A DNA stretch of 64,000 nucleotides from Styela clava. Lineage: Eukaryota > Chordata > Ascidiacea > Stolidobranchia > Styelidae. The notes under the pieces are model-generated. The model was given only the letters and a program-made list of their open reading frames with translations, did no database searches and was not told the origin of the DNA. Both the position numbers and the translations under genes were made by a program. Each line of letters opens with the position of its first letter. Positions within the stretch are counted from its first letter, which is position 1. The stretch lies in contig NC_135258.1 of NCBI RefSeq assembly GCF_964204865.1, positions 7,865,001 to 7,929,000 of the forward strand. Direction: 5' to 3'. Shown here piece by piece: positions 1-64,000 of this stretch.

Positions 1-37
1 TATAGTTTCTTTAGACTTTAGTCTTGAGTTTGCTCAT

Positions 38-109
38 AACTTTGCTACGAAAAGAGTCTCCAACTTTGCTACGAAAAGAGTCTCCAACTTTGCTACAAAA
101 AGAGTATCC
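38..109. repeat. 24-bp tandem repeat, 3 copies
   Basis: Three consecutive 24-bp units (38-61, 62-85, 86-109) with core aactttgctacgaaaagag. The first two are identical and the third differs at two positions. It lies downstream of ORP exon 5 on the gene's strand, so presumably within an intron. Confidence 0.85.
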
Positions 110-271
110 CTTCAATTGTAAGTGAGTGTGAGTGACTTTGGTTTAAAAAATCCAACTATGGTACTAGTAAATCCGTTGTTAGGTCTAGTTTTTAGAATGT
201 TTACTTCCAGAAAACCTCATGTCTAGAGAAATCAAATAGAAAATTCAGAATAACTCTGAATAGAATATTAC

Positions 272-3200
272 CTGGAGGCTTAGAATCAAGTCTGATATCT
301 CCTGATTCTGTATTATAAGAAGTTGTAGCATGAGCAGCCGGTCGCCTATTCTTGGCAATAGTATGAGCTGTTTTCTGCTGGACTTGATCTGCTGCATCTG
401 TGATTGGAATGAAAGAAAGGGTATTTAATAATAGGAACTTCTTCCGAATGAGGAAAGTGGACAAACAGATTTCAATATAACGCTATTCCTATTGAGAATC
501 GAATTCACATTCATTAGATGCCCCCACAAGCGAGCTATATTTCAAACAAAATCCCCTAAATTGGTGTTTTTGCAAATCATCAAAATTCAATGTAAACTTC
601 AATTTATTGGACATGAAGTTGCCCTATGGCTCGTTGAGTTAAATTGTTGTTATAATTATTCCTCTTTTTGTAGTTAAAACAATCGCCTTTTTCTCAGACT
701 ACTGGACCAATTGCTTCAAAATTTCTAGTAGTTAAAGATTGTTGTTGTCGCTAGAAAGTATTACTTCCATTCATTTCAAAGATTCGATACTGCTTCGTCT
801 CGTGTCCATATATTTGAGCATTGCTCTTTAGTTATTATTTCAACTTCAATAATCTTTGTACCTTTATCTTTGATGAGTAAATAAGTTTGTATCTTTAATA
901 AAATATTCAGAACATATTAAATGAATACTTACACATCATAGTAAGCCAAACTCCATGATCAGCAATAAATAAAACGATAATTAATTAGAATAATGATATT
1001 AGCACATAAAATATATTTTCCAATTAATCTCAATATCACAATTTTGGATATGGCGACTGGAAAGTAAAAGGTATGGATGAAAACGTATCAAGGAAGGTAT
1101 GATGAAAAATATGGTTCAACTAAAGAATTATCGTTACAGCATATGACTGTTTCGAGATGTAGAAAAAGTATAAAGTGTTCAACAGAATCCAAAGTGACCA
1201 AGATTAACTTGAATTTAAGAACAGTGACTCACAAACTTGCTCTACTACTACAAGCCATTAACAAATCGAAAATCATATTTAAAATTTCGAATAAAGACAG
1301 TAAAATTTATTTAAATCAGTCAAAAAAATATCAAATAGATATTCCTGAAACATCTACATTTTACCTCTGCAGCGACTATACTTTGTGCAATAGAATATAA
1401 AAATCCAAGACAAAATAATACCTTTTATTTTATGCCCAATATTAGTCATTGATGATGAAATAGATCTTGGTTTCCTCATGGATTGTCCTCCACTGATTGG
1501 TGGATGATCTCGCGCAATTTGTTGTGTGAAATGATCTGCGACTTGACACAAATGAGAAACCCATAGTTGACGTTCTTTCGTATCGTTTGCTGAAAATCAA
1601 AACAGATATTATATCATTCAATGTAATTCTGGTAGATATCAGATTTTAGTCTCAATATATCAGTGTCTAAGAAGATCAGTGGCTCGTTTGATAATAACGC
1701 AAGGTGAGCAACTCGTAAGACTCATAACTTGAAAAAAGGATCTCGAGGTGTCCAAAAATTGTCCTACTAGCTGTTTAGGTGGTACTCCCCAAGTATGTGA
1801 ACCAAGATGGCAGACACCGGTACGTAGTATGTGTACCACTGTACTAGCTTAGGCCATAATTTTATTCCAATTTTGCTTATTTTAGTTCTATTACGAGTTC
1901 GGAGCCTGGCCAAGTAACTCCTGGAATTATGGCCTAACCCTAATCAGGTACACATACTATGTTCAGGTGTACACTATCTTGGTTCACATACTTCGGGAGT
2001 ACCGTTTAGGTTTAGTAAATAATGCCAAAGACATCCAAAAATAAAGAAAGAATAAAACGAAACAAAAAAAGAGGTTTACCTCTCAATTTATAAACTTCGC
2101 TATTCGCTGCATTAACAGAGAAAGTGTACTTGTCATCAGTACTTGGTGATATTACAGCTCCTGAAATATAATTTCGATTAAACAGTCAACAAACATTCAC
2201 AAACTGTCCACTAAAGAACAGTGACAAAGTATTTGATGATGTAACATAGCAAGAAAAAATGAAAAACTGTTTTTTTATTTAAAGTATAAAGCAGTTCTAA
2301 GACCCTATAAAATAAACAGTAATAAAAAACTGAATCTTACACCGCATAAAAAAATAACCGAGATAAGATATAGCATACTTTTATCTATAAAAATATGAGA
2401 CATATCAAAAGGTAATTTATTTCAATTTGCTCGACACTAAATACCGTAGATAACAAAGACTTTAAATCTTGCTCATTCACCTGCCAAATGTAGAAATCCC
2501 CTTGGTCTGTGAGATGGTGCAAAAGCTTCTGATTTGCTTACGTGATACTCAAGAACGCCTTGCTGGGGATTCAACATGAAATACCTGAAAATGCAAGCGA
2601 TAATAAGTAAAAGTGTATCACAATATACATTCAAATATACTTGATATAAAAGCATGGTATAAAATTGTTTAGTCATTTGATTTATAAGGTGACCTACTGT
2701 TTGGTACTCCCGTAGTATGTGAACCAAGATGGCGAACACCGGAACGTAGTATATGTACCAGGTTAGGCCATAATTTCAGTCCCCAAACTCCTAATAGAAC
2801 TAAAATAAGAAATATTGGAATAAAATTATGACCCAACCCTAACCTGGTACACATACTGCGCACACTTTTCACAGAAAATCAGATCAGCACTGCACCATAT
2901 CATTTAAGTTGAAAAGTACTTCTATGAGTCTATCCCTGTCCGACCAAAAAAAAGCTTTTCTAACAAAAGTTCATGGACACAAAATTTCTATATTGCACAA
3001 TTTCAGCATGCTAATCATGGTCATGCTCATGAAATAGCGGAAAAAAGTCATCAGATTCAGAGCCAGACCTCTGGTAAAAAAATCTGACCTCTGATAAAAA
3101 AATACCTTTGGTAAGGTTTCTAGTGCCTTTTAACGTTTTTTTTTTTTGGTTTTGCATGTTTTGGCAAGGTTTCTAGTTTTTTTGGACGGATTTTCACTGT

Positions 3201-3571
3201 TTTGGCACGGTTTTTGACATTTTTTCGCGATTTTGCCCGTCTCTTGGTAGATCTGATCAATCAATTTTCAGTTTTAAGAAAAATATTTTAATTTCTTGCT
3301 ACATAATATTCCAAATTTTAACACCAGCCACGGAATTAAAGGATATAAAAGAAATAATCTCAACTGCAACCCTAATACCAGTGAAAAATAACAAATAATT
3401 CTGGCTCTACATTTCAATACCTAACACAGGAAGAAAGCATGTATACCTGTTCTGCCATCCTTTCATCACATTAGTATATTTACTCAATATTCCATCCAAT
3501 GGTGTGAGATTGGTGACACTGCTTGCACCCGGAGGAGGAGGCCTTGGAGGCGCAGCTGCTGCAGGTAACAT
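272..3571 (-). CDS. OSBPL10/11: ORP10/ORP11-like oxysterol-binding protein, 5' part (exons 1-5), continues past the left edge
   Basis: Family role: lipid-transfer protein at ER-endosome/Golgi contacts, binding phosphoinositides through its PH domain and moving phosphatidylserine or PI4P. Five exons can be joined on the minus strand with GT-AG sites and matching phases: 3447-3571, 2481-2584, 2080-2160, 1422-1589 and 272-397. The protein starts MLPAAAAPPRPPPPG, followed by a PH domain (GILSKYTNVMKGWQNRYFML, then RGFLHLAGAVISPSTDDKYTF and NSEVYKLRANDTKERQLWVSHL). It then goes into a linker (ARDHPPISGG, MRKPRSISSS) that in ORP10/11 follows the PH domain. The ATG at 3571 has an in-frame stop upstream at roughly 3603. 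Exon 5 ends in a donor at 271, so the sterol-binding (ORD) domain lies outside the window. Introns 1 and 3 carry MITE-like insertions. ORP10 and ORP11 cannot be told apart here; in an invertebrate this may be the single ancestor of both. Confidence 0.88.
1781..2003. mobile_element. GGTACTCC-family MITE with 8-bp target-site duplication
   Basis: A 223-bp element inside ORP intron 3. Terminal inverted repeats of about 38 bp begin ggtactccccaagtatgtga on the left and, read in reverse complement, ggtactcccgaagtatgtga on the right. It is flanked by a perfect 8-bp duplication gtttaggt (1773-1780 and 2004-2011). It carries no coding capacity. Other members are at 2703, 3814, 33300, 40862, 51785 and 57540, with fragments near 40345 and 43580. 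An 8-bp duplication fits hAT, P or Merlin; the superfamily is not assigned. Confidence 0.85.
2703..2862. mobile_element. GGTACTCC-family MITE, right end truncated
   Basis: In ORP intron 1. The left end (ggtactcccgtagtatgtga, then accaagatggcgaacaccgg) and internal body match the 1781-2003 element, but the sequence leaves the family after ctggtacacatactgcgc. The outer right terminal repeat and a target duplication are missing. Confidence 0.7.
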
Positions 3572-3731
3572 AGTTGTAATTGTTGAAAGAGATCCTAGCT
3601 TTTAGTATATTATTAACTATATAAACAAAAAATCCAATAAAATGTAGCAATATAAACGAAACAAAGAAATTAAGGCAAAACAGGGCTATATCATGCTCGT
3701 TCTTGTCATGATGTCTAGAATCATGATAGAG

Positions 3732-4188
3732 CAGTGGTTTTCAATTTGGGTTCTGTGGCAAACTATGGTTCCGTTAGTTTTCATTCCAAGTTTGAGAGTC
3801 CATAATCCTATATGGATACTCCCAAAGTAAGTGTACCATTTTATTTAGCGATTTTTTAATTTTATTAAGAGTTTGGGGACCGTCCGTGTTAGCCAAGTGA
3901 ATATCCCCCTGCCCACAGGTTTCAGTCTCCTTGCACAACTTGATGTAAAATGAGCGAACAAAATTAGTTACCCCATATTGGTACGCATACTTCTGGAACG
4001 CTCATATGTATATTGTTCGAATATGATCAAATATATATTAGTATTAAATTCGCTACAATTCAAAGTTGTTCTGTCAGTATTAGGTTTGCGTTTATACAAC
4101 TCAGAAAAATAAACTATTGCACATGGGTTACTAGCCTTTAAAATGTCTTATTGAGGCTCTGATTCACCAAAAAGGTTGGAAACCCCTG
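3732..4188. mobile_element. hAT-like MITE with a GGTACTCC-family element nested inside
   Basis: The outer ends read cagtggttttcaatttgggt on the left and, in reverse complement, caggggtttccaaccttttt on the right, a hAT-type terminal repeat. No matching target duplication was seen. Inside, about 3814-4002, lies a diverged GGTACTCC-family copy (ggatactcccaaagtaagtg on the left, tacttctggaacgct on the right). The composite sits between the ORP start and the psq/BESS gene. Confidence 0.55.
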
Positions 4189-5158
4189 CCTTGATAATTT
4201 AGTTTCGATCAGCCAATTTCAAACTTTTACACACTCAAAATGCAATTTCTTAAAACAGATTGAATTGTACAGGATATGCAACTAGCAGATGATTTATTCA
4301 ACTTCAAATGACCAAATTTAACCATTTTACTGCTTTGTGATTGAATGCTCATATAATGATCAAATTTATATGAAATGATGAACAACCAGTCTTACACCCC
4401 TATTAATGAAATGATTATTTAAATAATCATTAAAAGAAGAAACACTAAAAGGGATTTAATAAAGAATATGCTGAATAATAAACTTCCACCCAGAAAGTTT
4501 CATATACAAAGGAAAATTCCAAATTCAACCCTAACCCTATTTTCTATGAAGAGGATTTTCGATTTGAAAATCATATTTTTTAGACTTTATGGGAGAGTTT
4601 TACACAATCAAATAGTGACAGTATCAAAGAGAACAATCAATGAGTTGAATATTGTATGCAAATTGCAAAGTAAAGTTTAATGAACATATTGTACTACATC
4701 AGGAGTAGAATAAGATATCCCAATATACTGAGTTTTGTATCTTATTCGAAATAAGTATTCAGAATTAAACGAATTTTCAAGAACTTTGACATAACGATGT
4801 TGAAAACTATAATTATTTGAATACATTTGAAATGAGTTTTGTTAAGAGCAAGTTCTTCATTTAGGAGATAATGTCAAACAAAAAAAATTCAATTTCAGGC
4901 GATTGAGATTCAAATCATTCCCTCTAAATTTACTCTCATCGAATATACTGGTGTAACTTTTTCATTGAAAATGCCTAAATTAGAATACTTTTGATATTGC
5001 ATATTATTCGAAAATGATTCTTCATAATGTACTAAGGAGTAAAAGAATAATTATTGTTCAGTTTTGATAATCTATGTTTGTCTACGGTATGTTTTTACAT
5101 AGTTGAGTATGAAAAAAAAATGGGAATTTAAATAGCGCTTGAACTCTATATAAATGTA
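4189..5158. other. Intergenic, no supported feature
   Basis: AT-rich stretch between the ORP gene and the 3' end of the psq/BESS gene. One open frame of 70 codons (4468-4680, plus) looks random: no recognisable motif and no splice context. Confidence 0.5.
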
Positions 5159-5164
5159 TTTATT
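5159..5164 (-). terminator. Poly(A) signal of the psq/BESS gene
   Basis: AATAAA on the minus strand, 37 nt past the stop codon of the 625-aa open frame. It supports the gene ending here. Confidence 0.6.
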
Positions 5165-5200
5165 TGAAATCATAAAAGAAAATGTCACGACAAATGAATA

Positions 5201-7078
5201 TTATTCACAGCTATCAATTGTATCATAAAGTAATTTTAAAACAGTCTGTTTGAATTGCTGTCGTTTCGTTCTTGGAAGATTCTCCATTTCTAAACATATT
5301 AATGAAAAAAATAAACTGTCTGCGGAGTTAGTAGATATAACATTTGGAACAGATAATGGAGTATTAATAATAGGATTTTCATCTGTTTGCTGCCTAAGTG
5401 CAGCAGAATATATATTCGTAAGAGTTTCTGAATTAATTTGTGAGTCAGTTTCTACTGCTACAGGGAGTGATAAATTATCAATTTCGGATTCACTGTCATT
5501 ATAATAACAATCTTGTTCTTTGTCAAGCATACTTCCATTGGTAGTGATGGGTAATCCATTGCTATCATTACTAATAGAAGGAATTTCAATGCAATCTGAT
5601 TCTTCTTCAATATTTTCTTGCGTAGTTTCGTGTGCATTACCATTATTGAACAATTCACATTGTAGTATGTTGTCAGTGCAATTTGCTAATTCCAAGCTTC
5701 TTAGAAGTGCCATTCTCAATACCTTGCATTTTTCATCTACTGATTTTCTACCACCATTAGACAATTTTGTGACACCATTTTTCTTATCTGGTGAAAGATT
5801 AACATCGTTATTCAATGATGAGCATTGACTCGATAATAGCATATCCCTTCTTCTTTTCAATGTTGTTAAAGGGATTCCATATTTCGCTGAAGTTTTTGAA
5901 GGAAGTTCGCCGTCCATTAAATCACTCAATGCATTTGAGAGATCTTTTTCAGACCACGTTCTTCTAGGCTTTGCAAATTTGCTTTGTTTCAATTTTTCAA
6001 TAATATTAGTAGGTAAAGTTAACCCAGAGTTCAAATTATTCACAGAACTATCAGAATTTGGAGTGACTGAAGTGGCCTCAGTAACATCTTCATGATTTAT
6101 GTTGCTCTCCTCTAATAGATTTTCTGGTATTTCTAGTTCAGTACTGCCCTGCATTTTTGGAATTTTTGAAGCCGAAACACCTATATCACCAATTTCTATT
6201 TCCGGAATGTTGTTTGATTGATCAAGTTTACTCTCATTAGAAAATATGGACCCTCGATCTTCTTTATCAAACGAAGTTGAATTCAACTTGAGAGCTTTGC
6301 CAGATATGAGAGCATCTCGCCTTCGTTTTAAAGTTGTAAGTGGAATGCCATATTTCCTAGCAGCCTCAGATGTATGTAATCCATCACTGACTTCTTTCAG
6401 AGCATGAAAAACATCAGTTTCAGTCCATGTTTTTGGAGGAATAACAGTCGTTTTCATATTATTTTTGTTTAATTTTTCATCTTTTATTCCATACTTTGCA
6501 GCAACAGCTAATATCTCAGACTCTAGATTTAATCCAGATGGTAAGGGTTCAATTTCAAGTTTTCCAATTTCAGAATCATTCCTTTTTGATCGTAACTTTT
6601 GAAATCTCTCGTACAAAGTTGACTGTGGAATTCCATATTTTCTGGCAACTGGTGTAAGTCTTTCACCTTGTTCCACTTCTAGTAGAGCGTTTGCAACATC
6701 ATTTTCTTGCCATATTTTTCGTTTTATAACATACTTTTCCCTCTGAAAAATATCGATTCCAGAAACAAATTTTCTGTGTTTTGCTCGTAATGTCACTTCA
6801 GGAATTTTATATTTTTGTGCAATCACTTTTAATTTACATTTTCCTTGTTGGAGTTCATCGATTGCATTCTCCAAATCTTCCTCTGTCCAGCATTTTCGTT
6901 TTCCATACAATCCAGATTTAACTCTATCATGACGATCAGATAGAGTTGAAGGAGGGATACCATATTTTACAGCTGTACGATGCAAAGCTTTACCGTCTTC
7001 AAGTTCTTGTAATGCATTCGTTATATCAACCTCAGACCAATTTGAAGATTTTCTCTTTGGCGGGTCCATGGTTGACAT
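5201..7078 (-). CDS. Five-repeat Pipsqueak-HTH / BESS putative transcription factor, intronless
   Basis: A single open frame of 625 aa. Five HTH_psq-type repeats are visible near residues 14-53, 64-103, 123-162, 218-255 and 374-411. Each has a Trp start (W[ST]E..), an A-L/I-.-E helix and a recognition region like RKYGIPLTTLKRRRD. A sixth, degraded repeat (LAVAAKYGI) lies near 190-198. Psq domains bind DNA in insect regulators, often in multiple copies. The linkers are acidic and Ser/Asn-rich. The last 40 residues (SLFFSLICLEMENLPRTKRQ, then FKQTVLKLLYDTI) resemble a BESS motif, a protein-interaction element. The same tail ends the three neighbouring pogo-type genes. The first ATG at 7078 is used (MSTMDPPKRK). 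Likely nuclear. Target genes and partners are unknown. Absence of introns could mean retro-origin or intron loss. Confidence 0.88.
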   Translation of the reverse strand: MSTMDPPKRKSSNWSEVDITNALQELEDGKALHRTAVKYGIPPSTLSDRHDRVKSGLYGKRKCWTEEDLENAIDELQQGKCKLKVIAQKYKIPEVTLRAKHRKFVSGIDIFQREKYVIKRKIWQENDVANALLEVEQGERLTPVARKYGIPQSTLYERFQKLRSKRNDSEIGKLEIEPLPSGLNLESEILAVAAKYGIKDEKLNKNNMKTTVIPPKTWTETDVFHALKEVSDGLHTSEAARKYGIPLTTLKRRRDALISGKALKLNSTSFDKEDRGSIFSNESKLDQSNNIPEIEIGDIGVSASKIPKMQGSTELEIPENLLEESNINHEDVTEATSVTPNSDSSVNNLNSGLTLPTNIIEKLKQSKFAKPRRTWSEKDLSNALSDLMDGELPSKTSAKYGIPLTTLKRRRDMLLSSQCSSLNNDVNLSPDKKNGVTKLSNGGRKSVDEKCKVLRMALLRSLELANCTDNILQCELFNNGNAHETTQENIEEESDCIEIPSISNDSNGLPITTNGSMLDKEQDCYYNDSESEIDNLSLPVAVETDSQINSETLTNIYSAALRQQTDENPIINTPLSVPNVISTNSADSLFFSLICLEMENLPRTKRQQFKQTVLKLLYDTIDSCE

Positions 7079-7669
7079 TTTATAATTCTACTGTCAACAC
7101 CATAGAACTACTTTAGCTGAGAATGATAGTCAAAAAATAATCGCAAGTTTAAAAAAATTCTAAGATAATGTACAGAAATCAGGAATGAGGCACAAAATAG
7201 CACTGACTCAAAAAATGTTATGCTGCCATTTCTGGCATAGTTGCACTTGTAGTCATGTTTATGATAATATCATTGCTGTGATGAAGACAATATGGATCTC
7301 TGTAAAATTCAGTACGAAACAGCGCACAAAAGTATATACATCATTGAAAAATTCAAACAATTAAATTAAATTTTAGATTACTCTAAAGCAGCAATACAGG
7401 AATTCTAAAAACTACGATTTTGTATCATCAACCTGTTATCATATAACACCATAGATAGCACATAAATTCCATATTGAAATTCCAGGTTCATTTGACAGAT
7501 GTGTATAACAGGCACTTTCAAGTTCAGATTTTTTCTTTGGAATAAGGGATAGCATATCGTGCATTGAAATTGAATATCAAAAAAATATTAATCAATATTA
7601 TATCCTTAACTAGCTAATACTTCTCACATATCAATCAATATTGTCTATTAGAATCAGATCATGATTGTT

Positions 7670-8930
7670 TCGGTAGAAGCAAACCCAGCCCAGCGAAAAT
7701 TTAGTGTTTATAAAGATTGCAAGACTGATAAGAACAGGCTGTACATTTGCCATTGTCTGGGGCATTCCTCACGTTGTGTCGAATTGGCAAAACTTAAGGG
7801 TCATAATATTTAATCCCTACAAACCACAAGGAATTCTACGAAATGCTTCCAGTAGTTGATGAAAGTTAGATCTCATGAGCAGAAAGACTATCTAAAAAAA
7901 AAACATTCATTGCAACTTTTGTAAAATTAAGCTTATTTAACTGTTTTCCATGCTGGGCTTTTTTCTATTTCCTTTAACCATCCCTGATTGATGATTTACA
8001 ATTTCTTTCGTATATTTGTTTAGTAATAAAGTTGGTAATGATTCTGAGAGGAAAAAAAAATGCAGTAATCAGTAGCAACAGCGGTCTGATAAAAATTGGA
8101 AGCTAGATAACCATTGTCATCAAGATTCAGAAGCAAGAATATTTTTCAACGTAAAGATAAGCTCACAAAAAGTGTCAAAAATATTGTGAAAGGGAATTAT
8201 TGACGTTTTTCAATGATAAGTTACTTCTATGATAACATAATAAAGGGGCCCTAGGTCCAATAAAATTGTTTTTATTCTAGAAAATTGAAAACCAAAAGGG
8301 TTAGGTCCAAAAAACTCCCAAAAAAAAAAAATTGGGGGGAGCACGATTTTTTTTATACCATCAAAATATGGCTTTCATTGTAACTTTGGTGGACCATGAA
8401 AACTAGACATCCTTGATGTAAGGTATTAGAGAAATATAAAAAACTAGAAAAATGGACTTAGCCCAATTTGGATTTCCTGCGTCGATATGTGTGACTCAAA
8501 TTAGTCCCCAGTGGTGTCTCTTTGAAGCGCAATGTCTGGAAACACCTTTTGGATGTCGGCCTTATCAGCTTTTAAAAAGATCAGCAAAAAAAACAGCGTG
8601 AAAGTTTTATCTCGAATAAGAGAAAATCATGATTGTTGGCAGACCATTAGGCGACAAATACTCACGGTAAGATAACAAATCAATTTAGAGGTATAGTTAT
8701 TAATTAACAAAAAGCAGACAGAATGTCCAAACGCTTCGGCACAAAATAACTCGAAACACAAATGAGAAACTGCAAACCCAGTGTGCGTATCACCTATGGA
8801 GATTGAAAATACATCTTTGTATTATAGAAGATATACCATCAAAATTCAGAGATATAAGCTAGTTAGCAAAAAGCAGACAGAATGTCTGAAATAAACCTGC
8901 GCGCTATGCAAGAAGAAATACAGGAATATA
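7670..8930. repeat. Conserved block downstream of pogo/BESS copy 1, split by an insertion
   Basis: Matches 13860-14500 in unit 2 and 18540-19030 in unit 3 (for example cgaattggcaaaactt and gtgtgactcaaattagtccc). The three copies keep similar bases but have indels that break any shared reading frame, so it is better read as conserved non-coding or 3'-flanking DNA than as a gene. In unit 1 the block is interrupted at about 7816-8480 by sequence absent from the other two, AT-rich with poly-A runs and no recognisable ends. Confidence 0.6.
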
Positions 8931-8938
8931 AACTGCCA

Positions 8939-10371
8939 TCACGACTCCTCACATTTGAGTAATCTCTCATGCAGTAGTCTCAAAACACTTCGTTTAAATC
9001 TAAGTTTTTCTTTAAAAGGCAATCTTTCCATATCCATACATATTGACGAGAAAAATAACCTGTCAGGAGAGCTGAAAATACTAAAGTCTGAGGTATTGAT
9101 GCTGTTCTCGAGTTTTGAAGACAGCGATGTTCGCTGTGGATTAGAAACCGCAATCTCTTCATCAGCCGGACCAGAATAAGTCTGCGATTGAAAGGGAAAT
9201 ATTGTTTCAATGTTCTCCGTACTATTTCCTATTGATGTTCCATTGCTTCCCGATAGAGAGAGCGGCGATGCTGAGTAGCTGAGAGATTCTAGTTGATTAT
9301 TTAGAGCACTTTCATTCAAGGAAGACTGTTGTTGTTGTTTTGAGCTATTTGTTCGGGTTACTGCAATTCTTGTTTGAGTGGAGATATTTTTCAGACTCGG
9401 TGAAGCGGAACTGCTAGATGAAGGTGGTGTATTAACTAACTCGCTATTGGGTGTTGTGGGCTTCTTCCTATTAATTCTAGGCTTCCATTTCAAAACTTTG
9501 GTATCCCAGTTCAGTCTATCAGTATTTATCTTTTGTCGCCTCAAAAATCGGTAATACCAGTTTGTTGCCCCTGTAAAACCCTCTATGCCGAGTTCTTTAG
9601 CCACTTGAACAGCTTTTTCTCTAACTTCCTTTCCAGTAACGGTTCCTCGGACTGCTCTCTGACTTAACAACCATTCCGCAACCTTTGAAAAATATTGAAC
9701 TTACAGAAATGCTGGGTATAGAATAGATACAGATAATAATGGAGTATACAAAACCTGATTAAAAAAAGTCTAACAGGATTAATCAGACCAAATTGGCTTA
9801 CCGGTACTTTGTGCAGAAGGGTATTCGAAATGAAGTTACTGGAATGACTTACCTAACAAGAATATTCTTCAACCCTAACTTAAGAATTGGTCAGTTTATT
9901 TACTACACTATGATATATTTTATTCTTGATGTCAGTGTGATGTTTAGAAGTGGAATATTCAAAATGAAATTACTAAAAAAGCAATCAATTTGAATAGGTA
10001 TTCCATTTCGAAAATATCTAAAACTGATCGTATATCAATTTGACAGTTACATGCATTAGAGAAACGAGATGAATTATATTAGCATAAAAAGAAACACTCA
10101 TTTGAAGTTTCCAATACAGACCTAAAACGTTAAAATGAACAATAAGTGAAATTTAAACCTTTCCATCTAAAAGAGGATATTTGCAGGGGGGTCCTCTGAA
10201 TGATCTTCGAGACTTGTCTGAAGCACGCAACGAATCTTCTTTCTTTCTCCATGTCCTTGCCATGGATTCATCAATGTTAAATTTACGTCCCGCCGCCAGA
10301 TTGCTATGTTTTTTAGCATAATTGATAACCTCAATTTTGAATTCCGCAGTGTAACTTTTACGTGTTGCCAT
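8939..10371 (-). CDS. Pogo/CENP-B-type DNA-binding and BESS protein, copy 1 (two exons)
   Basis: Exon 1 (10159-10371) encodes 71 aa beginning MATRKSYTAEFKIEVINYAK: the N-terminal Brinker/CENP-B-like HTH seen in pogo/Tigger transposases (RKFNIDESMARTWRKKED). Exon 2 (8939-9682) continues in phase 0 after an intron with donor gtttaa and acceptor ttcaaag. It gives VAEWLLSQRAVRGTVTGKEV, a CENPB-type second HTH ending in WYYRFLRRQKIN. A Ser/Thr/Gln-rich linker with a QQQQ run follows, then a BESS-like tail (RLFFSSICMDMERLPFKEKL). Total about 318 aa. The DDE catalytic domain of a pogo transposase is absent, so this looks like a domesticated DNA-binding protein. The tail resembles that of the psq/BESS gene next door. 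Role inferred: nuclear regulator. Confidence 0.85.
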
Positions 10372-10607
10372 TACGAGGACTCCAATTAGTTGGTAAGTAT
10401 CAGATTGTATTACTGTCAGAAAATTAATTTAAATATATGAAGTCAAGGAAAATTCTCAAAATAGTTCCAGCTTTTATTAATGTTTAATGAATTAGTAACG
10501 ATAATATGGACAAACTCATAATGGTTAAAAGAGTGCTAAGCCACAGTGAGACAGAAATTTTAGTCATAACTCATAATCACGGTTTTAATTCAACTGATTG
10601 AGAGAAC

Positions 10608-12000
10608 CAGGGATGGGGAGCTGGTATGAAGTCACAGCGACTCCAGCTTCAGCGTCAAAGTATATTTAAATTGTGGTTCCAGCTCAGATTCCATCGCCAT
10701 GGGCTTCAGGGTCGGCGCTGCAAATAACGCATGCTTTCACATTTTATCGATTGTTTTCCAAGTGTAGCGTGTTATTTAGGTTTTAAACAATTTTAAGACT
10801 GTCTTATGATCCTTTCCTTTTTTGTTCTTGCACATAACTGCAAATCCTTTGAGATTTATTTTATAATCATCGGCGATGAGGTGTTAAAGATAAATAAAAG
10901 GGCGGAATTCGCAAGCCAAATTTTTCACATTGTAAAACACTTAAATGAAACGGAAAGCACTATAATCTTCGTTTTAGGATGCCCGCAACAGATCGAAAAC
11001 GCCCATTCAGACATTGTAAATCTCACAATTTTGTGTGCCTGCAGCACATAATATTTCCTGGTTAGCTTAGGGAATCATATCGTTTTTATTTATGGGAAAT
11101 AAATTTAATGACGCTCAATCATGCTCGCGATCTACCTTTTTATCCATTCTAAAGCTATGACAGGATCTGATTAGACTTTTCCCCAGATTATATGAGATAA
11201 TTAATGGAAAGTATATTCATTCAATTTTTGTTAAAATATATTTATCGAACTTTTTCTAAGGATGATATCCTAAAAACAACATGAGTGGCAGCAATGCGAT
11301 AATGCAATATCGGTGTTGCAAAAACTAATCAGATTTGTGAAATTCACAAAAATATGAATCAAAACAAGATCTAATCGGGCACTTCACAACACATTTTTAT
11401 GTCCGCAAATTGCTATGGTATTTTAGAGTAGTGATGACTAATGATTTTATTTTGTCTACGCAACCGCAGGTTAAATTGAACACGTTCAAATTTAAAGAAG
11501 CAAAAAATTTCAAAAAGGCCAGTATCAGTCATGATTATTCGATTATTCACTTTGCGCAACAGAAGAATCATTATTTCTCAAAAAATTGGATTTTTCCATA
11601 AGTGGCGTAGTCGCGTAGGCTGTTTCTGAGGCCGTACCGCGAAGATTTCGAGAGATGTGTTTTTATCTACTAATTATGATTTATATGCATTTTTAATGTA
11701 CTAAATTAAAATTTACTTTCTGGAATTTTTTTGCAGTTATTGGGATTTTCTAACGGTGATGAGAAATTTGCAAGATTGCAAAAAATGTATTCAAATTAAA
11801 TATTATCCGACATTTCATTCAAAAAAATTTGGCATAGCGGAAATAGGAATCAAATTTGTGATATATCATTGCAATAGTGTTCACTATTAGCGCACTTTTT
11901 TGCGAAAAGTGAGAAGCACTTTCGCACTTTTTTTCAGGGACTGCGAAATAGCACTTTTCGACCAATTCGAAAATTTTCTCTTTGGTGGTTCCACTGACCT
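10608..12000. mobile_element. hAT-like element (CAGGGCTGGGGAGCTGG family), right end lost
   Basis: Left end cagggatggggagctgg follows gagagaac, the same site as the intact element in unit 2 (16508). The body shares long stretches with it (for example cttgcacataactgc, gcccgcaacagatcgaaaac and gacattgtaaatctc). The right terminal repeat is missing; the sequence runs into the left edge of unit 2. No transposase open frame remains. Confidence 0.7.
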
Positions 12001-13252
12001 TTTATATATCTTTACTAGCAACACCATAGAACTACATTAGCTGAGAATGATAAGAATAAAAAAGAATGGCCAGTTAAAAAAATTTATCATACCAGGTGCA
12101 CAAGGTAGGTTCAAGAAAAGGCAAAAAATCACAATAGTAAACAACGAAGATAATGTACAGAAATCAGGAATGAGACACAAAATATCACAAACTTAAAAAA
12201 TGTTATACTGCCATAGTTGCACTTGTAGTCATGTTTATGATAATATTTATTAGCTGAACACAACTTCGGTTCATGAATTCCCTCCTTGCTGTGCTGAAGA
12301 CAAATGAATCTGTGTAAGATTCATGACAAAACAGCAGGCAAAAGTATATACTGGTACATCATTGACAAATTTAAACTATTAAATTATAGATTATAATAAA
12401 GCAGCACTACAGGATTCTATAAACTATGGTTTTGTATCATCGAACTGTTTATATCACACTATAGTTCATATTAGAAAATTAAAATTTCCCAAGTCTATAT
12501 TTTTGTAAAATTTCATATAAAACATTCGAATTATGATCTATAGCCATGGAATTCCAGATTCGTTTAAAAGGTAGACTATTCATTGACAGAACAAAACATA
12601 TGAATTTAGCAATTAGACATTGCTGCCATTCAGCAGAAGCAATGTTTTCTCGATCGCCTCAGATTGCAAAATTAAATTAGCAAAATGCAGCTCTGACCAG
12701 AAAATAACTTCTATTTGCACTTTCCATTAAATAATTACCATACCGGTAATTGATATTCTCAAAAAAAAAGATTTTTCTGATTTCTCAAGATTTAAAACGC
12801 GATTGGATGAAAGTGAAAAGAAACAAAAAAGCAGTGATTAGCAGGGAAAGAAATACAAACAATATTTACATTAACCAGCGCGAGTATGGAGCAAGGAAAA
12901 TTAGATTCAAAAATCGGCAAATTAGTTGTTAAATTAGATTCAAATTTATTTGGAGATGTCAAAATTATCAGCAACGAATTGACTATTTTTACTGATATAT
13001 CTAATTTTAATCCATATGTATTGCTATATTACAATTTATCAATGTAGTTCGTACGCTGATATACGATGAAAAAGCATTAGAAAACATTCAGTTTCAGTTT
13101 CATTTACAGTCTAACCAGATATTAAAATCAGGCCTAAATAATTAAAGTTTACTGCAATTTGTATCATATGTTCATGATATCATATAATTATATTATAGGC
13201 TACTTTATAAAATATTTGAAAATTCTATATTCTCCCGATAAACCCTCTAGAA

Positions 13253-13567
13253 CAGGGGTGGGCAAGGTTTTAGGGCCAGGGGCCACAAATTTTACCCGTC
13301 TGGACTGGCGGGCCGGCCAAGTGAGTGTGACATAAAAAGTTACATTTTATGAACAATATTTACAGTCTTACAAAAGCAAAAGTGGAAAGTAATAAGCCTC
13401 GTGCTAAAACTCAATTTAATTTCAATCTCAACAAATTCCTTGAGCTATTTTTTTTTATCTAAACATTAAAATTTGGATTTATTTTGGTTGTGGCAGCATC
13501 ATGCGGGCCAGATTGAAGTACCAAGCGGGCCGGATTTGGCCCGTGGGCAAGTGTTTGCCCATGTCAG
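13253..13567. mobile_element. hAT-like MITE with perfect 8-bp TSD
   Basis: A 315-bp element. Left end caggggtgggcaaggtttta, right end in reverse complement ctgacatgggcaaacacttg; subterminal parts rich in gggccgg/ggcccg. Flanked by ctctagaa at 13245-13252 and 13568-13575. Non-coding. Confidence 0.85.
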
Positions 13568-14509
13568 CTCTAGAAGCACCTAATCAAAAAATATATAGAG
13601 CATAGCTCTCTGTGTGCAGATTAGCAAATAAAATCCAAATCATTAGCAGCAAAGTTAAAACAATTCTATACAGAAAATAATGCAATGATAACAACATGCA
13701 AAACATCAAACCGTCTCATCTAAATTCTCGATGTATAACAAGCACTTTCACGGTCAAATTTGGAATAAGCGAAAGTATATCGTGCATTGAAATAGAAGAT
13801 ATCAAAAAAATATTAATCAATATTTTATGCCTAACTGGCTAATAATTCTCACATATATCAGTCAATCAGATCACGCTTGTTTCAGTAGAACCATACCCAG
13901 TCCAACAAAAATTTAGTGTTTATAAGGATAGAAGGTCATAAATGATGAGAACAGGCTGTACATTTGTTAACTGCTGTCATTGTCTGGTCTGGGTCGTTTC
14001 TCACGTTCTGTCGAATTGGCAAAACTTGAGGGTCATATATGTCACTCAAATTAGTGACCAGTGGTGTCTCTTTGAAATACAGTGTCTGGAAACACCCTTT
14101 GAACACCAGCTTTCAAAAGAATCAGAAAAAAAACAGCATGAAAGTTTTATTTCAAATAACAGAAAGTCACGATTGGCAGACCGTTAGGCGACGAATACTT
14201 ACGGTAAGATAACATATTAATTTAGAGGTATAGTTAACAAAAAGCAGACAGAATGTCTGAAACGCTTCGGCACAAAAAAAAATCCGCAACACTAAGGAGA
14301 AACCGCAAACCCACTGTGCATATTATCTAAGGAGATTGAAAATTTCTGGCAATCCATGTGCTAAAATTAAAAAACATCTTTGTATTATAGAAGATATACC
14401 GTCAAAATTCAGAGATATAGGATAGTTAACAAAAAACAGACAGACTGTCTGAAATTGCAAAATACACCCGCACGTTATGCACGAAGAAATACGAAAATAA
14501 AACCTGCCA

Positions 14510-16267
14510 TCATGACTCTTCACATTTGAGCAATCTCTCATGCAGTAGTCTCAAAACACTTCGTTTAAATCTGAGTTTTTCTTTAAAAGGTAATCTTTCC
14601 ATATCCATGCATATTGATGAGAAAAATAACCTGTCTGGAGAGCTAAAAATACTGAAGTCTGAGATATTGATGTTGTTCTCGAGTCCTGGAGACAGCGATG
14701 TTCGCTGTGGATCAGAAACCGCAATCTCTTCATCAGCCGGACCTGAATAAGTCTGCGATTGACCGGGAGATATTGTTTCAATATTCTCGGGCCCATTTCC
14801 GACGGATGTTCCATCGCTTCCCAAAGAAAGCGGAGATTCTGAGCAGCCGAAAGATTCTAGTTGAATATTCAGAGCCCTTTCATTTATAGAAGACTGTTGT
14901 TGTTGTTGTTTTGAGCTATTTGTTGGGGTTACTGCAATTCTTGTTTGAGTAGAGACATTTTTCGGTCTGCGGGATTGAATCGATGATATTCTCGTTGAGG
15001 TGGAATCACTAGAGGAAGGTGTTGTATCCACTATCTTGCTATTGGGTGTTGTAGGCTCCTTTTTAACATTTCTAGGTTTCCATTTAAAAACTTTGGTATT
15101 CCAGTTCAATTTATCAGTATTGATCTTTTCCCGCCTTAAAAATCGGTAATACCAGGTTGATGTCCCTGTAAAACCTTCAATGCCGAGTTCTTCAGAAATT
15201 TGAACAGCTTTTTCTCTAACTTCCTTGATGGTAACTGTTCCTCTGAGTGCTCTCTGACTTAACAACCATTCCACAACCTTTGAAAAATATTGAACTTACA
15301 ATAATGCTGGGGATATTTACAGATAATAATGGAGTACACAGAACTCAATCAAAAAAGTCTAACAGGATAAATCAGACCAACTTAGCTTACCAAGCTTCAA
15401 GCCTTATTTAAGAATTGGTCAGTTTATTTACTACACTATGCTATACTATGTTCTTTATGTCAGTGTGATGTTTCGAAGTGGAATATTTAAAATAAAAATT
15501 ACTAAAACAGCAATCAATTTGAAAGGGTATTCCATTTTGAAAATATCTAAAACCGATCTTATATCGTTTTGACAGTTGCATGCATTAGAGCAGGGGTCGG
15601 CAAACTGCGGCCCGCGAACGTCCCGGCCTTCAATGCATGACACAAAAAATATTTATAAATTTATCAATACCTCCACATGAATTTATGCGGTAACGAATGC
15701 AGTTCTACGGCTCTTTTCTGCAGCGTCCGTGTTGAGTTGTATATCGTTTGCTCGATGTTGGTTGTACTTTTGAAATATGTTAATTTTGAACGGAACATAA
15801 ACGTCTCATTATAACACAGCAATAGAACGTGCGCAATAATTTTAAGTTTAATGTGACGATTGTTCCCAGGCAATGTGACGATTGTTCGGCCCGCACGCTA
15901 CCGAAAATGTGTTTATGCGGACCGTGAGTACATAAAGTTTGCCGACCACTGCATTGGAGAAAGAGATGAATTATATTAGCATAAAAACAAATACTAATTT
16001 ACAGTTTCCAATACCTAAAATGTTATTAAAATGAACAATAAGTGAAATTTCTACCTTTTTATCTAAAAGAGGATATTTGCTGGATAGTCCTCTAATTGAT
16101 CTCCGAGACTTGTCTGAAGCACGCAATAAATTTTCTTTCTTTCTCCATGACCTTGCCATGGATTCATCAATATTAAATTTACGTCCTGCCGGTAGATTGC
16201 CATGTTTTTTAGCATAATTGATAACCTCAATTTTGAATTCCACAGTGTATCTTTTACGTGTTGCCAT
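14510..16267 (-). CDS. Pogo/CENP-B-type DNA-binding and BESS protein, copy 2 (two exons)
   Basis: Same structure as copy 1. Exon 1 16055-16267 (71 aa, MATRKRYTVEFKIEVINYAK), donor gtagaaat; exon 2 14510-15277 in phase 0, beginning VVEWLLSQRALRGTVTIKEV. Predicted length about 326 aa. Both HTH domains are intact; the linker has a QQQQQ run and NVSTQTRIAV shared with copy 3. The BESS-like tail RLFFSSICMDMERLPFKEKL is identical to the other copies while the linker varies, which suggests purifying selection on the ends. The 777-bp intron is longer than in copies 1 (476 bp) and 3 (500 bp) because it contains a hAT MITE. Function inferred as for copy 1. Confidence 0.85.
15591..15951. mobile_element. 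hAT-like MITE in the intron of copy 2, empty sites in copies 1 and 3
   Basis: A 361-bp element with ends caggggtcggcaaact and, in reverse complement, cagtggtcggcaaact. Duplicated target cattagag (15583-15590) and cattggag (15952-15959), one mismatch. The aligned positions in copy 1 (near 10055, gcattagagaaacgagatga) and copy 3 (near 20200, gcattaaagaaataaaatga) are uninterrupted, so insertion followed the duplication. Confidence 0.88.
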
Positions 16268-16507
16268 TACGAGAACTCCAATTAGTTGGTAAGTATCAGA
16301 TTGTATTGCTGCCAGAAAATTAATTCAAATATGAAGTCATGAAAAATTCTCAAAAAGGTTCCAGCCTATCAATTTATGCTCAGATTAAATTTTGATAATG
16401 GATTGACGATAATATGGACAGACTCGTAATGTTAAATTAGTGCTAAGCCACAGTGAGGCAGAAATTTTAGTCATAATTACGGTTTTAATTCAACTGGTTG
16501 AGAGAAC

Positions 16508-17585
16508 CAGGGCTGGGGAGCTGGCTTAAAATCACAGCGACTTCAGCTTCAGCGTCACAGTATATTTAAATTGTGGCTCCAGCTTCGACTCCATAGCCAT
16601 GGGATTCAGGGTTGAAGCTTCAAATACCGCATGCTTTTACGTTTGTCGATTGTTTTCCAAGTGTAGCGTGTTATTTCGGTTTTAAACAACTTAAGGTCTG
16701 TCTTATGATCATTTTTTTTTGTTCTTGCACATAACTGTGAATTCTTTGAGAGTTATTATATAATCATCGGCGATGAGATGTTGAAGATAAAGAAAGCGGG
16801 GAATTTGCAAGCCAAATTATCCACATTGTAAAACACTAAAATGAAACGGAAAACAAAATAATCTTCGTTTTAGGATGCCTGCAACAGATCGAAAACGCCC
16901 TTTCAGACATTGTAAATCTCGCAATTTTGTGTGCCTGCAGCACATATTATTTCTCTGGTTGGCTTTGGGAATCATATCGTTTTTATTTATGGGAACTAAA
17001 TTTAAAGGCGCTCAATCATGCTTGCTACCTACCTTTTTATCGATTCTAAAGCTATGGCGGAAACTGATTAGACTTTTCCCCAGATTATGATATATGAGAT
17101 AATTAATGGAAACGGAATATAGTCATTCAAATTTTTTTTAAATATATTCATCAAACTTTTTCTAAAGGGGATATCCTAAAAACAACATGAGTGGCAGCAA
17201 TGCGATAATGCGAAGTCGGTGTTGCAAAAACTAATCAGATTTGTCAAATTCACAAAAATATGAATATTTTAAATGAGTTAAAACAAAAGCTAGGGCACCT
17301 AATTCAAAAGCACTTTCGCACTTTTTTTTTGACTGCGAAGCACTTTCGCACTCATAATTCGCTTATGGAGTTAACAATGGTCTGCATTAAATATAACTTT
17401 AAACTTATGAATTAATATTAGGAACTGAAATTCATAAAAACGAATTTTAATAAGCTGAAAAGGGTAGATTTTATCGTTTGGATCAGGTATCTAAAAGTTA
17501 TAAATATGAAAAAATGAGATGGTTAGGACTAGGAGCTGGAGCCACTAAAATGTCTGGTAGCTCGGACTCTAGCTCTCCAGCCCTG
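16508..17585. mobile_element. hAT-like element (CAGGGCTGGGGAGCTGG family) with perfect TSD
   Basis: A 1078-bp element. Left end cagggctggggagctgg, right end in reverse complement cagggctggagagctagagt. Flanked by gagagaac at 16500-16507 and 17586-17593. The aligned site in unit 3 (gggagaataagcctac, near 20783) is empty. It contains only short open frames and no recognisable transposase; related copies lie at 10608 and 26052. Confidence 0.85.
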
Positions 17586-17640
17586 GAGAGAACAAGCCAA
17601 TAAAACAAAATAATAATTAGATATAAGCATTAATCCCCCT

Positions 17641-20600
17641 GTAATAAGTAATTAGGCATCATTTAAAAATTTGAATACCGTATTAAATTTAAGATTCTAA
17701 AGCAACAATACAGGAATTCTACAAACTACAATTTTGTATCATCAACCAGTTAATTATATATATATATATCACGACATTGGTAGAATCAAAAAATCAAAAT
17801 TTCATACATCCCATATTTTTCATAACATTTCATATAAAACATTCAAATCACACTATAGCCATGGAATTCCAAATACCTTCAAACATAGACTATTCATTGA
17901 AAATCAAAACATCATAGGAATTTAGCAATTGGACAAAGTTTGCCCATTTGGCGAGTCTATATAGAAAAGGTTACACAGCTTCCTCTTTTGGTGTTTCAAT
18001 GTTGTAACTTGTAGTATTCAATATTTTCTTACTACCCAACTATATTTACTCAACTTCATCATCTCTCACAGCCTAAATTATACTTATATATAACCATATT
18101 AATGTTGGGTTAAGCCTACGCTTATTGCAGCTGTACTCCGATTGTAAAATTAGGATAGTAAAATTCAGCTTTAAGGTATAATCTGGTCCAGGAATGACTT
18201 CTATTCAATAATTACTGTAATTGACATTCAAAAAGAAAGAATTTTCTGATTTTTCTAGTTTTAAAACATGATTGGATATAAGTAAAAAGAAACAAATAAA
18301 AAAAGCTAAATAAAGGTTTTTTTTAGCTACGTTTCAATAAGGTTTGCAGTGGTTAGCAGGGAAAGTAGCTCTCTGTATATAACACGCACTTCCAAGGTCA
18401 AGTTTTATCGCCAAGTATTAGGTATTACTATAGTAAATGTAAAAAGAAAAAATTGGTATTTTTACAACTGGCTATTAATTATCACATGAATCAGTCATAT
18501 GTGTCTAATTTGATTTGGCACAAAGTTTGTTAGAAAACTGTCCACGCTTGTTTCGGTAGAAGCATTCCCAGTCCAACAAAAATATAGAGTTTACAAGGAT
18601 AGCCGGAGTCTTAAACAGTTCCCTAGCTCAAGCGTGAATTAAAAGTGATAAGAACACGCTGTACATCCGTTAATCGGTGGCATTTTTTTGTCTGGGTAGT
18701 TTCACCCAGTCTGTCGAATTGGCAAAACTTTGCGGTCATCGACGTTACTCAAATTAGTGACCAGTGGTGTCTTTTAGAAGCGCAGCATCTAAAAACACAC
18801 ATCGAACCTCGGCTTTATCAGCGGCAGGACATTAGGCGAAAAATACTTAAGATAACATATAATAATTTGGATTGTAATCCAAAGATGTAGTTAACGAAAA
18901 GTAAAAAGAATGTATGAAACGACCCAGCGATAAAATGCAAGCAACAAAAAAGAAAAAATGGGTACCTGCATATTATCTATGAAGATTAAAACTTTCTGTC
19001 GATCCATGGTCTAAAATAAACTGGCGTATATGCCATCATGACTCTTCACATTTGAGTAATCTCTCATGCAGTAGTCTCAAAACACTTTGTTTAAATCTAA
19101 GTTTTTCTTTAAAAGGCAATCTTTCCATATCCATACATATTGATGAGAAAAATAACCTGTCAGGAGAACTAAAAATACTAATGTCTGAGATATTGCTGTT
19201 ATTCTCCAGTTCTGCAGACAGCGATGTTTGTTGTGGAACAGAAACAGTGTCTACATTTGCATGATCTGAGTTCGTATGCGATTGGAGAGGAAATATTGTT
19301 TCAATGTTCTCAGTACCACTTCTTATTGATGTTCCATTGCTTCCAGAGAGGAAGAGCGACGATGCTGAGTAGCCGAGAGATTCTAGTTGATTATTTAGAG
19401 CACTTCCATTCAAGGAAGACTGTTGTTGTTTTGAGCTATTTGTTGGGGTTACTGCAATTCTTGTTTGAGTAGAGACATTTTTTGGTCTGCAGGATTGAAT
19501 CGATGTTATTCTCGGTAAAGTGTAATCTCTAGATGATGGAGTTGTATTCGCTATCTTGCTATTGGGTGTTGTGGGCTCTTTCTTATTAACATTTCTAGGT
19601 TTCCATTTCAAAACTTTAGTATTCCAGTTCAGTCTATCAGTATTTATCTTTTGCCGCCTTAAAAATCGGTAATACCAGTTTGTTGTACCTCTAAAATCTT
19701 CTATGCCGAGTTCTTTAGAAATTTGAACAGCTTTTTCTTTAACCTCCTTTCCGGTAATGGTTCCTCTGAGTGCTTTCTGACTTAACGTCCATTCCGCAAC
19801 CTTTGAAAAATATAGGACTTACAGTAATGCATAGATATAGTACAGATAATAATGGAGCACACAAAGCTTAATTTGAAAAAGTCCCAACAGTTTAAATCAA
19901 ACAAACTTAGCTTAACGGTACTAGTGTGGCAGGGTATTTAGAAATAAAAGTTAACTGATGACTTGATTAACATTAACAAGTATTTTCTTCAAACCTAATT
20001 TTAAAAATTGGTCAGTTCAATTTGCTACAGCATAATATATTATGTTCTTGATGTCAGTGGGTTGTTTTTCAAGTGGAATATTCAAAATAAAATTACCAAT
20101 TGTAAAAAATTACTACAACAGCAAACAATATTCCATTTTAGAAAAAAACTACCAGTAATATCGTCGATATCGATCTTACATCAACTTAACAGTTCTATGC
20201 ATTAAAGAAATAAAATGAATTGTGTCAGCAAACAAACAATCATTTACAGTTTCCAATACAGACCTGAAATGTCAAACTAAACAAAAAGTGAAGTTTCTAC
20301 CTTTTCTTCTAAAATAGGATATCTACCAGGGCTCCCTCTAAATGATCTCCGAGATTTATCTGAAGCACGAAACAAGTCTTCTTTTTTTCTCCATAACCTT
20401 GCCATGGATTCATCAATATTAAATTTACGTTCTGCTGCGCGGTTTCCATGTTTTTTAGCATACGTGATAACCTCAATTTTGTATTCCAAAGTGTAACTTT
20501 TACGTGTTGCCATTACGTGAACTCCAACTAGCTAGGAAGTATCAGATTGTATTACTGTCAGAAAATTAATTTAAAAATAAAGTCTTGGAAAAAACGTCAA

Positions 20601-20800
20601 AAATGTTCCAGCTGGCATATCAATTCAAGTTCAGATTGTATTTTGATGAATGACGATTGGCAATAATATGGACAGACACAAGTAACACAACATGTCCGGC
20701 TCATAATGTTAAAAGAGTACCGGTACAAAACCACAGTGAGACAAAAATTTTAGTCATATTCATAAGGTTAATTCAACTGACTGGGAGAATAAGCCTACAA
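17641..20800. repeat. Tandem segmental duplication, unit 3
   Basis: Third unit, recognisable from about 17690 (agcaacaatacaggaattct) to about 20800. It lacks the left-most promoter-like segment found at the start of units 1 and 2 and carries none of the hAT insertions of those units. It ends in ordinary intergenic DNA upstream of PSMD9. Confidence 0.75.
19036..20513 (-). CDS. Pogo/CENP-B-type DNA-binding and BESS protein, copy 3 (two exons)
   Basis: Exon 1 20301-20513 (71 aa, MATRKSYTLEYKIEVITYAK), donor gtagaaac; exon 2 19036-19800 in phase 0, beginning VAEWTLSQKALRGTITGKEV. About 325 aa. The second HTH is complete (GIEDFRGTTNWYYRFLRRQK) even though no ATG lies in that part of exon 2, so a simple ORF scan would miss its first 60 residues. 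The linker (NVSTQTRIAV, QQQ) and BESS-like tail match the other copies. All three copies are open across both exons with conserved splice sites, which argues against pseudogenes. No transposase catalytic domain. Confidence 0.85.
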
Positions 20801-21923
20801 AACAAAATAAAAATAGATATAAACACAAACTAATCCCAGATTAATTCAGCGGTGGAAATCATTCTGAACAACTCATAAACTCATACGTTACGATAGCCAG
20901 TAATATGAGGTATAAGAATCCACTGTAGGTTTCTTGCCCCTGATCATTATGCAAGGAGAAATAACATGCTTGGTATTACGTAATATGTATAAAACCTAAC
21001 AAGAAGAAAACAATATGAAATGAACAATGAAACAAAAATATCAAAGGAAAAAAACAAATATTGAAAGCAGCCTTTGAAGAAGTTCGATTATTTCAACTCC
21101 CACCCCATTTTACAAATCAGCATTTACTTGCTAATAATGTAGAAATATGAATTGATGAATATATTTCCCAAGTGATGATTGGAATCAGAAATGATGATCC
21201 CATGACAGTAGGCCTACATATTTAATCAATTATTACGGTGAATATTTTCATCGGAGCATAACAAATCTTCACAACTGTTGTCGTCAATTGCCATATTATT
21301 AAGATCTTAATAATCACTCATTTATTCATTTCAAAGCGTAGCCATAAAAAACAGTTTGCAATCCAATATTACCAATTACCAAGCCTAATAAATAATCAAT
21401 TCAAGACTAATAAACCAGATTAGCAAGAAAAGCAGGATGGCATTATAACAAAGTCTCTACCTTTTAAGCTCTCATGACAAGATTTCAATTATTAGTAGAT
21501 GAAGTGGGGAAAAGTGTTCACAATTTCGTGGTTTTGCCATAATCACCTGGTTATCAGATCACACAATGCAAGCTACAGATTGATGATTGAGGTAGAACAT
21601 TTTTATCTTTAAAATTCAACCATATCATATCGTGTTCATGAAGTTTTGATACAATCAACATATTTTTTAGGAAGCCAGTTCTCAATATAATTTACTTAAT
21701 AACCAGGTTTATTTCATTTTAACCAGTGTTCGTTTTATATTTACCTCATCCAATACACTCTTACATGAATTGAACACCATTAATAATTGGTGGAACAAAA
21801 CAAATCAAATTTTTTTTTACCTAATTTACCACTGGACTTCATGAACACCAGTACAGTGTTTAGGAATTTGATTCGAACTATGTGCAATGTTACTTTAAAC
21901 TTCTTTTACATTCTGCAACCTTT
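20801..21923. other. Intergenic, no supported feature
   Basis: AT-rich DNA between the tandem array and PSMD9. No repeat family, RNA gene or convincing open frame was seen; the 72-codon frame at 21787-22005 (plus) overlaps the end of PSMD9 antisense. Confidence 0.5.
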
Positions 21924-21929
21924 TTATTT
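21924..21929 (-). terminator. Poly(A) signal of PSMD9
   Basis: AATAAA on the minus strand, 47 nt past the PSMD9 stop codon. Confidence 0.55.
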
Positions 21930-21975
21930 GTCAAACCTTTCAACAAAGATTTGGGAAGACTATAAAGAGTCAGCT

Positions 21976-22596
21976 TTAAATAGGAACAATGTTACATCCC
22001 AATAAACCTCTCCCGCTCCATTTCTTTGGTGTGAGCATAAGTCTTTGTATATTCCCCTCCCGCTTAATTTTCACTTCAACATTTTTTCCTTCGCTGTGTT
22101 GAACCACTGTTGCAATTGATTGCAGATTTTGAAAATTTGTTTCATTTACTGATCCAAATTGAATTAATTCATCACCTACTCGGAGTCCAGCGAAATCAGC
22201 AGGAGAACCACTGGAAACGAGATTAATAGAAGCAAAGGCTGAAGGTGTATTTGTTATCGTTACATCAACCATTGGTACATCAGATGATGAGTCTGCCGCC
22301 TCTGGTTTGTTTTTAGAGTGCAAGCTATATAATTCTTCTTCAATTTGTTTCATTAAGTTTTTGTGGTCATTTTGCAAGCATGAAATTTTATTTCGACTTA
22401 TACGTACTTGATACACATCAATGTCATTTCTGGGAAAGCCTTCCGAGTCTACCAAGGGCTCAGTCATTCCTACATTTCCCTGAGAAGCCAAAACATCATA
22501 CATTTGTTTGATTTCTTCTTCAATATTATCCTTTTTTGAAATTAAATCCTTGATTTTTGCTCTGTTTTCCATTTCACCTAGTATAGAGTGCCTCAA
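21976..22596 (-). CDS. PSMD9: 26S proteasome assembly chaperone PSMD9 (p27)
   Basis: Family role: chaperone that helps assemble the proteasome base by holding ATPase subunits; cytoplasm and nucleus. The 206-aa frame has the expected order: an N-terminal helical region (KKDNIEEEIKQMYDVLASQG, then MTEPLVDSEGFPRNDIDVYQ and CLQNDHKNLMKQIEEELYSL), a short Ser/Asp linker, a PDZ domain near residues 110-190 (LVSSGSPADFAGLRVGDELI, VVQHSEGK) and the diagnostic C-terminus GRGLLGCNIVPI. Length is close to the usual 220 aa. Two start codons are possible: M1 at 22596 and MENRAKIK eight codons later. Intronless here, unlike the vertebrate gene. Lies downstream of PIGK on the same strand, about 600 bp apart. 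Confidence 0.95.
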   Translation of the reverse strand: MRHSILGEMENRAKIKDLISKKDNIEEEIKQMYDVLASQGNVGMTEPLVDSEGFPRNDIDVYQVRISRNKISCLQNDHKNLMKQIEEELYSLHSKNKPEAADSSSDVPMVDVTITNTPSAFASINLVSSGSPADFAGLRVGDELIQFGSVNETNFQNLQSIATVVQHSEGKNVEVKIKREGNIQRLMLTPKKWSGRGLLGCNIVPI

Positions 22597-23134
22597 TGCC
22601 AGAAAGGTGTAACTATTATCTAACTACTTTGCTAAAAAAATGCATAAATCACAATTAGTTAAATACTGAAACTATTGGAATCTATCCATCAGCATACCAG
22701 TACACAAAAGTCACAAATATCAATAAACATTTTCTTAAATAAAAAGTTTTCATTACTAGCCAAATTACCACAAAATAAACATCATAAATAATTACAATCG
22801 GACATGATCAAAATCCAGTAAATTATAGCACAAGTTAAATGTTAGATACAATGAAAAGCGTCATATCTATGGAAATTCTTGAGAAACAAATAAATGTCAG
22901 TTCAGCCCTCAGAAGATGCTTGCAATTCTGCAAATATATTATAGACCAAAATTTTGTTAGCAGCAGGTGATAATGCCCTGACGAGATATCTGTCGACTGC
23001 GAAGAGCTAAAAACAGAGCATCCATGCCAAAAGAGTATAGGATACTAAGCTACAGCATAGTCTGTGAAGCTGCATAGAAACTAAGGAATAGCCTAATTAA
23101 AAAGAAACTTTTTCCCTCTATATATCAAAATTCA
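22597..23134. other. Spacer between PIGK and PSMD9
   Basis: About 540 bp of AT-rich DNA between the PIGK poly(A) signal and PSMD9. It should hold the PSMD9 promoter and any 5' UTR; no TATA box or motif was recognised with confidence. Confidence 0.4.
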
Positions 23135-23140
23135 TTTATT
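23135..23140 (-). terminator. Poly(A) signal downstream of PIGK
   Basis: AATAAA on the minus strand, 65 nt past the small open frame at 23205-23354 and about 250 nt past the PIGK stop. Confidence 0.5.
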
Positions 23141-23204
23141 CCATTTTACAGTGATAAGTACCATATTTTAATAACAAAAGACTAATTCAATTCCTTTACT
23201 GCTG

Positions 23205-23354
23205 TCAGTCATTGGCAGAGATATTGAAGGCAACAGTCGCCTTCCCGATACATTCGACAAACATCTCACTGTTGACTTGTCTTCGAACGCACAGCGAGAA
23301 CCCAGGTTCAGCGCAATTTATTCCATGGACAACCTGAAGATTTCCCACATACAT
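23205..23354 (-). CDS. Small ORF (49 aa) in the PIGK 3' region, doubtful
   Basis: An ATG frame of 49 codons starting MYVGNLQVVHGINCAEPGFS, with three Cys, and less AT-biased than the surrounding DNA. It starts 33 nt after the PIGK stop and ends before the shared poly(A) signal. It could be a downstream cistron (tunicates are known to have trans-spliced operons) or chance inside a 3' UTR. No homologue recognised and no signal peptide from this ATG. Confidence 0.25.
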   Translation of the reverse strand: MYVGNLQVVHGINCAEPGFSLCVRRQVNSEMFVECIGKATVAFNISAND

Positions 23355-23386
23355 CTCCACGCATAAAATAAAAAAATAGTAGGAAA

Positions 23387-24529
23387 TCACATTTTCAATA
23401 GAAAAATGAAAATCACAGTCAAGATGATTGAAAAACAGGTAGATTGGGTTATGAGAGGTTGATCATTTATTTCCTGCGATTCTGATTGTTCGGAGTCAAA
23501 TGAAGGAAATTGTTCAACTTCCATTGATTTGACATCTTCTATCTGATGTGACTTTTCGTTCGCGCTGTCTGAATCAATTTTAATCGGTTTCAATTGTACC
23601 GATAAATCATTAACTTGCACTGATCTGACACTTCCGAAGAAATCAGTGATTAGGACATTATTAAGTGGACGGTTAAATTCCTTCGAAGTCCAGTAACCCG
23701 GTGTAGAAATACAAAGTTCTCGCGGGCATACTTTGAACAGTTGATTTATATTCTTTTTACTACTTGGCGTGATACGTTCCAAAAATTCTAACAGGTAGTA
23801 TGTGAACCTGTCAATAACGTACACACCGATAGCTGGATCAATGTGATGAGAAAGAGAATCTTCTCCAATTTGGCTACTGCCGATTGCAACTACGTTAGGA
23901 GAATAAACTCGTCTGTACATCGATACAGCCTGACATGTATCGATAATAAAGAGTAGTTCATTATATCTTTGTTTTTGCCACATTTGTTCGAATGCATCCC
24001 CTAATTCGACGTCCGAAACTTCCTCTGCATCTTGGAACTTTAGAAATCCTTCACCTCCATGACCTGTCATATATATAAGGATATTGCTTCTGTCATCTGT
24101 GTTTAATCGCTTAGATCTCGGTGTGTCCGGGGGTAGCCGACCAGTGAGAACTCGGATAAAATTTTCCACTGTCACCTCATATCCACGGTAGTCTACTTCA
24201 ACGTCTGATCCATATACATCAATAGCTTCATTTTGATTGTTGTATACCTTTGCTGGTCTTGGATTTCTAGCATTGCATGCCATGTCGTCAGCCAACATTA
24301 AGATAATGTGACTGTCCGGAATTCCCAATCTTTTGACGCTCCTATAAACAGATAATGCATTTGCAACATGGCGATAATTAAACCAAAATCTTGATGTACA
24401 GACTAAAACAGCCCAGTTGTTGGTGTGTCTGCTTTTCTGGAAGAATTGATCAACTTGAGGTTCCGCTTTTAAAGATGAACCATAGTGAGCAGAAACAATC
24501 AGCAGCAACAGTATTTCTGCGCGTAACAT
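23387..24529 (-). CDS. PIGK: GPI-anchor transamidase catalytic subunit (PIG-K / GPI8)
   Basis: Family role: C13-family cysteine protease of the ER GPI-transamidase complex, cleaving the C-terminal signal of substrate proteins and attaching the GPI anchor. The 380-aa frame has a signal peptide (residues 1-21, hydrophobic EILLLLIVSAHYG) and a protease domain (NNWAVLVCTSRFWFNYRHVA). His157 in YMTGHGGEGF and Cys199 in FIIDTCQA form the dyad, 42 residues apart as in the human enzyme. Further family motifs are VAIGSSQIGEDSLSHH and GVYVIDRFTYYLLEFLE. A C-terminal hydrophobic helix (FSIILTVIFIFLLKM) ends the protein, as expected for a membrane anchor. Length is near the human 395 aa. Intronless here. 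The first ATG directly precedes the signal peptide. Confidence 0.96.
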   Translation of the reverse strand: MLRAEILLLLIVSAHYGSSLKAEPQVDQFFQKSRHTNNWAVLVCTSRFWFNYRHVANALSVYRSVKRLGIPDSHIILMLADDMACNARNPRPAKVYNNQNEAIDVYGSDVEVDYRGYEVTVENFIRVLTGRLPPDTPRSKRLNTDDRSNILIYMTGHGGEGFLKFQDAEEVSDVELGDAFEQMWQKQRYNELLFIIDTCQAVSMYRRVYSPNVVAIGSSQIGEDSLSHHIDPAIGVYVIDRFTYYLLEFLERITPSSKKNINQLFKVCPRELCISTPGYWTSKEFNRPLNNVLITDFFGSVRSVQVNDLSVQLKPIKIDSDSANEKSHQIEDVKSMEVEQFPSFDSEQSESQEINDQPLITQSTCFSIILTVIFIFLLKM

Positions 24530-24943
24530 TTTTCAAGTTTGGATATCGCTCAAAACAGTAAACCAACTTGAAATGATCTTTGAAACTAAATATAACCTTT
24601 GAAGTATTAGCAACAATGATTCAGTCAATTAAATGTAAGAATGTTGATTTGATAGGACACAGTTCTCCATTTTCAAGAATGTCCTGATATTTAGATCGAT
24701 GAAGATCTTAAAAAATCTCTCATTTACACCAGAAACGAGGGCGTCTGGTATTAGAGCATGCATAAGATAAAAAATACTGTAATAATGAATAATATTAGGA
24801 AATCCCATAAAAATAATGTTTTTGCTACGAGCTTTCAAATGATATGGTAAATTGTCTTTAAATATGGAGAGTTCTTCTTGGAATCTGGGAACTGTAAAGT
24901 ACTGTGATTTGGTGATACTGGAGGACCTTCTAATCTTCTAGAA

Positions 24944-26044
24944 CAGGGGTTCTCAAACTTTTTGTGTTGCGGAGCCCTTGAAAAAGTTGACTATTATTCA
25001 CGGGGCCCCAAAATAAATGTTAAAAATTGTTACTTTCCGAATAATATTCCTGAGTAAGTTAAAATTACTGTGCTTATTTTAATTAAATGCTAAACCTCTT
25101 TTAATAAGGTTAATACAATTCATAAATGAATCTAAATGTCAAAGATAAATTATGTATACTAAAGCTGTAAATTTGACACTTGACAAACATATTAATAAAT
25201 TAGGGGTCGGATCTTTTCCCTTTAGACATTTTTGCAAGACTTAAAAGGCTGCTAATAACTACTCAATTTCGTCAGCATGGGGGGTGTTTATTCTTCCTAA
25301 ATCAAAAATTTCCCTCGACATATACATGTATTGTTCCACAATGACGACGAGTATTGCTTTTTTGTTCTCGGGGGGAATTGTGAGTTCAATGTGAAAAACA
25401 TGTTACCATATTATAGTCATCGGTGACGCAATGCTAAAAATAATAAATAATAAAGAGATAAATCCGCAACTCAAATTTCTTGATTGAAAAGCAGCATTCT
25501 AAAATATTAAAACTAAAACTTAAAATTGAAGATAACACTATAAGTTTTGTTTCAGCAGACCCACGTCAGATTAAAAACGCTTTCATAGACATTGTAAATC
25601 ACAAAATTTGGAGTTATGTTGGGTTTTCTTTGGTTATTCGTCGTAGTAACTGCGAAACCGAAACACAGTCAATTGTGCGCGCGATGCACCTATTTTTCTA
25701 TTCTGAAACTGCAGACGGCGACGCATGCAATGAAATAAATTCCAATCTTTTGTATTTTGTCCCGACCTCATGATTTTTTAAACGGCGATCTTGCCTGTGA
25801 GTGCGAAAACACAAAATCAAGCTTGACAAATCCCAAGATCGCAAAAATACGACTGCAATTTATGTATAGTTGGCAGATTATCGCGTATTTTATGTTATTT
25901 CAGAATAGTATTCTTTCATTTTCGTAATCCTAATAGTAAAATTAGCAAATTCAGTATTTTGAAAAGTAATCGAATAGTTGCGGAGCCCATGGGTTTCTCT
26001 CACGGAGCCCTGAGGCTCCGTACGGAGCACTTTGAGAACCTATG
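24944..26044. mobile_element. hAT-like element, 1.1 kb, its right TSD used by a second insertion
   Basis: Ends read caggggttctcaaac on the left and, in reverse complement, cataggttctcaaag on the right; both flanks carry cggagccc motifs. Left target ttctagaa (24936-24943). The right copy is split by the next element: ttctagg at 26045-26051, continuing as ttctagga at 28047-28054. Internal DNA (near 25420-25600) resembles the hAT bodies at 10608 and 26052 (gacattgtaaatcac). No intact transposase. Confidence 0.75.
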
Positions 26045-26051
26045 TTCTAGG

Positions 26052-28045
26052 CAGGGCTGGGGAGCTGGTTCGAAATCATGATGGCTCCGGCTCCTGCTCC
26101 GGAGTGGCAGTGTATTCAATCTTTAGCTCCAACTCCGGCTCCGGAGCTTAATTTTTTTATGCCGGAGCTGGCTCCAGCTCCGGCTCCATAGCCATTATCA
26201 GTAGTGCAGCCCAATAACGCATTTGGCTAATTGTTTTCTAAGTGTGGCATGTTATTTAGGCTGTAAACACCCTTCAAGTCGGTGTCATGATAATTCCTTT
26301 TTATTCCTGCATGTAACTTGTGAATCCACTGAGAGTTATTATATGCTGTATTTTCGGGCGAATCGGTCTACCCAGCATATAAGGGTTTTACATATAACCC
26401 CACAATAAGACGGGAAAGAAAATCTGCTTCTGGAATGGTCGCAGCGTTTGCGCATTCGGTAAAATAGCTCATAATGACTTTTTCTACCACATAATATTTA
26501 ACCTATAATAACTGTCTTTTTATTTTAATTTAATTGTGTTCAACATAACTGGCAATCATGCCGGCCAAATAAAATCTGTCGTGGGCCATTCTAACGCAAA
26601 ACTTATGGTGTTTTCTGTTTTATTTTTAGTATTTTATAATATCGCTTTTTAATCGGGAAAATTTGGTTTGCGTATTGACTTCTTTATTTATCTTAGAATT
26701 TCATCACCGATGATTATGTAATAACTCGTTTTCTCACAAATATGGTGCGTGACACAAAACATATGTCTTGAGAAATTGTGATTAAGGGAAAAATAAACAC
26801 TGAAATAAAAGATGTTATGGCCTAATGTTTATGGCGACGAAAACAATTGACGCTTTTCACGAAATGCAACGCACATGTGATAGTAACGGCAATAGCCCTT
26901 CAACTCATGCTAATTTAAACTGGCCTGACGGGGATGCAGTATTTTATGGTACAAATTGAATAAGCAGACCCAAAATAATGGACATTACCATCGTCACCCA
27001 ATTAGATGCCGTCCCCCTCTCCCAAATCAGGCCAAAAGTTGGTTCTAGAATCGAGGCTTTTTCATAATTATCAGCGATGAGATGTTAAAGATAAATAGAG
27101 AAGTCAATTCGCAAGCCGAATTTTCACATTGGAGAGTTATTATAAGATTCTAAAATGAAACGGAAAACACTATAAACTTTGTTCTAGGAGACTCCCAACA
27201 GCTAAAAAAAATGCCTTGTTAATCTCATTATTTTTTTTGTCTACGACATATTATTTACCGGTTGACTTTGAAAATTATACAGTCACTAAAATAAATCTAA
27301 ACGCAATCAATCTTACTCGCGATATACTTTTTACATATTCAAAAAATAACAATGGAAATTGATGAGACTTTTCTCCAGAACATGCTATGTTATGGATCAA
27401 AACAAGATATACCGTAATGGGGCACTTTGCCATACATTTTTATGATAGGTGACTGGTGCGGTGCATTTTGGAGTAGTTAAACCTTTCTTTTGTCGTAAAA
27501 CGACTCAATCTCGAGATAAGTTGAACAGAATTGAAGACATTTGAAATGGATTGGATATTCAACGCCACGAAAAAATCATAATATGTTACATGGAAATTCC
27601 AAAATCACTTCTTCGAAAATCCCTGGCCATTAGGGCTTTTGAGCTTGACCGCAATCATGAAAAATTGCAGCTTAGTGGAAATGAGAATCAAAATTTTGAT
27701 AAAAGCGAACCGCTTCAAATTTTGATACTAAACTTTCAAACATACAGAATAACTGGAAACTTTTTAAAAAATATTAGGAACTAAAATTTTTAAAATGAAT
27801 TATAAGCTGGAAAGAAAAGATTTTATCATTTGTAACGCTATCAGAAAAAAATTATAAATTTGAAAAACAAAAAATGAGATATTTAGGAGCTGGAGCCTGG
27901 AGCCACTAAATTTTTGGTAGCTCCAGCTCCAGCTCCAGCTCCATCTGTTATGAAAAGCTTGGCTCCAACTCCGACTCCGGCTCCATCAAAATGTAACGGC
28001 TCCATGGCTCCAGGCTCCGACTCCAGCTCCAGCTCCCCAGCCCTG
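26052..28045. mobile_element. hAT-like element (CAGGGCTGGGGAGCTGG family), 2.0 kb, perfect TSD
   Basis: Left end cagggctggggagctgg, right end ccagctccccagccctg: a perfect terminal inverted repeat of 17 bp, extended by ctccag/ctccgg-rich subterminal DNA. Flanked by gttctagg at 26044-26051 and 28046-28053. It sits exactly in the right target duplication of the 24944 element. Short open frames only. The subterminal microsatellite produces a spurious Pro/Ala/Ser frame at 27914-28117. Confidence 0.9.
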
Positions 28046-28053
28046 GTTCTAGG

Positions 28054-28360
28054 AGACACTATCGTTTTGTATGCATGTTTATTTGCCTCAATACCGGTAT
28101 GTAACAGCATGGCATAATATACAAACATACTGGACTGGACGCATATGTACTGTAAGACCTCGTTGGCCTAAGTCACAGAAAATTAGCAAAACTTAAGAAT
28201 TGAGTTCATAACGCAATGCACGTGCTTACCAAAAGACTGAAAGAAGGTTTAGAACAGATTGAATGCAGGAATGTGTGGATAAATATAGTATACAAGAAAA
28301 ATTATATATTTGGTATAGAATTGTTAATTTATGGAATATTTGCTTTACTGCTTTAGGAAA
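28054..28360. other. Intergenic, no supported feature
   Basis: Unique-looking AT-rich DNA between two transposon blocks; no gene or repeat recognised. Confidence 0.4.
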
Positions 28361-28780
28361 TAGGGTGGCTTACCCACTTTGCGGCCACGACCTATTTGCG
28401 GTCATCAACTAATTTAATACCAAAAAAATTAACGAACCGCGACGATATTTCTCACGCATTTTTGTCCACTTATCCCTCGTAGCTCTGCAACATAAGCGAT
28501 GTTCAAGGCTTGAAATTTGCGGTCGCACACTGGTCGTTCGGTCGAAAATACCGCACGTCTTCCGAGTGTCGTACTTTGGTGCCAGACTGGATTCCATGGC
28601 AGGTGCACGCCCGAGGGCGCTAGCGCTCCGCAAAAATGCACGCGAGCGAAATCAATTTTGCACGCCGAAAATTTGCAATTGCTCACCAATGTAAATCGGT
28701 TTAAATGGTTTTAAAATCAATAATCCAGTAATATAAAGATGCCAAAATATTATAACTCCACAATTTTCGACAAATACCAG

Positions 28781-30512
28781 TAGGGATGGGCAATATAGAA
28801 TAATTTACTATTCTAGAATATTCTAGAATAGTTAAATCGAATCCAGAATACCGAATCCTATTCTATTTTCATACTTATTCAAATAGTGGGAATTTCCACA
28901 ATTGTAAATGTATTACTATGAATTTATCTTTTATTTGGAAATGTCCTGAACATTTGTTTCCATTTGATATTAAACAGGCATTCCCCAGGACAATAAAATT
29001 TAGGAATATTACAATATTTTTTCCTTCAATTGTTCCAAATGTATGTAATCCCTAAATACTGAAATGCTAAATTAAGACACGCTTTACACACTTAAATAGT
29101 AAGCGGTTAAATACAAAAATAGATATGAAACGGCGTTAAATCATTTTCAATGTTAGTCTGCCGAGTTTACTAAAACATACCCGCTGAGAATTAATTAGAT
29201 GCAGGACCAGCGTGTGGCCACTGCAACTTACGCGGCCGTTGTAAAATATTAAATTTAACCACTATATTATATCAAAATCAATTTTTTATTCTGTGCTAGC
29301 AAGACTCGTAAAACCAAGTTCCCCTAAACGCGATTTCGTACTTAGTTATTAGGTAATAACATCTAAAGACTAATTCCTTTTCTATGATTATCATTACATA
29401 TCATTATCTACCCAGACTTGGCCCTACTTAAACTCAATACGTCACTATCTTCGCCAGATGCGGCAACTTTTTCTTTAAATTTTCGGCGACTAAAATACTA
29501 CAGACACTCGATCAAACGTGCGTCTATCTTGAACGATAGGAACGGACCGAAAAATGTGTACCGGTAATCATTTGAGAGTGATATTGAAATGTGACAGATT
29601 TTCGCGTATTGCGATATAACTTTGTATTTCGGAAAATGGTGTACTTAGTTATTAGGTGATAACATCTAAAGACGAATTCATTTTCTATGATTATCGTTAC
29701 AGAATATTATCTACACAGACTTGGCCCTAATTAAACTCAATACGTCATTATCTACGCCAGATGCGGCAACTTCGTCTATCTTGAACGGTAGGAAAGGACC
29801 GAAAGAAATGTAATGTTTCGAGAGTGGAATTTAAATGTGACAGATTTTCGCGTATTGCGATATAACTTTGTATTTCGGAAATGGTGTAATAAAATTATTC
29901 GTAAATAATATTTGATCTAAATTAATCGCAAGCAATGTTATAACATTTAACGCCTGGCTTTTGTTTACATGCATCATTTTTTTGGGAAAACTCGCAAGTC
30001 GCGAGATATCATTTAATGTAAAATGGAGCAAGCACGTCTGTAAACAATTAAAGATTGTTGCAATCAGATTATCGCTAGTAAGTCGGCACAAATAATTATT
30101 AATATCATGCGTTAGCTATACACTGAAGCAAATCAGTAAAACGCAAAAATGTTGCAATAACGAGTCTTCGCCGACTTCTTGTTCTGAATATGCCGATTGA
30201 GATTACAGTGTTTGATGTTTACCGACTTTATGAGCAGACGCAAGTAATATTAAACGAGAGAGATTTCCACGCGAGAAAAAACGCTGGTGCGATATCCACG
30301 CGAGAAAAAACGCTCGTCTTTAATTGATAAATTAGTAACCTGAAATATAAAAATTGATGTTAGATTATCGCTAGTAAGTTGGCACAAATAATTATTAATT
30401 GGCGCTTGGCGCCGGAAAGGCGGAAACCGAATCCTGATATCGGATCCCGTTGGATTCGAATACTTTGGGATTCGAATCCTCCGGATTCGGTATTCTATAT
30501 TGCCCATCCCTA
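28781..30512. mobile_element. hAT-like element (TAGGGATGGGCAATA ends), 1.7 kb, perfect TSD
   Basis: Left end tagggatgggcaatatagaa, right end ttctatattgcccatcccta, an inverted repeat of about 20 bp. Flanked by aataccag at 28773-28780 and 30513-30520. Inside there is a direct duplication: about 29340-29640 and 29640-29890 share acttagttattaggt, aactcaatacgtca and gccagatgcggcaactt. No transposase recognised, so it is presumably non-autonomous. Confidence 0.88.
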
Positions 30513-30563
30513 AATACCAGCCTGCAAGATTTGGTCTGATCGAAATATTGCGAAGCAAAAAGA

Positions 30564-30695
30564 CCATGGACCTTTCCCCAACCTTTGACCCGCGAAAAAT
30601 TCCTCTCATTGTTATGTCCTTTTTTGCATCTTGCTGATTGGCCAATGTCACGAAGTAAACAAGGAAGTCGATGCTCGGGGAAAGATCCATATCGT
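30564..30695. mobile_element. Short MITE-like element (ATGGACCTTTCCCC ends)
   Basis: Ends catggacctttcccc and ggggaaagatccat are inverted repeats. The body (gctgattggccaatgtcacg, aagtaaacaaggaagt) recurs in the longer copy at 50162-50663. No target duplication was established. Confidence 0.55.
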
Positions 30696-30809
30696 GTTGA
30701 ATGATAGGAAATAGGAATCCCGTGAGAATAGTTATGGACGAAAAGATCGCCTCCGCACCAATGGCCAAGTACGGCTCTGATTCAGCGTATTTTTCATACA
30801 ATAATTTTA

Positions 30810-31200
30810 CACGAATGTACTGAACAGTACCGGTATCTAAAGTTGCTCAAACACTCCCAAAATTAGTGACAAAGTATGAAAATAATGTTTGGGGTCAAAG
30901 GTCAAACGTCAATTTTGCTCAAATTTGACGTATTTTTTATCCATTAATTCTACGTAAAAACACTACCAAAATTAATGACAAAGTATGTCCATTTTGCTCT
31001 GGTTCAACGTATTTTTTATCCAATAATTTTACGCGGATGTACTGAACAGTACCGGTATCCAAAGTCGCACAAACACTCTCAAAATTAGCGACAAACTGTA
31101 GAAATAATGTTTGGGGTCAAAGGTCAAACGTCCATTTTTTCTCTGATTCAACGTATTTTTTATCCGATACCGGTTATTTTACGCGGATGTATTGAGAGGT
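30810..31200. repeat. Tandem repeat, period about 220 bp
   Basis: gtactgaacagtaccggtat occurs at about 30817 and 31037, and ggggtcaaaggtcaaacgtc at about 30891 and 31112, with a third partial unit between and after them (gacgtattttttatcc). It lies inside the TAGGGTGG-ended block. Confidence 0.65.
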
Positions 31201-32008
31201 ATCTGATGTCAAAGTCAGTTGCACGCGAGTGCAGTTGTTTTGCACGTCGTGAGCTATAATTGCACGCCAGGAATTCTTATTTGCACGCGGGAATTTCTGA
31301 TTGCACGCCCGATTTCTCGTTCAAAAAAGCCATGAAATCCAGACTGGCTTTGGTGGTTTGTTTAGCTTTAACCCCTGGTCGTAGAAAGTTAATTCGAGGT
31401 TTACCATGTAGAATAAATGCCAATGCACCTAAGGTGAAAAAATTAACGGGTTAGAAATATTAGTTTTTATTTTTTAGCGGTTCGAATGAAATCGACTGCA
31501 GACTGGCTGCACCACCCTATATTCAAATAATTCTATACCAGAATCCAGTAATCCTAATTAGACAAATTTATCTTTTCTCTAATCCAGTAATCAGATATCG
31601 TTTTTGCACATAGTGTATATAGTTTTTTTTTTTATATAAATACTGAGAGTATAAGTATAAGTTTATTTCGACTCCATAATCAGCAATAGACAGATAGACA
31701 ATAAAATGCCTGATAAAAACAAAATAAATAAAACTGAATATAGAATCGGAAAAGCAAACGAAACCTCAAGGGAGGTTTAAAACATACAGATTATAGGTGG
31801 GAAGGTATCGATAAAAGAAGTACGGTACCGTAGTATCGTACCGGTAAGTGTTCGCTCACCCAAAAGTGTAATATAATAGAACCTGTGTTATTTATTTATT
31901 TGTTGGCTTGTTTTGGGTGGTAACTGATTACTGACTCAGATTACTGCAGTACCGGTACCGGTACTGTGAATGGTCGTATCGTTACCATTCAGTCATCTAC
32001 CGAAAACT

Positions 32009-32523
32009 TAGGGTGGTCCAAACCCAGGCCTGCAGGCCACATGTGGCCCGCCGCTTCATTAACTATGGCCCGCGTCACATTCGGAGAGTAATCAAAAAAA
32101 TCGCATTTCAGCATTTCGCGTCGTTTCGTAATAAAATTAATCAGAAAAATCTTTTGACATATTGTTATATCACTAATGTCACTAAATTGACTAGTGTTAT
32201 GGCTAGCTGAGGCAACTAGCGAAGTTGAATGATGTGCTTGGCAGTCTAAATTATTATCTGGCTTTCTATCTTTCTTGTCGGGAATACCGGTATGCTTACA
32301 ATACCGGTACCGGTATACAGATATCAGGATATAGGCATCATAGAAAACTAAAAATAGAATGCAGATTCTATTAGCCTGGGATAGCTGTGTCTGATAACTA
32401 TGTGTTTGCACAATAAAAGCGTTTTGTATTGAACTGTTTACCTATTCTTGGCACTATTGTGGCCCGCGAACAATGCAAAAATAATTTTGTTGCCCGCGGA
32501 GCCGACAACCTTGGACCACCCTG
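32009..32523. mobile_element. hAT-like MITE (GGGTGGTCCAA ends)
   Basis: Left end gggtggtccaaacccaggcc with atgtggcccgccgc following; right end ttggaccaccctg preceded by ggcccgcgaa and gcccgcgg. The inverted terminal repeat is about 11 bp. No matching 8-bp duplication was seen. It contains a small interval rich in accggtaccggt. Confidence 0.5.
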
Positions 32524-33299
32524 GTCTACATGTCATATAGATTTTACCGTATGCAATTATGAAATTCTCTCTCTCTCTACTAATGTTGACCTTCCACGTT
32601 CTTACAATGTTTAATCAAACTAGCCACACATTGCTATACATTCTTTCAATATATTTTCATATCATTTATGAATATTAACTTCGCGAAACAAATGGCAAAA
32701 AGGCACCAACGTGAGATGGAGTTTTCTCTGAAGAACAGTCGCGTCTCAAAGTCTCCCTCTCGTGGTGATTTAGAAATTGTCACTCAAGCGTGTAAACATT
32801 CTAAATCAGTGGTTCTTATCTCATATCTCACGAAACTTATTATTATCTTATTCAGACAATTTTTATACTGTTTAGAGACAATCTAGGAGACTAATTATAA
32901 TTATGAGATAGAGATAAAATATCGCGATTATCGTACAAAAATTGGCAAAATTGAATAGCGTGGAATTATTTTGAAAAGCTTATGGATTAAATAAATAACA
33001 AAAACTGTGTTCTTGTTTTAACCTAATATGATATCGAAACATTTGGAGAGGTTAAAGATAGCTTTCGAATGGTACCATTAGATTGTATTTATCAAGCACC
33101 GAACGTTTAAAGCCTGCGTTTTACATTAATCATTCCAGAAGCTGATGAAATGCCCGAATTTTTTTCTGGAAAACTTTTCTTGATTTAACGAGCTGTTGCA
33201 ACAGTTGCTCCAAAAATTATAGAATGTAAAGCAAATCGGATTAAAGCAAATTATTACTTTCTTGGATTTTTAATGCATACGTATTATATAACGAACTTA
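32524..33299. other. Intergenic, no supported feature
   Basis: A 72-codon frame (32668-32886, plus) has a basic N-terminus but no recognisable domain or splice context; otherwise nothing was seen. Confidence 0.4.
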
Positions 33300-33534
33300 G
33301 GTACTCCAGAAGTATGTGCACCAAGATGACGGACACCGGTACGTAGTATGTGTACCCGGTTAGGGTTAGGTCATAATTTTAGGTAAAATACTACGGGAAT
33401 CACTTGGCTAGTCCCCGAACACGTAATATATTTAAAATAATGAAAACTGGAATAAAATTATGGCCTCACCCTAACATGGCACACATACTACGTTACGGTG
33501 TCCGCCATCTTGGTGCACATACTTCTGGAGCGCC
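33300..33534. mobile_element. GGTACTCC-family MITE
   Basis: Left end ggtactccagaagtatgtgc, right end gcacatacttctggagcgcc, with accaagatgacggacaccgg and ccgccatcttggtgc as long matching arms. About 235 bp. No exact target duplication (cgaactta against cgagcatg). Confidence 0.75.
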
Positions 33535-33743
33535 CGAGCATGTCTTCTAAACTTTCTGACGTTGACTGATCAAGTCTGCGATTTATTTCCTGACGGTGCA
33601 TTATATTCAGAGATATATAAGAAAATTTTGACGTCTGAAGTGTTTGCCCCAACAACATCAGTTATGTGGTTCACTATCACCTGGCTGTTTTCCTAGTTAT
33701 ATATTGACTTGAACTAGCCCCACGTTAATTGGTATTAATTATC

Positions 33744-34803
33744 ACAATGGTTCCCAAACCTTTTCTCAAGCGACCCAAATTTTTCAAAATCTCGCAACAC
33801 AAAGATATGATCAAAAAGAAAAACGACATGTATTACTCTCATGACCGCAAAATTAAATTACTGCTACAAAAAAAAATTTACATGACATTACTTCAAAGTG
33901 GGAAAATTGTGCGTGTTTGCCATCAATTTTTAAAAATCGTGGCATAGCTTTATTTAGGCAAAATAAATGCTCCTAATGTTTAATACTTCCCACATAATAC
34001 AAGAGCTATAGATTAGAACAACACACCGTAACTCCAATAAAGTAACTGCGAAATGCTACTTGAAATATTTTATGGCTGACTCTTTCAACAGTAGTACTGT
34101 TAAGAAGCACCAGTCGTTTTAACAGCATTTCACCATAACTTCAATTCATTTGAAAAGTGTCAGTCGACACTAAATCCGATATTTGTTCTAGAGAACTATA
34201 GTAGTGTACCGTTACTTATTGACGGTCAATATTAATGGCTAAATGCCGAATTACCGATACCAGTACGGTAATCGACTAGCCGTACCCCACTCAACCACTC
34301 ACTTTAAGCAGAACTGAGTTAATTAGGCTTCTTACTAACACACCGACTGTACTTATTTCTCTTCTATGTTCTCACTTTTTTATTATAAACTTATCAGTAT
34401 CCATACTTCTATGGTGGACCTTGCAGTAAAAAAGGTTCCTATAATTCAAAAGTTCAGGGCTGGAGAATTCATTTTACAGTTTTAGAGGCCTCAAGTACTT
34501 GAGATTTTGGTGCCCTATGTATAAGAAGTAATAATATTAGTAAACAAGTATAAGAATGAAACTAGTATTCCATGTTATCTGAAATTAAATATGCAGTTCC
34601 AGGATCCATTACTGATTGAATGTCAAATTATGATCAATTGAAAATTCGAATTAATTTTCTCTAGAAAGCAAGAGAAATATTTATTGCCATAAAAACAAAA
34701 TCAACACTAATATAAACATAATACAATGAAGAAATTCATTTCAGAATTTTATTTATTATTATTTTTTACCGGTTCGCCAGGGTAGAGAGGTTGGGATCCA
34801 CTG
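33744..34803. mobile_element. hAT-like element, about 1.06 kb, degraded
   Basis: Left end caatggttcccaaacctttt, right end in reverse complement cagtggatcccaacctctct, a diverged hAT-type terminal repeat. No target duplication seen. The interior has only short frames. Confidence 0.45.
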
Positions 34804-35798
34804 ATCTAGGCTCCAGACCCTTGTGTATATGCCGTATAATAAGCCCATCATGGCATAATATAGCACCATAGGTGAATGCTAATGAGTCTAAATCAAATAT
34901 AAAAATGATAAAGAAATGAGTAAAAGCTCTAATATGCTTTAGGGCTTCAATATTGAGGAAGTTGCTATTTGTGACTATATTTTTCCGACGTCACGATGAA
35001 AACGCTAACGCGCCCAAAGTTAATAGCAGTTTTAGAGTAAGATTGTACTTCCTGAATGCAATTTGGCTTCCAGACGGTTTTAAACTGACGATTCAGGTAA
35101 ATTATATGAGGTATATATGCCTTCGTTTCTGGCTGTTCCCGCTGTTGTAGTCTTCTAGTGTAGTCTGGTGAGATGCGATTCAAATAGGGTATCTGTGGAT
35201 ACTTTTAGCCCGTGGAAGATATTTGGTAATCGGCATAAGGTAAGGAAAAATAATGTCGATGCTAAATAATATAATCAAAAACGTAATAACAAGTGGCGAT
35301 AACTTTCAGTCTAGCAATCCATACAATGTAAGATATTACTGAGGCTGAGTAATGTCCAGTGCAAGAATTCTATTGGCTAGGAAAAGCAGGAATTATTTAA
35401 GAAGTGTGTTCGATAAATGAGTTAAGCAATCCTGGATTAAAATAAAAATATTTAAAACTAAGACATTATCAATCAAAATGTGATATTTCCAATAATTGAT
35501 ATTCTATACCGGGTATAGCGAGACAAGAACTGCAAAATCCTTGAAGTTGTATATTTTTTGTGCATAATATGATAACTCTTATGAAAATGTAGTGTTTTTA
35601 TGGAATGTTCTCCGACATTCCTTATGTACAAGGCTTAAGAGACGAAGATATATCCATGTTGCCAGTTACCACAGTTTGTACTTTTGACTGCGTGGCACCA
35701 AAATTTATTTTTTATTGTTTTAACAGATTGTGTCATTAATTATCAGTCAGCGATTTGCTGCTGAAATCTAGATTTTATCACAAAAAACGGAATCAAGT
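34804..35798. other. Upstream region of the 7TM gene
   Basis: No gene or repeat family recognised. Near 35715-35727 there is a pyrimidine-rich tract ending ttttaacag that could be a splice acceptor for a 5' UTR exon of the 7TM gene; this is weak. Confidence 0.35.
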
Positions 35799-36725
35799 AT
35801 GAACTGCTCAGTGAACAATTCCAACATCTCCGTTGAATCTTTCGATGATGTACTCATGAAGGAATTTTACGTGATCCTAGCTGTCACAATGATTTTGATT
35901 TACCTTATGTTCTGTCAACTCTACGTTCTTATTTCGAAGAGATTGTACAAGTGTACAGACCTTTCGTTGACGTCGAATCTTCGGTCTGTAATGAATTTGA
36001 CACTTGTTTTCACCGGTATCCTTGCTTTAGCTAAGATGGTGTTGCAGTTCATGCTTCATATAAATTTGAACAGTGCGATCCTGACAGTCGACGTGCTTTT
36101 AGCACAGTGGGTGTTTACGTCGGAGTATCTCATACTCTGGCTCCGCCAAACAATGTTTCACAGCGAACCATCATTGAAGCACCTCTCGTCGAAAGCGTTG
36201 CATAATTTCAGTCGGTTTCAAGGATTTTTCATGTTATTCTTCAATTTGTTCGGGAGTATTGTGATTGGATATGAAGGCATTCGGAATAATATAATTAGAT
36301 TCGCTTGCTTTTCAAAATGGATGACGATTTGTTTTCTTATTTATCAAATTGAAACTCAAATTTCCACTCTTGTATTGTTTATAATTCCGTTATTTCGCCA
36401 CAGAAAAACTTCAGGAAAAGCATTCGGGGGTCGAAGGTTACAACAGAAATCCATCAACCTATTGAAAAGGTCAATGATAATTACCCCTATAACAATTTCA
36501 AGCGACATTGTCGCATTCGTTGTATTATCTATATCTGGATTATCGACAGTTTACAATATTAATATAGCTTTTAACTTGTGGTGTCTGCTTTTTTGCTTCG
36601 ATGACTGGCAGACGAGAATGCTGCCTTGTTTTTCTTTTTGCAAATGCTTTTGCAAAAGACAACAAGAAAGGGATTTAAATTCAAGCAATGCCACTGAAGG
36701 CAAAATTGTTGAAGAAATCGTTTAG
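35799..36725 (+). CDS. Orphan seven-transmembrane protein, single exon
   Basis: A 308-aa frame with seven hydrophobic segments near residues 24-45, 67-90, 95-117, 140-160, 172-200, 226-250 and 252-272. The N-terminus is short and carries three possible N-glycosylation sites (NCS, NNS, NIS). The C-terminal tail has a Cys cluster (CFSFCKCFCK) that could be lipid-modified. The classic rhodopsin-family DRY and NPxxY motifs are not seen, and no known receptor family was recognised. The topology suggests a GPCR-like plasma-membrane receptor; ligand and coupling are unknown. The ATG at 35799 is the first in frame. A poly(A) signal lies 125 nt past the stop. Length, smooth hydropathy pattern and lower AT content than the flanks argue that it is real. 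Confidence 0.75.
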   Translation: MNCSVNNSNISVESFDDVLMKEFYVILAVTMILIYLMFCQLYVLISKRLYKCTDLSLTSNLRSVMNLTLVFTGILALAKMVLQFMLHINLNSAILTVDVLLAQWVFTSEYLILWLRQTMFHSEPSLKHLSSKALHNFSRFQGFFMLFFNLFGSIVIGYEGIRNNIIRFACFSKWMTICFLIYQIETQISTLVLFIIPLFRHRKTSGKAFGGRRLQQKSINLLKRSMIITPITISSDIVAFVVLSISGLSTVYNINIAFNLWCLLFCFDDWQTRMLPCFSFCKCFCKRQQERDLNSSNATEGKIVEEIV

Positions 36726-36850
36726 ATTTGTTATCTAAACATTCGTTTTGACATTGTTTGTGAAAAGTTTGTAAAAATTTCAATTTTGGCTGTTAGAGAA
36801 GATTACCCGATTTCTCCTTTGCCCTGAAAGCTATAAAATGTTTACGAATT

Positions 36851-36856
36851 AATAAA
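36851..36856 (+). terminator. Poly(A) signal of the 7TM gene
   Basis: AATAAA 125 nt past the stop codon; a second AATAAA occurs near 36916. Confidence 0.5.
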
Positions 36857-36929
36857 ATCTTCAATTTATTCTGTATAATATGCTTATAATATATGTGTAC
36901 GTGGAATATATTTTAAATAAAATATTATA

Positions 36930-38437
36930 CTCGAAATGGAGCTTTACTAATTGATATTTTAATATTTATTTCATGATCTCCCCGGTCAAAAGGAAAAGCG
37001 TCCACAATTTCGCCACAAAGCTTATCGCTCAGCAAAGCATGTTACTGTCTACCATGTACTGTCATTGTGAAGAATGGATGTTTGTCGCGTAGTCTCATTT
37101 GCAATTTACTCATTCATGCTGAAGATACAACTTCCCTAATTTAATGGAATCGGATTTCAAATTATTCCTTTATTGGATTTGTAATACATACGTAAAATAT
37201 AACTACATGTCCTTTGAATTTTCTGACGTTGGTTGGGAAACACTGCACACAATGCATCGCAGCAACACTGTATTGTTTCATTAGCTCATGGTAACAATAT
37301 AGTAGCTAAAAAGACTGTGAAACTAGAATAAAACGGCCGACATTGGAAACAATAAAACTGCTGCAGGAAGAACGAGTCCTAACGAATCAAAAGTTTCGCA
37401 TATAAAAACGCAGGCAGTTGACTAAATTATAAAGATTCAGGTGTTGCGAACTTAAACTGCCTTAAGTTGACAAAAAACATCCACGTATACGCGTTGTAGC
37501 CACTTCCGACCAACTCAACCCACAGACTTGTTGGAAACACGGTCAAGGACAAAACGTCGTCAACAAATCGCATTTAGTTATGCGATTTATGACGTAATAA
37601 ATACACCAGGCATTATATATTGCTATATCGCAGGGATTGCAAACCTTTTTTCAATGAGTGGGTCAAAGATATTTAATTCACGTTTGTATCTATAAGAAAC
37701 TTCTGGAACAAATCTTATAAGCTTCTGTTAGTGTTGGTGTAGTTTTGTGCTTTACTCATGCAGCACTTCTATCAGGGACTTTTCATGGCACTTGATTTTA
37801 TGAAATTAGAGTACGAAAACACGCATATGAATTACATACAAAAAAAACTTTAGGATGATGCGGTAAATTATTTTACGGTTCAAGGAGTTTGGAGGGAATT
37901 CCACACTGATAGTGTTATATTTTTCGATCAGCTTTCAACCCCGTCAAAGCACTTTTACACTGTCCCATTGTTATTTGAGATTTCCAAGTTTTTATTTCAA
38001 GTCTGAAAGATTTAGTTTCCTCAACGGCATTGTAGGCGAGAAACTAATAAAATGCAGAGTACCATATAGTTCCCGTATAACCCCTAAAACAGTGCTTCTC
38101 AACCTTTTTCATATCGCGGATTGAAAATTGAAGCAAGTTCGAAGTATTCGAATGTATTTTCAAATAATAATCACTTTTCGCCGCCAGTTGGTGTTTCGTA
38201 TTCGAAGAAAATCTTCAGGCTTGTCCATGGGAAACGTCCTATTGGGTGGGATGGGACAGCACACATTTGTATTTAGCATGAGACCCGTGGGACACGCAAT
38301 ATGTATATATATATTCCCCATACTTAGTTAAGGGGCTGATAGACACATGTATAATAAATCTGAATTTAAAGTTAACAAAGTCAGTGAATTTTGTTTGTTT
38401 GCATGCATCTTCGTACATGCAGTCCTATTTAATAGAA
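36930..38437. other. Intergenic, isolated transposon ends only
   Basis: No gene supported. Two sequences look like single hAT-type ends: cagggattgcaaaccttttt near 37632 and cagtgcttctcaaccttttt near 38090, neither with a clear partner. Confidence 0.4.
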
Positions 38438-39560
38438 CAGTGGTCCCAAAAAGTGCGCCGTAACGAGTTGTCAAGTGCGCCGCGAAATTTAAAATATTGT
38501 ATTTATTGAGGTAAATTGAGTTAAACATAACCAAAATATGGTCAATTATTTTACATATTGTATTTATTGTTTCTCATCTTAAATGATGTATGTATGAATG
38601 AATAGATTCATTCTACCTTCTATGTCGTTTACCTTATGTTTCGTAGTGTCTACCTCTACCTTTATTATTGTTACGCAATAATGGAGGTAGAAACTAGCTC
38701 CAATTTGTGACTTGCAATTGGTCCAGTATTCGAAGAGAGAAGCGATTTTATCATAACGGAGGAGAAGAATATCAACAAAAACAACAACATAATATCAAAA
38801 CGATTCATAGGTCCACTCACGTGTCCAATAAAAAGCATAGTCTTCTAGCAAAAAATATAATCTTCCCCACTGAAAGCAAGTGGTCCAGGTCAATGAGAAA
38901 AGCGATTTTTCCATAACAAGAAAATACCAACAAGGAAAAAAGCATGAACAAAAACAACATAATAACAAAACGATCCACTCGTACATTTCGTGTCCAGTAA
39001 TAACTCGTATGTGTCAATGCAAATATTTTTTGCTTGATTCCCAATTTCGCATGAGGTCGAATCAAGAAGATGTCGCTACTGGGAGTTTACGCTCAGGATG
39101 TTACAAATATAGTATATATGACCTGTGTAACCGCTAGGCCAAAGGGTTGTGCAACATGGAATGGTATTTTTTATGTGACAAAAAAAAATTTGCTATACTA
39201 AGTTTGAATTTCCAATTACTAGCTATATTTTTTGATTGTTTCAATAACTGCCAAAGCCCCGCAACGAGATATCATAGCTAAAAAGAATTGAAAAACATTT
39301 GGACCAAATGCTAAATACAATTTCTCCCAATGTTAAATTTTATTTATGTAGATGAGTCCAGTGCTAGACAAAATTATTAGAAGGGATAGCATTAATACAC
39401 GCAGTTTTGGATGTTTATACACCATCAGATGGTTATTGTGTTTGTATATTCTCTGTTGTTATAATTTAATCCTAATAAAGTCAAATTTTGTTTTCAATTT
39501 GTCGTGACATGAAATACAGAAGAGAATGAGTCGCGAGTTTGATAAGTTCGGGGACCACTG
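38438..39560. mobile_element. hAT-like element (CAGTGGTCCC ends), 1.1 kb
   Basis: Left end cagtggtcccaaaaagtgcg, right end in reverse complement cagtggtccccgaacttatc. Flanking 8-mers (taatagaa, atataaat) do not match. Inside, about 38745-38850 and 38895-39000 are direct repeats (aaaacaacataatatcaaaacg, then gtgtccaataa). Confidence 0.55.
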
Positions 39561-39852
39561 ATATAAATCATTTAAATCAGGTAACGTACTTGCGGTATTT
39601 CGCTTCATGTGCAGAATGCCATTACATATTGTAATCATTCTCAGAGTAAGCCTACTGCTTGGAATTTGACATAATGCAATGACTCATTAGACATAGCTGT
39701 TATACACTGCTCCGACCGGATCTGACGTGAGCCATTCGTCATTTCCGTTTATTGAAAGCGCTGCTCTGTTGTAGAAAAGTGATATTCAGCTGTTATTTGG
39801 TTAGCAAAGGACGTGTGCCTTCTTGTTGTATGATTCAGCGTGAAAGTAAACA

Positions 39853-40310
39853 GATATGCATCAGAATAGCAACATTGGTAAAAGAGTGAGAATAAGGTTG
39901 CGGATTGACGATTTTGCCAATATAGAAAATAACGTTCGATACAATTATAAAATCACTTACTTCACAATGTAAATCAAAATTCCTGGCGCTAAATGTTGAA
40001 TCAAGAAAACGAAATTTTATCCACTTACTACAGCTAGTCATATGTGGGAAATAGCAAGATTAATTTTAAACCCAGTCGTAATCGAATTGTAATTCGGGAT
40101 CAGTTGAATCACATATCTACTTTATCAGAATAGCAACATTGGCTAAAGAATGAGAATGATGGTCGGTGGATTGGTACACAATTTTGACGATTTTGCCAAT
40201 ATGGATAAATCCACAACTTGTCATAGATGAGGAGATTAATCGCAATCGCAGACGTAATCGAATGGTAATTCGGGATACATTGAAATTTTCATATTTCATT
40301 TCGAGATGCA
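39853..40310. repeat. Diverged direct repeat
   Basis: atcagaatagcaacattgg with the following agagtgagaat and gacgattttgccaatat occurs at 39858-39925 and again at 40126-40203. Origin unknown; no coding signal. Confidence 0.55.
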
Positions 40311-40861
40311 AACGAACAACGTTGTTTGTATTCTAAAAGTTACTCCCGCAGTGTTAGGGTTAGGACATAATTTTATTCCGATTTTCCTTATTTTAGTTCT
40401 ATTACGAGTTCAGAAACTGTCTGTGCCTTCTAAAAAAATTAGAAATCATATTTTCTGAAACTAGTTGTGTCAATGGTATTATAGTATTTTGTTTATAGGG
40501 ATTCTACTTTTACTTTCGAAAAAATATAACATTTGTAGACAGTATTCACAGCACTACCAGATATGCGCCTAGAAATGAGGATTTTCTTCAAGCAAGGGAC
40601 TCATGCTTGCTTTTGATATGAGTATGCATACCGTTTACCCCTTTATATTGCTTGGCAAATATATTACGCATCTGCACGAAATTATGGAATGTATGCATTT
40701 CGAATATATCGAGCACTTTACTTGGTAAACAATTACGAGCTTCGCCATTTCCGAATTCGATGGTCAACTTATTGGACTCAGTAATATATATGATTTTGTC
40801 ATGGAGCTGTTGTGATAGTGGGATTATATTATTCATTAATATAATTTTAGGTACATTTTTC

Positions 40862-40971
40862 GGTACTCCTGAAGTATGCGCACCAAGATGTCGCACAACC
40901 TGAACCCTAACCTGGTACACAACTTGAGTTCAGGTTGTGCGCCATCTGGGTGCGCGTACTTCAGGAGGTCC
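40862..40971. mobile_element. GGTACTCC-family hairpin, 110 bp, perfect TSD
   Basis: Almost entirely two inverted arms: ggtactcctgaagtatgcgc on the left and gcgcgtacttcaggaggtcc on the right, with inner arms tcgcacaacctgaa and ttcaggttgtgcg. Flanked by catttttc at 40854-40861 and 40972-40979. The smallest complete member in the window. Confidence 0.85.
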
Positions 40972-42219
40972 CATTTTTCTCTTCGGTATTCTCATCGTAA
41001 CATGTATGTTTACAATGGGTATACGGCGAAGTGAAACTACAGTTAGTATATATATGGAGTTTACGATGAGTGTTTTAGAGCCCTATTTGGGATTCAGGGA
41101 GCTCGCACGAGTTCACGCGAACCGGTTCTTGGAATATTTATTTGTCAGCGACGTTTATACGTTAGACCATGGTCAGCTGTGTTTAGGCGGTCGCAGCAAA
41201 TTGCACTCCGGCGACGACTAGGGTTGTATTTGACATTTCGAAACTATATGTATTAGATATATGTAAAACGGGTCATTTTAATGTAGATTACGGAGTTACA
41301 TTCTTCTCATGAGTTTGCTGCAAAAGAAAGCCTATTCTTGGAATTTTAAATCCTACCTCTGGCATAATTCCAAAGTCGAAATTTATTTACATTTATTTTA
41401 TAACATTCGTCTTGGTATTTGGTATGCGGGGAACAACAGCAAACTCAAACTATAAATAGTGCTGTAAATTCCGTCTCAATATTCTACAGATATTGTGTTC
41501 AGCTGTCGTCAGGAAACTGTATCATTGAGTTGGATTGACATTCAAATGTTAATAGTCTCGAATGAATTAGTAATAGAACAGCAGTACGAGCAGGAAAACC
41601 TGCCGTTTTCAAATATTTTTAATCTAGCTCTTGCTCGTTCAGTGATCCAGATTTTGACTAATTTGGTCAGCAAGAATTTGGCCTTATAGTTGAGCTAAAG
41701 TTGCGATTGGGTTTTTACCTACCATTCTATTTGACTTAACCAGATAACGATAATCAAATATTTATTCGTTTAACCATTTGATATATCGAACAAATATAGA
41801 TATTTAAGGTTGCTCATGTATTGAGTTCAAGCAGCGAATTGCAAATTGCGGTACTTGTATTAAGAACTTAGTTTGGCAACGTATGATGAATGATTAGTTA
41901 GACTTTTAAATTAGGGGTATTCCAGATATTTTGACGTTTTTATGTTCGGAGGAAAAAGGCGAATATACCCACTAAATTCGCGTTTACTTTTTAGGCATTG
42001 AAGGTTTTTATTTATTCAGACGAAGAAATTTGACCTCGGACGAAAAGTTAAAGAGCGCAGCAAAACTCTTCAATTGAATAGAATAGTCATTTTATTCCCT
42101 GCTACAGCATCCTTGTAAAATATGCATACGGATTTATTTGCTCAAAGGCATAGATAGAGCAATAAAAGATATTTAGTCTCGCGCAACTGATAGTTACAAT
42201 ATTTATGAGCATTTTAAGT

Positions 42220-42609
42220 TCATTTTGTGGTAATGAGTCTAATTTCTCTACCATTGGTAATGTTACGTTGATAATCCCACGTTTCTATATGGTTAGTGTT
42301 AGTAAGTACTTTCACGCTGGTTTGACCACATACTTTTAAATCAGATCGCTTCCTATTTGAAATGTCGTCATACCTCGCAAGCATTATGAATGCGGAAGAA
42401 CGGCGTGTGTTGCTCATAGATTCGTGCTGGAAATACGTGGATGACGTATGACGTGGAAATTGATCAAAAGCTGTTTTATTTTGCATGTACAGCGCGCTAT
42501 TAGTTAATGCTTTCTCGATATTATTACCAGGGAAATCATGCAAGTGTAAGTTAGTAATTGGGGATGCTGTTATAGTCAAATAACGCATGGCCACGCATGG
42601 CGTTTTCAT
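42220..42609 (-). CDS. Hypothetical 129-aa open frame, unproven
   Basis: Open frame with ATG, product unknown; composition Thr/Asn/Arg-rich, no signal peptide, domain or Cys pattern. In DNA this AT-rich a 129-codon frame may be chance, but its length stands out locally. It could also be a terminal exon of an unrecognised minus-strand gene. No poly(A) signal or acceptor was confirmed. Confidence 0.2.
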   Translation of the reverse strand: MKTPCVAMRYLTITASPITNLHLHDFPGNNIEKALTNSALYMQNKTAFDQFPRHTSSTYFQHESMSNTRRSSAFIMLARYDDISNRKRSDLKVCGQTSVKVLTNTNHIETWDYQRNITNGREIRLITTK

Positions 42610-44262
42610 TTAGTGTTAGTTTCTGTGATGATGGTGGCCATCAAGTCTGCTTGGATATGGAATGATTATATTATGTTTGAGACTCAAATAAAGAGGACTG
42701 TGTCTTCTAAGAAATCTTACGATTGAATAATGGTACAGTCAGTATTTTTAACGAAATTGAAACTACTTTGAATTCATGAATTGAATTCCTCGTTCGCATT
42801 CGGGATTGTAGAAAATATTTCAGAATTGATACAATTACTAGGACAAATGTTGTCAGAGTCAGGGCATCGACCTATAGCTAAATATGGTGTTGCGATATGA
42901 TCTTTGTATATGATTTTAACTAATAGTAGATGCAGTCGACGAATTATCAAAATTTAAATTCACGCTGTAGATTCTAGAACTATGAAAGGGAAGTGAATGT
43001 GTATACCATATTAAATACCATAAATTTGCAAAAATGACTCATTGACGACTTCTTGGAACTCACACCCTTATGTACGTCAAGTTAGTAATGGCCATAGTTT
43101 CAACAATCATGCATTGTAACCAAAAATTAGAGTACCAATACCAGTAAATAGATTGTCCCACATCAAAAAAGAAAAAAATTACAAATATTTGGATGGGATA
43201 AAACTGTTACCGTGTAAGTCAAGATAGAAAAATGTATGTACTTTAGTATTTTCCTTAGGTATATTATTGGTTGTGCAACGCAAATCGGCGTTTATCTGTA
43301 GTACAACGAAATGTCGCAGAATTTTGAAAATTACACTTGGGTGCTCCCGATGTGCTGTTCGATGGTTTGTCGGTCAAATATATCACTTCCGTATTGGCTT
43401 TCGTTGCGTGTCCTTGTACCTTGTACTCAATGTCATCTATACCGGTCATATATGAAAGCAAATGCATGCTATTTCAAGGTGGAGCGCAACCCTAATGACA
43501 CATTCTAGAGCTCGGGGTTTCCCGGTGAAATACTTTAATTGTGTTTTATTGTCGGAATTATATAAACTATAAGGTTAGGGTTGTTCAGGTTGTGCGTCAT
43601 CTTGGTACGAATACTTCCGGAGCGCCAACTATAAATATATATAAAGCCAACCTGATACTATACTTGCAAAGTGAAATGATCTTTGAAGATTCCTAAAAAT
43701 CTGCATTTGAAGCTAAAATCAGATAGTTATAACTCGCACCCAGAGGAGTGCCAAACTTTTCTGCTCCGCTTAGCGTGTTTCTGATAATGATGCCTCTTGC
43801 TGACTCCCCTTCACCGCAATCAGGCACACAAGACTATTATACGTAATGTCAGCTTTTACTCGAATAAAAACGCATCGAGAAAAACGTGTAATAACGCCAC
43901 AGCTCGTTCTTTACAACGTGCTGTCCGGGGTGTCTGCCCTATCGCCCTCTCCTAGACCCGCTTCTGCTTATACCATGAATCATATTATGAAATGTTAGGC
44001 GAAATGAGCAAGAATTTGACATTTTGAAATCATGGTGAATCTGATGGTCATGGTGTCGCGTTCCTTACTGTATAAGGAAAATCGTGAAAAGAAAGAATTT
44101 GAACATGTTATGACATTAGAAGAAACCAGTTGCTTGGTATTTCCATTTGAAATGTCTGTGAATTTTACTCGGAACTAATACACCCAGTGATTTCGAGAAG
44201 GGTATTAAAAAAAAGGATGATTTTATATAAGATTCTGAAATTATTTTTTATGTTCTTGGCGA

Positions 44263-44395
44263 ATTCAGGTCCCAGACCTCAAATAGATCCGAAATAGATC
44301 CGATCCGATATATCAATTTTAATAAAATTATATAATGAATTCATGGGTCCTTATATCTCTCTGAACCCACAAGAAACGTGATCGTCACCCAAAGT
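44263..44395. repeat. Dispersed repeat, recent copy at 46780-46905
   Basis: Both copies share ttcttggcgaattcaggtcc, cagacctcaaatagatccg and gggtccttatatctctctga almost base for base. The first copy has an extra 10 bases (aatagatccg repeated). Probably parts of one transposon family. Confidence 0.75.
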
Positions 44396-46258
44396 AAATA
44401 TTATTGCATCATTGATTTATGTAATTGTATCGTCGAATTGTTTTCAAATAGCCTGTTGTGGAGACCGTGAAGTAAAAGCGATTTCTAGTAATATCGTTTT
44501 AGCGGCTATATTGAGAATATATTTAACTTGCATTACAATTGATGATAACTCTGATTTGGATTTGAATGTTGTGAGATTTTTGTTTTCGATTTAAATTGTG
44601 AAACAACATGATTTGAAGACTACGTTTCGAGATTACTGTACTCGATTAACTTTGCGCGACAAGTTCTAATTATGACGTAATCACAACAGACTAAGATGAC
44701 TAATTTCAAATAATTTCAGCCTTGCATAGACAAAAATAAACGAGTGTAGCAACAAAATTAGTCTAAGTTTGGAAAAAAATAACTTTTAAAATCGGACGAA
44801 GTTACTTATTAGGTTGAATGAAGCATTCCTAATCAAGCTATTTCCAGTACATTTATGATAGGTTCAATTTCCGGTGCCGGTAAACTTTTTAGTGACGATT
44901 GAATACGTGTAATAATGACGTGATCATTTTCAATCAATACCGTTATATACAACTTATGATAGATACAAATGCGATTTTGTTTGCGAAATATCGTATAGGA
45001 GTGAAGGGCATATGGAGGATATACAGATATAAGTATTTCCGCACATTCGATGACTAAAGTTTGCCATGTTTCAAAAGATTACCCAGAGAAGAATTAGCAA
45101 TATATGTCAAAATACAGAAATTTTATTCAAATCGAAGCAGAGAAAAACTCACAAAAGATAACTACGGACACTAACTGTTAGACCAGGCAGAATTTGAAAG
45201 ATAGCGTCTAGTTTTCGCATACCTCCAAAACATTCTAGTGCCTTTCTGTTTGATGCATCTCCGAAATGGAACCGCTGGAACAAGACAAGTTACGAAGAAT
45301 GGGCAGATCCATCCTAATTGCTCTGTCGTAAACGTTGTCAAAATATTGTTGCTAGAGGCGATTTCATTATTATTTTTATTAATAAGATATTAGTATGGTT
45401 TTTGCATTAATTGGGAATTCGGCAGGACACCGAAAACACTTGGTTGTTCGCCATTCCTTTTATACCGAGTGATATTGGCGCAGTGACGGTGAGAAGCCCA
45501 CTAGTGACTGAATATTTTGCGGCGTAAAATTCAACTCATACTCTAGCTGTGAAGTATATAGAATCCTAGAGCTTTGAACATTCAACATTCTAAGCATTCA
45601 CGCTAGTCTTCATGCTATGTTTAACTTTATTTTGCTTAAATATGTTGGTTACCGCCATTTTAGCGTTCGTTCGTAAATTCGCTCAGAAATCAATCCGCTT
45701 TATTTCTGAATGAGAGCTCGCGACCTAGCTTTGCGCACATTTACATGTAAAAAATATTCTATACGCAACGAGTTACATTTTGAGCGCAACGATTGTAGAT
45801 TGGGATCAAATTGTTGAATAATCGACGAAATGATGATTGATTGATGTCTAAGTAAGATAATTTATATTTATGAGAACAGAATGCCGAAAATTTCACTGGC
45901 GAATTAAAGTTGGAATGTTTGTATAAATTGTAATTCATTTTATACTTGGTACGAATGTGCCTTAGAATGAAAAGCAAAGAGTGGAAATATTGGGGACATT
46001 ACAATTATATTCATTGAGCTAGAAGCTCTAAACCTCAGGAAATATTGCAAAATAACTTAAAATCATTAAATTTGTGAATAATTGAGTATGTTCAAAAATT
46101 ATTCAAATTTTCTTTTTAAACTTCATCTTGTGCAAAGTCACTATAAAACTTCTTCGTCTTTGCACATGAACCTTTTTCCTTTTACCTTGTCTTAATACTT
46201 AATTTTTATTTTATATTATGAAAAGATTATAATTCAAATTTACTCATATACAACTAAT

Positions 46259-49200
46259 ATGCCTGAAACCGAGGAAGAAAAGCAAAAGAGATGGGCGAAA
46301 AGCCGGGCAATGGCTTACATGACACCAGCTATGGTGCATGCCATGGAGATGTCAAAGTACCAGAGCCAGGTAGAACTTAAACTAGGACAGTTGTTTTCCA
46401 CCCTTTTCAGTCGATCGAAACTCCAATGGAACATTCCAGAGGGTCCAGAAGCCCTTGTGCAATGCGTGTATGAACTGCAACCTAATACAGTGGTTCCCAC
46501 TTTTATTTCAATCGACCCAATTTTTTCAAAAAAATGAAGTTTGTGAAAACTGGCGATCCAAGGATAGTCTCAAATACTAAACTGCATGTTGTGATTTTAT
46601 GAATTCAAATTAAACTACCATATACAAAACAATTTTTACATACATACTGTTTATTCGACGAGAAATTGCCTCAAAGTTCGAACACGCTTGTTTCCCTTTA
46701 ACGAGTTTTGAAATCGTGACGTGGGTTCAAAGCCAAATAGATGTTGATATGTTTTTACGTTTTGATCATAATCTTTATATTCTTGGCGAATTCAGGTCCC
46801 AGACCTCAAATAGATCCGATCCGATATATCAATTTTAATAAAATTAAATAATGAACTCACGGGTCCTTATATCTCTCTGAACCCACAAGAAACGTGATCG
46901 TCACCCAGAAAGTTCGTTACGTCACGATAAGTTGTTACGTTTTGATCATAACTTACTATTACTACTGAGCAACACTCTAATGCCAAACAAAAACTAAACA
47001 ATAAATTTTGACAAAATTTAAAATCCATAGTTTTCAGTGTTTGATTTTGTATAAACAAGCGACCAACGAGTATTTTCAGGCGACCCGGTTTTCGGTCGCT
47101 ATCCATAGGTTGGGAATCACTTACCATATATACTGACAAAACAAAACGATGTTAAAAATGTAGCAAGTTTATTAAATAGTGGTATTTTATTATATTTAAA
47201 GAATAATCCAAGTTAAATATAAACTTGTGGAATCGCTGACCTGTAATGGCGGTTCTTGGGTGCCCCGTAACCTTGGTTGAATACCACTGAACTGTAGAAT
47301 ATAACTTTGATATTGAAAAAATCTAGATAAAACAGAAAATACATTCAGATATTTTATGGTGCAGATCTATTTAACAACAATTGAATAGTGGAAAAGATTT
47401 TTGAAAAGGAGTAATAAATGATTATTATATTTTCAGAATAAGTACAAAGAGCAGTTCAATAGAACAAAAGGCAAAGGTTATACTGCAGTATCGAGCACGC
47501 CAGAACTGGAACACGTCAAAAAACAATCTATCCGGCTCAGTCAATCTAAGTATAAATCAGAGTTCGAGAAGAATAAATCAAAATTCACATCCGTAAGTAT
47601 ACACGTATTTAACTTGTGTCATATAAAAATTCTAGTTTGCTTCAGTTTTATATACAGTGTGTTAAAAAAGTAACGCAAAGTTAACAGAAGTTAAAATGAA
47701 ATGCTACTTAAAACATTCAACGACTGACACCATTTAACATTATTGAATTACGGTGAAATATCATTTAAACATTTCATGACTGACACTTTTTAACAGTTAC
47801 TTATTTTAAGTTGCCATCTTGAAATATTGTACCTCAATTTTGTGTTACTTTTTTAACACCTTGTATTTCTCAAAACACAGCTTGTTTGGTTCCAGCCCTA
47901 GGCTGGTTCCAATGCCGAGTATTCTAATGGAAAATTTATCGTTATCTGGTATCGGGCCAAAAAGCAGTATTATTGTTCACTTATAAACCAATCAAGCAAT
48001 GCTCAAATATACCAACACGAAGGCCAAACAACTAATCCTCGAGCGATTCTCTGATCAACTACTGTAATAATTCACATCGCCGAACGGCCTCTGCTGAGCG
48101 CTGGTTGCTTCGGTTGCCTTGTCTAATAAGAATTATTCTCCGTTGACAAGAGTGCAACTTCTGTGTTAAACATTTACATTGAATAAAACTTCAATCTATA
48201 TACATTGTAATGCTTACTATCTTTTAACATTATGGCAGTTATTAAATTTAGATCAAGATAGTTTGAAAACTTGTGCCCATTCGATTTCACTTTACACAAC
48301 GTATAGAACCGCCAATGACGAAACAAATAACTTCGATTTGAACGTGTAAATTTTGGGTCTTAATATTAAATAACGATTACTAAATTTTTTGAATTGTTAC
48401 TGAATTTAGACCAAGATAGTTTGAAAATTTGTGCTCATACGATTTCACTTTACACAATGAAGAACCGCCAATGACGAAACGAACAACTTCGATTTGAACA
48501 TAAAAATTTTGTGACTAAATTTTGAATAACGATTTCTACATTTATAGAATTGAATATACGCTCGTATAGTATTGTAGGACAAATAAAATGATGGGTAATG
48601 CTAAAAATAACATAAAATAGCTTTTAATATTCGAGTTGATATTTGTAATATTTTGGATTTTAAGATTATGAAGTTTAAACCATGCCATAAAAATCATCTT
48701 TGCAGGTAGCTGATGATCCTGAAACACTGCGAATAAAAAAGGTCACAAATCAAGTGAGTAAAGTTGCTTATTCAGGACGAGGAACAGCAATGGCGGAAAC
48801 TAAAAGAAGGGGGAGGCCCGCTGGTAAACAAGGTAAGCTCCTTCAAAATATACCGCGATCAATATCATTTTGGAGGAGGGGTGGGCCCACTTTTCTGAGT
48901 GAGCCGGTTACAGATAATAGACTTTAGGTTACTGAGCCGAATGCTCAAAACTCCAAAACTCAATATGAAACTATGAATAAGAACAGTTCATTCACAAATA
49001 ACTAGAGTAACATCGAATGTACAACAAACGGCTAGCGTACTAAGTGGCACAATTATATATAACAAGTGGAGCATTATATTCAGGTACTGATAATACGTTG
49101 GGAATTACGGTCTATATTTTAGCCGGTGATTTTTTGTTTTCACCGCATATTTATATCCGTAATAACTATAGTCATAATTTCAGCAGGCACAAGTGGGCCG

Positions 49201-49931
49201 GATGAAACACTCCGATGGGCCGGATACGCCCGCGGGCCATAATTTGCCCAGCCCTGTCTAGAGATATTCCAATAAATCCAAATGAGATCGGTTTGATACC
49301 AAACCCCATTCTTTATAAATTTTATTTAAAACGCTTCCATTTTTGGAGACATCGTAATAACTTTGAGGGAAACGATTTTATACTCACCTTTGAGTCTTGC
49401 GTCCTCGTTCTTTATTATGAGGGGAACGTTCTTTATTACTTTTATTTACAAGTTATTGCACCTCATATATAAATACGAGACTTTTTGTCTGCAGAAGAAG
49501 CCCCGACTAAACCCGACCCTGAACCTGTAGCGGAAGAAGTTCAGGAACCAAGCAATGGGATATCCCACGAAGAAGAAAAAGACAACGACGCAGAAGACAC
49601 CAAAGAAAATGGCGATTCTCACTCATACGAACAAGAACACGATTCGTATTCCAATGGACAAGACCACAAAGAGGCGGAGGGAGAGGTTCAAAATGAAACG
49701 TCAGGTGAACAAGAACACGAGTATTCACCAACAGAAAATGGAACAAACGTCCATCCCGAGGAAGTGGTAGAAGAAGAACAACATGGTGAACAACAAGAAT
49801 ATGGGTATGAAAACACGGAGACTCAAGAAAATACAGGACAAGAATACGTGGAAGGGGAAGACGATGCCGAATTTAAATCCTATGACGAGGAAGGAGGAAA
49901 TCTGGACGACTTTTACGCTAACCTTGGATGA
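46259..49931 (+). CDS. Nebulin-repeat protein with long acidic tail (four exons)
   Basis: Exons 46259-46369, 47437-47592, 48706-48832 and 49495-49931 join with GT-AG sites and matching phases to a 276-aa protein. Residues about 33-117 hold nebulin-type repeats of about 35 aa with the family pattern: SKYQSQNKYKEQFNRTKGKG, TAVSSTPELEHVKKQSIRLS, SKYKSEFEKNKSKFTS, then VADDPETLRIKKVTNQVSKV. These resemble the LASP/nebulette repeats, which bind F-actin. A short basic stretch (TKRRGRPAGKQ) follows, then about 145 residues very rich in Glu/Asp/Gln/Asn and Tyr, ending NLDDFYANLG. LIM and SH3 domains, usual in LASP-type proteins, are absent from the joined model. Likely a cytoskeletal or muscle actin-binding protein. 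An upstream exon adding a LIM domain cannot be excluded. Introns 1 and 3 contain hAT-like insertions; intron 2 contains a mariner-like MITE. Confidence 0.8.
46485..47121. mobile_element. hAT-like element in intron 1 of the nebulin-repeat gene
   Basis: Left end cagtggttcccacttttatt with cgaccc after it; right end in reverse complement aagtgattcccaacctatgg with gcgaccg. Flanks acctaata and accatata agree at 6 of 8 positions. It contains the 46780-46905 dispersed repeat. Confidence 0.55.
47652..47866. mobile_element. Mariner-like MITE (copy a) in intron 2
   Basis: Ends tacagtgtgttaaaaaagta and, in reverse complement, atacaaggtgttaaaaaagt. The body matches 56150-56357 (agaagttaaaatgaaatgct against agaagttgagatgaaatgct). 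The end sequence and a TA next to the left end suggest a Tc1/mariner-type element; the superfamily is an inference. Confidence 0.65.
48240..48545. repeat. Two-copy tandem repeat, about 155 bp, in intron 2
   Basis: caagatagtttgaaaa, cgatttcactttacacaa and gaaccgccaatgacgaaac occur in the same order at about 48252-48325 and again at 48412-48480. Confidence 0.7.
48876..49256. mobile_element. hAT-like MITE in intron 3 of the nebulin-repeat gene
   Basis: Left end gaggggtgggcccac; right end in reverse complement cagggctgggcaaattatgg followed by cccgcgggcg. It resembles the MITE at 13253 (gggccgg-rich ends). Flanking 8-mers do not match. Confidence 0.55.
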
Positions 49932-50161
49932 AATGCGACCTTGGTTTTCGCTAATAGTTTACTTTAAATGCCTCCGTTCCTGAAATTCTATTTGAGCGCT
50001 AGACTTAAATTTATGGACAAAAACTTGTAAATACCGACACTGTGTAAGATGTTGAAAATAGCTTCTTCAATTAGAAGACTCTGTTTAAGAGGTAAAACCT
50101 CACAGAACAACGATGTAATATGTTTTAAAACATAATAGTTTATTCACAAGGTTTCGAGTTT

Positions 50162-50663
50162 ATGGACTTTTCCCCGACCTTTGACCCCCGAAAAATTCTC
50201 CTTATACTTTACCATTGTAAAATTTTTGGGGGGTATTTCAAGAGTGCTTTTCGAGTTGGCGCCTGTGAAATGGGGTATGTGTTTCAAACCATCATTATGA
50301 TTCATCGCATACAACAATCTGTTTTTTAAAAGGACCGTTAGAGAATTTTAGCCTAGTCTATCACAACTATTTCGACACTAATTTTTATTACTGCAATTAA
50401 ATTAAAACTCCTAGGAAGACAGGGTGACTATTGAATTATCTGATTTACATTTAAGTTTCCGAAACACAACTGAAAACTAACGAATAGAGTTCAAAAATGC
50501 GAAAACGAGGTAATGTTTACGACCACGCTTGAAAATCTGTCTAAGTGAGAAATGTGTCTGGGCGGATGCGAGAAGGGAGCATTGTTACGTCACTTTTTGC
50601 AATTTGCTGATTGGCCAATGTCACGAAGTAAACAAGGAAGTCAATGCTCTGGGAAAGGTCCAT
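50162..50663. mobile_element. MITE-like element (ATGGACTTTTCCCC ends)
   Basis: Ends atggacttttccccgacctt and tgggaaaggtccat are inverted repeats; the body matches the short copy at 30564 (ctgattggccaatgtcacga, agtaaacaaggaagtc). It lies about 230 bp downstream of the nebulin-repeat gene. Confidence 0.55.
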
Positions 50664-51784
50664 TGCGAACAGTAGCCTAAATTAACTCGACTACATTTTT
50701 TTGTGAAAGTGTTGCAATTTTCCTGGATGAAATAATTTAATTGGACTTCTGCCAGCACATGTGATATACAGTATATATACATCATGTTTTGGTCTACAGA
50801 GTGATTTTTTGTTTTTTAAAACAAAATCTGTTTTTGGGAGAATGATTAAAGGGCCTAATATTTTTTCTGTTTCTCATTATGATTTCACCATAGTTGGACC
50901 AGTACAAATAACTACTATCCTATACCAAAGAATTATGCAAAAAGAATCTTTGCTACCCCACATCTCAATATTTTTAATACCAGAACAATCAATTTCCTCA
51001 TGACTTTTAAAAGATGAATTACCCTCGTTCAATATATATATATATATATATGAATGTATTGTTTTTCAGATATATACCGAAATTATATATTCAAGTAAAT
51101 GCTTATTGTCAATTATAATAAGACATAATTATACAAATTTTGCTTTATACGAAAATTGTTGTACACACATAATTTAAATCTCTGTAAAATATAAAAAATT
51201 GTTTTTTGTTTTTGTTTAGCTTTCGCGTGATTATAAATTAAACGGATTTGTATCAACATTGTATTATATGAACTGAAACATTACTGCTACTCTGCAATGA
51301 GTTTACCATACCAACTGTTTATTCCATTTATATACAGGATAATAATACAAGTATAAAGTCTGACTTTTATAATTGAAAAATATTGAAATATGACATTTTT
51401 CTGCAATTTTTTTACATTGCTTCAATGATAAACTACATGAATAACTATTACTGGGACCAAAAAGACAACTATTTATCTGACCATATCTATGTATATCAAG
51501 TTACTGGTTTGTATCAATGTAATTAAAGGTATAAGCACCACTTAAATTTTCTTTTTTTACGAAATAGGCTCATGTGTATTCCAACCTTGCTAAATGTAAT
51601 CAATCAATTTTATTTGTTGCTCGCTATTGTTCTCCTGCTGCACTTTTATTATTGTTTTAGACTTTTCTTGTTTGATTTCAGCGGACCCAATATTATTGCA
51701 ATATTATTGTTACTATTATTATTAAAGACAGAGAATAAACATTAATTTTACGTGTGGAAACTTTCTATAAATTTATATTTCTAG
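50664..51784. other. Intergenic, one AT microsatellite
   Basis: A run of (at)n at about 51031-51052; otherwise AT-rich DNA with no supported gene. Confidence 0.45.
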
Positions 51785-51990
51785 AGGATACTCCTGTAGT
51801 ATGTGTACCAGGTTAGAGTTAGGCCATAATTTTATTCCGATTTTACTTAATTTAGTCGTATTACGAGTTCGGTGACTGTTTGTGTTAGCCAAGTTGCCCA
51901 TAGGTTTCAGTTTCTTTACCCGAGTTGATGTAAAGTAGGCGAACAAAATTAGTTACCTTCATATTGGTGCACACACTTCTTGAGCGCCTT
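51785..51990. mobile_element. GGTACTCC-family MITE, diverged
   Basis: ggatactcctgtagtatgtg at the left, gtgcacacacttcttgagcg at the right. The body is shared with the 3814 and 57540 copies (agttgatgtaaag, gcgaacaaaattagttacc). Confidence 0.65.
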
Positions 51991-51997
51991 CAAGAGT

Positions 51998-52165
51998 GCA
52001 GATCAGGGCCCTTGTCCAGCTATACTTTTTAAACAAAAAATCAGAGAACGTGCCTTCAGGTGAAAAATGAAAGTTTTACGAATCATTAAAAACGCTTACA
52101 GCAACTTATGATAAACGTAGGAAGTCTTTAAGGGGAGAAAACATTCGAACTCACATTTAGCAGTT
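51998..52165. repeat. Dispersed direct repeat flanking ficolin exon 1
   Basis: gcagatcagggcccttgtcc, agctatactttttaaac and gaacgtgcc recur at 53005-53100 (gcagatcagggcttttgttc, agctactttttaaac, gtacgtgcc). One copy lies upstream of exon 1, the other in intron 1. Confidence 0.65.
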
Positions 52166-52538
52166 TGTTGTTGTTGGTATATATTGAAGATTATTCTGAG
52201 ACATGTCTATTCAATAACCGATCAATCAGCCATTAAAATGTTTCAATGCTATTTCAGTACAAAAGCACACTTTTATCACTCAACACTAATATTCCTTAGA
52301 GATTCGAGTGTGCAGTCGTATCTTAATTATCGGAACACGAAGAAGGAAAACTGTCTGGCCGTGACAACTGTAATCGGAAAGAAACTGGCTTTGGTTTTAG
52401 GTTTTATTGACGGAAAACTATCTTTAGCTGGTACTTAGTAATACAAAGTCCCTGATGAATTTGGGAACATTTGATAGGTTAATATAGCAGTCGATAAACA
52501 ACAGCTGCTCACTAAAACCCATCTATGGGTGCGGCATG

Positions 52539-52545
52539 TATATAA
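52539..52545 (+). promoter_or_regulatory. TATA box of the ficolin-like gene
   Basis: TATATAA, 53 nt upstream of the start codon, followed by ctgggccgtttggtatt. The same TATA and downstream sequence stand in front of the paralogue at 63929, which supports its function. Confidence 0.7.
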
Positions 52546-52597
52546 CAGTAATCTGGGCCGTTTGGTATTTTATTCCTGTGAAATTCATCAGACGGAC

Positions 52598-55500
52598 ATG
52601 ATGTGGGCGGGCAAAACTGATTCATTTTTAATTATTCTCCAATACTTCGCTTGTACGTCTAAGGCAAGTATCAGTCTCGGAACTTGTCAGCTTTCATGTG
52701 ATGAGAACGAAAACCAGCTCCCTTCTCGCGTAAGAGGTCCACCTGGACCACCGGGAAAGCGCGGTCCAGTAGGAAATCGCGGATTAGTTGGACCGAAAGG
52801 ATCATCAAGTAGTTGCTGCGAAGATCTTGTTGAACGAAACAAACAGCTTGAACGTCAAGTTCAGGAGTTAAATGGTTAAGTAAACAAAATGTTAAAATGC
52901 AAGCATTGGAAAGCGTGGTGTCTTGATTTCCTTGTTATAGTTTCTTATCAGTTTTGTATACAAGTGCATTTTTGAAAAGAAATTTTTTTTAAGTGTGAAA
53001 GCTCGCAGATCAGGGCTTTTGTTCAGCTACTTTTTAAACAAACAAATCAAAGTACGTGCCCCAGTCTTTAAAGGGAGAAACATTCGAACTCCGCAAATGG
53101 AGGTTAAAGAAAATCCAAAACTGACGCAAAGATTGAATTTATTTGATACGGTCTCGTACTAATTATTAGTTCGGCATAGCGCATTGTTTGGACGAAAAAT
53201 TACAAGTAGCAAACTCGAATTGCAACTGTACTGCATGGAATGAAACTCAATATAAGTGACAGTGCAACTTTTTTCTAGAACGGATGTTTCCACGGGACTG
53301 TGCAGCCTTAAAAAGTCACGTGATTTCAAATGGAATTTACATGATTCATCCGTTTAATGAAAGTAAACAAGGAGTCCAAGTGTACTGTGATCAAGAAACC
53401 GATGGAGGCGGTTGGATTGTGAGTAGTGTCTTCGGAAACTTTTTTGTCCATGTCTAAAGCTTTTTAGTCCAACAGTATGATGCCCAAACAAAAATCACAA
53501 CAAACCCACTTCTCATATAAATAAAATATCTCAATTCTATGTAACTTGGCTTAGATGAAATTCTGGAATATCAAAGTCAATGTGGCATTTATTCTATATG
53601 TAATTCCATATACTTTGTACCTCAATACACGTGTTGAATATGATTGCCATGCAGAGGGCAATCAATCATTTCAAGTCACCATCTCATTATTAATTGCCGT
53701 GTAATAGAACTTATCTTTTTCTAAATGAATACACTGGAGTCATAGATAAAGGGCGTTATATACATTTATATCGATGTAAATGACGCCCTTCAACCTGATA
53801 GCTTTGTAGGCGACAAATACGTTTTGACCTAGATGGCCGAGCTGTAGACTATATAGCTGGCTGTATTACAAAATTCATTCGTTCAATTTGATTACCACTG
53901 CCTTGCAATGTGTTAAATTCATTCCAAAATGATTAATTCAGTTCCTTTATTAGGTGACAAAAATAATAGGGCAATGAGAACGGATGAATACCCTACCATA
54001 GTGACGTATAATACCGTAATCTGAAGTCAATAAACAGCTCAATAACATGGCGTACCACGGACTCTCGTCGGGTTACCAGTTATTTTGTTCCAGGTGCATG
54101 AACTTCATAGTGAAGGTAGACGAAATCGACTACCAGTTACGTGCTAAAACCTACGGCAGTGAGGAGTTAGAGTCCAGACATCCTCTCTCACATGATTTGG
54201 GAAAGATGAGGAGGAAAAGATCACATGCATCTGAGAAGTAATAGTTGTTCCTGAAATTTCGATGATCACAAATCGAAACTAATTTTTCTTGTCACGTTTG
54301 TTTTTAGGTGATACAAAGAAGAGTTGACGGACATGAAGATTTTTACCGTAACTGGAATGACTATGTTACAGGTTTTGGTTACAAAGAACGAGAATTCTGG
54401 CTAGGTATACTTTAAATTACGAACCATTTGAATTTTTAGGTATAAGATCTATATAGTAATTTGTGTAAAACATGAAGGCATTTTCATATTTATTTCACAA
54501 CTTTTTTTTGCACATGGTTTATAGCGTTTAGCGTTTATGATAGCATAATATTTTTCATACTGTCTCGAAGGTTATGGTGATAAGGATTAGACTAGATAGC
54601 GATCAGGGACCGCCGACTCATCGGTCTTCCGCATATTCAATATTTTACTCGAAAATTTTGACGGAGTGTCGCAGACAAGGCATTGTTACGCACAAAATCG
54701 TTCGCAGCGACGAAAGTTAGGGGATTCCCCAAAACAGAAACTGCGGTTTCGATTCCTCCGCTATGACTCAATAGCGACACCTCGTATCCCGTCACTAATT
54801 AATTTATAACTCGCTAATTATACGACATGTTTTAATTCAAAATCAATAGGCTTCTGGTCCGAGATATGATGAATGCATGCACATGCAAAATTTGGAACAG
54901 ATTCGTGAGATATCGCGTAACATACGAAAGTGTCTAACAGACAAACTAGAATATCGGTTAGAAACCGAAGACTTATCGATCGAAGGTTAGGGGATCCCCA
55001 AAACAGTGGTCTTACTCCATAGTGACACCGTGTGTCCCATCACTAATTAATTAATACCTCGCTAATTATAAAACATACTCCATCCAGAATCAATAGGCTT
55101 TTGATCCGAGCTATGACGAATGTACATGCAAAATTTGAAGCAGATTCAATCTCGCTTTCGTGAGATATCGTGTGCATCTAACACACAGACAAACAGACTT
55201 ACAGACAAATACCTAACAACATACTTACCGATCTTAAGATCGATAAGTAACAAACAAACAGACAATTACCTAGCAACATACTTATCAATCTAGATCCATG
55301 AGTAATATTCTGACTGGCATATATAGAATTGACCCGCATTAATTAACGCTTACCAGATTCTAAACGATTCTATTTCTTGGAATATGCGCACGTCATTAAA
55401 TGCTGATAGCCTACGTAGTGGCATGATGTGCTAACAGAAATATTTTTTTCGGGCCAAAAGCGACTGAATTTTTAAATTCAAAATTTGATTACCCTGAAAA

Positions 55501-56921
55501 GAATGTTATGTACTTCACTCTTTGTTATAAAATCTACTTTGAATCCGGTTTCAAGGGGGCGAAGAAAGTGACGCGAAGAAGAAGCGACTCAACTTCACTT
55601 GTGACTCGGGAATGAAGTGAATCGACTTAGCTCCGTTCTCAAGCGTTACAAACTTGCCGGGGCCCGAATCAAATGATCTGTCATTCATAGCTTCAGTTCA
55701 GTAATGTGGGCAAAACACTAACTATTGATATCTTTATAATTCACAGGACTGGAGACGATGCATAGAATATCTACCAATGGTCTTCATGAGATTCGATTCG
55801 ATTTTATCACAAGAGGCAATGAAAAAATATTCGCAAAATACGGGTAATTGTAGTTTTTTCCGCACTTCCAATTATTTTTATTGCTTCATTTATTGTTGGG
55901 TGGGATAAAAAAGTATAAACAAGATCGATTATTCAGTAAACCACATTTCAAATTTGCTAAAAATATTATAATAAGTATATATTTATATTCTAGGCTGCAA
56001 TGTAAACGTCACAAGAGGAATTTGTTGTAGCAATCGTTATTTCAGTGATTCGTCCATATTTTAGTTCATCGATCATGATCGTTTCTTGCCAATGTGCTTC
56101 GAGTAAACTCACCTTAAGCAATGTTACTATGAATAAAAAGACTTTTTTATACAGGGTGGTGAAAAGTAACGCAAAATTAACAGAAGTTGAGATGAAATGC
56201 TACCTTAAACATTTAACTGATACCTTTCAACAATATTGAATTACAGTGAAATGCTAATCAAACATTTCACGACTGAAACTTTTTACAGTTACTTATTTAA
56301 CGTTGCCATGACGAAAAGTTTACCGTAATTTTGCGTAACTTTTTCACATCCTCTATATTAAATTTACAAAAATATTCTAACTTTTAGACAATTTCAAATT
56401 GCTGGAGCAGAAGACAATTATCGAATAACGATTACCGGATATTCAGGAAATGCTGGTATGCTCAAAATAAATATTATGATCTACAACGGACATAACACTG
56501 CTTTTCAATTTATATAGTATGTGTCTGTTTGAAAACTTGATTTGACTTTAAATGTATATATATATTCGCTTCGCACGATCTCCCATAACGATACGAATTA
56601 GTCGGGCAACATGTATCGCCCTGCGCTTATTCTTGTTTGATTGAATTTATCATGTTGTTTCTATTAACAGGCGATTCAATGGAGCATCATAACAATAACC
56701 AATTTTCGACAAAGGATCAAGATAACGACCCAAACACAGGGTCAAATTGCGCTTTAGAGTACAAAGGGGGGTGGTGGTACAACTGGTGTCACCACGCTAA
56801 CCTGAATGGTTTATACGCAGACATTACATCGACCAAGGGTTTATCCTGGTATAAGTGGATAAATTCGTTTACTCCATTTGCAAAATTTGTAGAAATGAAG
56901 ATCAGAAAACTCAGAGAATAA
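52598..56921 (+). CDS. Ficolin-like lectin: signal peptide, short collagen stretch, fibrinogen domain (six exons)
   Basis: Family role: secreted pattern-recognition lectin binding acetylated sugars; ficolins activate the lectin complement pathway with MASPs. Exons 52598-52874, 53279-53418, 54308-54404, 55747-55843, 56388-56455 and 56671-56921 join in phase to 309 aa. Residues 1-24 look like a signal peptide ([13 protein letters not shown]), followed by Cys30 and Cys34, seven Gly-X-Y triplets ([20 protein letters not shown]) and a short helical neck ([17 protein letters not shown]). The fibrinogen domain runs from about residue 93 ([39 protein letters not shown]). It ends with a calcium-site-like [26 protein letters not shown] and NGLY. 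The collagen part is shorter than in typical ficolins. Start: tandem ATGs at 52598 and 52601, both conserved in the paralogue. Likely innate-immune function, inferred. Confidence 0.9.
54660..55260. repeat. Two-copy diverged repeat in intron 3 of the ficolin-like gene
   Basis: Copies of about 310 bp starting at ggggattccccaaaacag (54720) and ggggatccccaaaacagt (54990). They share cccatcactaattaatt / cccgtcactaattaatt, ctcgctaattata, aatcaataggctt and gtgagatatcg. The 3' end runs into acagacaaacagacttacag and acagacaaatacctaacaac. This resembles 3' ends of non-LTR retrotransposons, but no reverse transcriptase was seen. Confidence 0.6.
56150..56357. mobile_element. Mariner-like MITE (copy b) in intron 4 of the ficolin-like gene
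   Basis: Left end tacagggtggtgaaaagtaa; right end gcgtaactttttcacatcct. The body matches 47652-47866. It ends about 30 bp before exon 5. Confidence 0.65.
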
Positions 56922-57537
56922 ATAGCGTGGCAAATTTGTAATAGTGTGAAATAATATAGTTTTTGTCATCTATTGTATACATTTTCTTTGTCAGTATATT
57001 ATAAGTATTTTGTTTTGAGTTTTATCATATAAGGCTATTCATTCACATCATTCGAGGTTTTCGTAATAAGGGTATAATCGAAAGTTGAATTTCATTTCAA
57101 TGCCCCATCACATCTGTTATATATGTTAAAACTTAAGTTTTTTCGTTAATTGTAACCAACCGAGTGAATAGAATTGAAGAGTTTTCATTTACCGTTGAAT
57201 GGAGCGCAATCTTTTTCTGACTGAAAAAAAAAACGCACAGCAATGGTTAAGATTCGGGTCTTACCAAATTTAAGTTATATACACTCAATAGTACATTCGC
57301 CTCTTTGATTGGAACAAAGTTTGATGTGTTAATTTTTACTCGTTAATGGTTTAAGGGTTGAAGATCTTTATGAAAACTTCGTTCAAATAAATAAAAACAA
57401 CTTTTAATGATGCACAGAATAAACAAAATCTTCTAAGTTTCGTTATCAGTTTGTAAAGGTGTACCTACCAATTATACCTTTCGTAATTTTTGCATGAGGT
57501 TTATTGCAATATCATGCACAAGACTACAGCTGCTTTT
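56922..57537. other. Downstream flank of the ficolin-like gene
   Basis: AATAAA overlaps the stop codon (56918); another stands near 57390. No other gene was seen. Confidence 0.4.
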
Positions 57538-57745
57538 TCGGCGCTCCAGAAGTATTTGTATCGATATGGAGGTAACTAATTTTTTTCGCCTACTTTACAT
57601 CAAGTTGTTTAAAGGGACGGAAGCCCATGGACAGGGGGTATATTCACTTTGATAACACAGACAGTCCCGAACTCGTAATAAAATTGAAATGAGGAAAATC
57701 GAAATAAAATTATGGCCTAACCTGGTACACATACTACGGGAGTAC
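57538..57745. mobile_element. GGTACTCC-family MITE, diverged
   Basis: Left end ggcgctccagaagtatttgt, right end acacatactacgggagtac; the body is shared with 3814 and 51785 in inverted orientation (tttacatcaagttg, cgaactcgtaataaaattg). No target duplication confirmed. Confidence 0.65.
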
Positions 57746-58850
57746 ATTAAACTTTAAACAACATTAAACTTTGCACTGGAATAACAATTGTGAAACGACC
57801 ACACATATTATTGATATTGTTAGCGATGAAAGGTTAATAATGAAGTCCTTCGTTTAGCAACTCGAAAGAGAGTCAAATTTTCAACTCAATAGAAGCTGTA
57901 ACTACCGAGTCCACATTTGCAGTTCACAGGATTTATTTTGTCTGATCACAGCACGCAAGGCCATTTTGGGGGTGAAAGTAGAATATATGAAATTTCCAAG
58001 TTGTACCTTTTACCAAACCAGGGAAGTAACTCGCCTATCAACCAGCTAAACTGAGATAATGCACAGATTATTTCCGCGTACGGTGTCAGTTGATATTTAA
58101 TACGGTTAAATATCGATCTAACATAATATTAAAACGTTCACTTTATGATATTGGATTTATTATATTGGATCACACGTCATTACACGTATAAAAAATATAT
58201 ATGGTTACCGAACACAATTAGTCCAGTGGAAGAGATTCGTATTAAATGCCGTATTTGTCGTATTAAATGCCTTTGCCTCTCCACTCCATAGATCATTACA
58301 TAAAGTAAACCATATACAAGAGTGTGCTTCTCAAACGAGGATATATACAACCCAAGAAATACTGGAGGTTCGAAGGGTATACCACATCCATAGAGTGCAC
58401 ATGGGTGTACCACATAAAAGAGATTCGGAACACTAACATATTTTATTGCAATGTGGCACAAATAGATCATAACGTGTCTGTGCATTTAAATAGGCACCTT
58501 GCTACATTTATATTCCGTCGCCCCAGCGTTACCAAAGATTAGAGTTGTATGATTGTCATAATAGAACTCGGTTATTTCAAACCCATCTAACGCTAAAAAA
58601 TGAGTGTCATAAGCAAATATTTTTTACGTAAAATGTGATCACGGGAGATTGGACGTCGCTATTGAGTTCACTCCTTCGATCATGATGAAAAACCTTTTTA
58701 TAGCATCATTGGCAATGGCCGTTGTAGTCTACTGATGTTTTAATAGGTTAGTAATTCTCAAATGTGTACTATCTGAAAGTTACTACATAGAAATTACTTT
58801 CATAGTAGGACAAGTAAATACAACAATAAACGACATGCAAGAGATTTCTT
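57746..58850. other. Intergenic, no supported feature
   Basis: Two overlapping frames on opposite strands (58180-58485 and 58324-58542) have no recognisable content. Confidence 0.4.
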
Positions 58851-61800
58851 CAATAGACCTTATTCATTAAAAACCCATCCTACGCGCAAATTGTAAAGTG
58901 ATGTAAACAAAACAATTTTAACATTAGCATTGATGGGGAATGTGATCGCCAAAGCAGAAATTTGCATTTTTTGTAATTTTCTAGAAATCTTTCATTGTAG
59001 AAGTGGGCAGTTTTGAGGATAGAATATTTTTTACATCTTTTTTGATATTTTTATCATGATAAACATAGTCAAGATTTTTGATAATCGTTCATTAAAGTTT
59101 TAATGGCGCGGCGTTTCCGATGACGTCATTTCCACTAGACCATGAGATTCTGCCAACTCGCCGTGCTCTGTGGGATATGATCAGCAAAAGCGGCGCTAAT
59201 GTCGTTTTCGGTACGGTACCGGTACTGGAAGCGTTTGACGTTGACAATTTATAACCCATATCATTTCTATCACGTTTGTTTACTGGTTTTACGCATTTAT
59301 ACATGTACAGCTAGCAATCATTTACTGAAGGCATGCTGACGTGTTATTTAAACTACCGGTAACGTACCAAGGCTGCAAGAGGTGAAAACTAAATTATTTG
59401 GTAAATAGGCCTACAACAAAATGTTGGGCAGCCTACCAATAGGCAGGATAAGTTGTACGGTACCGGTATACAAACAAAGATGAATATCTCAAACCTGAAC
59501 AGGTACAATACCGGCCTCTTAACTAGGTTGAAAAACATGAATGATTGTAGTCCATTATTAAACCACTGCTTTTTTGTAGATATTCACTTAGTCGACACTT
59601 AGCAATTATAGCAGTTAATTTATAAAAAAAAAAATTGCAAATTAATGACTAATAACAAATCAGTAGAAGTCAGCTCGGGTCTTCAAACATGTGATGATTG
59701 AAGTGAGAAAAAAATTTGAAGTCACGTTTAGAATATTTCATCAAACAACAATGGAAAAGGTACATTGGAATCAGTCAAGCTTCAAATGCTAATGACATTA
59801 ATGAAAAGAAATAAAGAATATGAGAAATGAAGACTGAAGTTTCCTTCTGGGACATTGGAAGACGCTGAAACTTTATAGACTTGATAGTGTGGAAAGCCTT
59901 CTCACAATGCAGTAATAATAAAACATATATTTATAATATCATTATACAGGCTTTAATTAATTAAAATATCTATCTTTGCTAATAAATGCTGAAAACCATT
60001 TATTTCAATCTGTTGAGTGATTAGGACCAGAAATTTGCTGTAGGGACCATCACCAGGGCTGGATTTACCAATAAGCTAGGCAGGTTGAAACTATCCAATA
60101 AAAACCAAAATAGGTCTTTCGTTGAACGCCAGTTGTGGTACCGGTATTCCAGTATTTCTGTCATCACAAGCAGTTGGAACGCATATCCCACAGAGCACGG
60201 CGCGTTGGCAGAATCTCATGTTATAGTGAGAATGACGTCATCGGAAACACCGCGCTCATTAAAATTTTTAGTGAACGATTATCAAAAATCTTGACCATGT
60301 TTATCATGCTAAAAATAGCAAAAAAGATAAAAAAAATATTCTATCCTCAAAACTGCTCATGTATACAAAGAAAGATATATAGAAAATTACAAAAAATGCA
60401 AATTTCTGCTCTGGTGATGACATTCCCGATAAGAGACCACTGTGAATCCAGCGGAATTTCAGCGGAAAAATATTCTGCAGTTTTCAACCGTTTCCCATGC
60501 AGAAAATATTCTCTTATTCCAATATTTATAAGGGATAAATGAATAAGTTTAAGCACATTTAGCTGGTAGTGGTAATTACAACAAATATAACTGTATATCA
60601 CATAAAACAGAAAAACTAAAACATATTAGAATATATTTGCAGAATGAAAAAAATTTTAAATAAAAATTGGCAACATTTGATTGAAACACAGAAATATCGG
60701 AAAATATTTTTGCAATGTTACATGCAAACTCTAGGGTTCGAGACCAAATGCAAATATGATCCGCAAAGTTCCGACAACTTTTAACAGTAATTTTGAATAG
60801 TACCAATAGTGGAAAGTATTATATATAAAAGTTGAAGAGAACAAAGCGGGACTTTATGATTTATGGGGCTCCAAATACAAGCCAAAAACAAGATTTTCTG
60901 AAATTTGATGCGTACTCGATATATCAAGGCCGAATTCGAATATGTTGCTTTATATGCCGACAACTTATGACAACGATTTCGATCACATGTATAAGTCAAG
61001 TGTCTAACACCAAAGTATGATCAACAGCGGAACAAAACTTAACAAAATAGGGCCCTTCAAAAATTGACAAAAAATCAGATTTTGCTATATTTCGAGCGAA
61101 CTCAATGATTCGATGCCAAATTCGAATATAATCCGCAAAGTGCCGACAACTTTTAACAATAATTTTGAATAGTACCAATAGTGGAAAGTATTATATATAA
61201 AAGTTGAAGGGAACAAAGCGGGACTTTATGATTTATGGGGCTTCAAATACAGGCCAAAAACATGATTTTCTGAAATTTCATGCGTTCTCGATATCTCGAG
61301 GTCGAATTCGAATATGTTGCTTTATATGCCGACAACTTTTGACAACGATTTCGATCACATGTACAAGTCAAGTGTCTAACACCAAAGTATGATCAACAGC
61401 GGAACAAAACTTAACAAAATAGGGCCCTTCAAAAATAGACGAAAAATCAGACTTTTCTGTATTTCGTGCGAACTCAATGATTCGATGCCGAATTCGAATA
61501 TGATCAGCAAAGTGCCGACAACTTTTAACAGTAATTTTGAATAGTACCAATGGTGGAAAGTATTATATATAAAAGTTGAAGGGAACAAAGCGGGACTTTA
61601 TGATTTATGGGGCTTCAAATACAGGCCAAAAACAAGATTTTCTGAAATTTGATATCGAAAACGAATTCGAAAATGTTGCTTTATATGCCGACAACTTTTG
61701 AAAACGATTTCGATCACATGTACAAGTTAAGTGTCTAACACCAAAGTATGATCAACAGCGGAACAAAACTTAACAAAATAGGGCCCTTCAAAAATAGACG

Positions 61801-63168
61801 AAAAATCAGATTTTGATGTATTTCGTGCGAACTCAATGATTCGATGCCGAATTCGAATATGATCCGCAAAGTGCCGACAACTTTTAACGGTAATTTTGAA
61901 TAGTATCAATAGTGAAAAGTATTATATATAAAAGTTGAAGGGAACAAAGCGGGACTTCATGATTTATGGGGCTCCAAATACAGGCCAAAAACAAGATTTT
62001 TCTGAAATTTGATGCGTACTCTATATATCGAGGCCGAATTCGAATATGTTGCTCTTTATGCCGACAACTTTTGACAACGATTTTAATCACATGTACAAGT
62101 CAAGTGTCCAACACCAAAATATGATTAACAGTGGAACATAACTTAACAAAATATGGCCCTTCAAAAATTGACGAAAAATCAGATTTTGTCATATTTATTG
62201 CGATATCAACTATTCGACCCCGAATTCGAATATGTTATTTTATTTTCCGACAACTTTTGACTATGATTTTGTTTATATGTATAACTCAAGTATTGGTACT
62301 ATTCAAAATTACTGTTAAAAGTTGTCGGCACTTTGCGGATCATATTCAAATTCGGCTTCGAATCATTGAGTTCGCTCGAAATACAGCAAAATCTGATTTT
62401 TGTCAATTTTTGAAGGGACATATTTTGTTAAGTTTTGTTCCGCTGTTGATCATACTTTTGTGTTAGACACTTGACTTGTAGATGTGATCGAAATCGTTGT
62501 CAAAAGTTGTCGGCATATAAAGCAACCTATTCGAATTCGGCCTCGATATACCGAGTACGCATCAAATTTCAGAAAATCTTGATTTTTGCCTGTATTTGAA
62601 ACCCCATAAATCATAAAGTCCCGCTTTGTTCCCTTCAATTTTTATATATAATACTTATCACTATTGGTACTTTTCAAAAATTACTGTTAAAAATTGTCGG
62701 AACTTTGCGGATCATATTCGCATTTGGCCTCGAACCCTAGAGTTTGCATGTAACATTGTAAAAAATATTTTCCGATATTTTTGTGTTCCCATCAAATGTA
62801 GCCTATTTTTATTTTGTATTTTTTTTCATTCTGCAAATATATTCTAATACGTTTTAGTTTTTATGTTTATGTGATATACAGTTATGTATGTTGTAATTAC
62901 CACTACCAGCTAAATGTGCTTAAACTTATATTTTGGTCTGAGTTGTTTCCTTCGGAACTTATTATTCCAAATAGGATCCATTTATTCTTTATAAATATTG
63001 TAATAAGAGATTATTTTCCGCACGGGAACCGGTTGAAAACTGCAGAATGTTTTTCCGCTGAAATTCCGCTGAATTCACAGTGGTGATAAGAGCTAATGTT
63101 GAAATTGTTTTATTACATCACTTTTCTTTTTGCGCATAGGATGGGTTTTTAACGAATAATGTCTATTG
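58851..63168. mobile_element. Large fold-back element built of inverted and tandem repeats, 4.3 kb
   Basis: Outer ends caatagaccttattcattaa and, in reverse complement, caatagacattattcgttaa, continuing as a shared arm of about 75 bp (aaacccatcctacgcgcaaa against aaacccatcctatgcgcaaa, then agtgatgtaa). Inside: an inverted pair at about 58930-59260 and 60120-60430 (gccgtgctctgtgggatatg and its complement); another at about 60430-60800 and 62640-63085; four direct repeats of about 370 bp (60780-62290) and an inverted copy (62290-62640). No transposase frame was seen. No target duplication found. Class unknown. Confidence 0.7.
60780..62290. repeat. Four tandem repeats of about 370 bp
   Basis: accaaagtatgatcaacagc occurs at 61011, 61381 and 61740 (diverged at 62112), and gaacaaagcgggacttta at about 60840, 61209, 61584 and 61945. 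Each unit gives frames of about 60 aa on both strands that repeat with the DNA. An inverted copy follows at 62290-62640. Confidence 0.85.
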
Positions 63169-63928
63169 GCAGTACCATCACATGGAGAGCAATAAATATT
63201 GTCACTTATGACCTGATGCCTGATTGACAAGGGTGAGATAGAGGCATAAATACCCAGTTCCATATTTGGAAAAGTGGGAGATGCAAAGGCTGCGCATAAC
63301 TGCAGCGACTACAAAATTCGATTCTAAATTGATATTAATTCTGAAATCGGTCTGTAGAAAAGGGTTATGGACAGGGAGGGGCGTGTCAAATTGTTCTGCT
63401 GTCCAGTTCGAGTTTCTGATATTGATTCCCTTAGATCTAACCTCTAAAATAATGTTGGGGATAAACATATTATAGATAATGTTATGCATGAGAATTAATA
63501 AATTGAAGGTCACATAAAAATGAAATGTTTGTATTATTTAAATTTAAATCCCCAAACTATGCAAATAAATCACTCCTACAATTTGCCGCCTTGGTTATGG
63601 GATATTCTATATTAATATCAAAACCGAAACATCAGCACTTGCAAGTTTTAATTAAATCTGGAGATATATAGGTCCCAATGAAATTGCAAGAATAATCGCA
63701 ATACTGCACACTTTGAAGACCTAATTTGATTAAATATTCCTATGATGCAGTTTTCAACACCGAACAATACATTTGATGCATCAAGTAAATAGCCTGCTGA
63801 CCTAGAGGTAAGTTTTCGCATGTATGTGTTATTATCGACATATCAATTTCATTCTGCTGTCATTACAGCCGTGACATAACTGCCTACTAAAACTCATTTA
63901 ATCGCGGAGTCATCAACGCAATGCGTTG
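63169..63928. other. Upstream region of the second ficolin-like gene
   Basis: No gene. The last 70 bp before the TATA (ctactaaaactcattt near 63882) resemble the region upstream of the first copy (tcactaaaacccatct near 52508). Confidence 0.45.
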
Positions 63929-63937
63929 TATATAAAA
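63929..63937 (+). promoter_or_regulatory. TATA box of the second ficolin-like gene
   Basis: TATATAAAA, with tctgggccgtttggtatt following, as at 52539. Spacing to the start codon is nearly the same. Confidence 0.7.
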
Positions 63938-63991
63938 GCAATTATTCTGGGCCGTTTGGTATTATATTCCCGTGAATTTCAACAGACGGAC

Positions 63992-64000
63992 ATGATGTGG
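63992..64000 (+). CDS. Start of a second ficolin-like gene (first three codons, MMW)
   Basis: The sequence cagacggacatgatgtgg is identical to that around 52590-52606, where the first ficolin-like gene starts with MMW. The rest lies beyond the window. The leader and promoter match indicate a tandem paralogue on the same strand. Confidence 0.75.

Follow-up and report, generated by a model that had tools for sequence, protein, structure and literature searches.

In CENP-B, the DNA-binding domain is joined to a C-terminal dimerisation part of a different type from BESS, and that protein is not known to contain a BESS motif. CENP-B also keeps a transposase-derived core, and in the pogo survey the DDE domain is described as fully kept in every vertebrate pogo-domesticated gene surveyed (PMC7386202). 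The same survey describes mammalian POGK, a gene derived from the pogo element 'Passer', in which KRAB is joined to BrkDBD/HTH_Tnp_Tc5, plus DDE_1 (PMC7386202). Drosophila BEAF-32 is described as an N-terminal BED finger, a middle region with a poorly conserved last part, and a C-terminal BESS that is both sufficient and essential for BEAF self-association (PMC5021357; cf. PMC10573801). MADF-BESS factors (Adf-1, Stonewall and CP60) are presented as homodimerising proteins with an N-terminal MADF and a C-terminal BESS (PMC10573801).

We analysed a window of 64,000 nucleotides from Styela clava (contig NC_135258.1, positions 7,865,001 to 7,929,000), with coordinates given here by position within it. 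The minus strand contains three two-exon genes in tandem, c1, c2 and c3, at the positions where a first-pass annotation had placed three genes with a pogo-type double helix-turn-helix and a BESS-like tail. Probably a pogo-superfamily transposase was domesticated to give c1–c3 as host genes, with the DNA-binding half kept, the DDE domain lost and a BESS tail at the C-terminus; their products would hold DNA as dimers or oligomers with a probable regulatory output. In c1, exon 1 (10159–10371) encodes the BrkDBD helix-turn-helix, a GT...AG intron of 476 nt in phase 0 follows (9683–10158), and exon 2 (8939–9682) encodes the bulk of HTH_Tnp_Tc5, a Ser/Thr/Gln-rich linker, the BESS tail and the stop. 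The same order of parts was observed in c2 (BrkDBD exon 1, 16055–16267; phase 0 intron of 777 nt, 15278–16054, with a 361-nt insertion at 15591–15951; exon 2, 14510–15277) and in c3 (BrkDBD exon 1, 20301–20513; phase 0 intron of 500 nt, 19801–20300; exon 2, 19036–19800). The joined products are 318, 326 and 325 aa for c1, c2 and c3, respectively. None of the three joined frames contains an internal stop, and each intron has a GT donor and the common acceptor TTTTTCAAAG, in agreement with the earlier view that all copies are open with conserved splice sites.

BrkDBD, HTH_Tnp_Tc5 and BESS scored above the Pfam cut-off in all three joined proteins, as the first-pass reading had predicted: BrkDBD at 33.9, 30.4 and 24.8 bits for c1, c2 and c3 (cut-off 23.4), HTH_Tnp_Tc5 at 35.9, 39.5 and 41.2 bits (cut-off 22.2), and BESS at 30.2, 31.1 and 30.6 bits (cut-off 21). 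For CENP-B_N, c1 and c3 scored under the cut-off and c2 had no listed match, and no MADF was listed for any of the three at E ≤ 1. In a structure comparison for which c3 was the sole copy queried, c3 aligned to the CENP-B DNA-binding structure 1hlv across the splice join (E 1.6e-5). AlphaFold models were too weak to serve in a fold search, with mean pLDDT values of 60.6 for exon 1 and 42.7 for exon 2, and can be taken to back no more than the helix pattern. The acceptor TTTTTCAAAG appears weak in our judgement, as it might if exon 1 and exon 2 came from separate transcripts and the gene model were in error. We consider such an error very improbable, however: the HTH_Tnp_Tc5 match (residues 65–125) crosses the exon join, which falls after residue 71, in all three proteins; the alignment of c3 with CENP-B is gap-free around the join; and a Met before the tail is absent from every exon 2. 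The three genes are presumably transcribed and spliced as two-exon units.

Neither DDE_1 nor KRAB was found by Pfam in the c1–c3 proteins. An alternative exon encoding DDE was considered and rejected for the minus strand of the flanks: when 7088–8938, 10500–14509 and 16400–19035 were translated in its three frames, with stops read as X, none of the nine translations matched any Pfam family at E ≤ 0.5. The earlier statement that DDE is missing thus stands for both the proteins and these flank translations.

We also searched the species' own genome (376.6 Mb). With exon 2 as query there were four matches at E ≤ 0.001, namely c1–c3 and the tail of a neighbouring gene, giving a copy number of three, all in one tandem array and not dispersed. 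With exon 1 as query there were 38 matches at E ≤ 1; 26 of them reached E ≤ 0.001 and lay elsewhere than in the array. Pogo relatives of the DNA-binding half are present in the genome, some with DDE_1. Seven pogo-like loci were fetched (L025–L029, L033 and L034), and the ORFs of three were run against Pfam; BrkDBD, HTH_Tnp_Tc5 and DDE_1 were above cut-off in 3/3, although L027 has only part of DDE_1 where the other two have all of it. The DNA-binding half is 27–38% identical to the four pogo ORFs compared, too low to point to a particular source element. The same genome has BESS-bearing Harbinger elements as well as relatives of pogo whose transposase ORFs are open, which would accord with c1–c3 being a still-active transposon, a pogo variant with a captured BESS tail that spread locally (cf. 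PIF/Harbinger ORF2 with BESS). We regard this as extremely unlikely given the single three-copy array at E ≤ 0.001 and the lack of DDE in the scanned flanks. Moreover, the three copies have long flanks in common, which fits segmental tandem duplication. No inverted repeats of at least 40 nt were detected in 7000–23000, although this is a weak argument, as shorter terminal repeats would escape.

Between c1 and c2, also on the minus strand, lies a remnant of the neighbouring gene's 5' end (11960–12084, 82% to 7035–7159), suggesting that the tandem unit once extended into the start of that gene. A possible fourth copy at 26–28 kb, with 76–79% identity to DNA upstream of c1 and c2, was rejected: tblastn of the c1–c3 proteins gave no row there at E < 1, and we therefore treated the region as a dispersed repeat. 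Scans of the window for tRNAs and with Rfam (gathering threshold) found nothing, and a scan of IMG/VR with the exon-2 alignment gave 282 pattern matches, none of which was confirmed.

Selection on the c1–c3 proteins is purifying. Codon ML on the three paralogous copies only gave an omega of 0.359 overall (LRT p=2.5e-10), bearing out the first-pass proposal of selection on the protein. Between 12 and 23% of intron sites differ among the copies (48/405 for c1 versus c2), and divergence of this kind could be expected of decaying duplicates, pseudogenes that are open by chance. The overall omega, together with three long open frames that have common splice signals, makes decay highly unlikely. For c1 and c2, dN is 0.095, not far under the intron divergence of 0.129; exon 2 of the copies has mosaic ancestry, which blurs pairwise dS.

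The constraint differs between regions of the protein. In the same three-copy analysis, omega was 0.251 for the first HTH (DBD1, p=0.0015), 0.475 for the second HTH (DBD2, p=0.042), 0.492 for the linker and 0.026 for the BESS tail, where c1 and c2 differ by nine synonymous and no nonsynonymous changes, compared with differences at 48 of 405 sites in their introns. Every gap in the three-way alignment is in the linker, and residues 1–138 are gap-free. The first-pass description of conserved ends and variable linkers is therefore right for the tail and for the indels; it does not extend to the second HTH, for which the constraint is about equal to that of the linker and not clearly stronger. Weak constraint on DBD2 leaves room for a loss of specific DNA binding. 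Taken with the very low omega of the tail and its relationship to the neighbour's tail, this could mean that the tail is the working part while the transposase HTHs drift, c1–c3 being modifiers that lack DNA specificity of their own and act by pairing with the neighbour's pipsqueak-repeat protein or with other partners that have BESS. Such a role is unlikely in view of the constraint on DBD1, the gap-free alignment across residues 1–138, and the scores of both HTHs above the Pfam cut-off in all three proteins. We favour proteins in which both the DNA-binding half and the tail are in use.

The neighbouring gene is a single ORF of 625 aa on the same strand (5201–7078), with pipsqueak-type HTH repeats (HTH_psq 73.4 bits in three stretches; five repeats by our reading) and a related tail, a link that the first-pass annotation had missed. 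Its tail is identical to that of c1 at 20/42 positions and scored 12.1 bits for BESS when run alone, below the Pfam cut-off of 21. Outside the array, no other tail matches those of the c genes better, and a search from the neighbour's tail gives the same pairing, the reciprocal searches having E values of 1e-6 and of 4e-7 to 2e-6. The tail of a ZSWIM3_N gene on another contig (C9:19702046) was a close second, scoring 99 against the c1 tail versus 109 for the neighbour's tail, and the grouping of c1 with the neighbour in a tail tree had a support of 0.53. The BESS-type tail is not private to c1–c3, with the nearest tails in the pipsqueak-repeat and ZSWIM3_N genes. The tail may have come from the neighbour, may have passed in the reverse direction, or may have reached both from a third gene. 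A broader possibility, which we advance only tentatively, is that, within this genome, one BESS-type tail came to be joined to a number of DNA-binding domains of transposon type that are unrelated to each other (pogo BrkDBD and Tc5 in three genes, pipsqueak repeats, ZSWIM3_N, and perhaps FLYWCH at two C4 loci), with the pogo-type genes having received theirs by local exchange with the adjoining pipsqueak gene. If so, the shared-tail set would be regulators that pair mutually via a common tail, each reading different DNA sites.

With the DNA-binding half of a transposase kept, the cutting half lost and a putative pairing tail present, c1–c3 look like host DNA-binding regulators. The source would be a pogo-superfamily transposase with BrkDBD and HTH_Tnp_Tc5, the same pair as in POGK. 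The two N-terminal helix-turn-helix modules are predicted to bind DNA bipartitely, in the manner of CENP-B, with the Ser/Thr/Gln-rich linker as a flexible spacer. Through the BESS tail, each protein may self-associate, pair with the products of the two sister genes and perhaps also pair with the neighbouring pipsqueak-repeat protein; in this way, DNA sites would be held by dimers or oligomers, as for BEAF-32. The likeliest output would be regulation at the level of transcription or chromatin, directed at genes or at copies of pogo elements that have related sites. New DNA-binding regulators are known to arise when a transposase is joined to another module. Here the DDE domain is gone, the joined module is a putative pairing tail best matched in the next gene, and pogo elements with the same domain pair persist in the genome. 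The donor type, the tail relative, the duplicates and a partial relic all lie within ~16 kb or one genome, so that the path by which a transposon became a regulator is open to testing with unusual ease.

Set beside the described systems, c1–c3 share with CENP-B the bipartite pogo DNA-binding domain, as seen in the 1hlv alignment of c3, and differ in having no detected DDE where CENP-B has its transposase-derived core (PMC7386202). MADF-BESS factors, whose homodimerisation is a feature of that family, likewise end in BESS, with MADF in the place of BrkDBD and Tc5 (PMC10573801). BEAF-32 has the same layout of N-terminal DNA-binding domain, middle region and C-terminal BESS, although its DNA-binding domain is a BED finger rather than pogo HTHs (PMC5021357). 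POGK has the same two N-terminal domains and is similarly a host gene joined to a further functional module; by contrast, it has DDE and KRAB, whereas c1–c3 have no detected DDE and a C-terminal BESS tail (PMC7386202). The first-pass annotation had not recognised the combination of BrkDBD, HTH_Tnp_Tc5 and BESS from described families, and no description of it appeared among the literature matches listed, judged by titles and abstract openings; its kind, however, has precedents in POGK (PMC7386202) and BEAF-32 (PMC5021357). We regard c1–c3 as a new domain combination of a known kind, not a new class.

The minus strand carries a head-to-tail series of three genes, each with two exons: c1 (10371–10159 and 9682–8939; 318 aa), c2 (16267–16055 and 15277–14510; 326 aa) and c3 (20513–20301 and 19800–19036; 325 aa). 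The joined frames contain no internal stops, and the three phase 0 introns begin with GT and share the acceptor TTTTTCAAAG, bearing out the first-pass annotation of three open tandem copies with conserved splice sites. BrkDBD, HTH_Tnp_Tc5 and BESS, the families named in that annotation, each scored above the curated Pfam cut-off in all three proteins. With c3 as the sole query, the top solved relative was 1hlv, the DNA-binding domain of CENP-B (E 1.6e-5), in an alignment that covers residues 28–121 and crosses the splice join; the remaining four structure matches at E<=10 all had E values of 0.23 or worse. The reported lack of a DDE domain also stood: no DDE family matched the c1–c3 proteins at E<=1 (Pfam), and no Pfam family was detected at E<=0.5 in nine frame translations of 7088–8938, 10500–14509 and 16400–19035, made for the minus strand only and with stops read as X.

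A conserved TTTTCTGACAG-like acceptor is found ~42 nt upstream of the ATG in all three genes (10371, 16267 and 20513), with the form TTTTCTGGCAG in c2; it could mark a 5′ UTR intron or trans-splicing. Genes of the window are apparently intron-poor. A Nas2_N/PDZ protein (21976–22623), which we take to be PSMD9-like, and a peptidase C13 protein (23387–24532), presumably PIG-K-like, are each encoded by a single, apparently intronless ORF. Elsewhere in the window, one ORF scored above the Pfam cut-off for Fibrinogen_C, and another, collagen-like, fell short of the cut-off.

Comparison of the three copies under a codon model gave an omega of 0.359 (likelihood-ratio test against 1, p=2.5e-10), and every region was below 1, in line with purifying selection: 0.251 in the first HTH (DBD1; p=0.0015), 0.475 in the second (DBD2; p=0.042) and 0.492 in the linker (p=0.002). 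The 47-residue tail, at 0.026 (p=1.2e-6), is under the strongest constraint in the c proteins, and between c1 and c2 it has 9 synonymous and 0 nonsynonymous differences. The earlier description of conserved ends around a variable linker holds only in part: clearly for the tail, but not clearly for DBD2, whose omega is close to that of the linker. The c1–c2 dN (0.095) is not far under the divergence of the c1 and c2 introns (0.129; 48 of 405 sites differ), a point against our reading of c1–c3 as host DNA-binding genes domesticated from a pogo-superfamily transposase. In site counts, to which no significance test was applied, c1 and c2 are grouped by their flanks, exon 1 and intron, but not by the first part of exon 2; across 9260–9712 and its c2 and c3 counterparts, site patterns shift from mostly c1=c2 to c1=c3 or c2=c3. 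The history of exon 2 departs from that of the sequence around it; this suggests gene conversion between copies and makes pairwise dS there uneven.

The c copies have long flanks in common, and a relic of the 5′ end of the neighbouring pipsqueak gene lies between c1 and c2 (11960–12084, 82% to 7035–7159). The array is most simply read as the product of a tandem duplication, the duplicated segment extending from within the beginning of the pipsqueak gene to a point upstream of the c gene. The c2 intron contains a 361-nt insertion (15591–15951) with ends CAGGGGTCGGCAAA.../...TTTGCCGACCACTG, flanked by CATTAGAG/CATTGGAG; at the corresponding position of c1 (10054), CATTAGAG occurs once, and the insertion looks like an arrival after the duplication. 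From its appearance, we take it to be a non-autonomous hAT-type element. A second element resembling it, with CTCTAGAA on both flanks, is located between c1 and c2 (13253–13567). Pieces of 26230–27923 match sequence upstream of both c1 and c2 at 76–79%, although none of the c proteins aligned to that interval at E<1; they may represent either a dispersed repeat or the remnant of another duplication. A tandem array of four copies (60753–62234; period 372 nt, 91% matches) has inverted partial copies close by.

We searched the 376.6 Mb assembly containing the window. Exon 2, which encodes most of HTH_Tnp_Tc5, the linker and the tail, had four matches at E<=0.001: c1–c3 and the tail of the neighbouring gene. 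Exon 1 had 38 matches at E<=1, comprising the three copies and 35 places elsewhere, 26 of them at E<=0.001 and the other 9 weaker, with a top group ~42% identical. Comparison of c3 with five exon 1 matches (L020–L024) gave a single intronless match continuing through the second HTH in four of them. Seven pogo-like loci were fetched (L025–L029, L033 and L034), and ORFs from L025, L027 and L033, the last a weak exon 1 match (24% identity, E 0.47), were run through Pfam. BrkDBD, HTH_Tnp_Tc5 and DDE_1 were above cut-off in all three, with a full-length DDE_1 in both L025 and L033 but a partial one in L027, indicating that the genome has pogo elements with the BrkDBD and HTH_Tnp_Tc5 pair of the c genes. 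The DNA-binding half of c1–c3 is only 27–38% identical to the four pogo ORFs compared, none of which was singled out as donor.

The neighbouring minus-strand gene (7078–5201) encodes a 625-aa protein whose HTHs are of pipsqueak type (HTH_psq, 73.4 bits). Over its final 42 residues it is identical to c1 at 20 positions, its tail matches c1–c3 by blastp (E 7e-10 to 5e-11), and the score against the c1 tail is 109, the maximum in 5000 shuffles being 42. Since this tail alone scores only 12.1 bits against BESS (cut-off 21), we regard it as BESS-like through relationship, not under Pfam's rule. Across the whole genome, the c1 tail matched c1–c3 best, followed in order by the neighbour (E 1e-6), by an ORF of 338 aa on another contig, C9 (E 3e-5), and by three further matches at E 0.4–0.8. 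The neighbour's tail, at E<=1, matched itself, c1–c3 (E 4e-7 to 2e-6), the C9 gene (E 0.006) and nothing else. The C9 tail matched itself, c1–c3 (E 6e-5 to 8e-5), the neighbour (E 0.012), a MADF-BESS gene (E 0.8) and two terminal exons on contig C4 (E 0.009 and 0.025). The C9 ORF carries ZSWIM3_N, a transposon-type domain (42.8 bits, cut-off 27.8), and its tail alone reaches 20.0 bits against BESS (cut-off 21). Its tail score against c1, 99, leaves a narrow gap to the neighbour's, and support for c1 with the neighbour in a small tail tree was only 0.53. The C4 terminal exons with BESS-like tails (L045, 3366–3476; L046, 3283–3393) lie near FLYWCH-like exons; FLYWCH was above cut-off in L046:3–434 (35.8 bits), and the other ORF nearby scored 13.5 against 23.6 bits. 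FLYWCH is possibly a further DNA-binding domain joined to a c-type tail at these loci, through putative exon links.

BESS was detected at 48 places in the genome at E<=1, 45 of them above cut-off, c1–c3 included; among 14 control genomes, three had a match and none was above cut-off. Outside the window, we tested 22 of the places above cut-off for a Harbinger-type transposase, leaving out L032 (MADF and BESS by Pfam) and 19 others. A transposase was nearby at 20 of the 22: inside the 3.1 kb fetched at 12/12 top BESS loci (L005–L016), at both L030 and L031 (from ORFs, with DDE_Tnp_4 by Pfam for L030 only), and at six of eight further loci (L043–L045, L047–L050 and L052). No Harbinger-type transposase was found near L046 or L051 (the C9 gene), where BESS is below cut-off. 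BESS in this genome is thus often carried by PIF/Harbinger elements, from which the motif may plausibly have come in the first place.

The double HTH of CENP-B is an established DNA binder, and by analogy that of c1–c3 would bind DNA in the same way. AlphaFold placed helices as expected in exon 2, three at the second HTH and two in the tail with a long stretch between the groups, at low confidence (mean pLDDT 42.7); in exon 1 it placed helices at 9–22 and 25–57 (mean pLDDT 60.6). The BESS of BEAF is described as sufficient for BEAF–BEAF interaction and essential in flies (PMC5021357), and MADF-BESS proteins are reported to homodimerise through BESS (PMC10573801); the c1–c3 tail may self-pair likewise. 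In insects, PIF transposase and MADF proteins have been reported as co-domesticated (PMC9710019). An animal-wide survey of transposon-derived factors names families including CENPB, HTH-Psq and FLYWCH, and the term BESS is absent from its main text (PMC10027918). Among the matches listed for titles and abstract openings in the open-access literature, none described BrkDBD/HTH_Tnp_Tc5 joined to BESS. PMC7386202 gives POGK as BrkDBD/HTH_Tnp_Tc5 with DDE_1 and KRAB, and its authors report that every domesticated gene they studied keeps DDE in full. BrkDBD/HTH_Tnp_Tc5 is thus common to POGK and c1–c3, whereas DDE_1 and KRAB belong to POGK and BESS to c1–c3.
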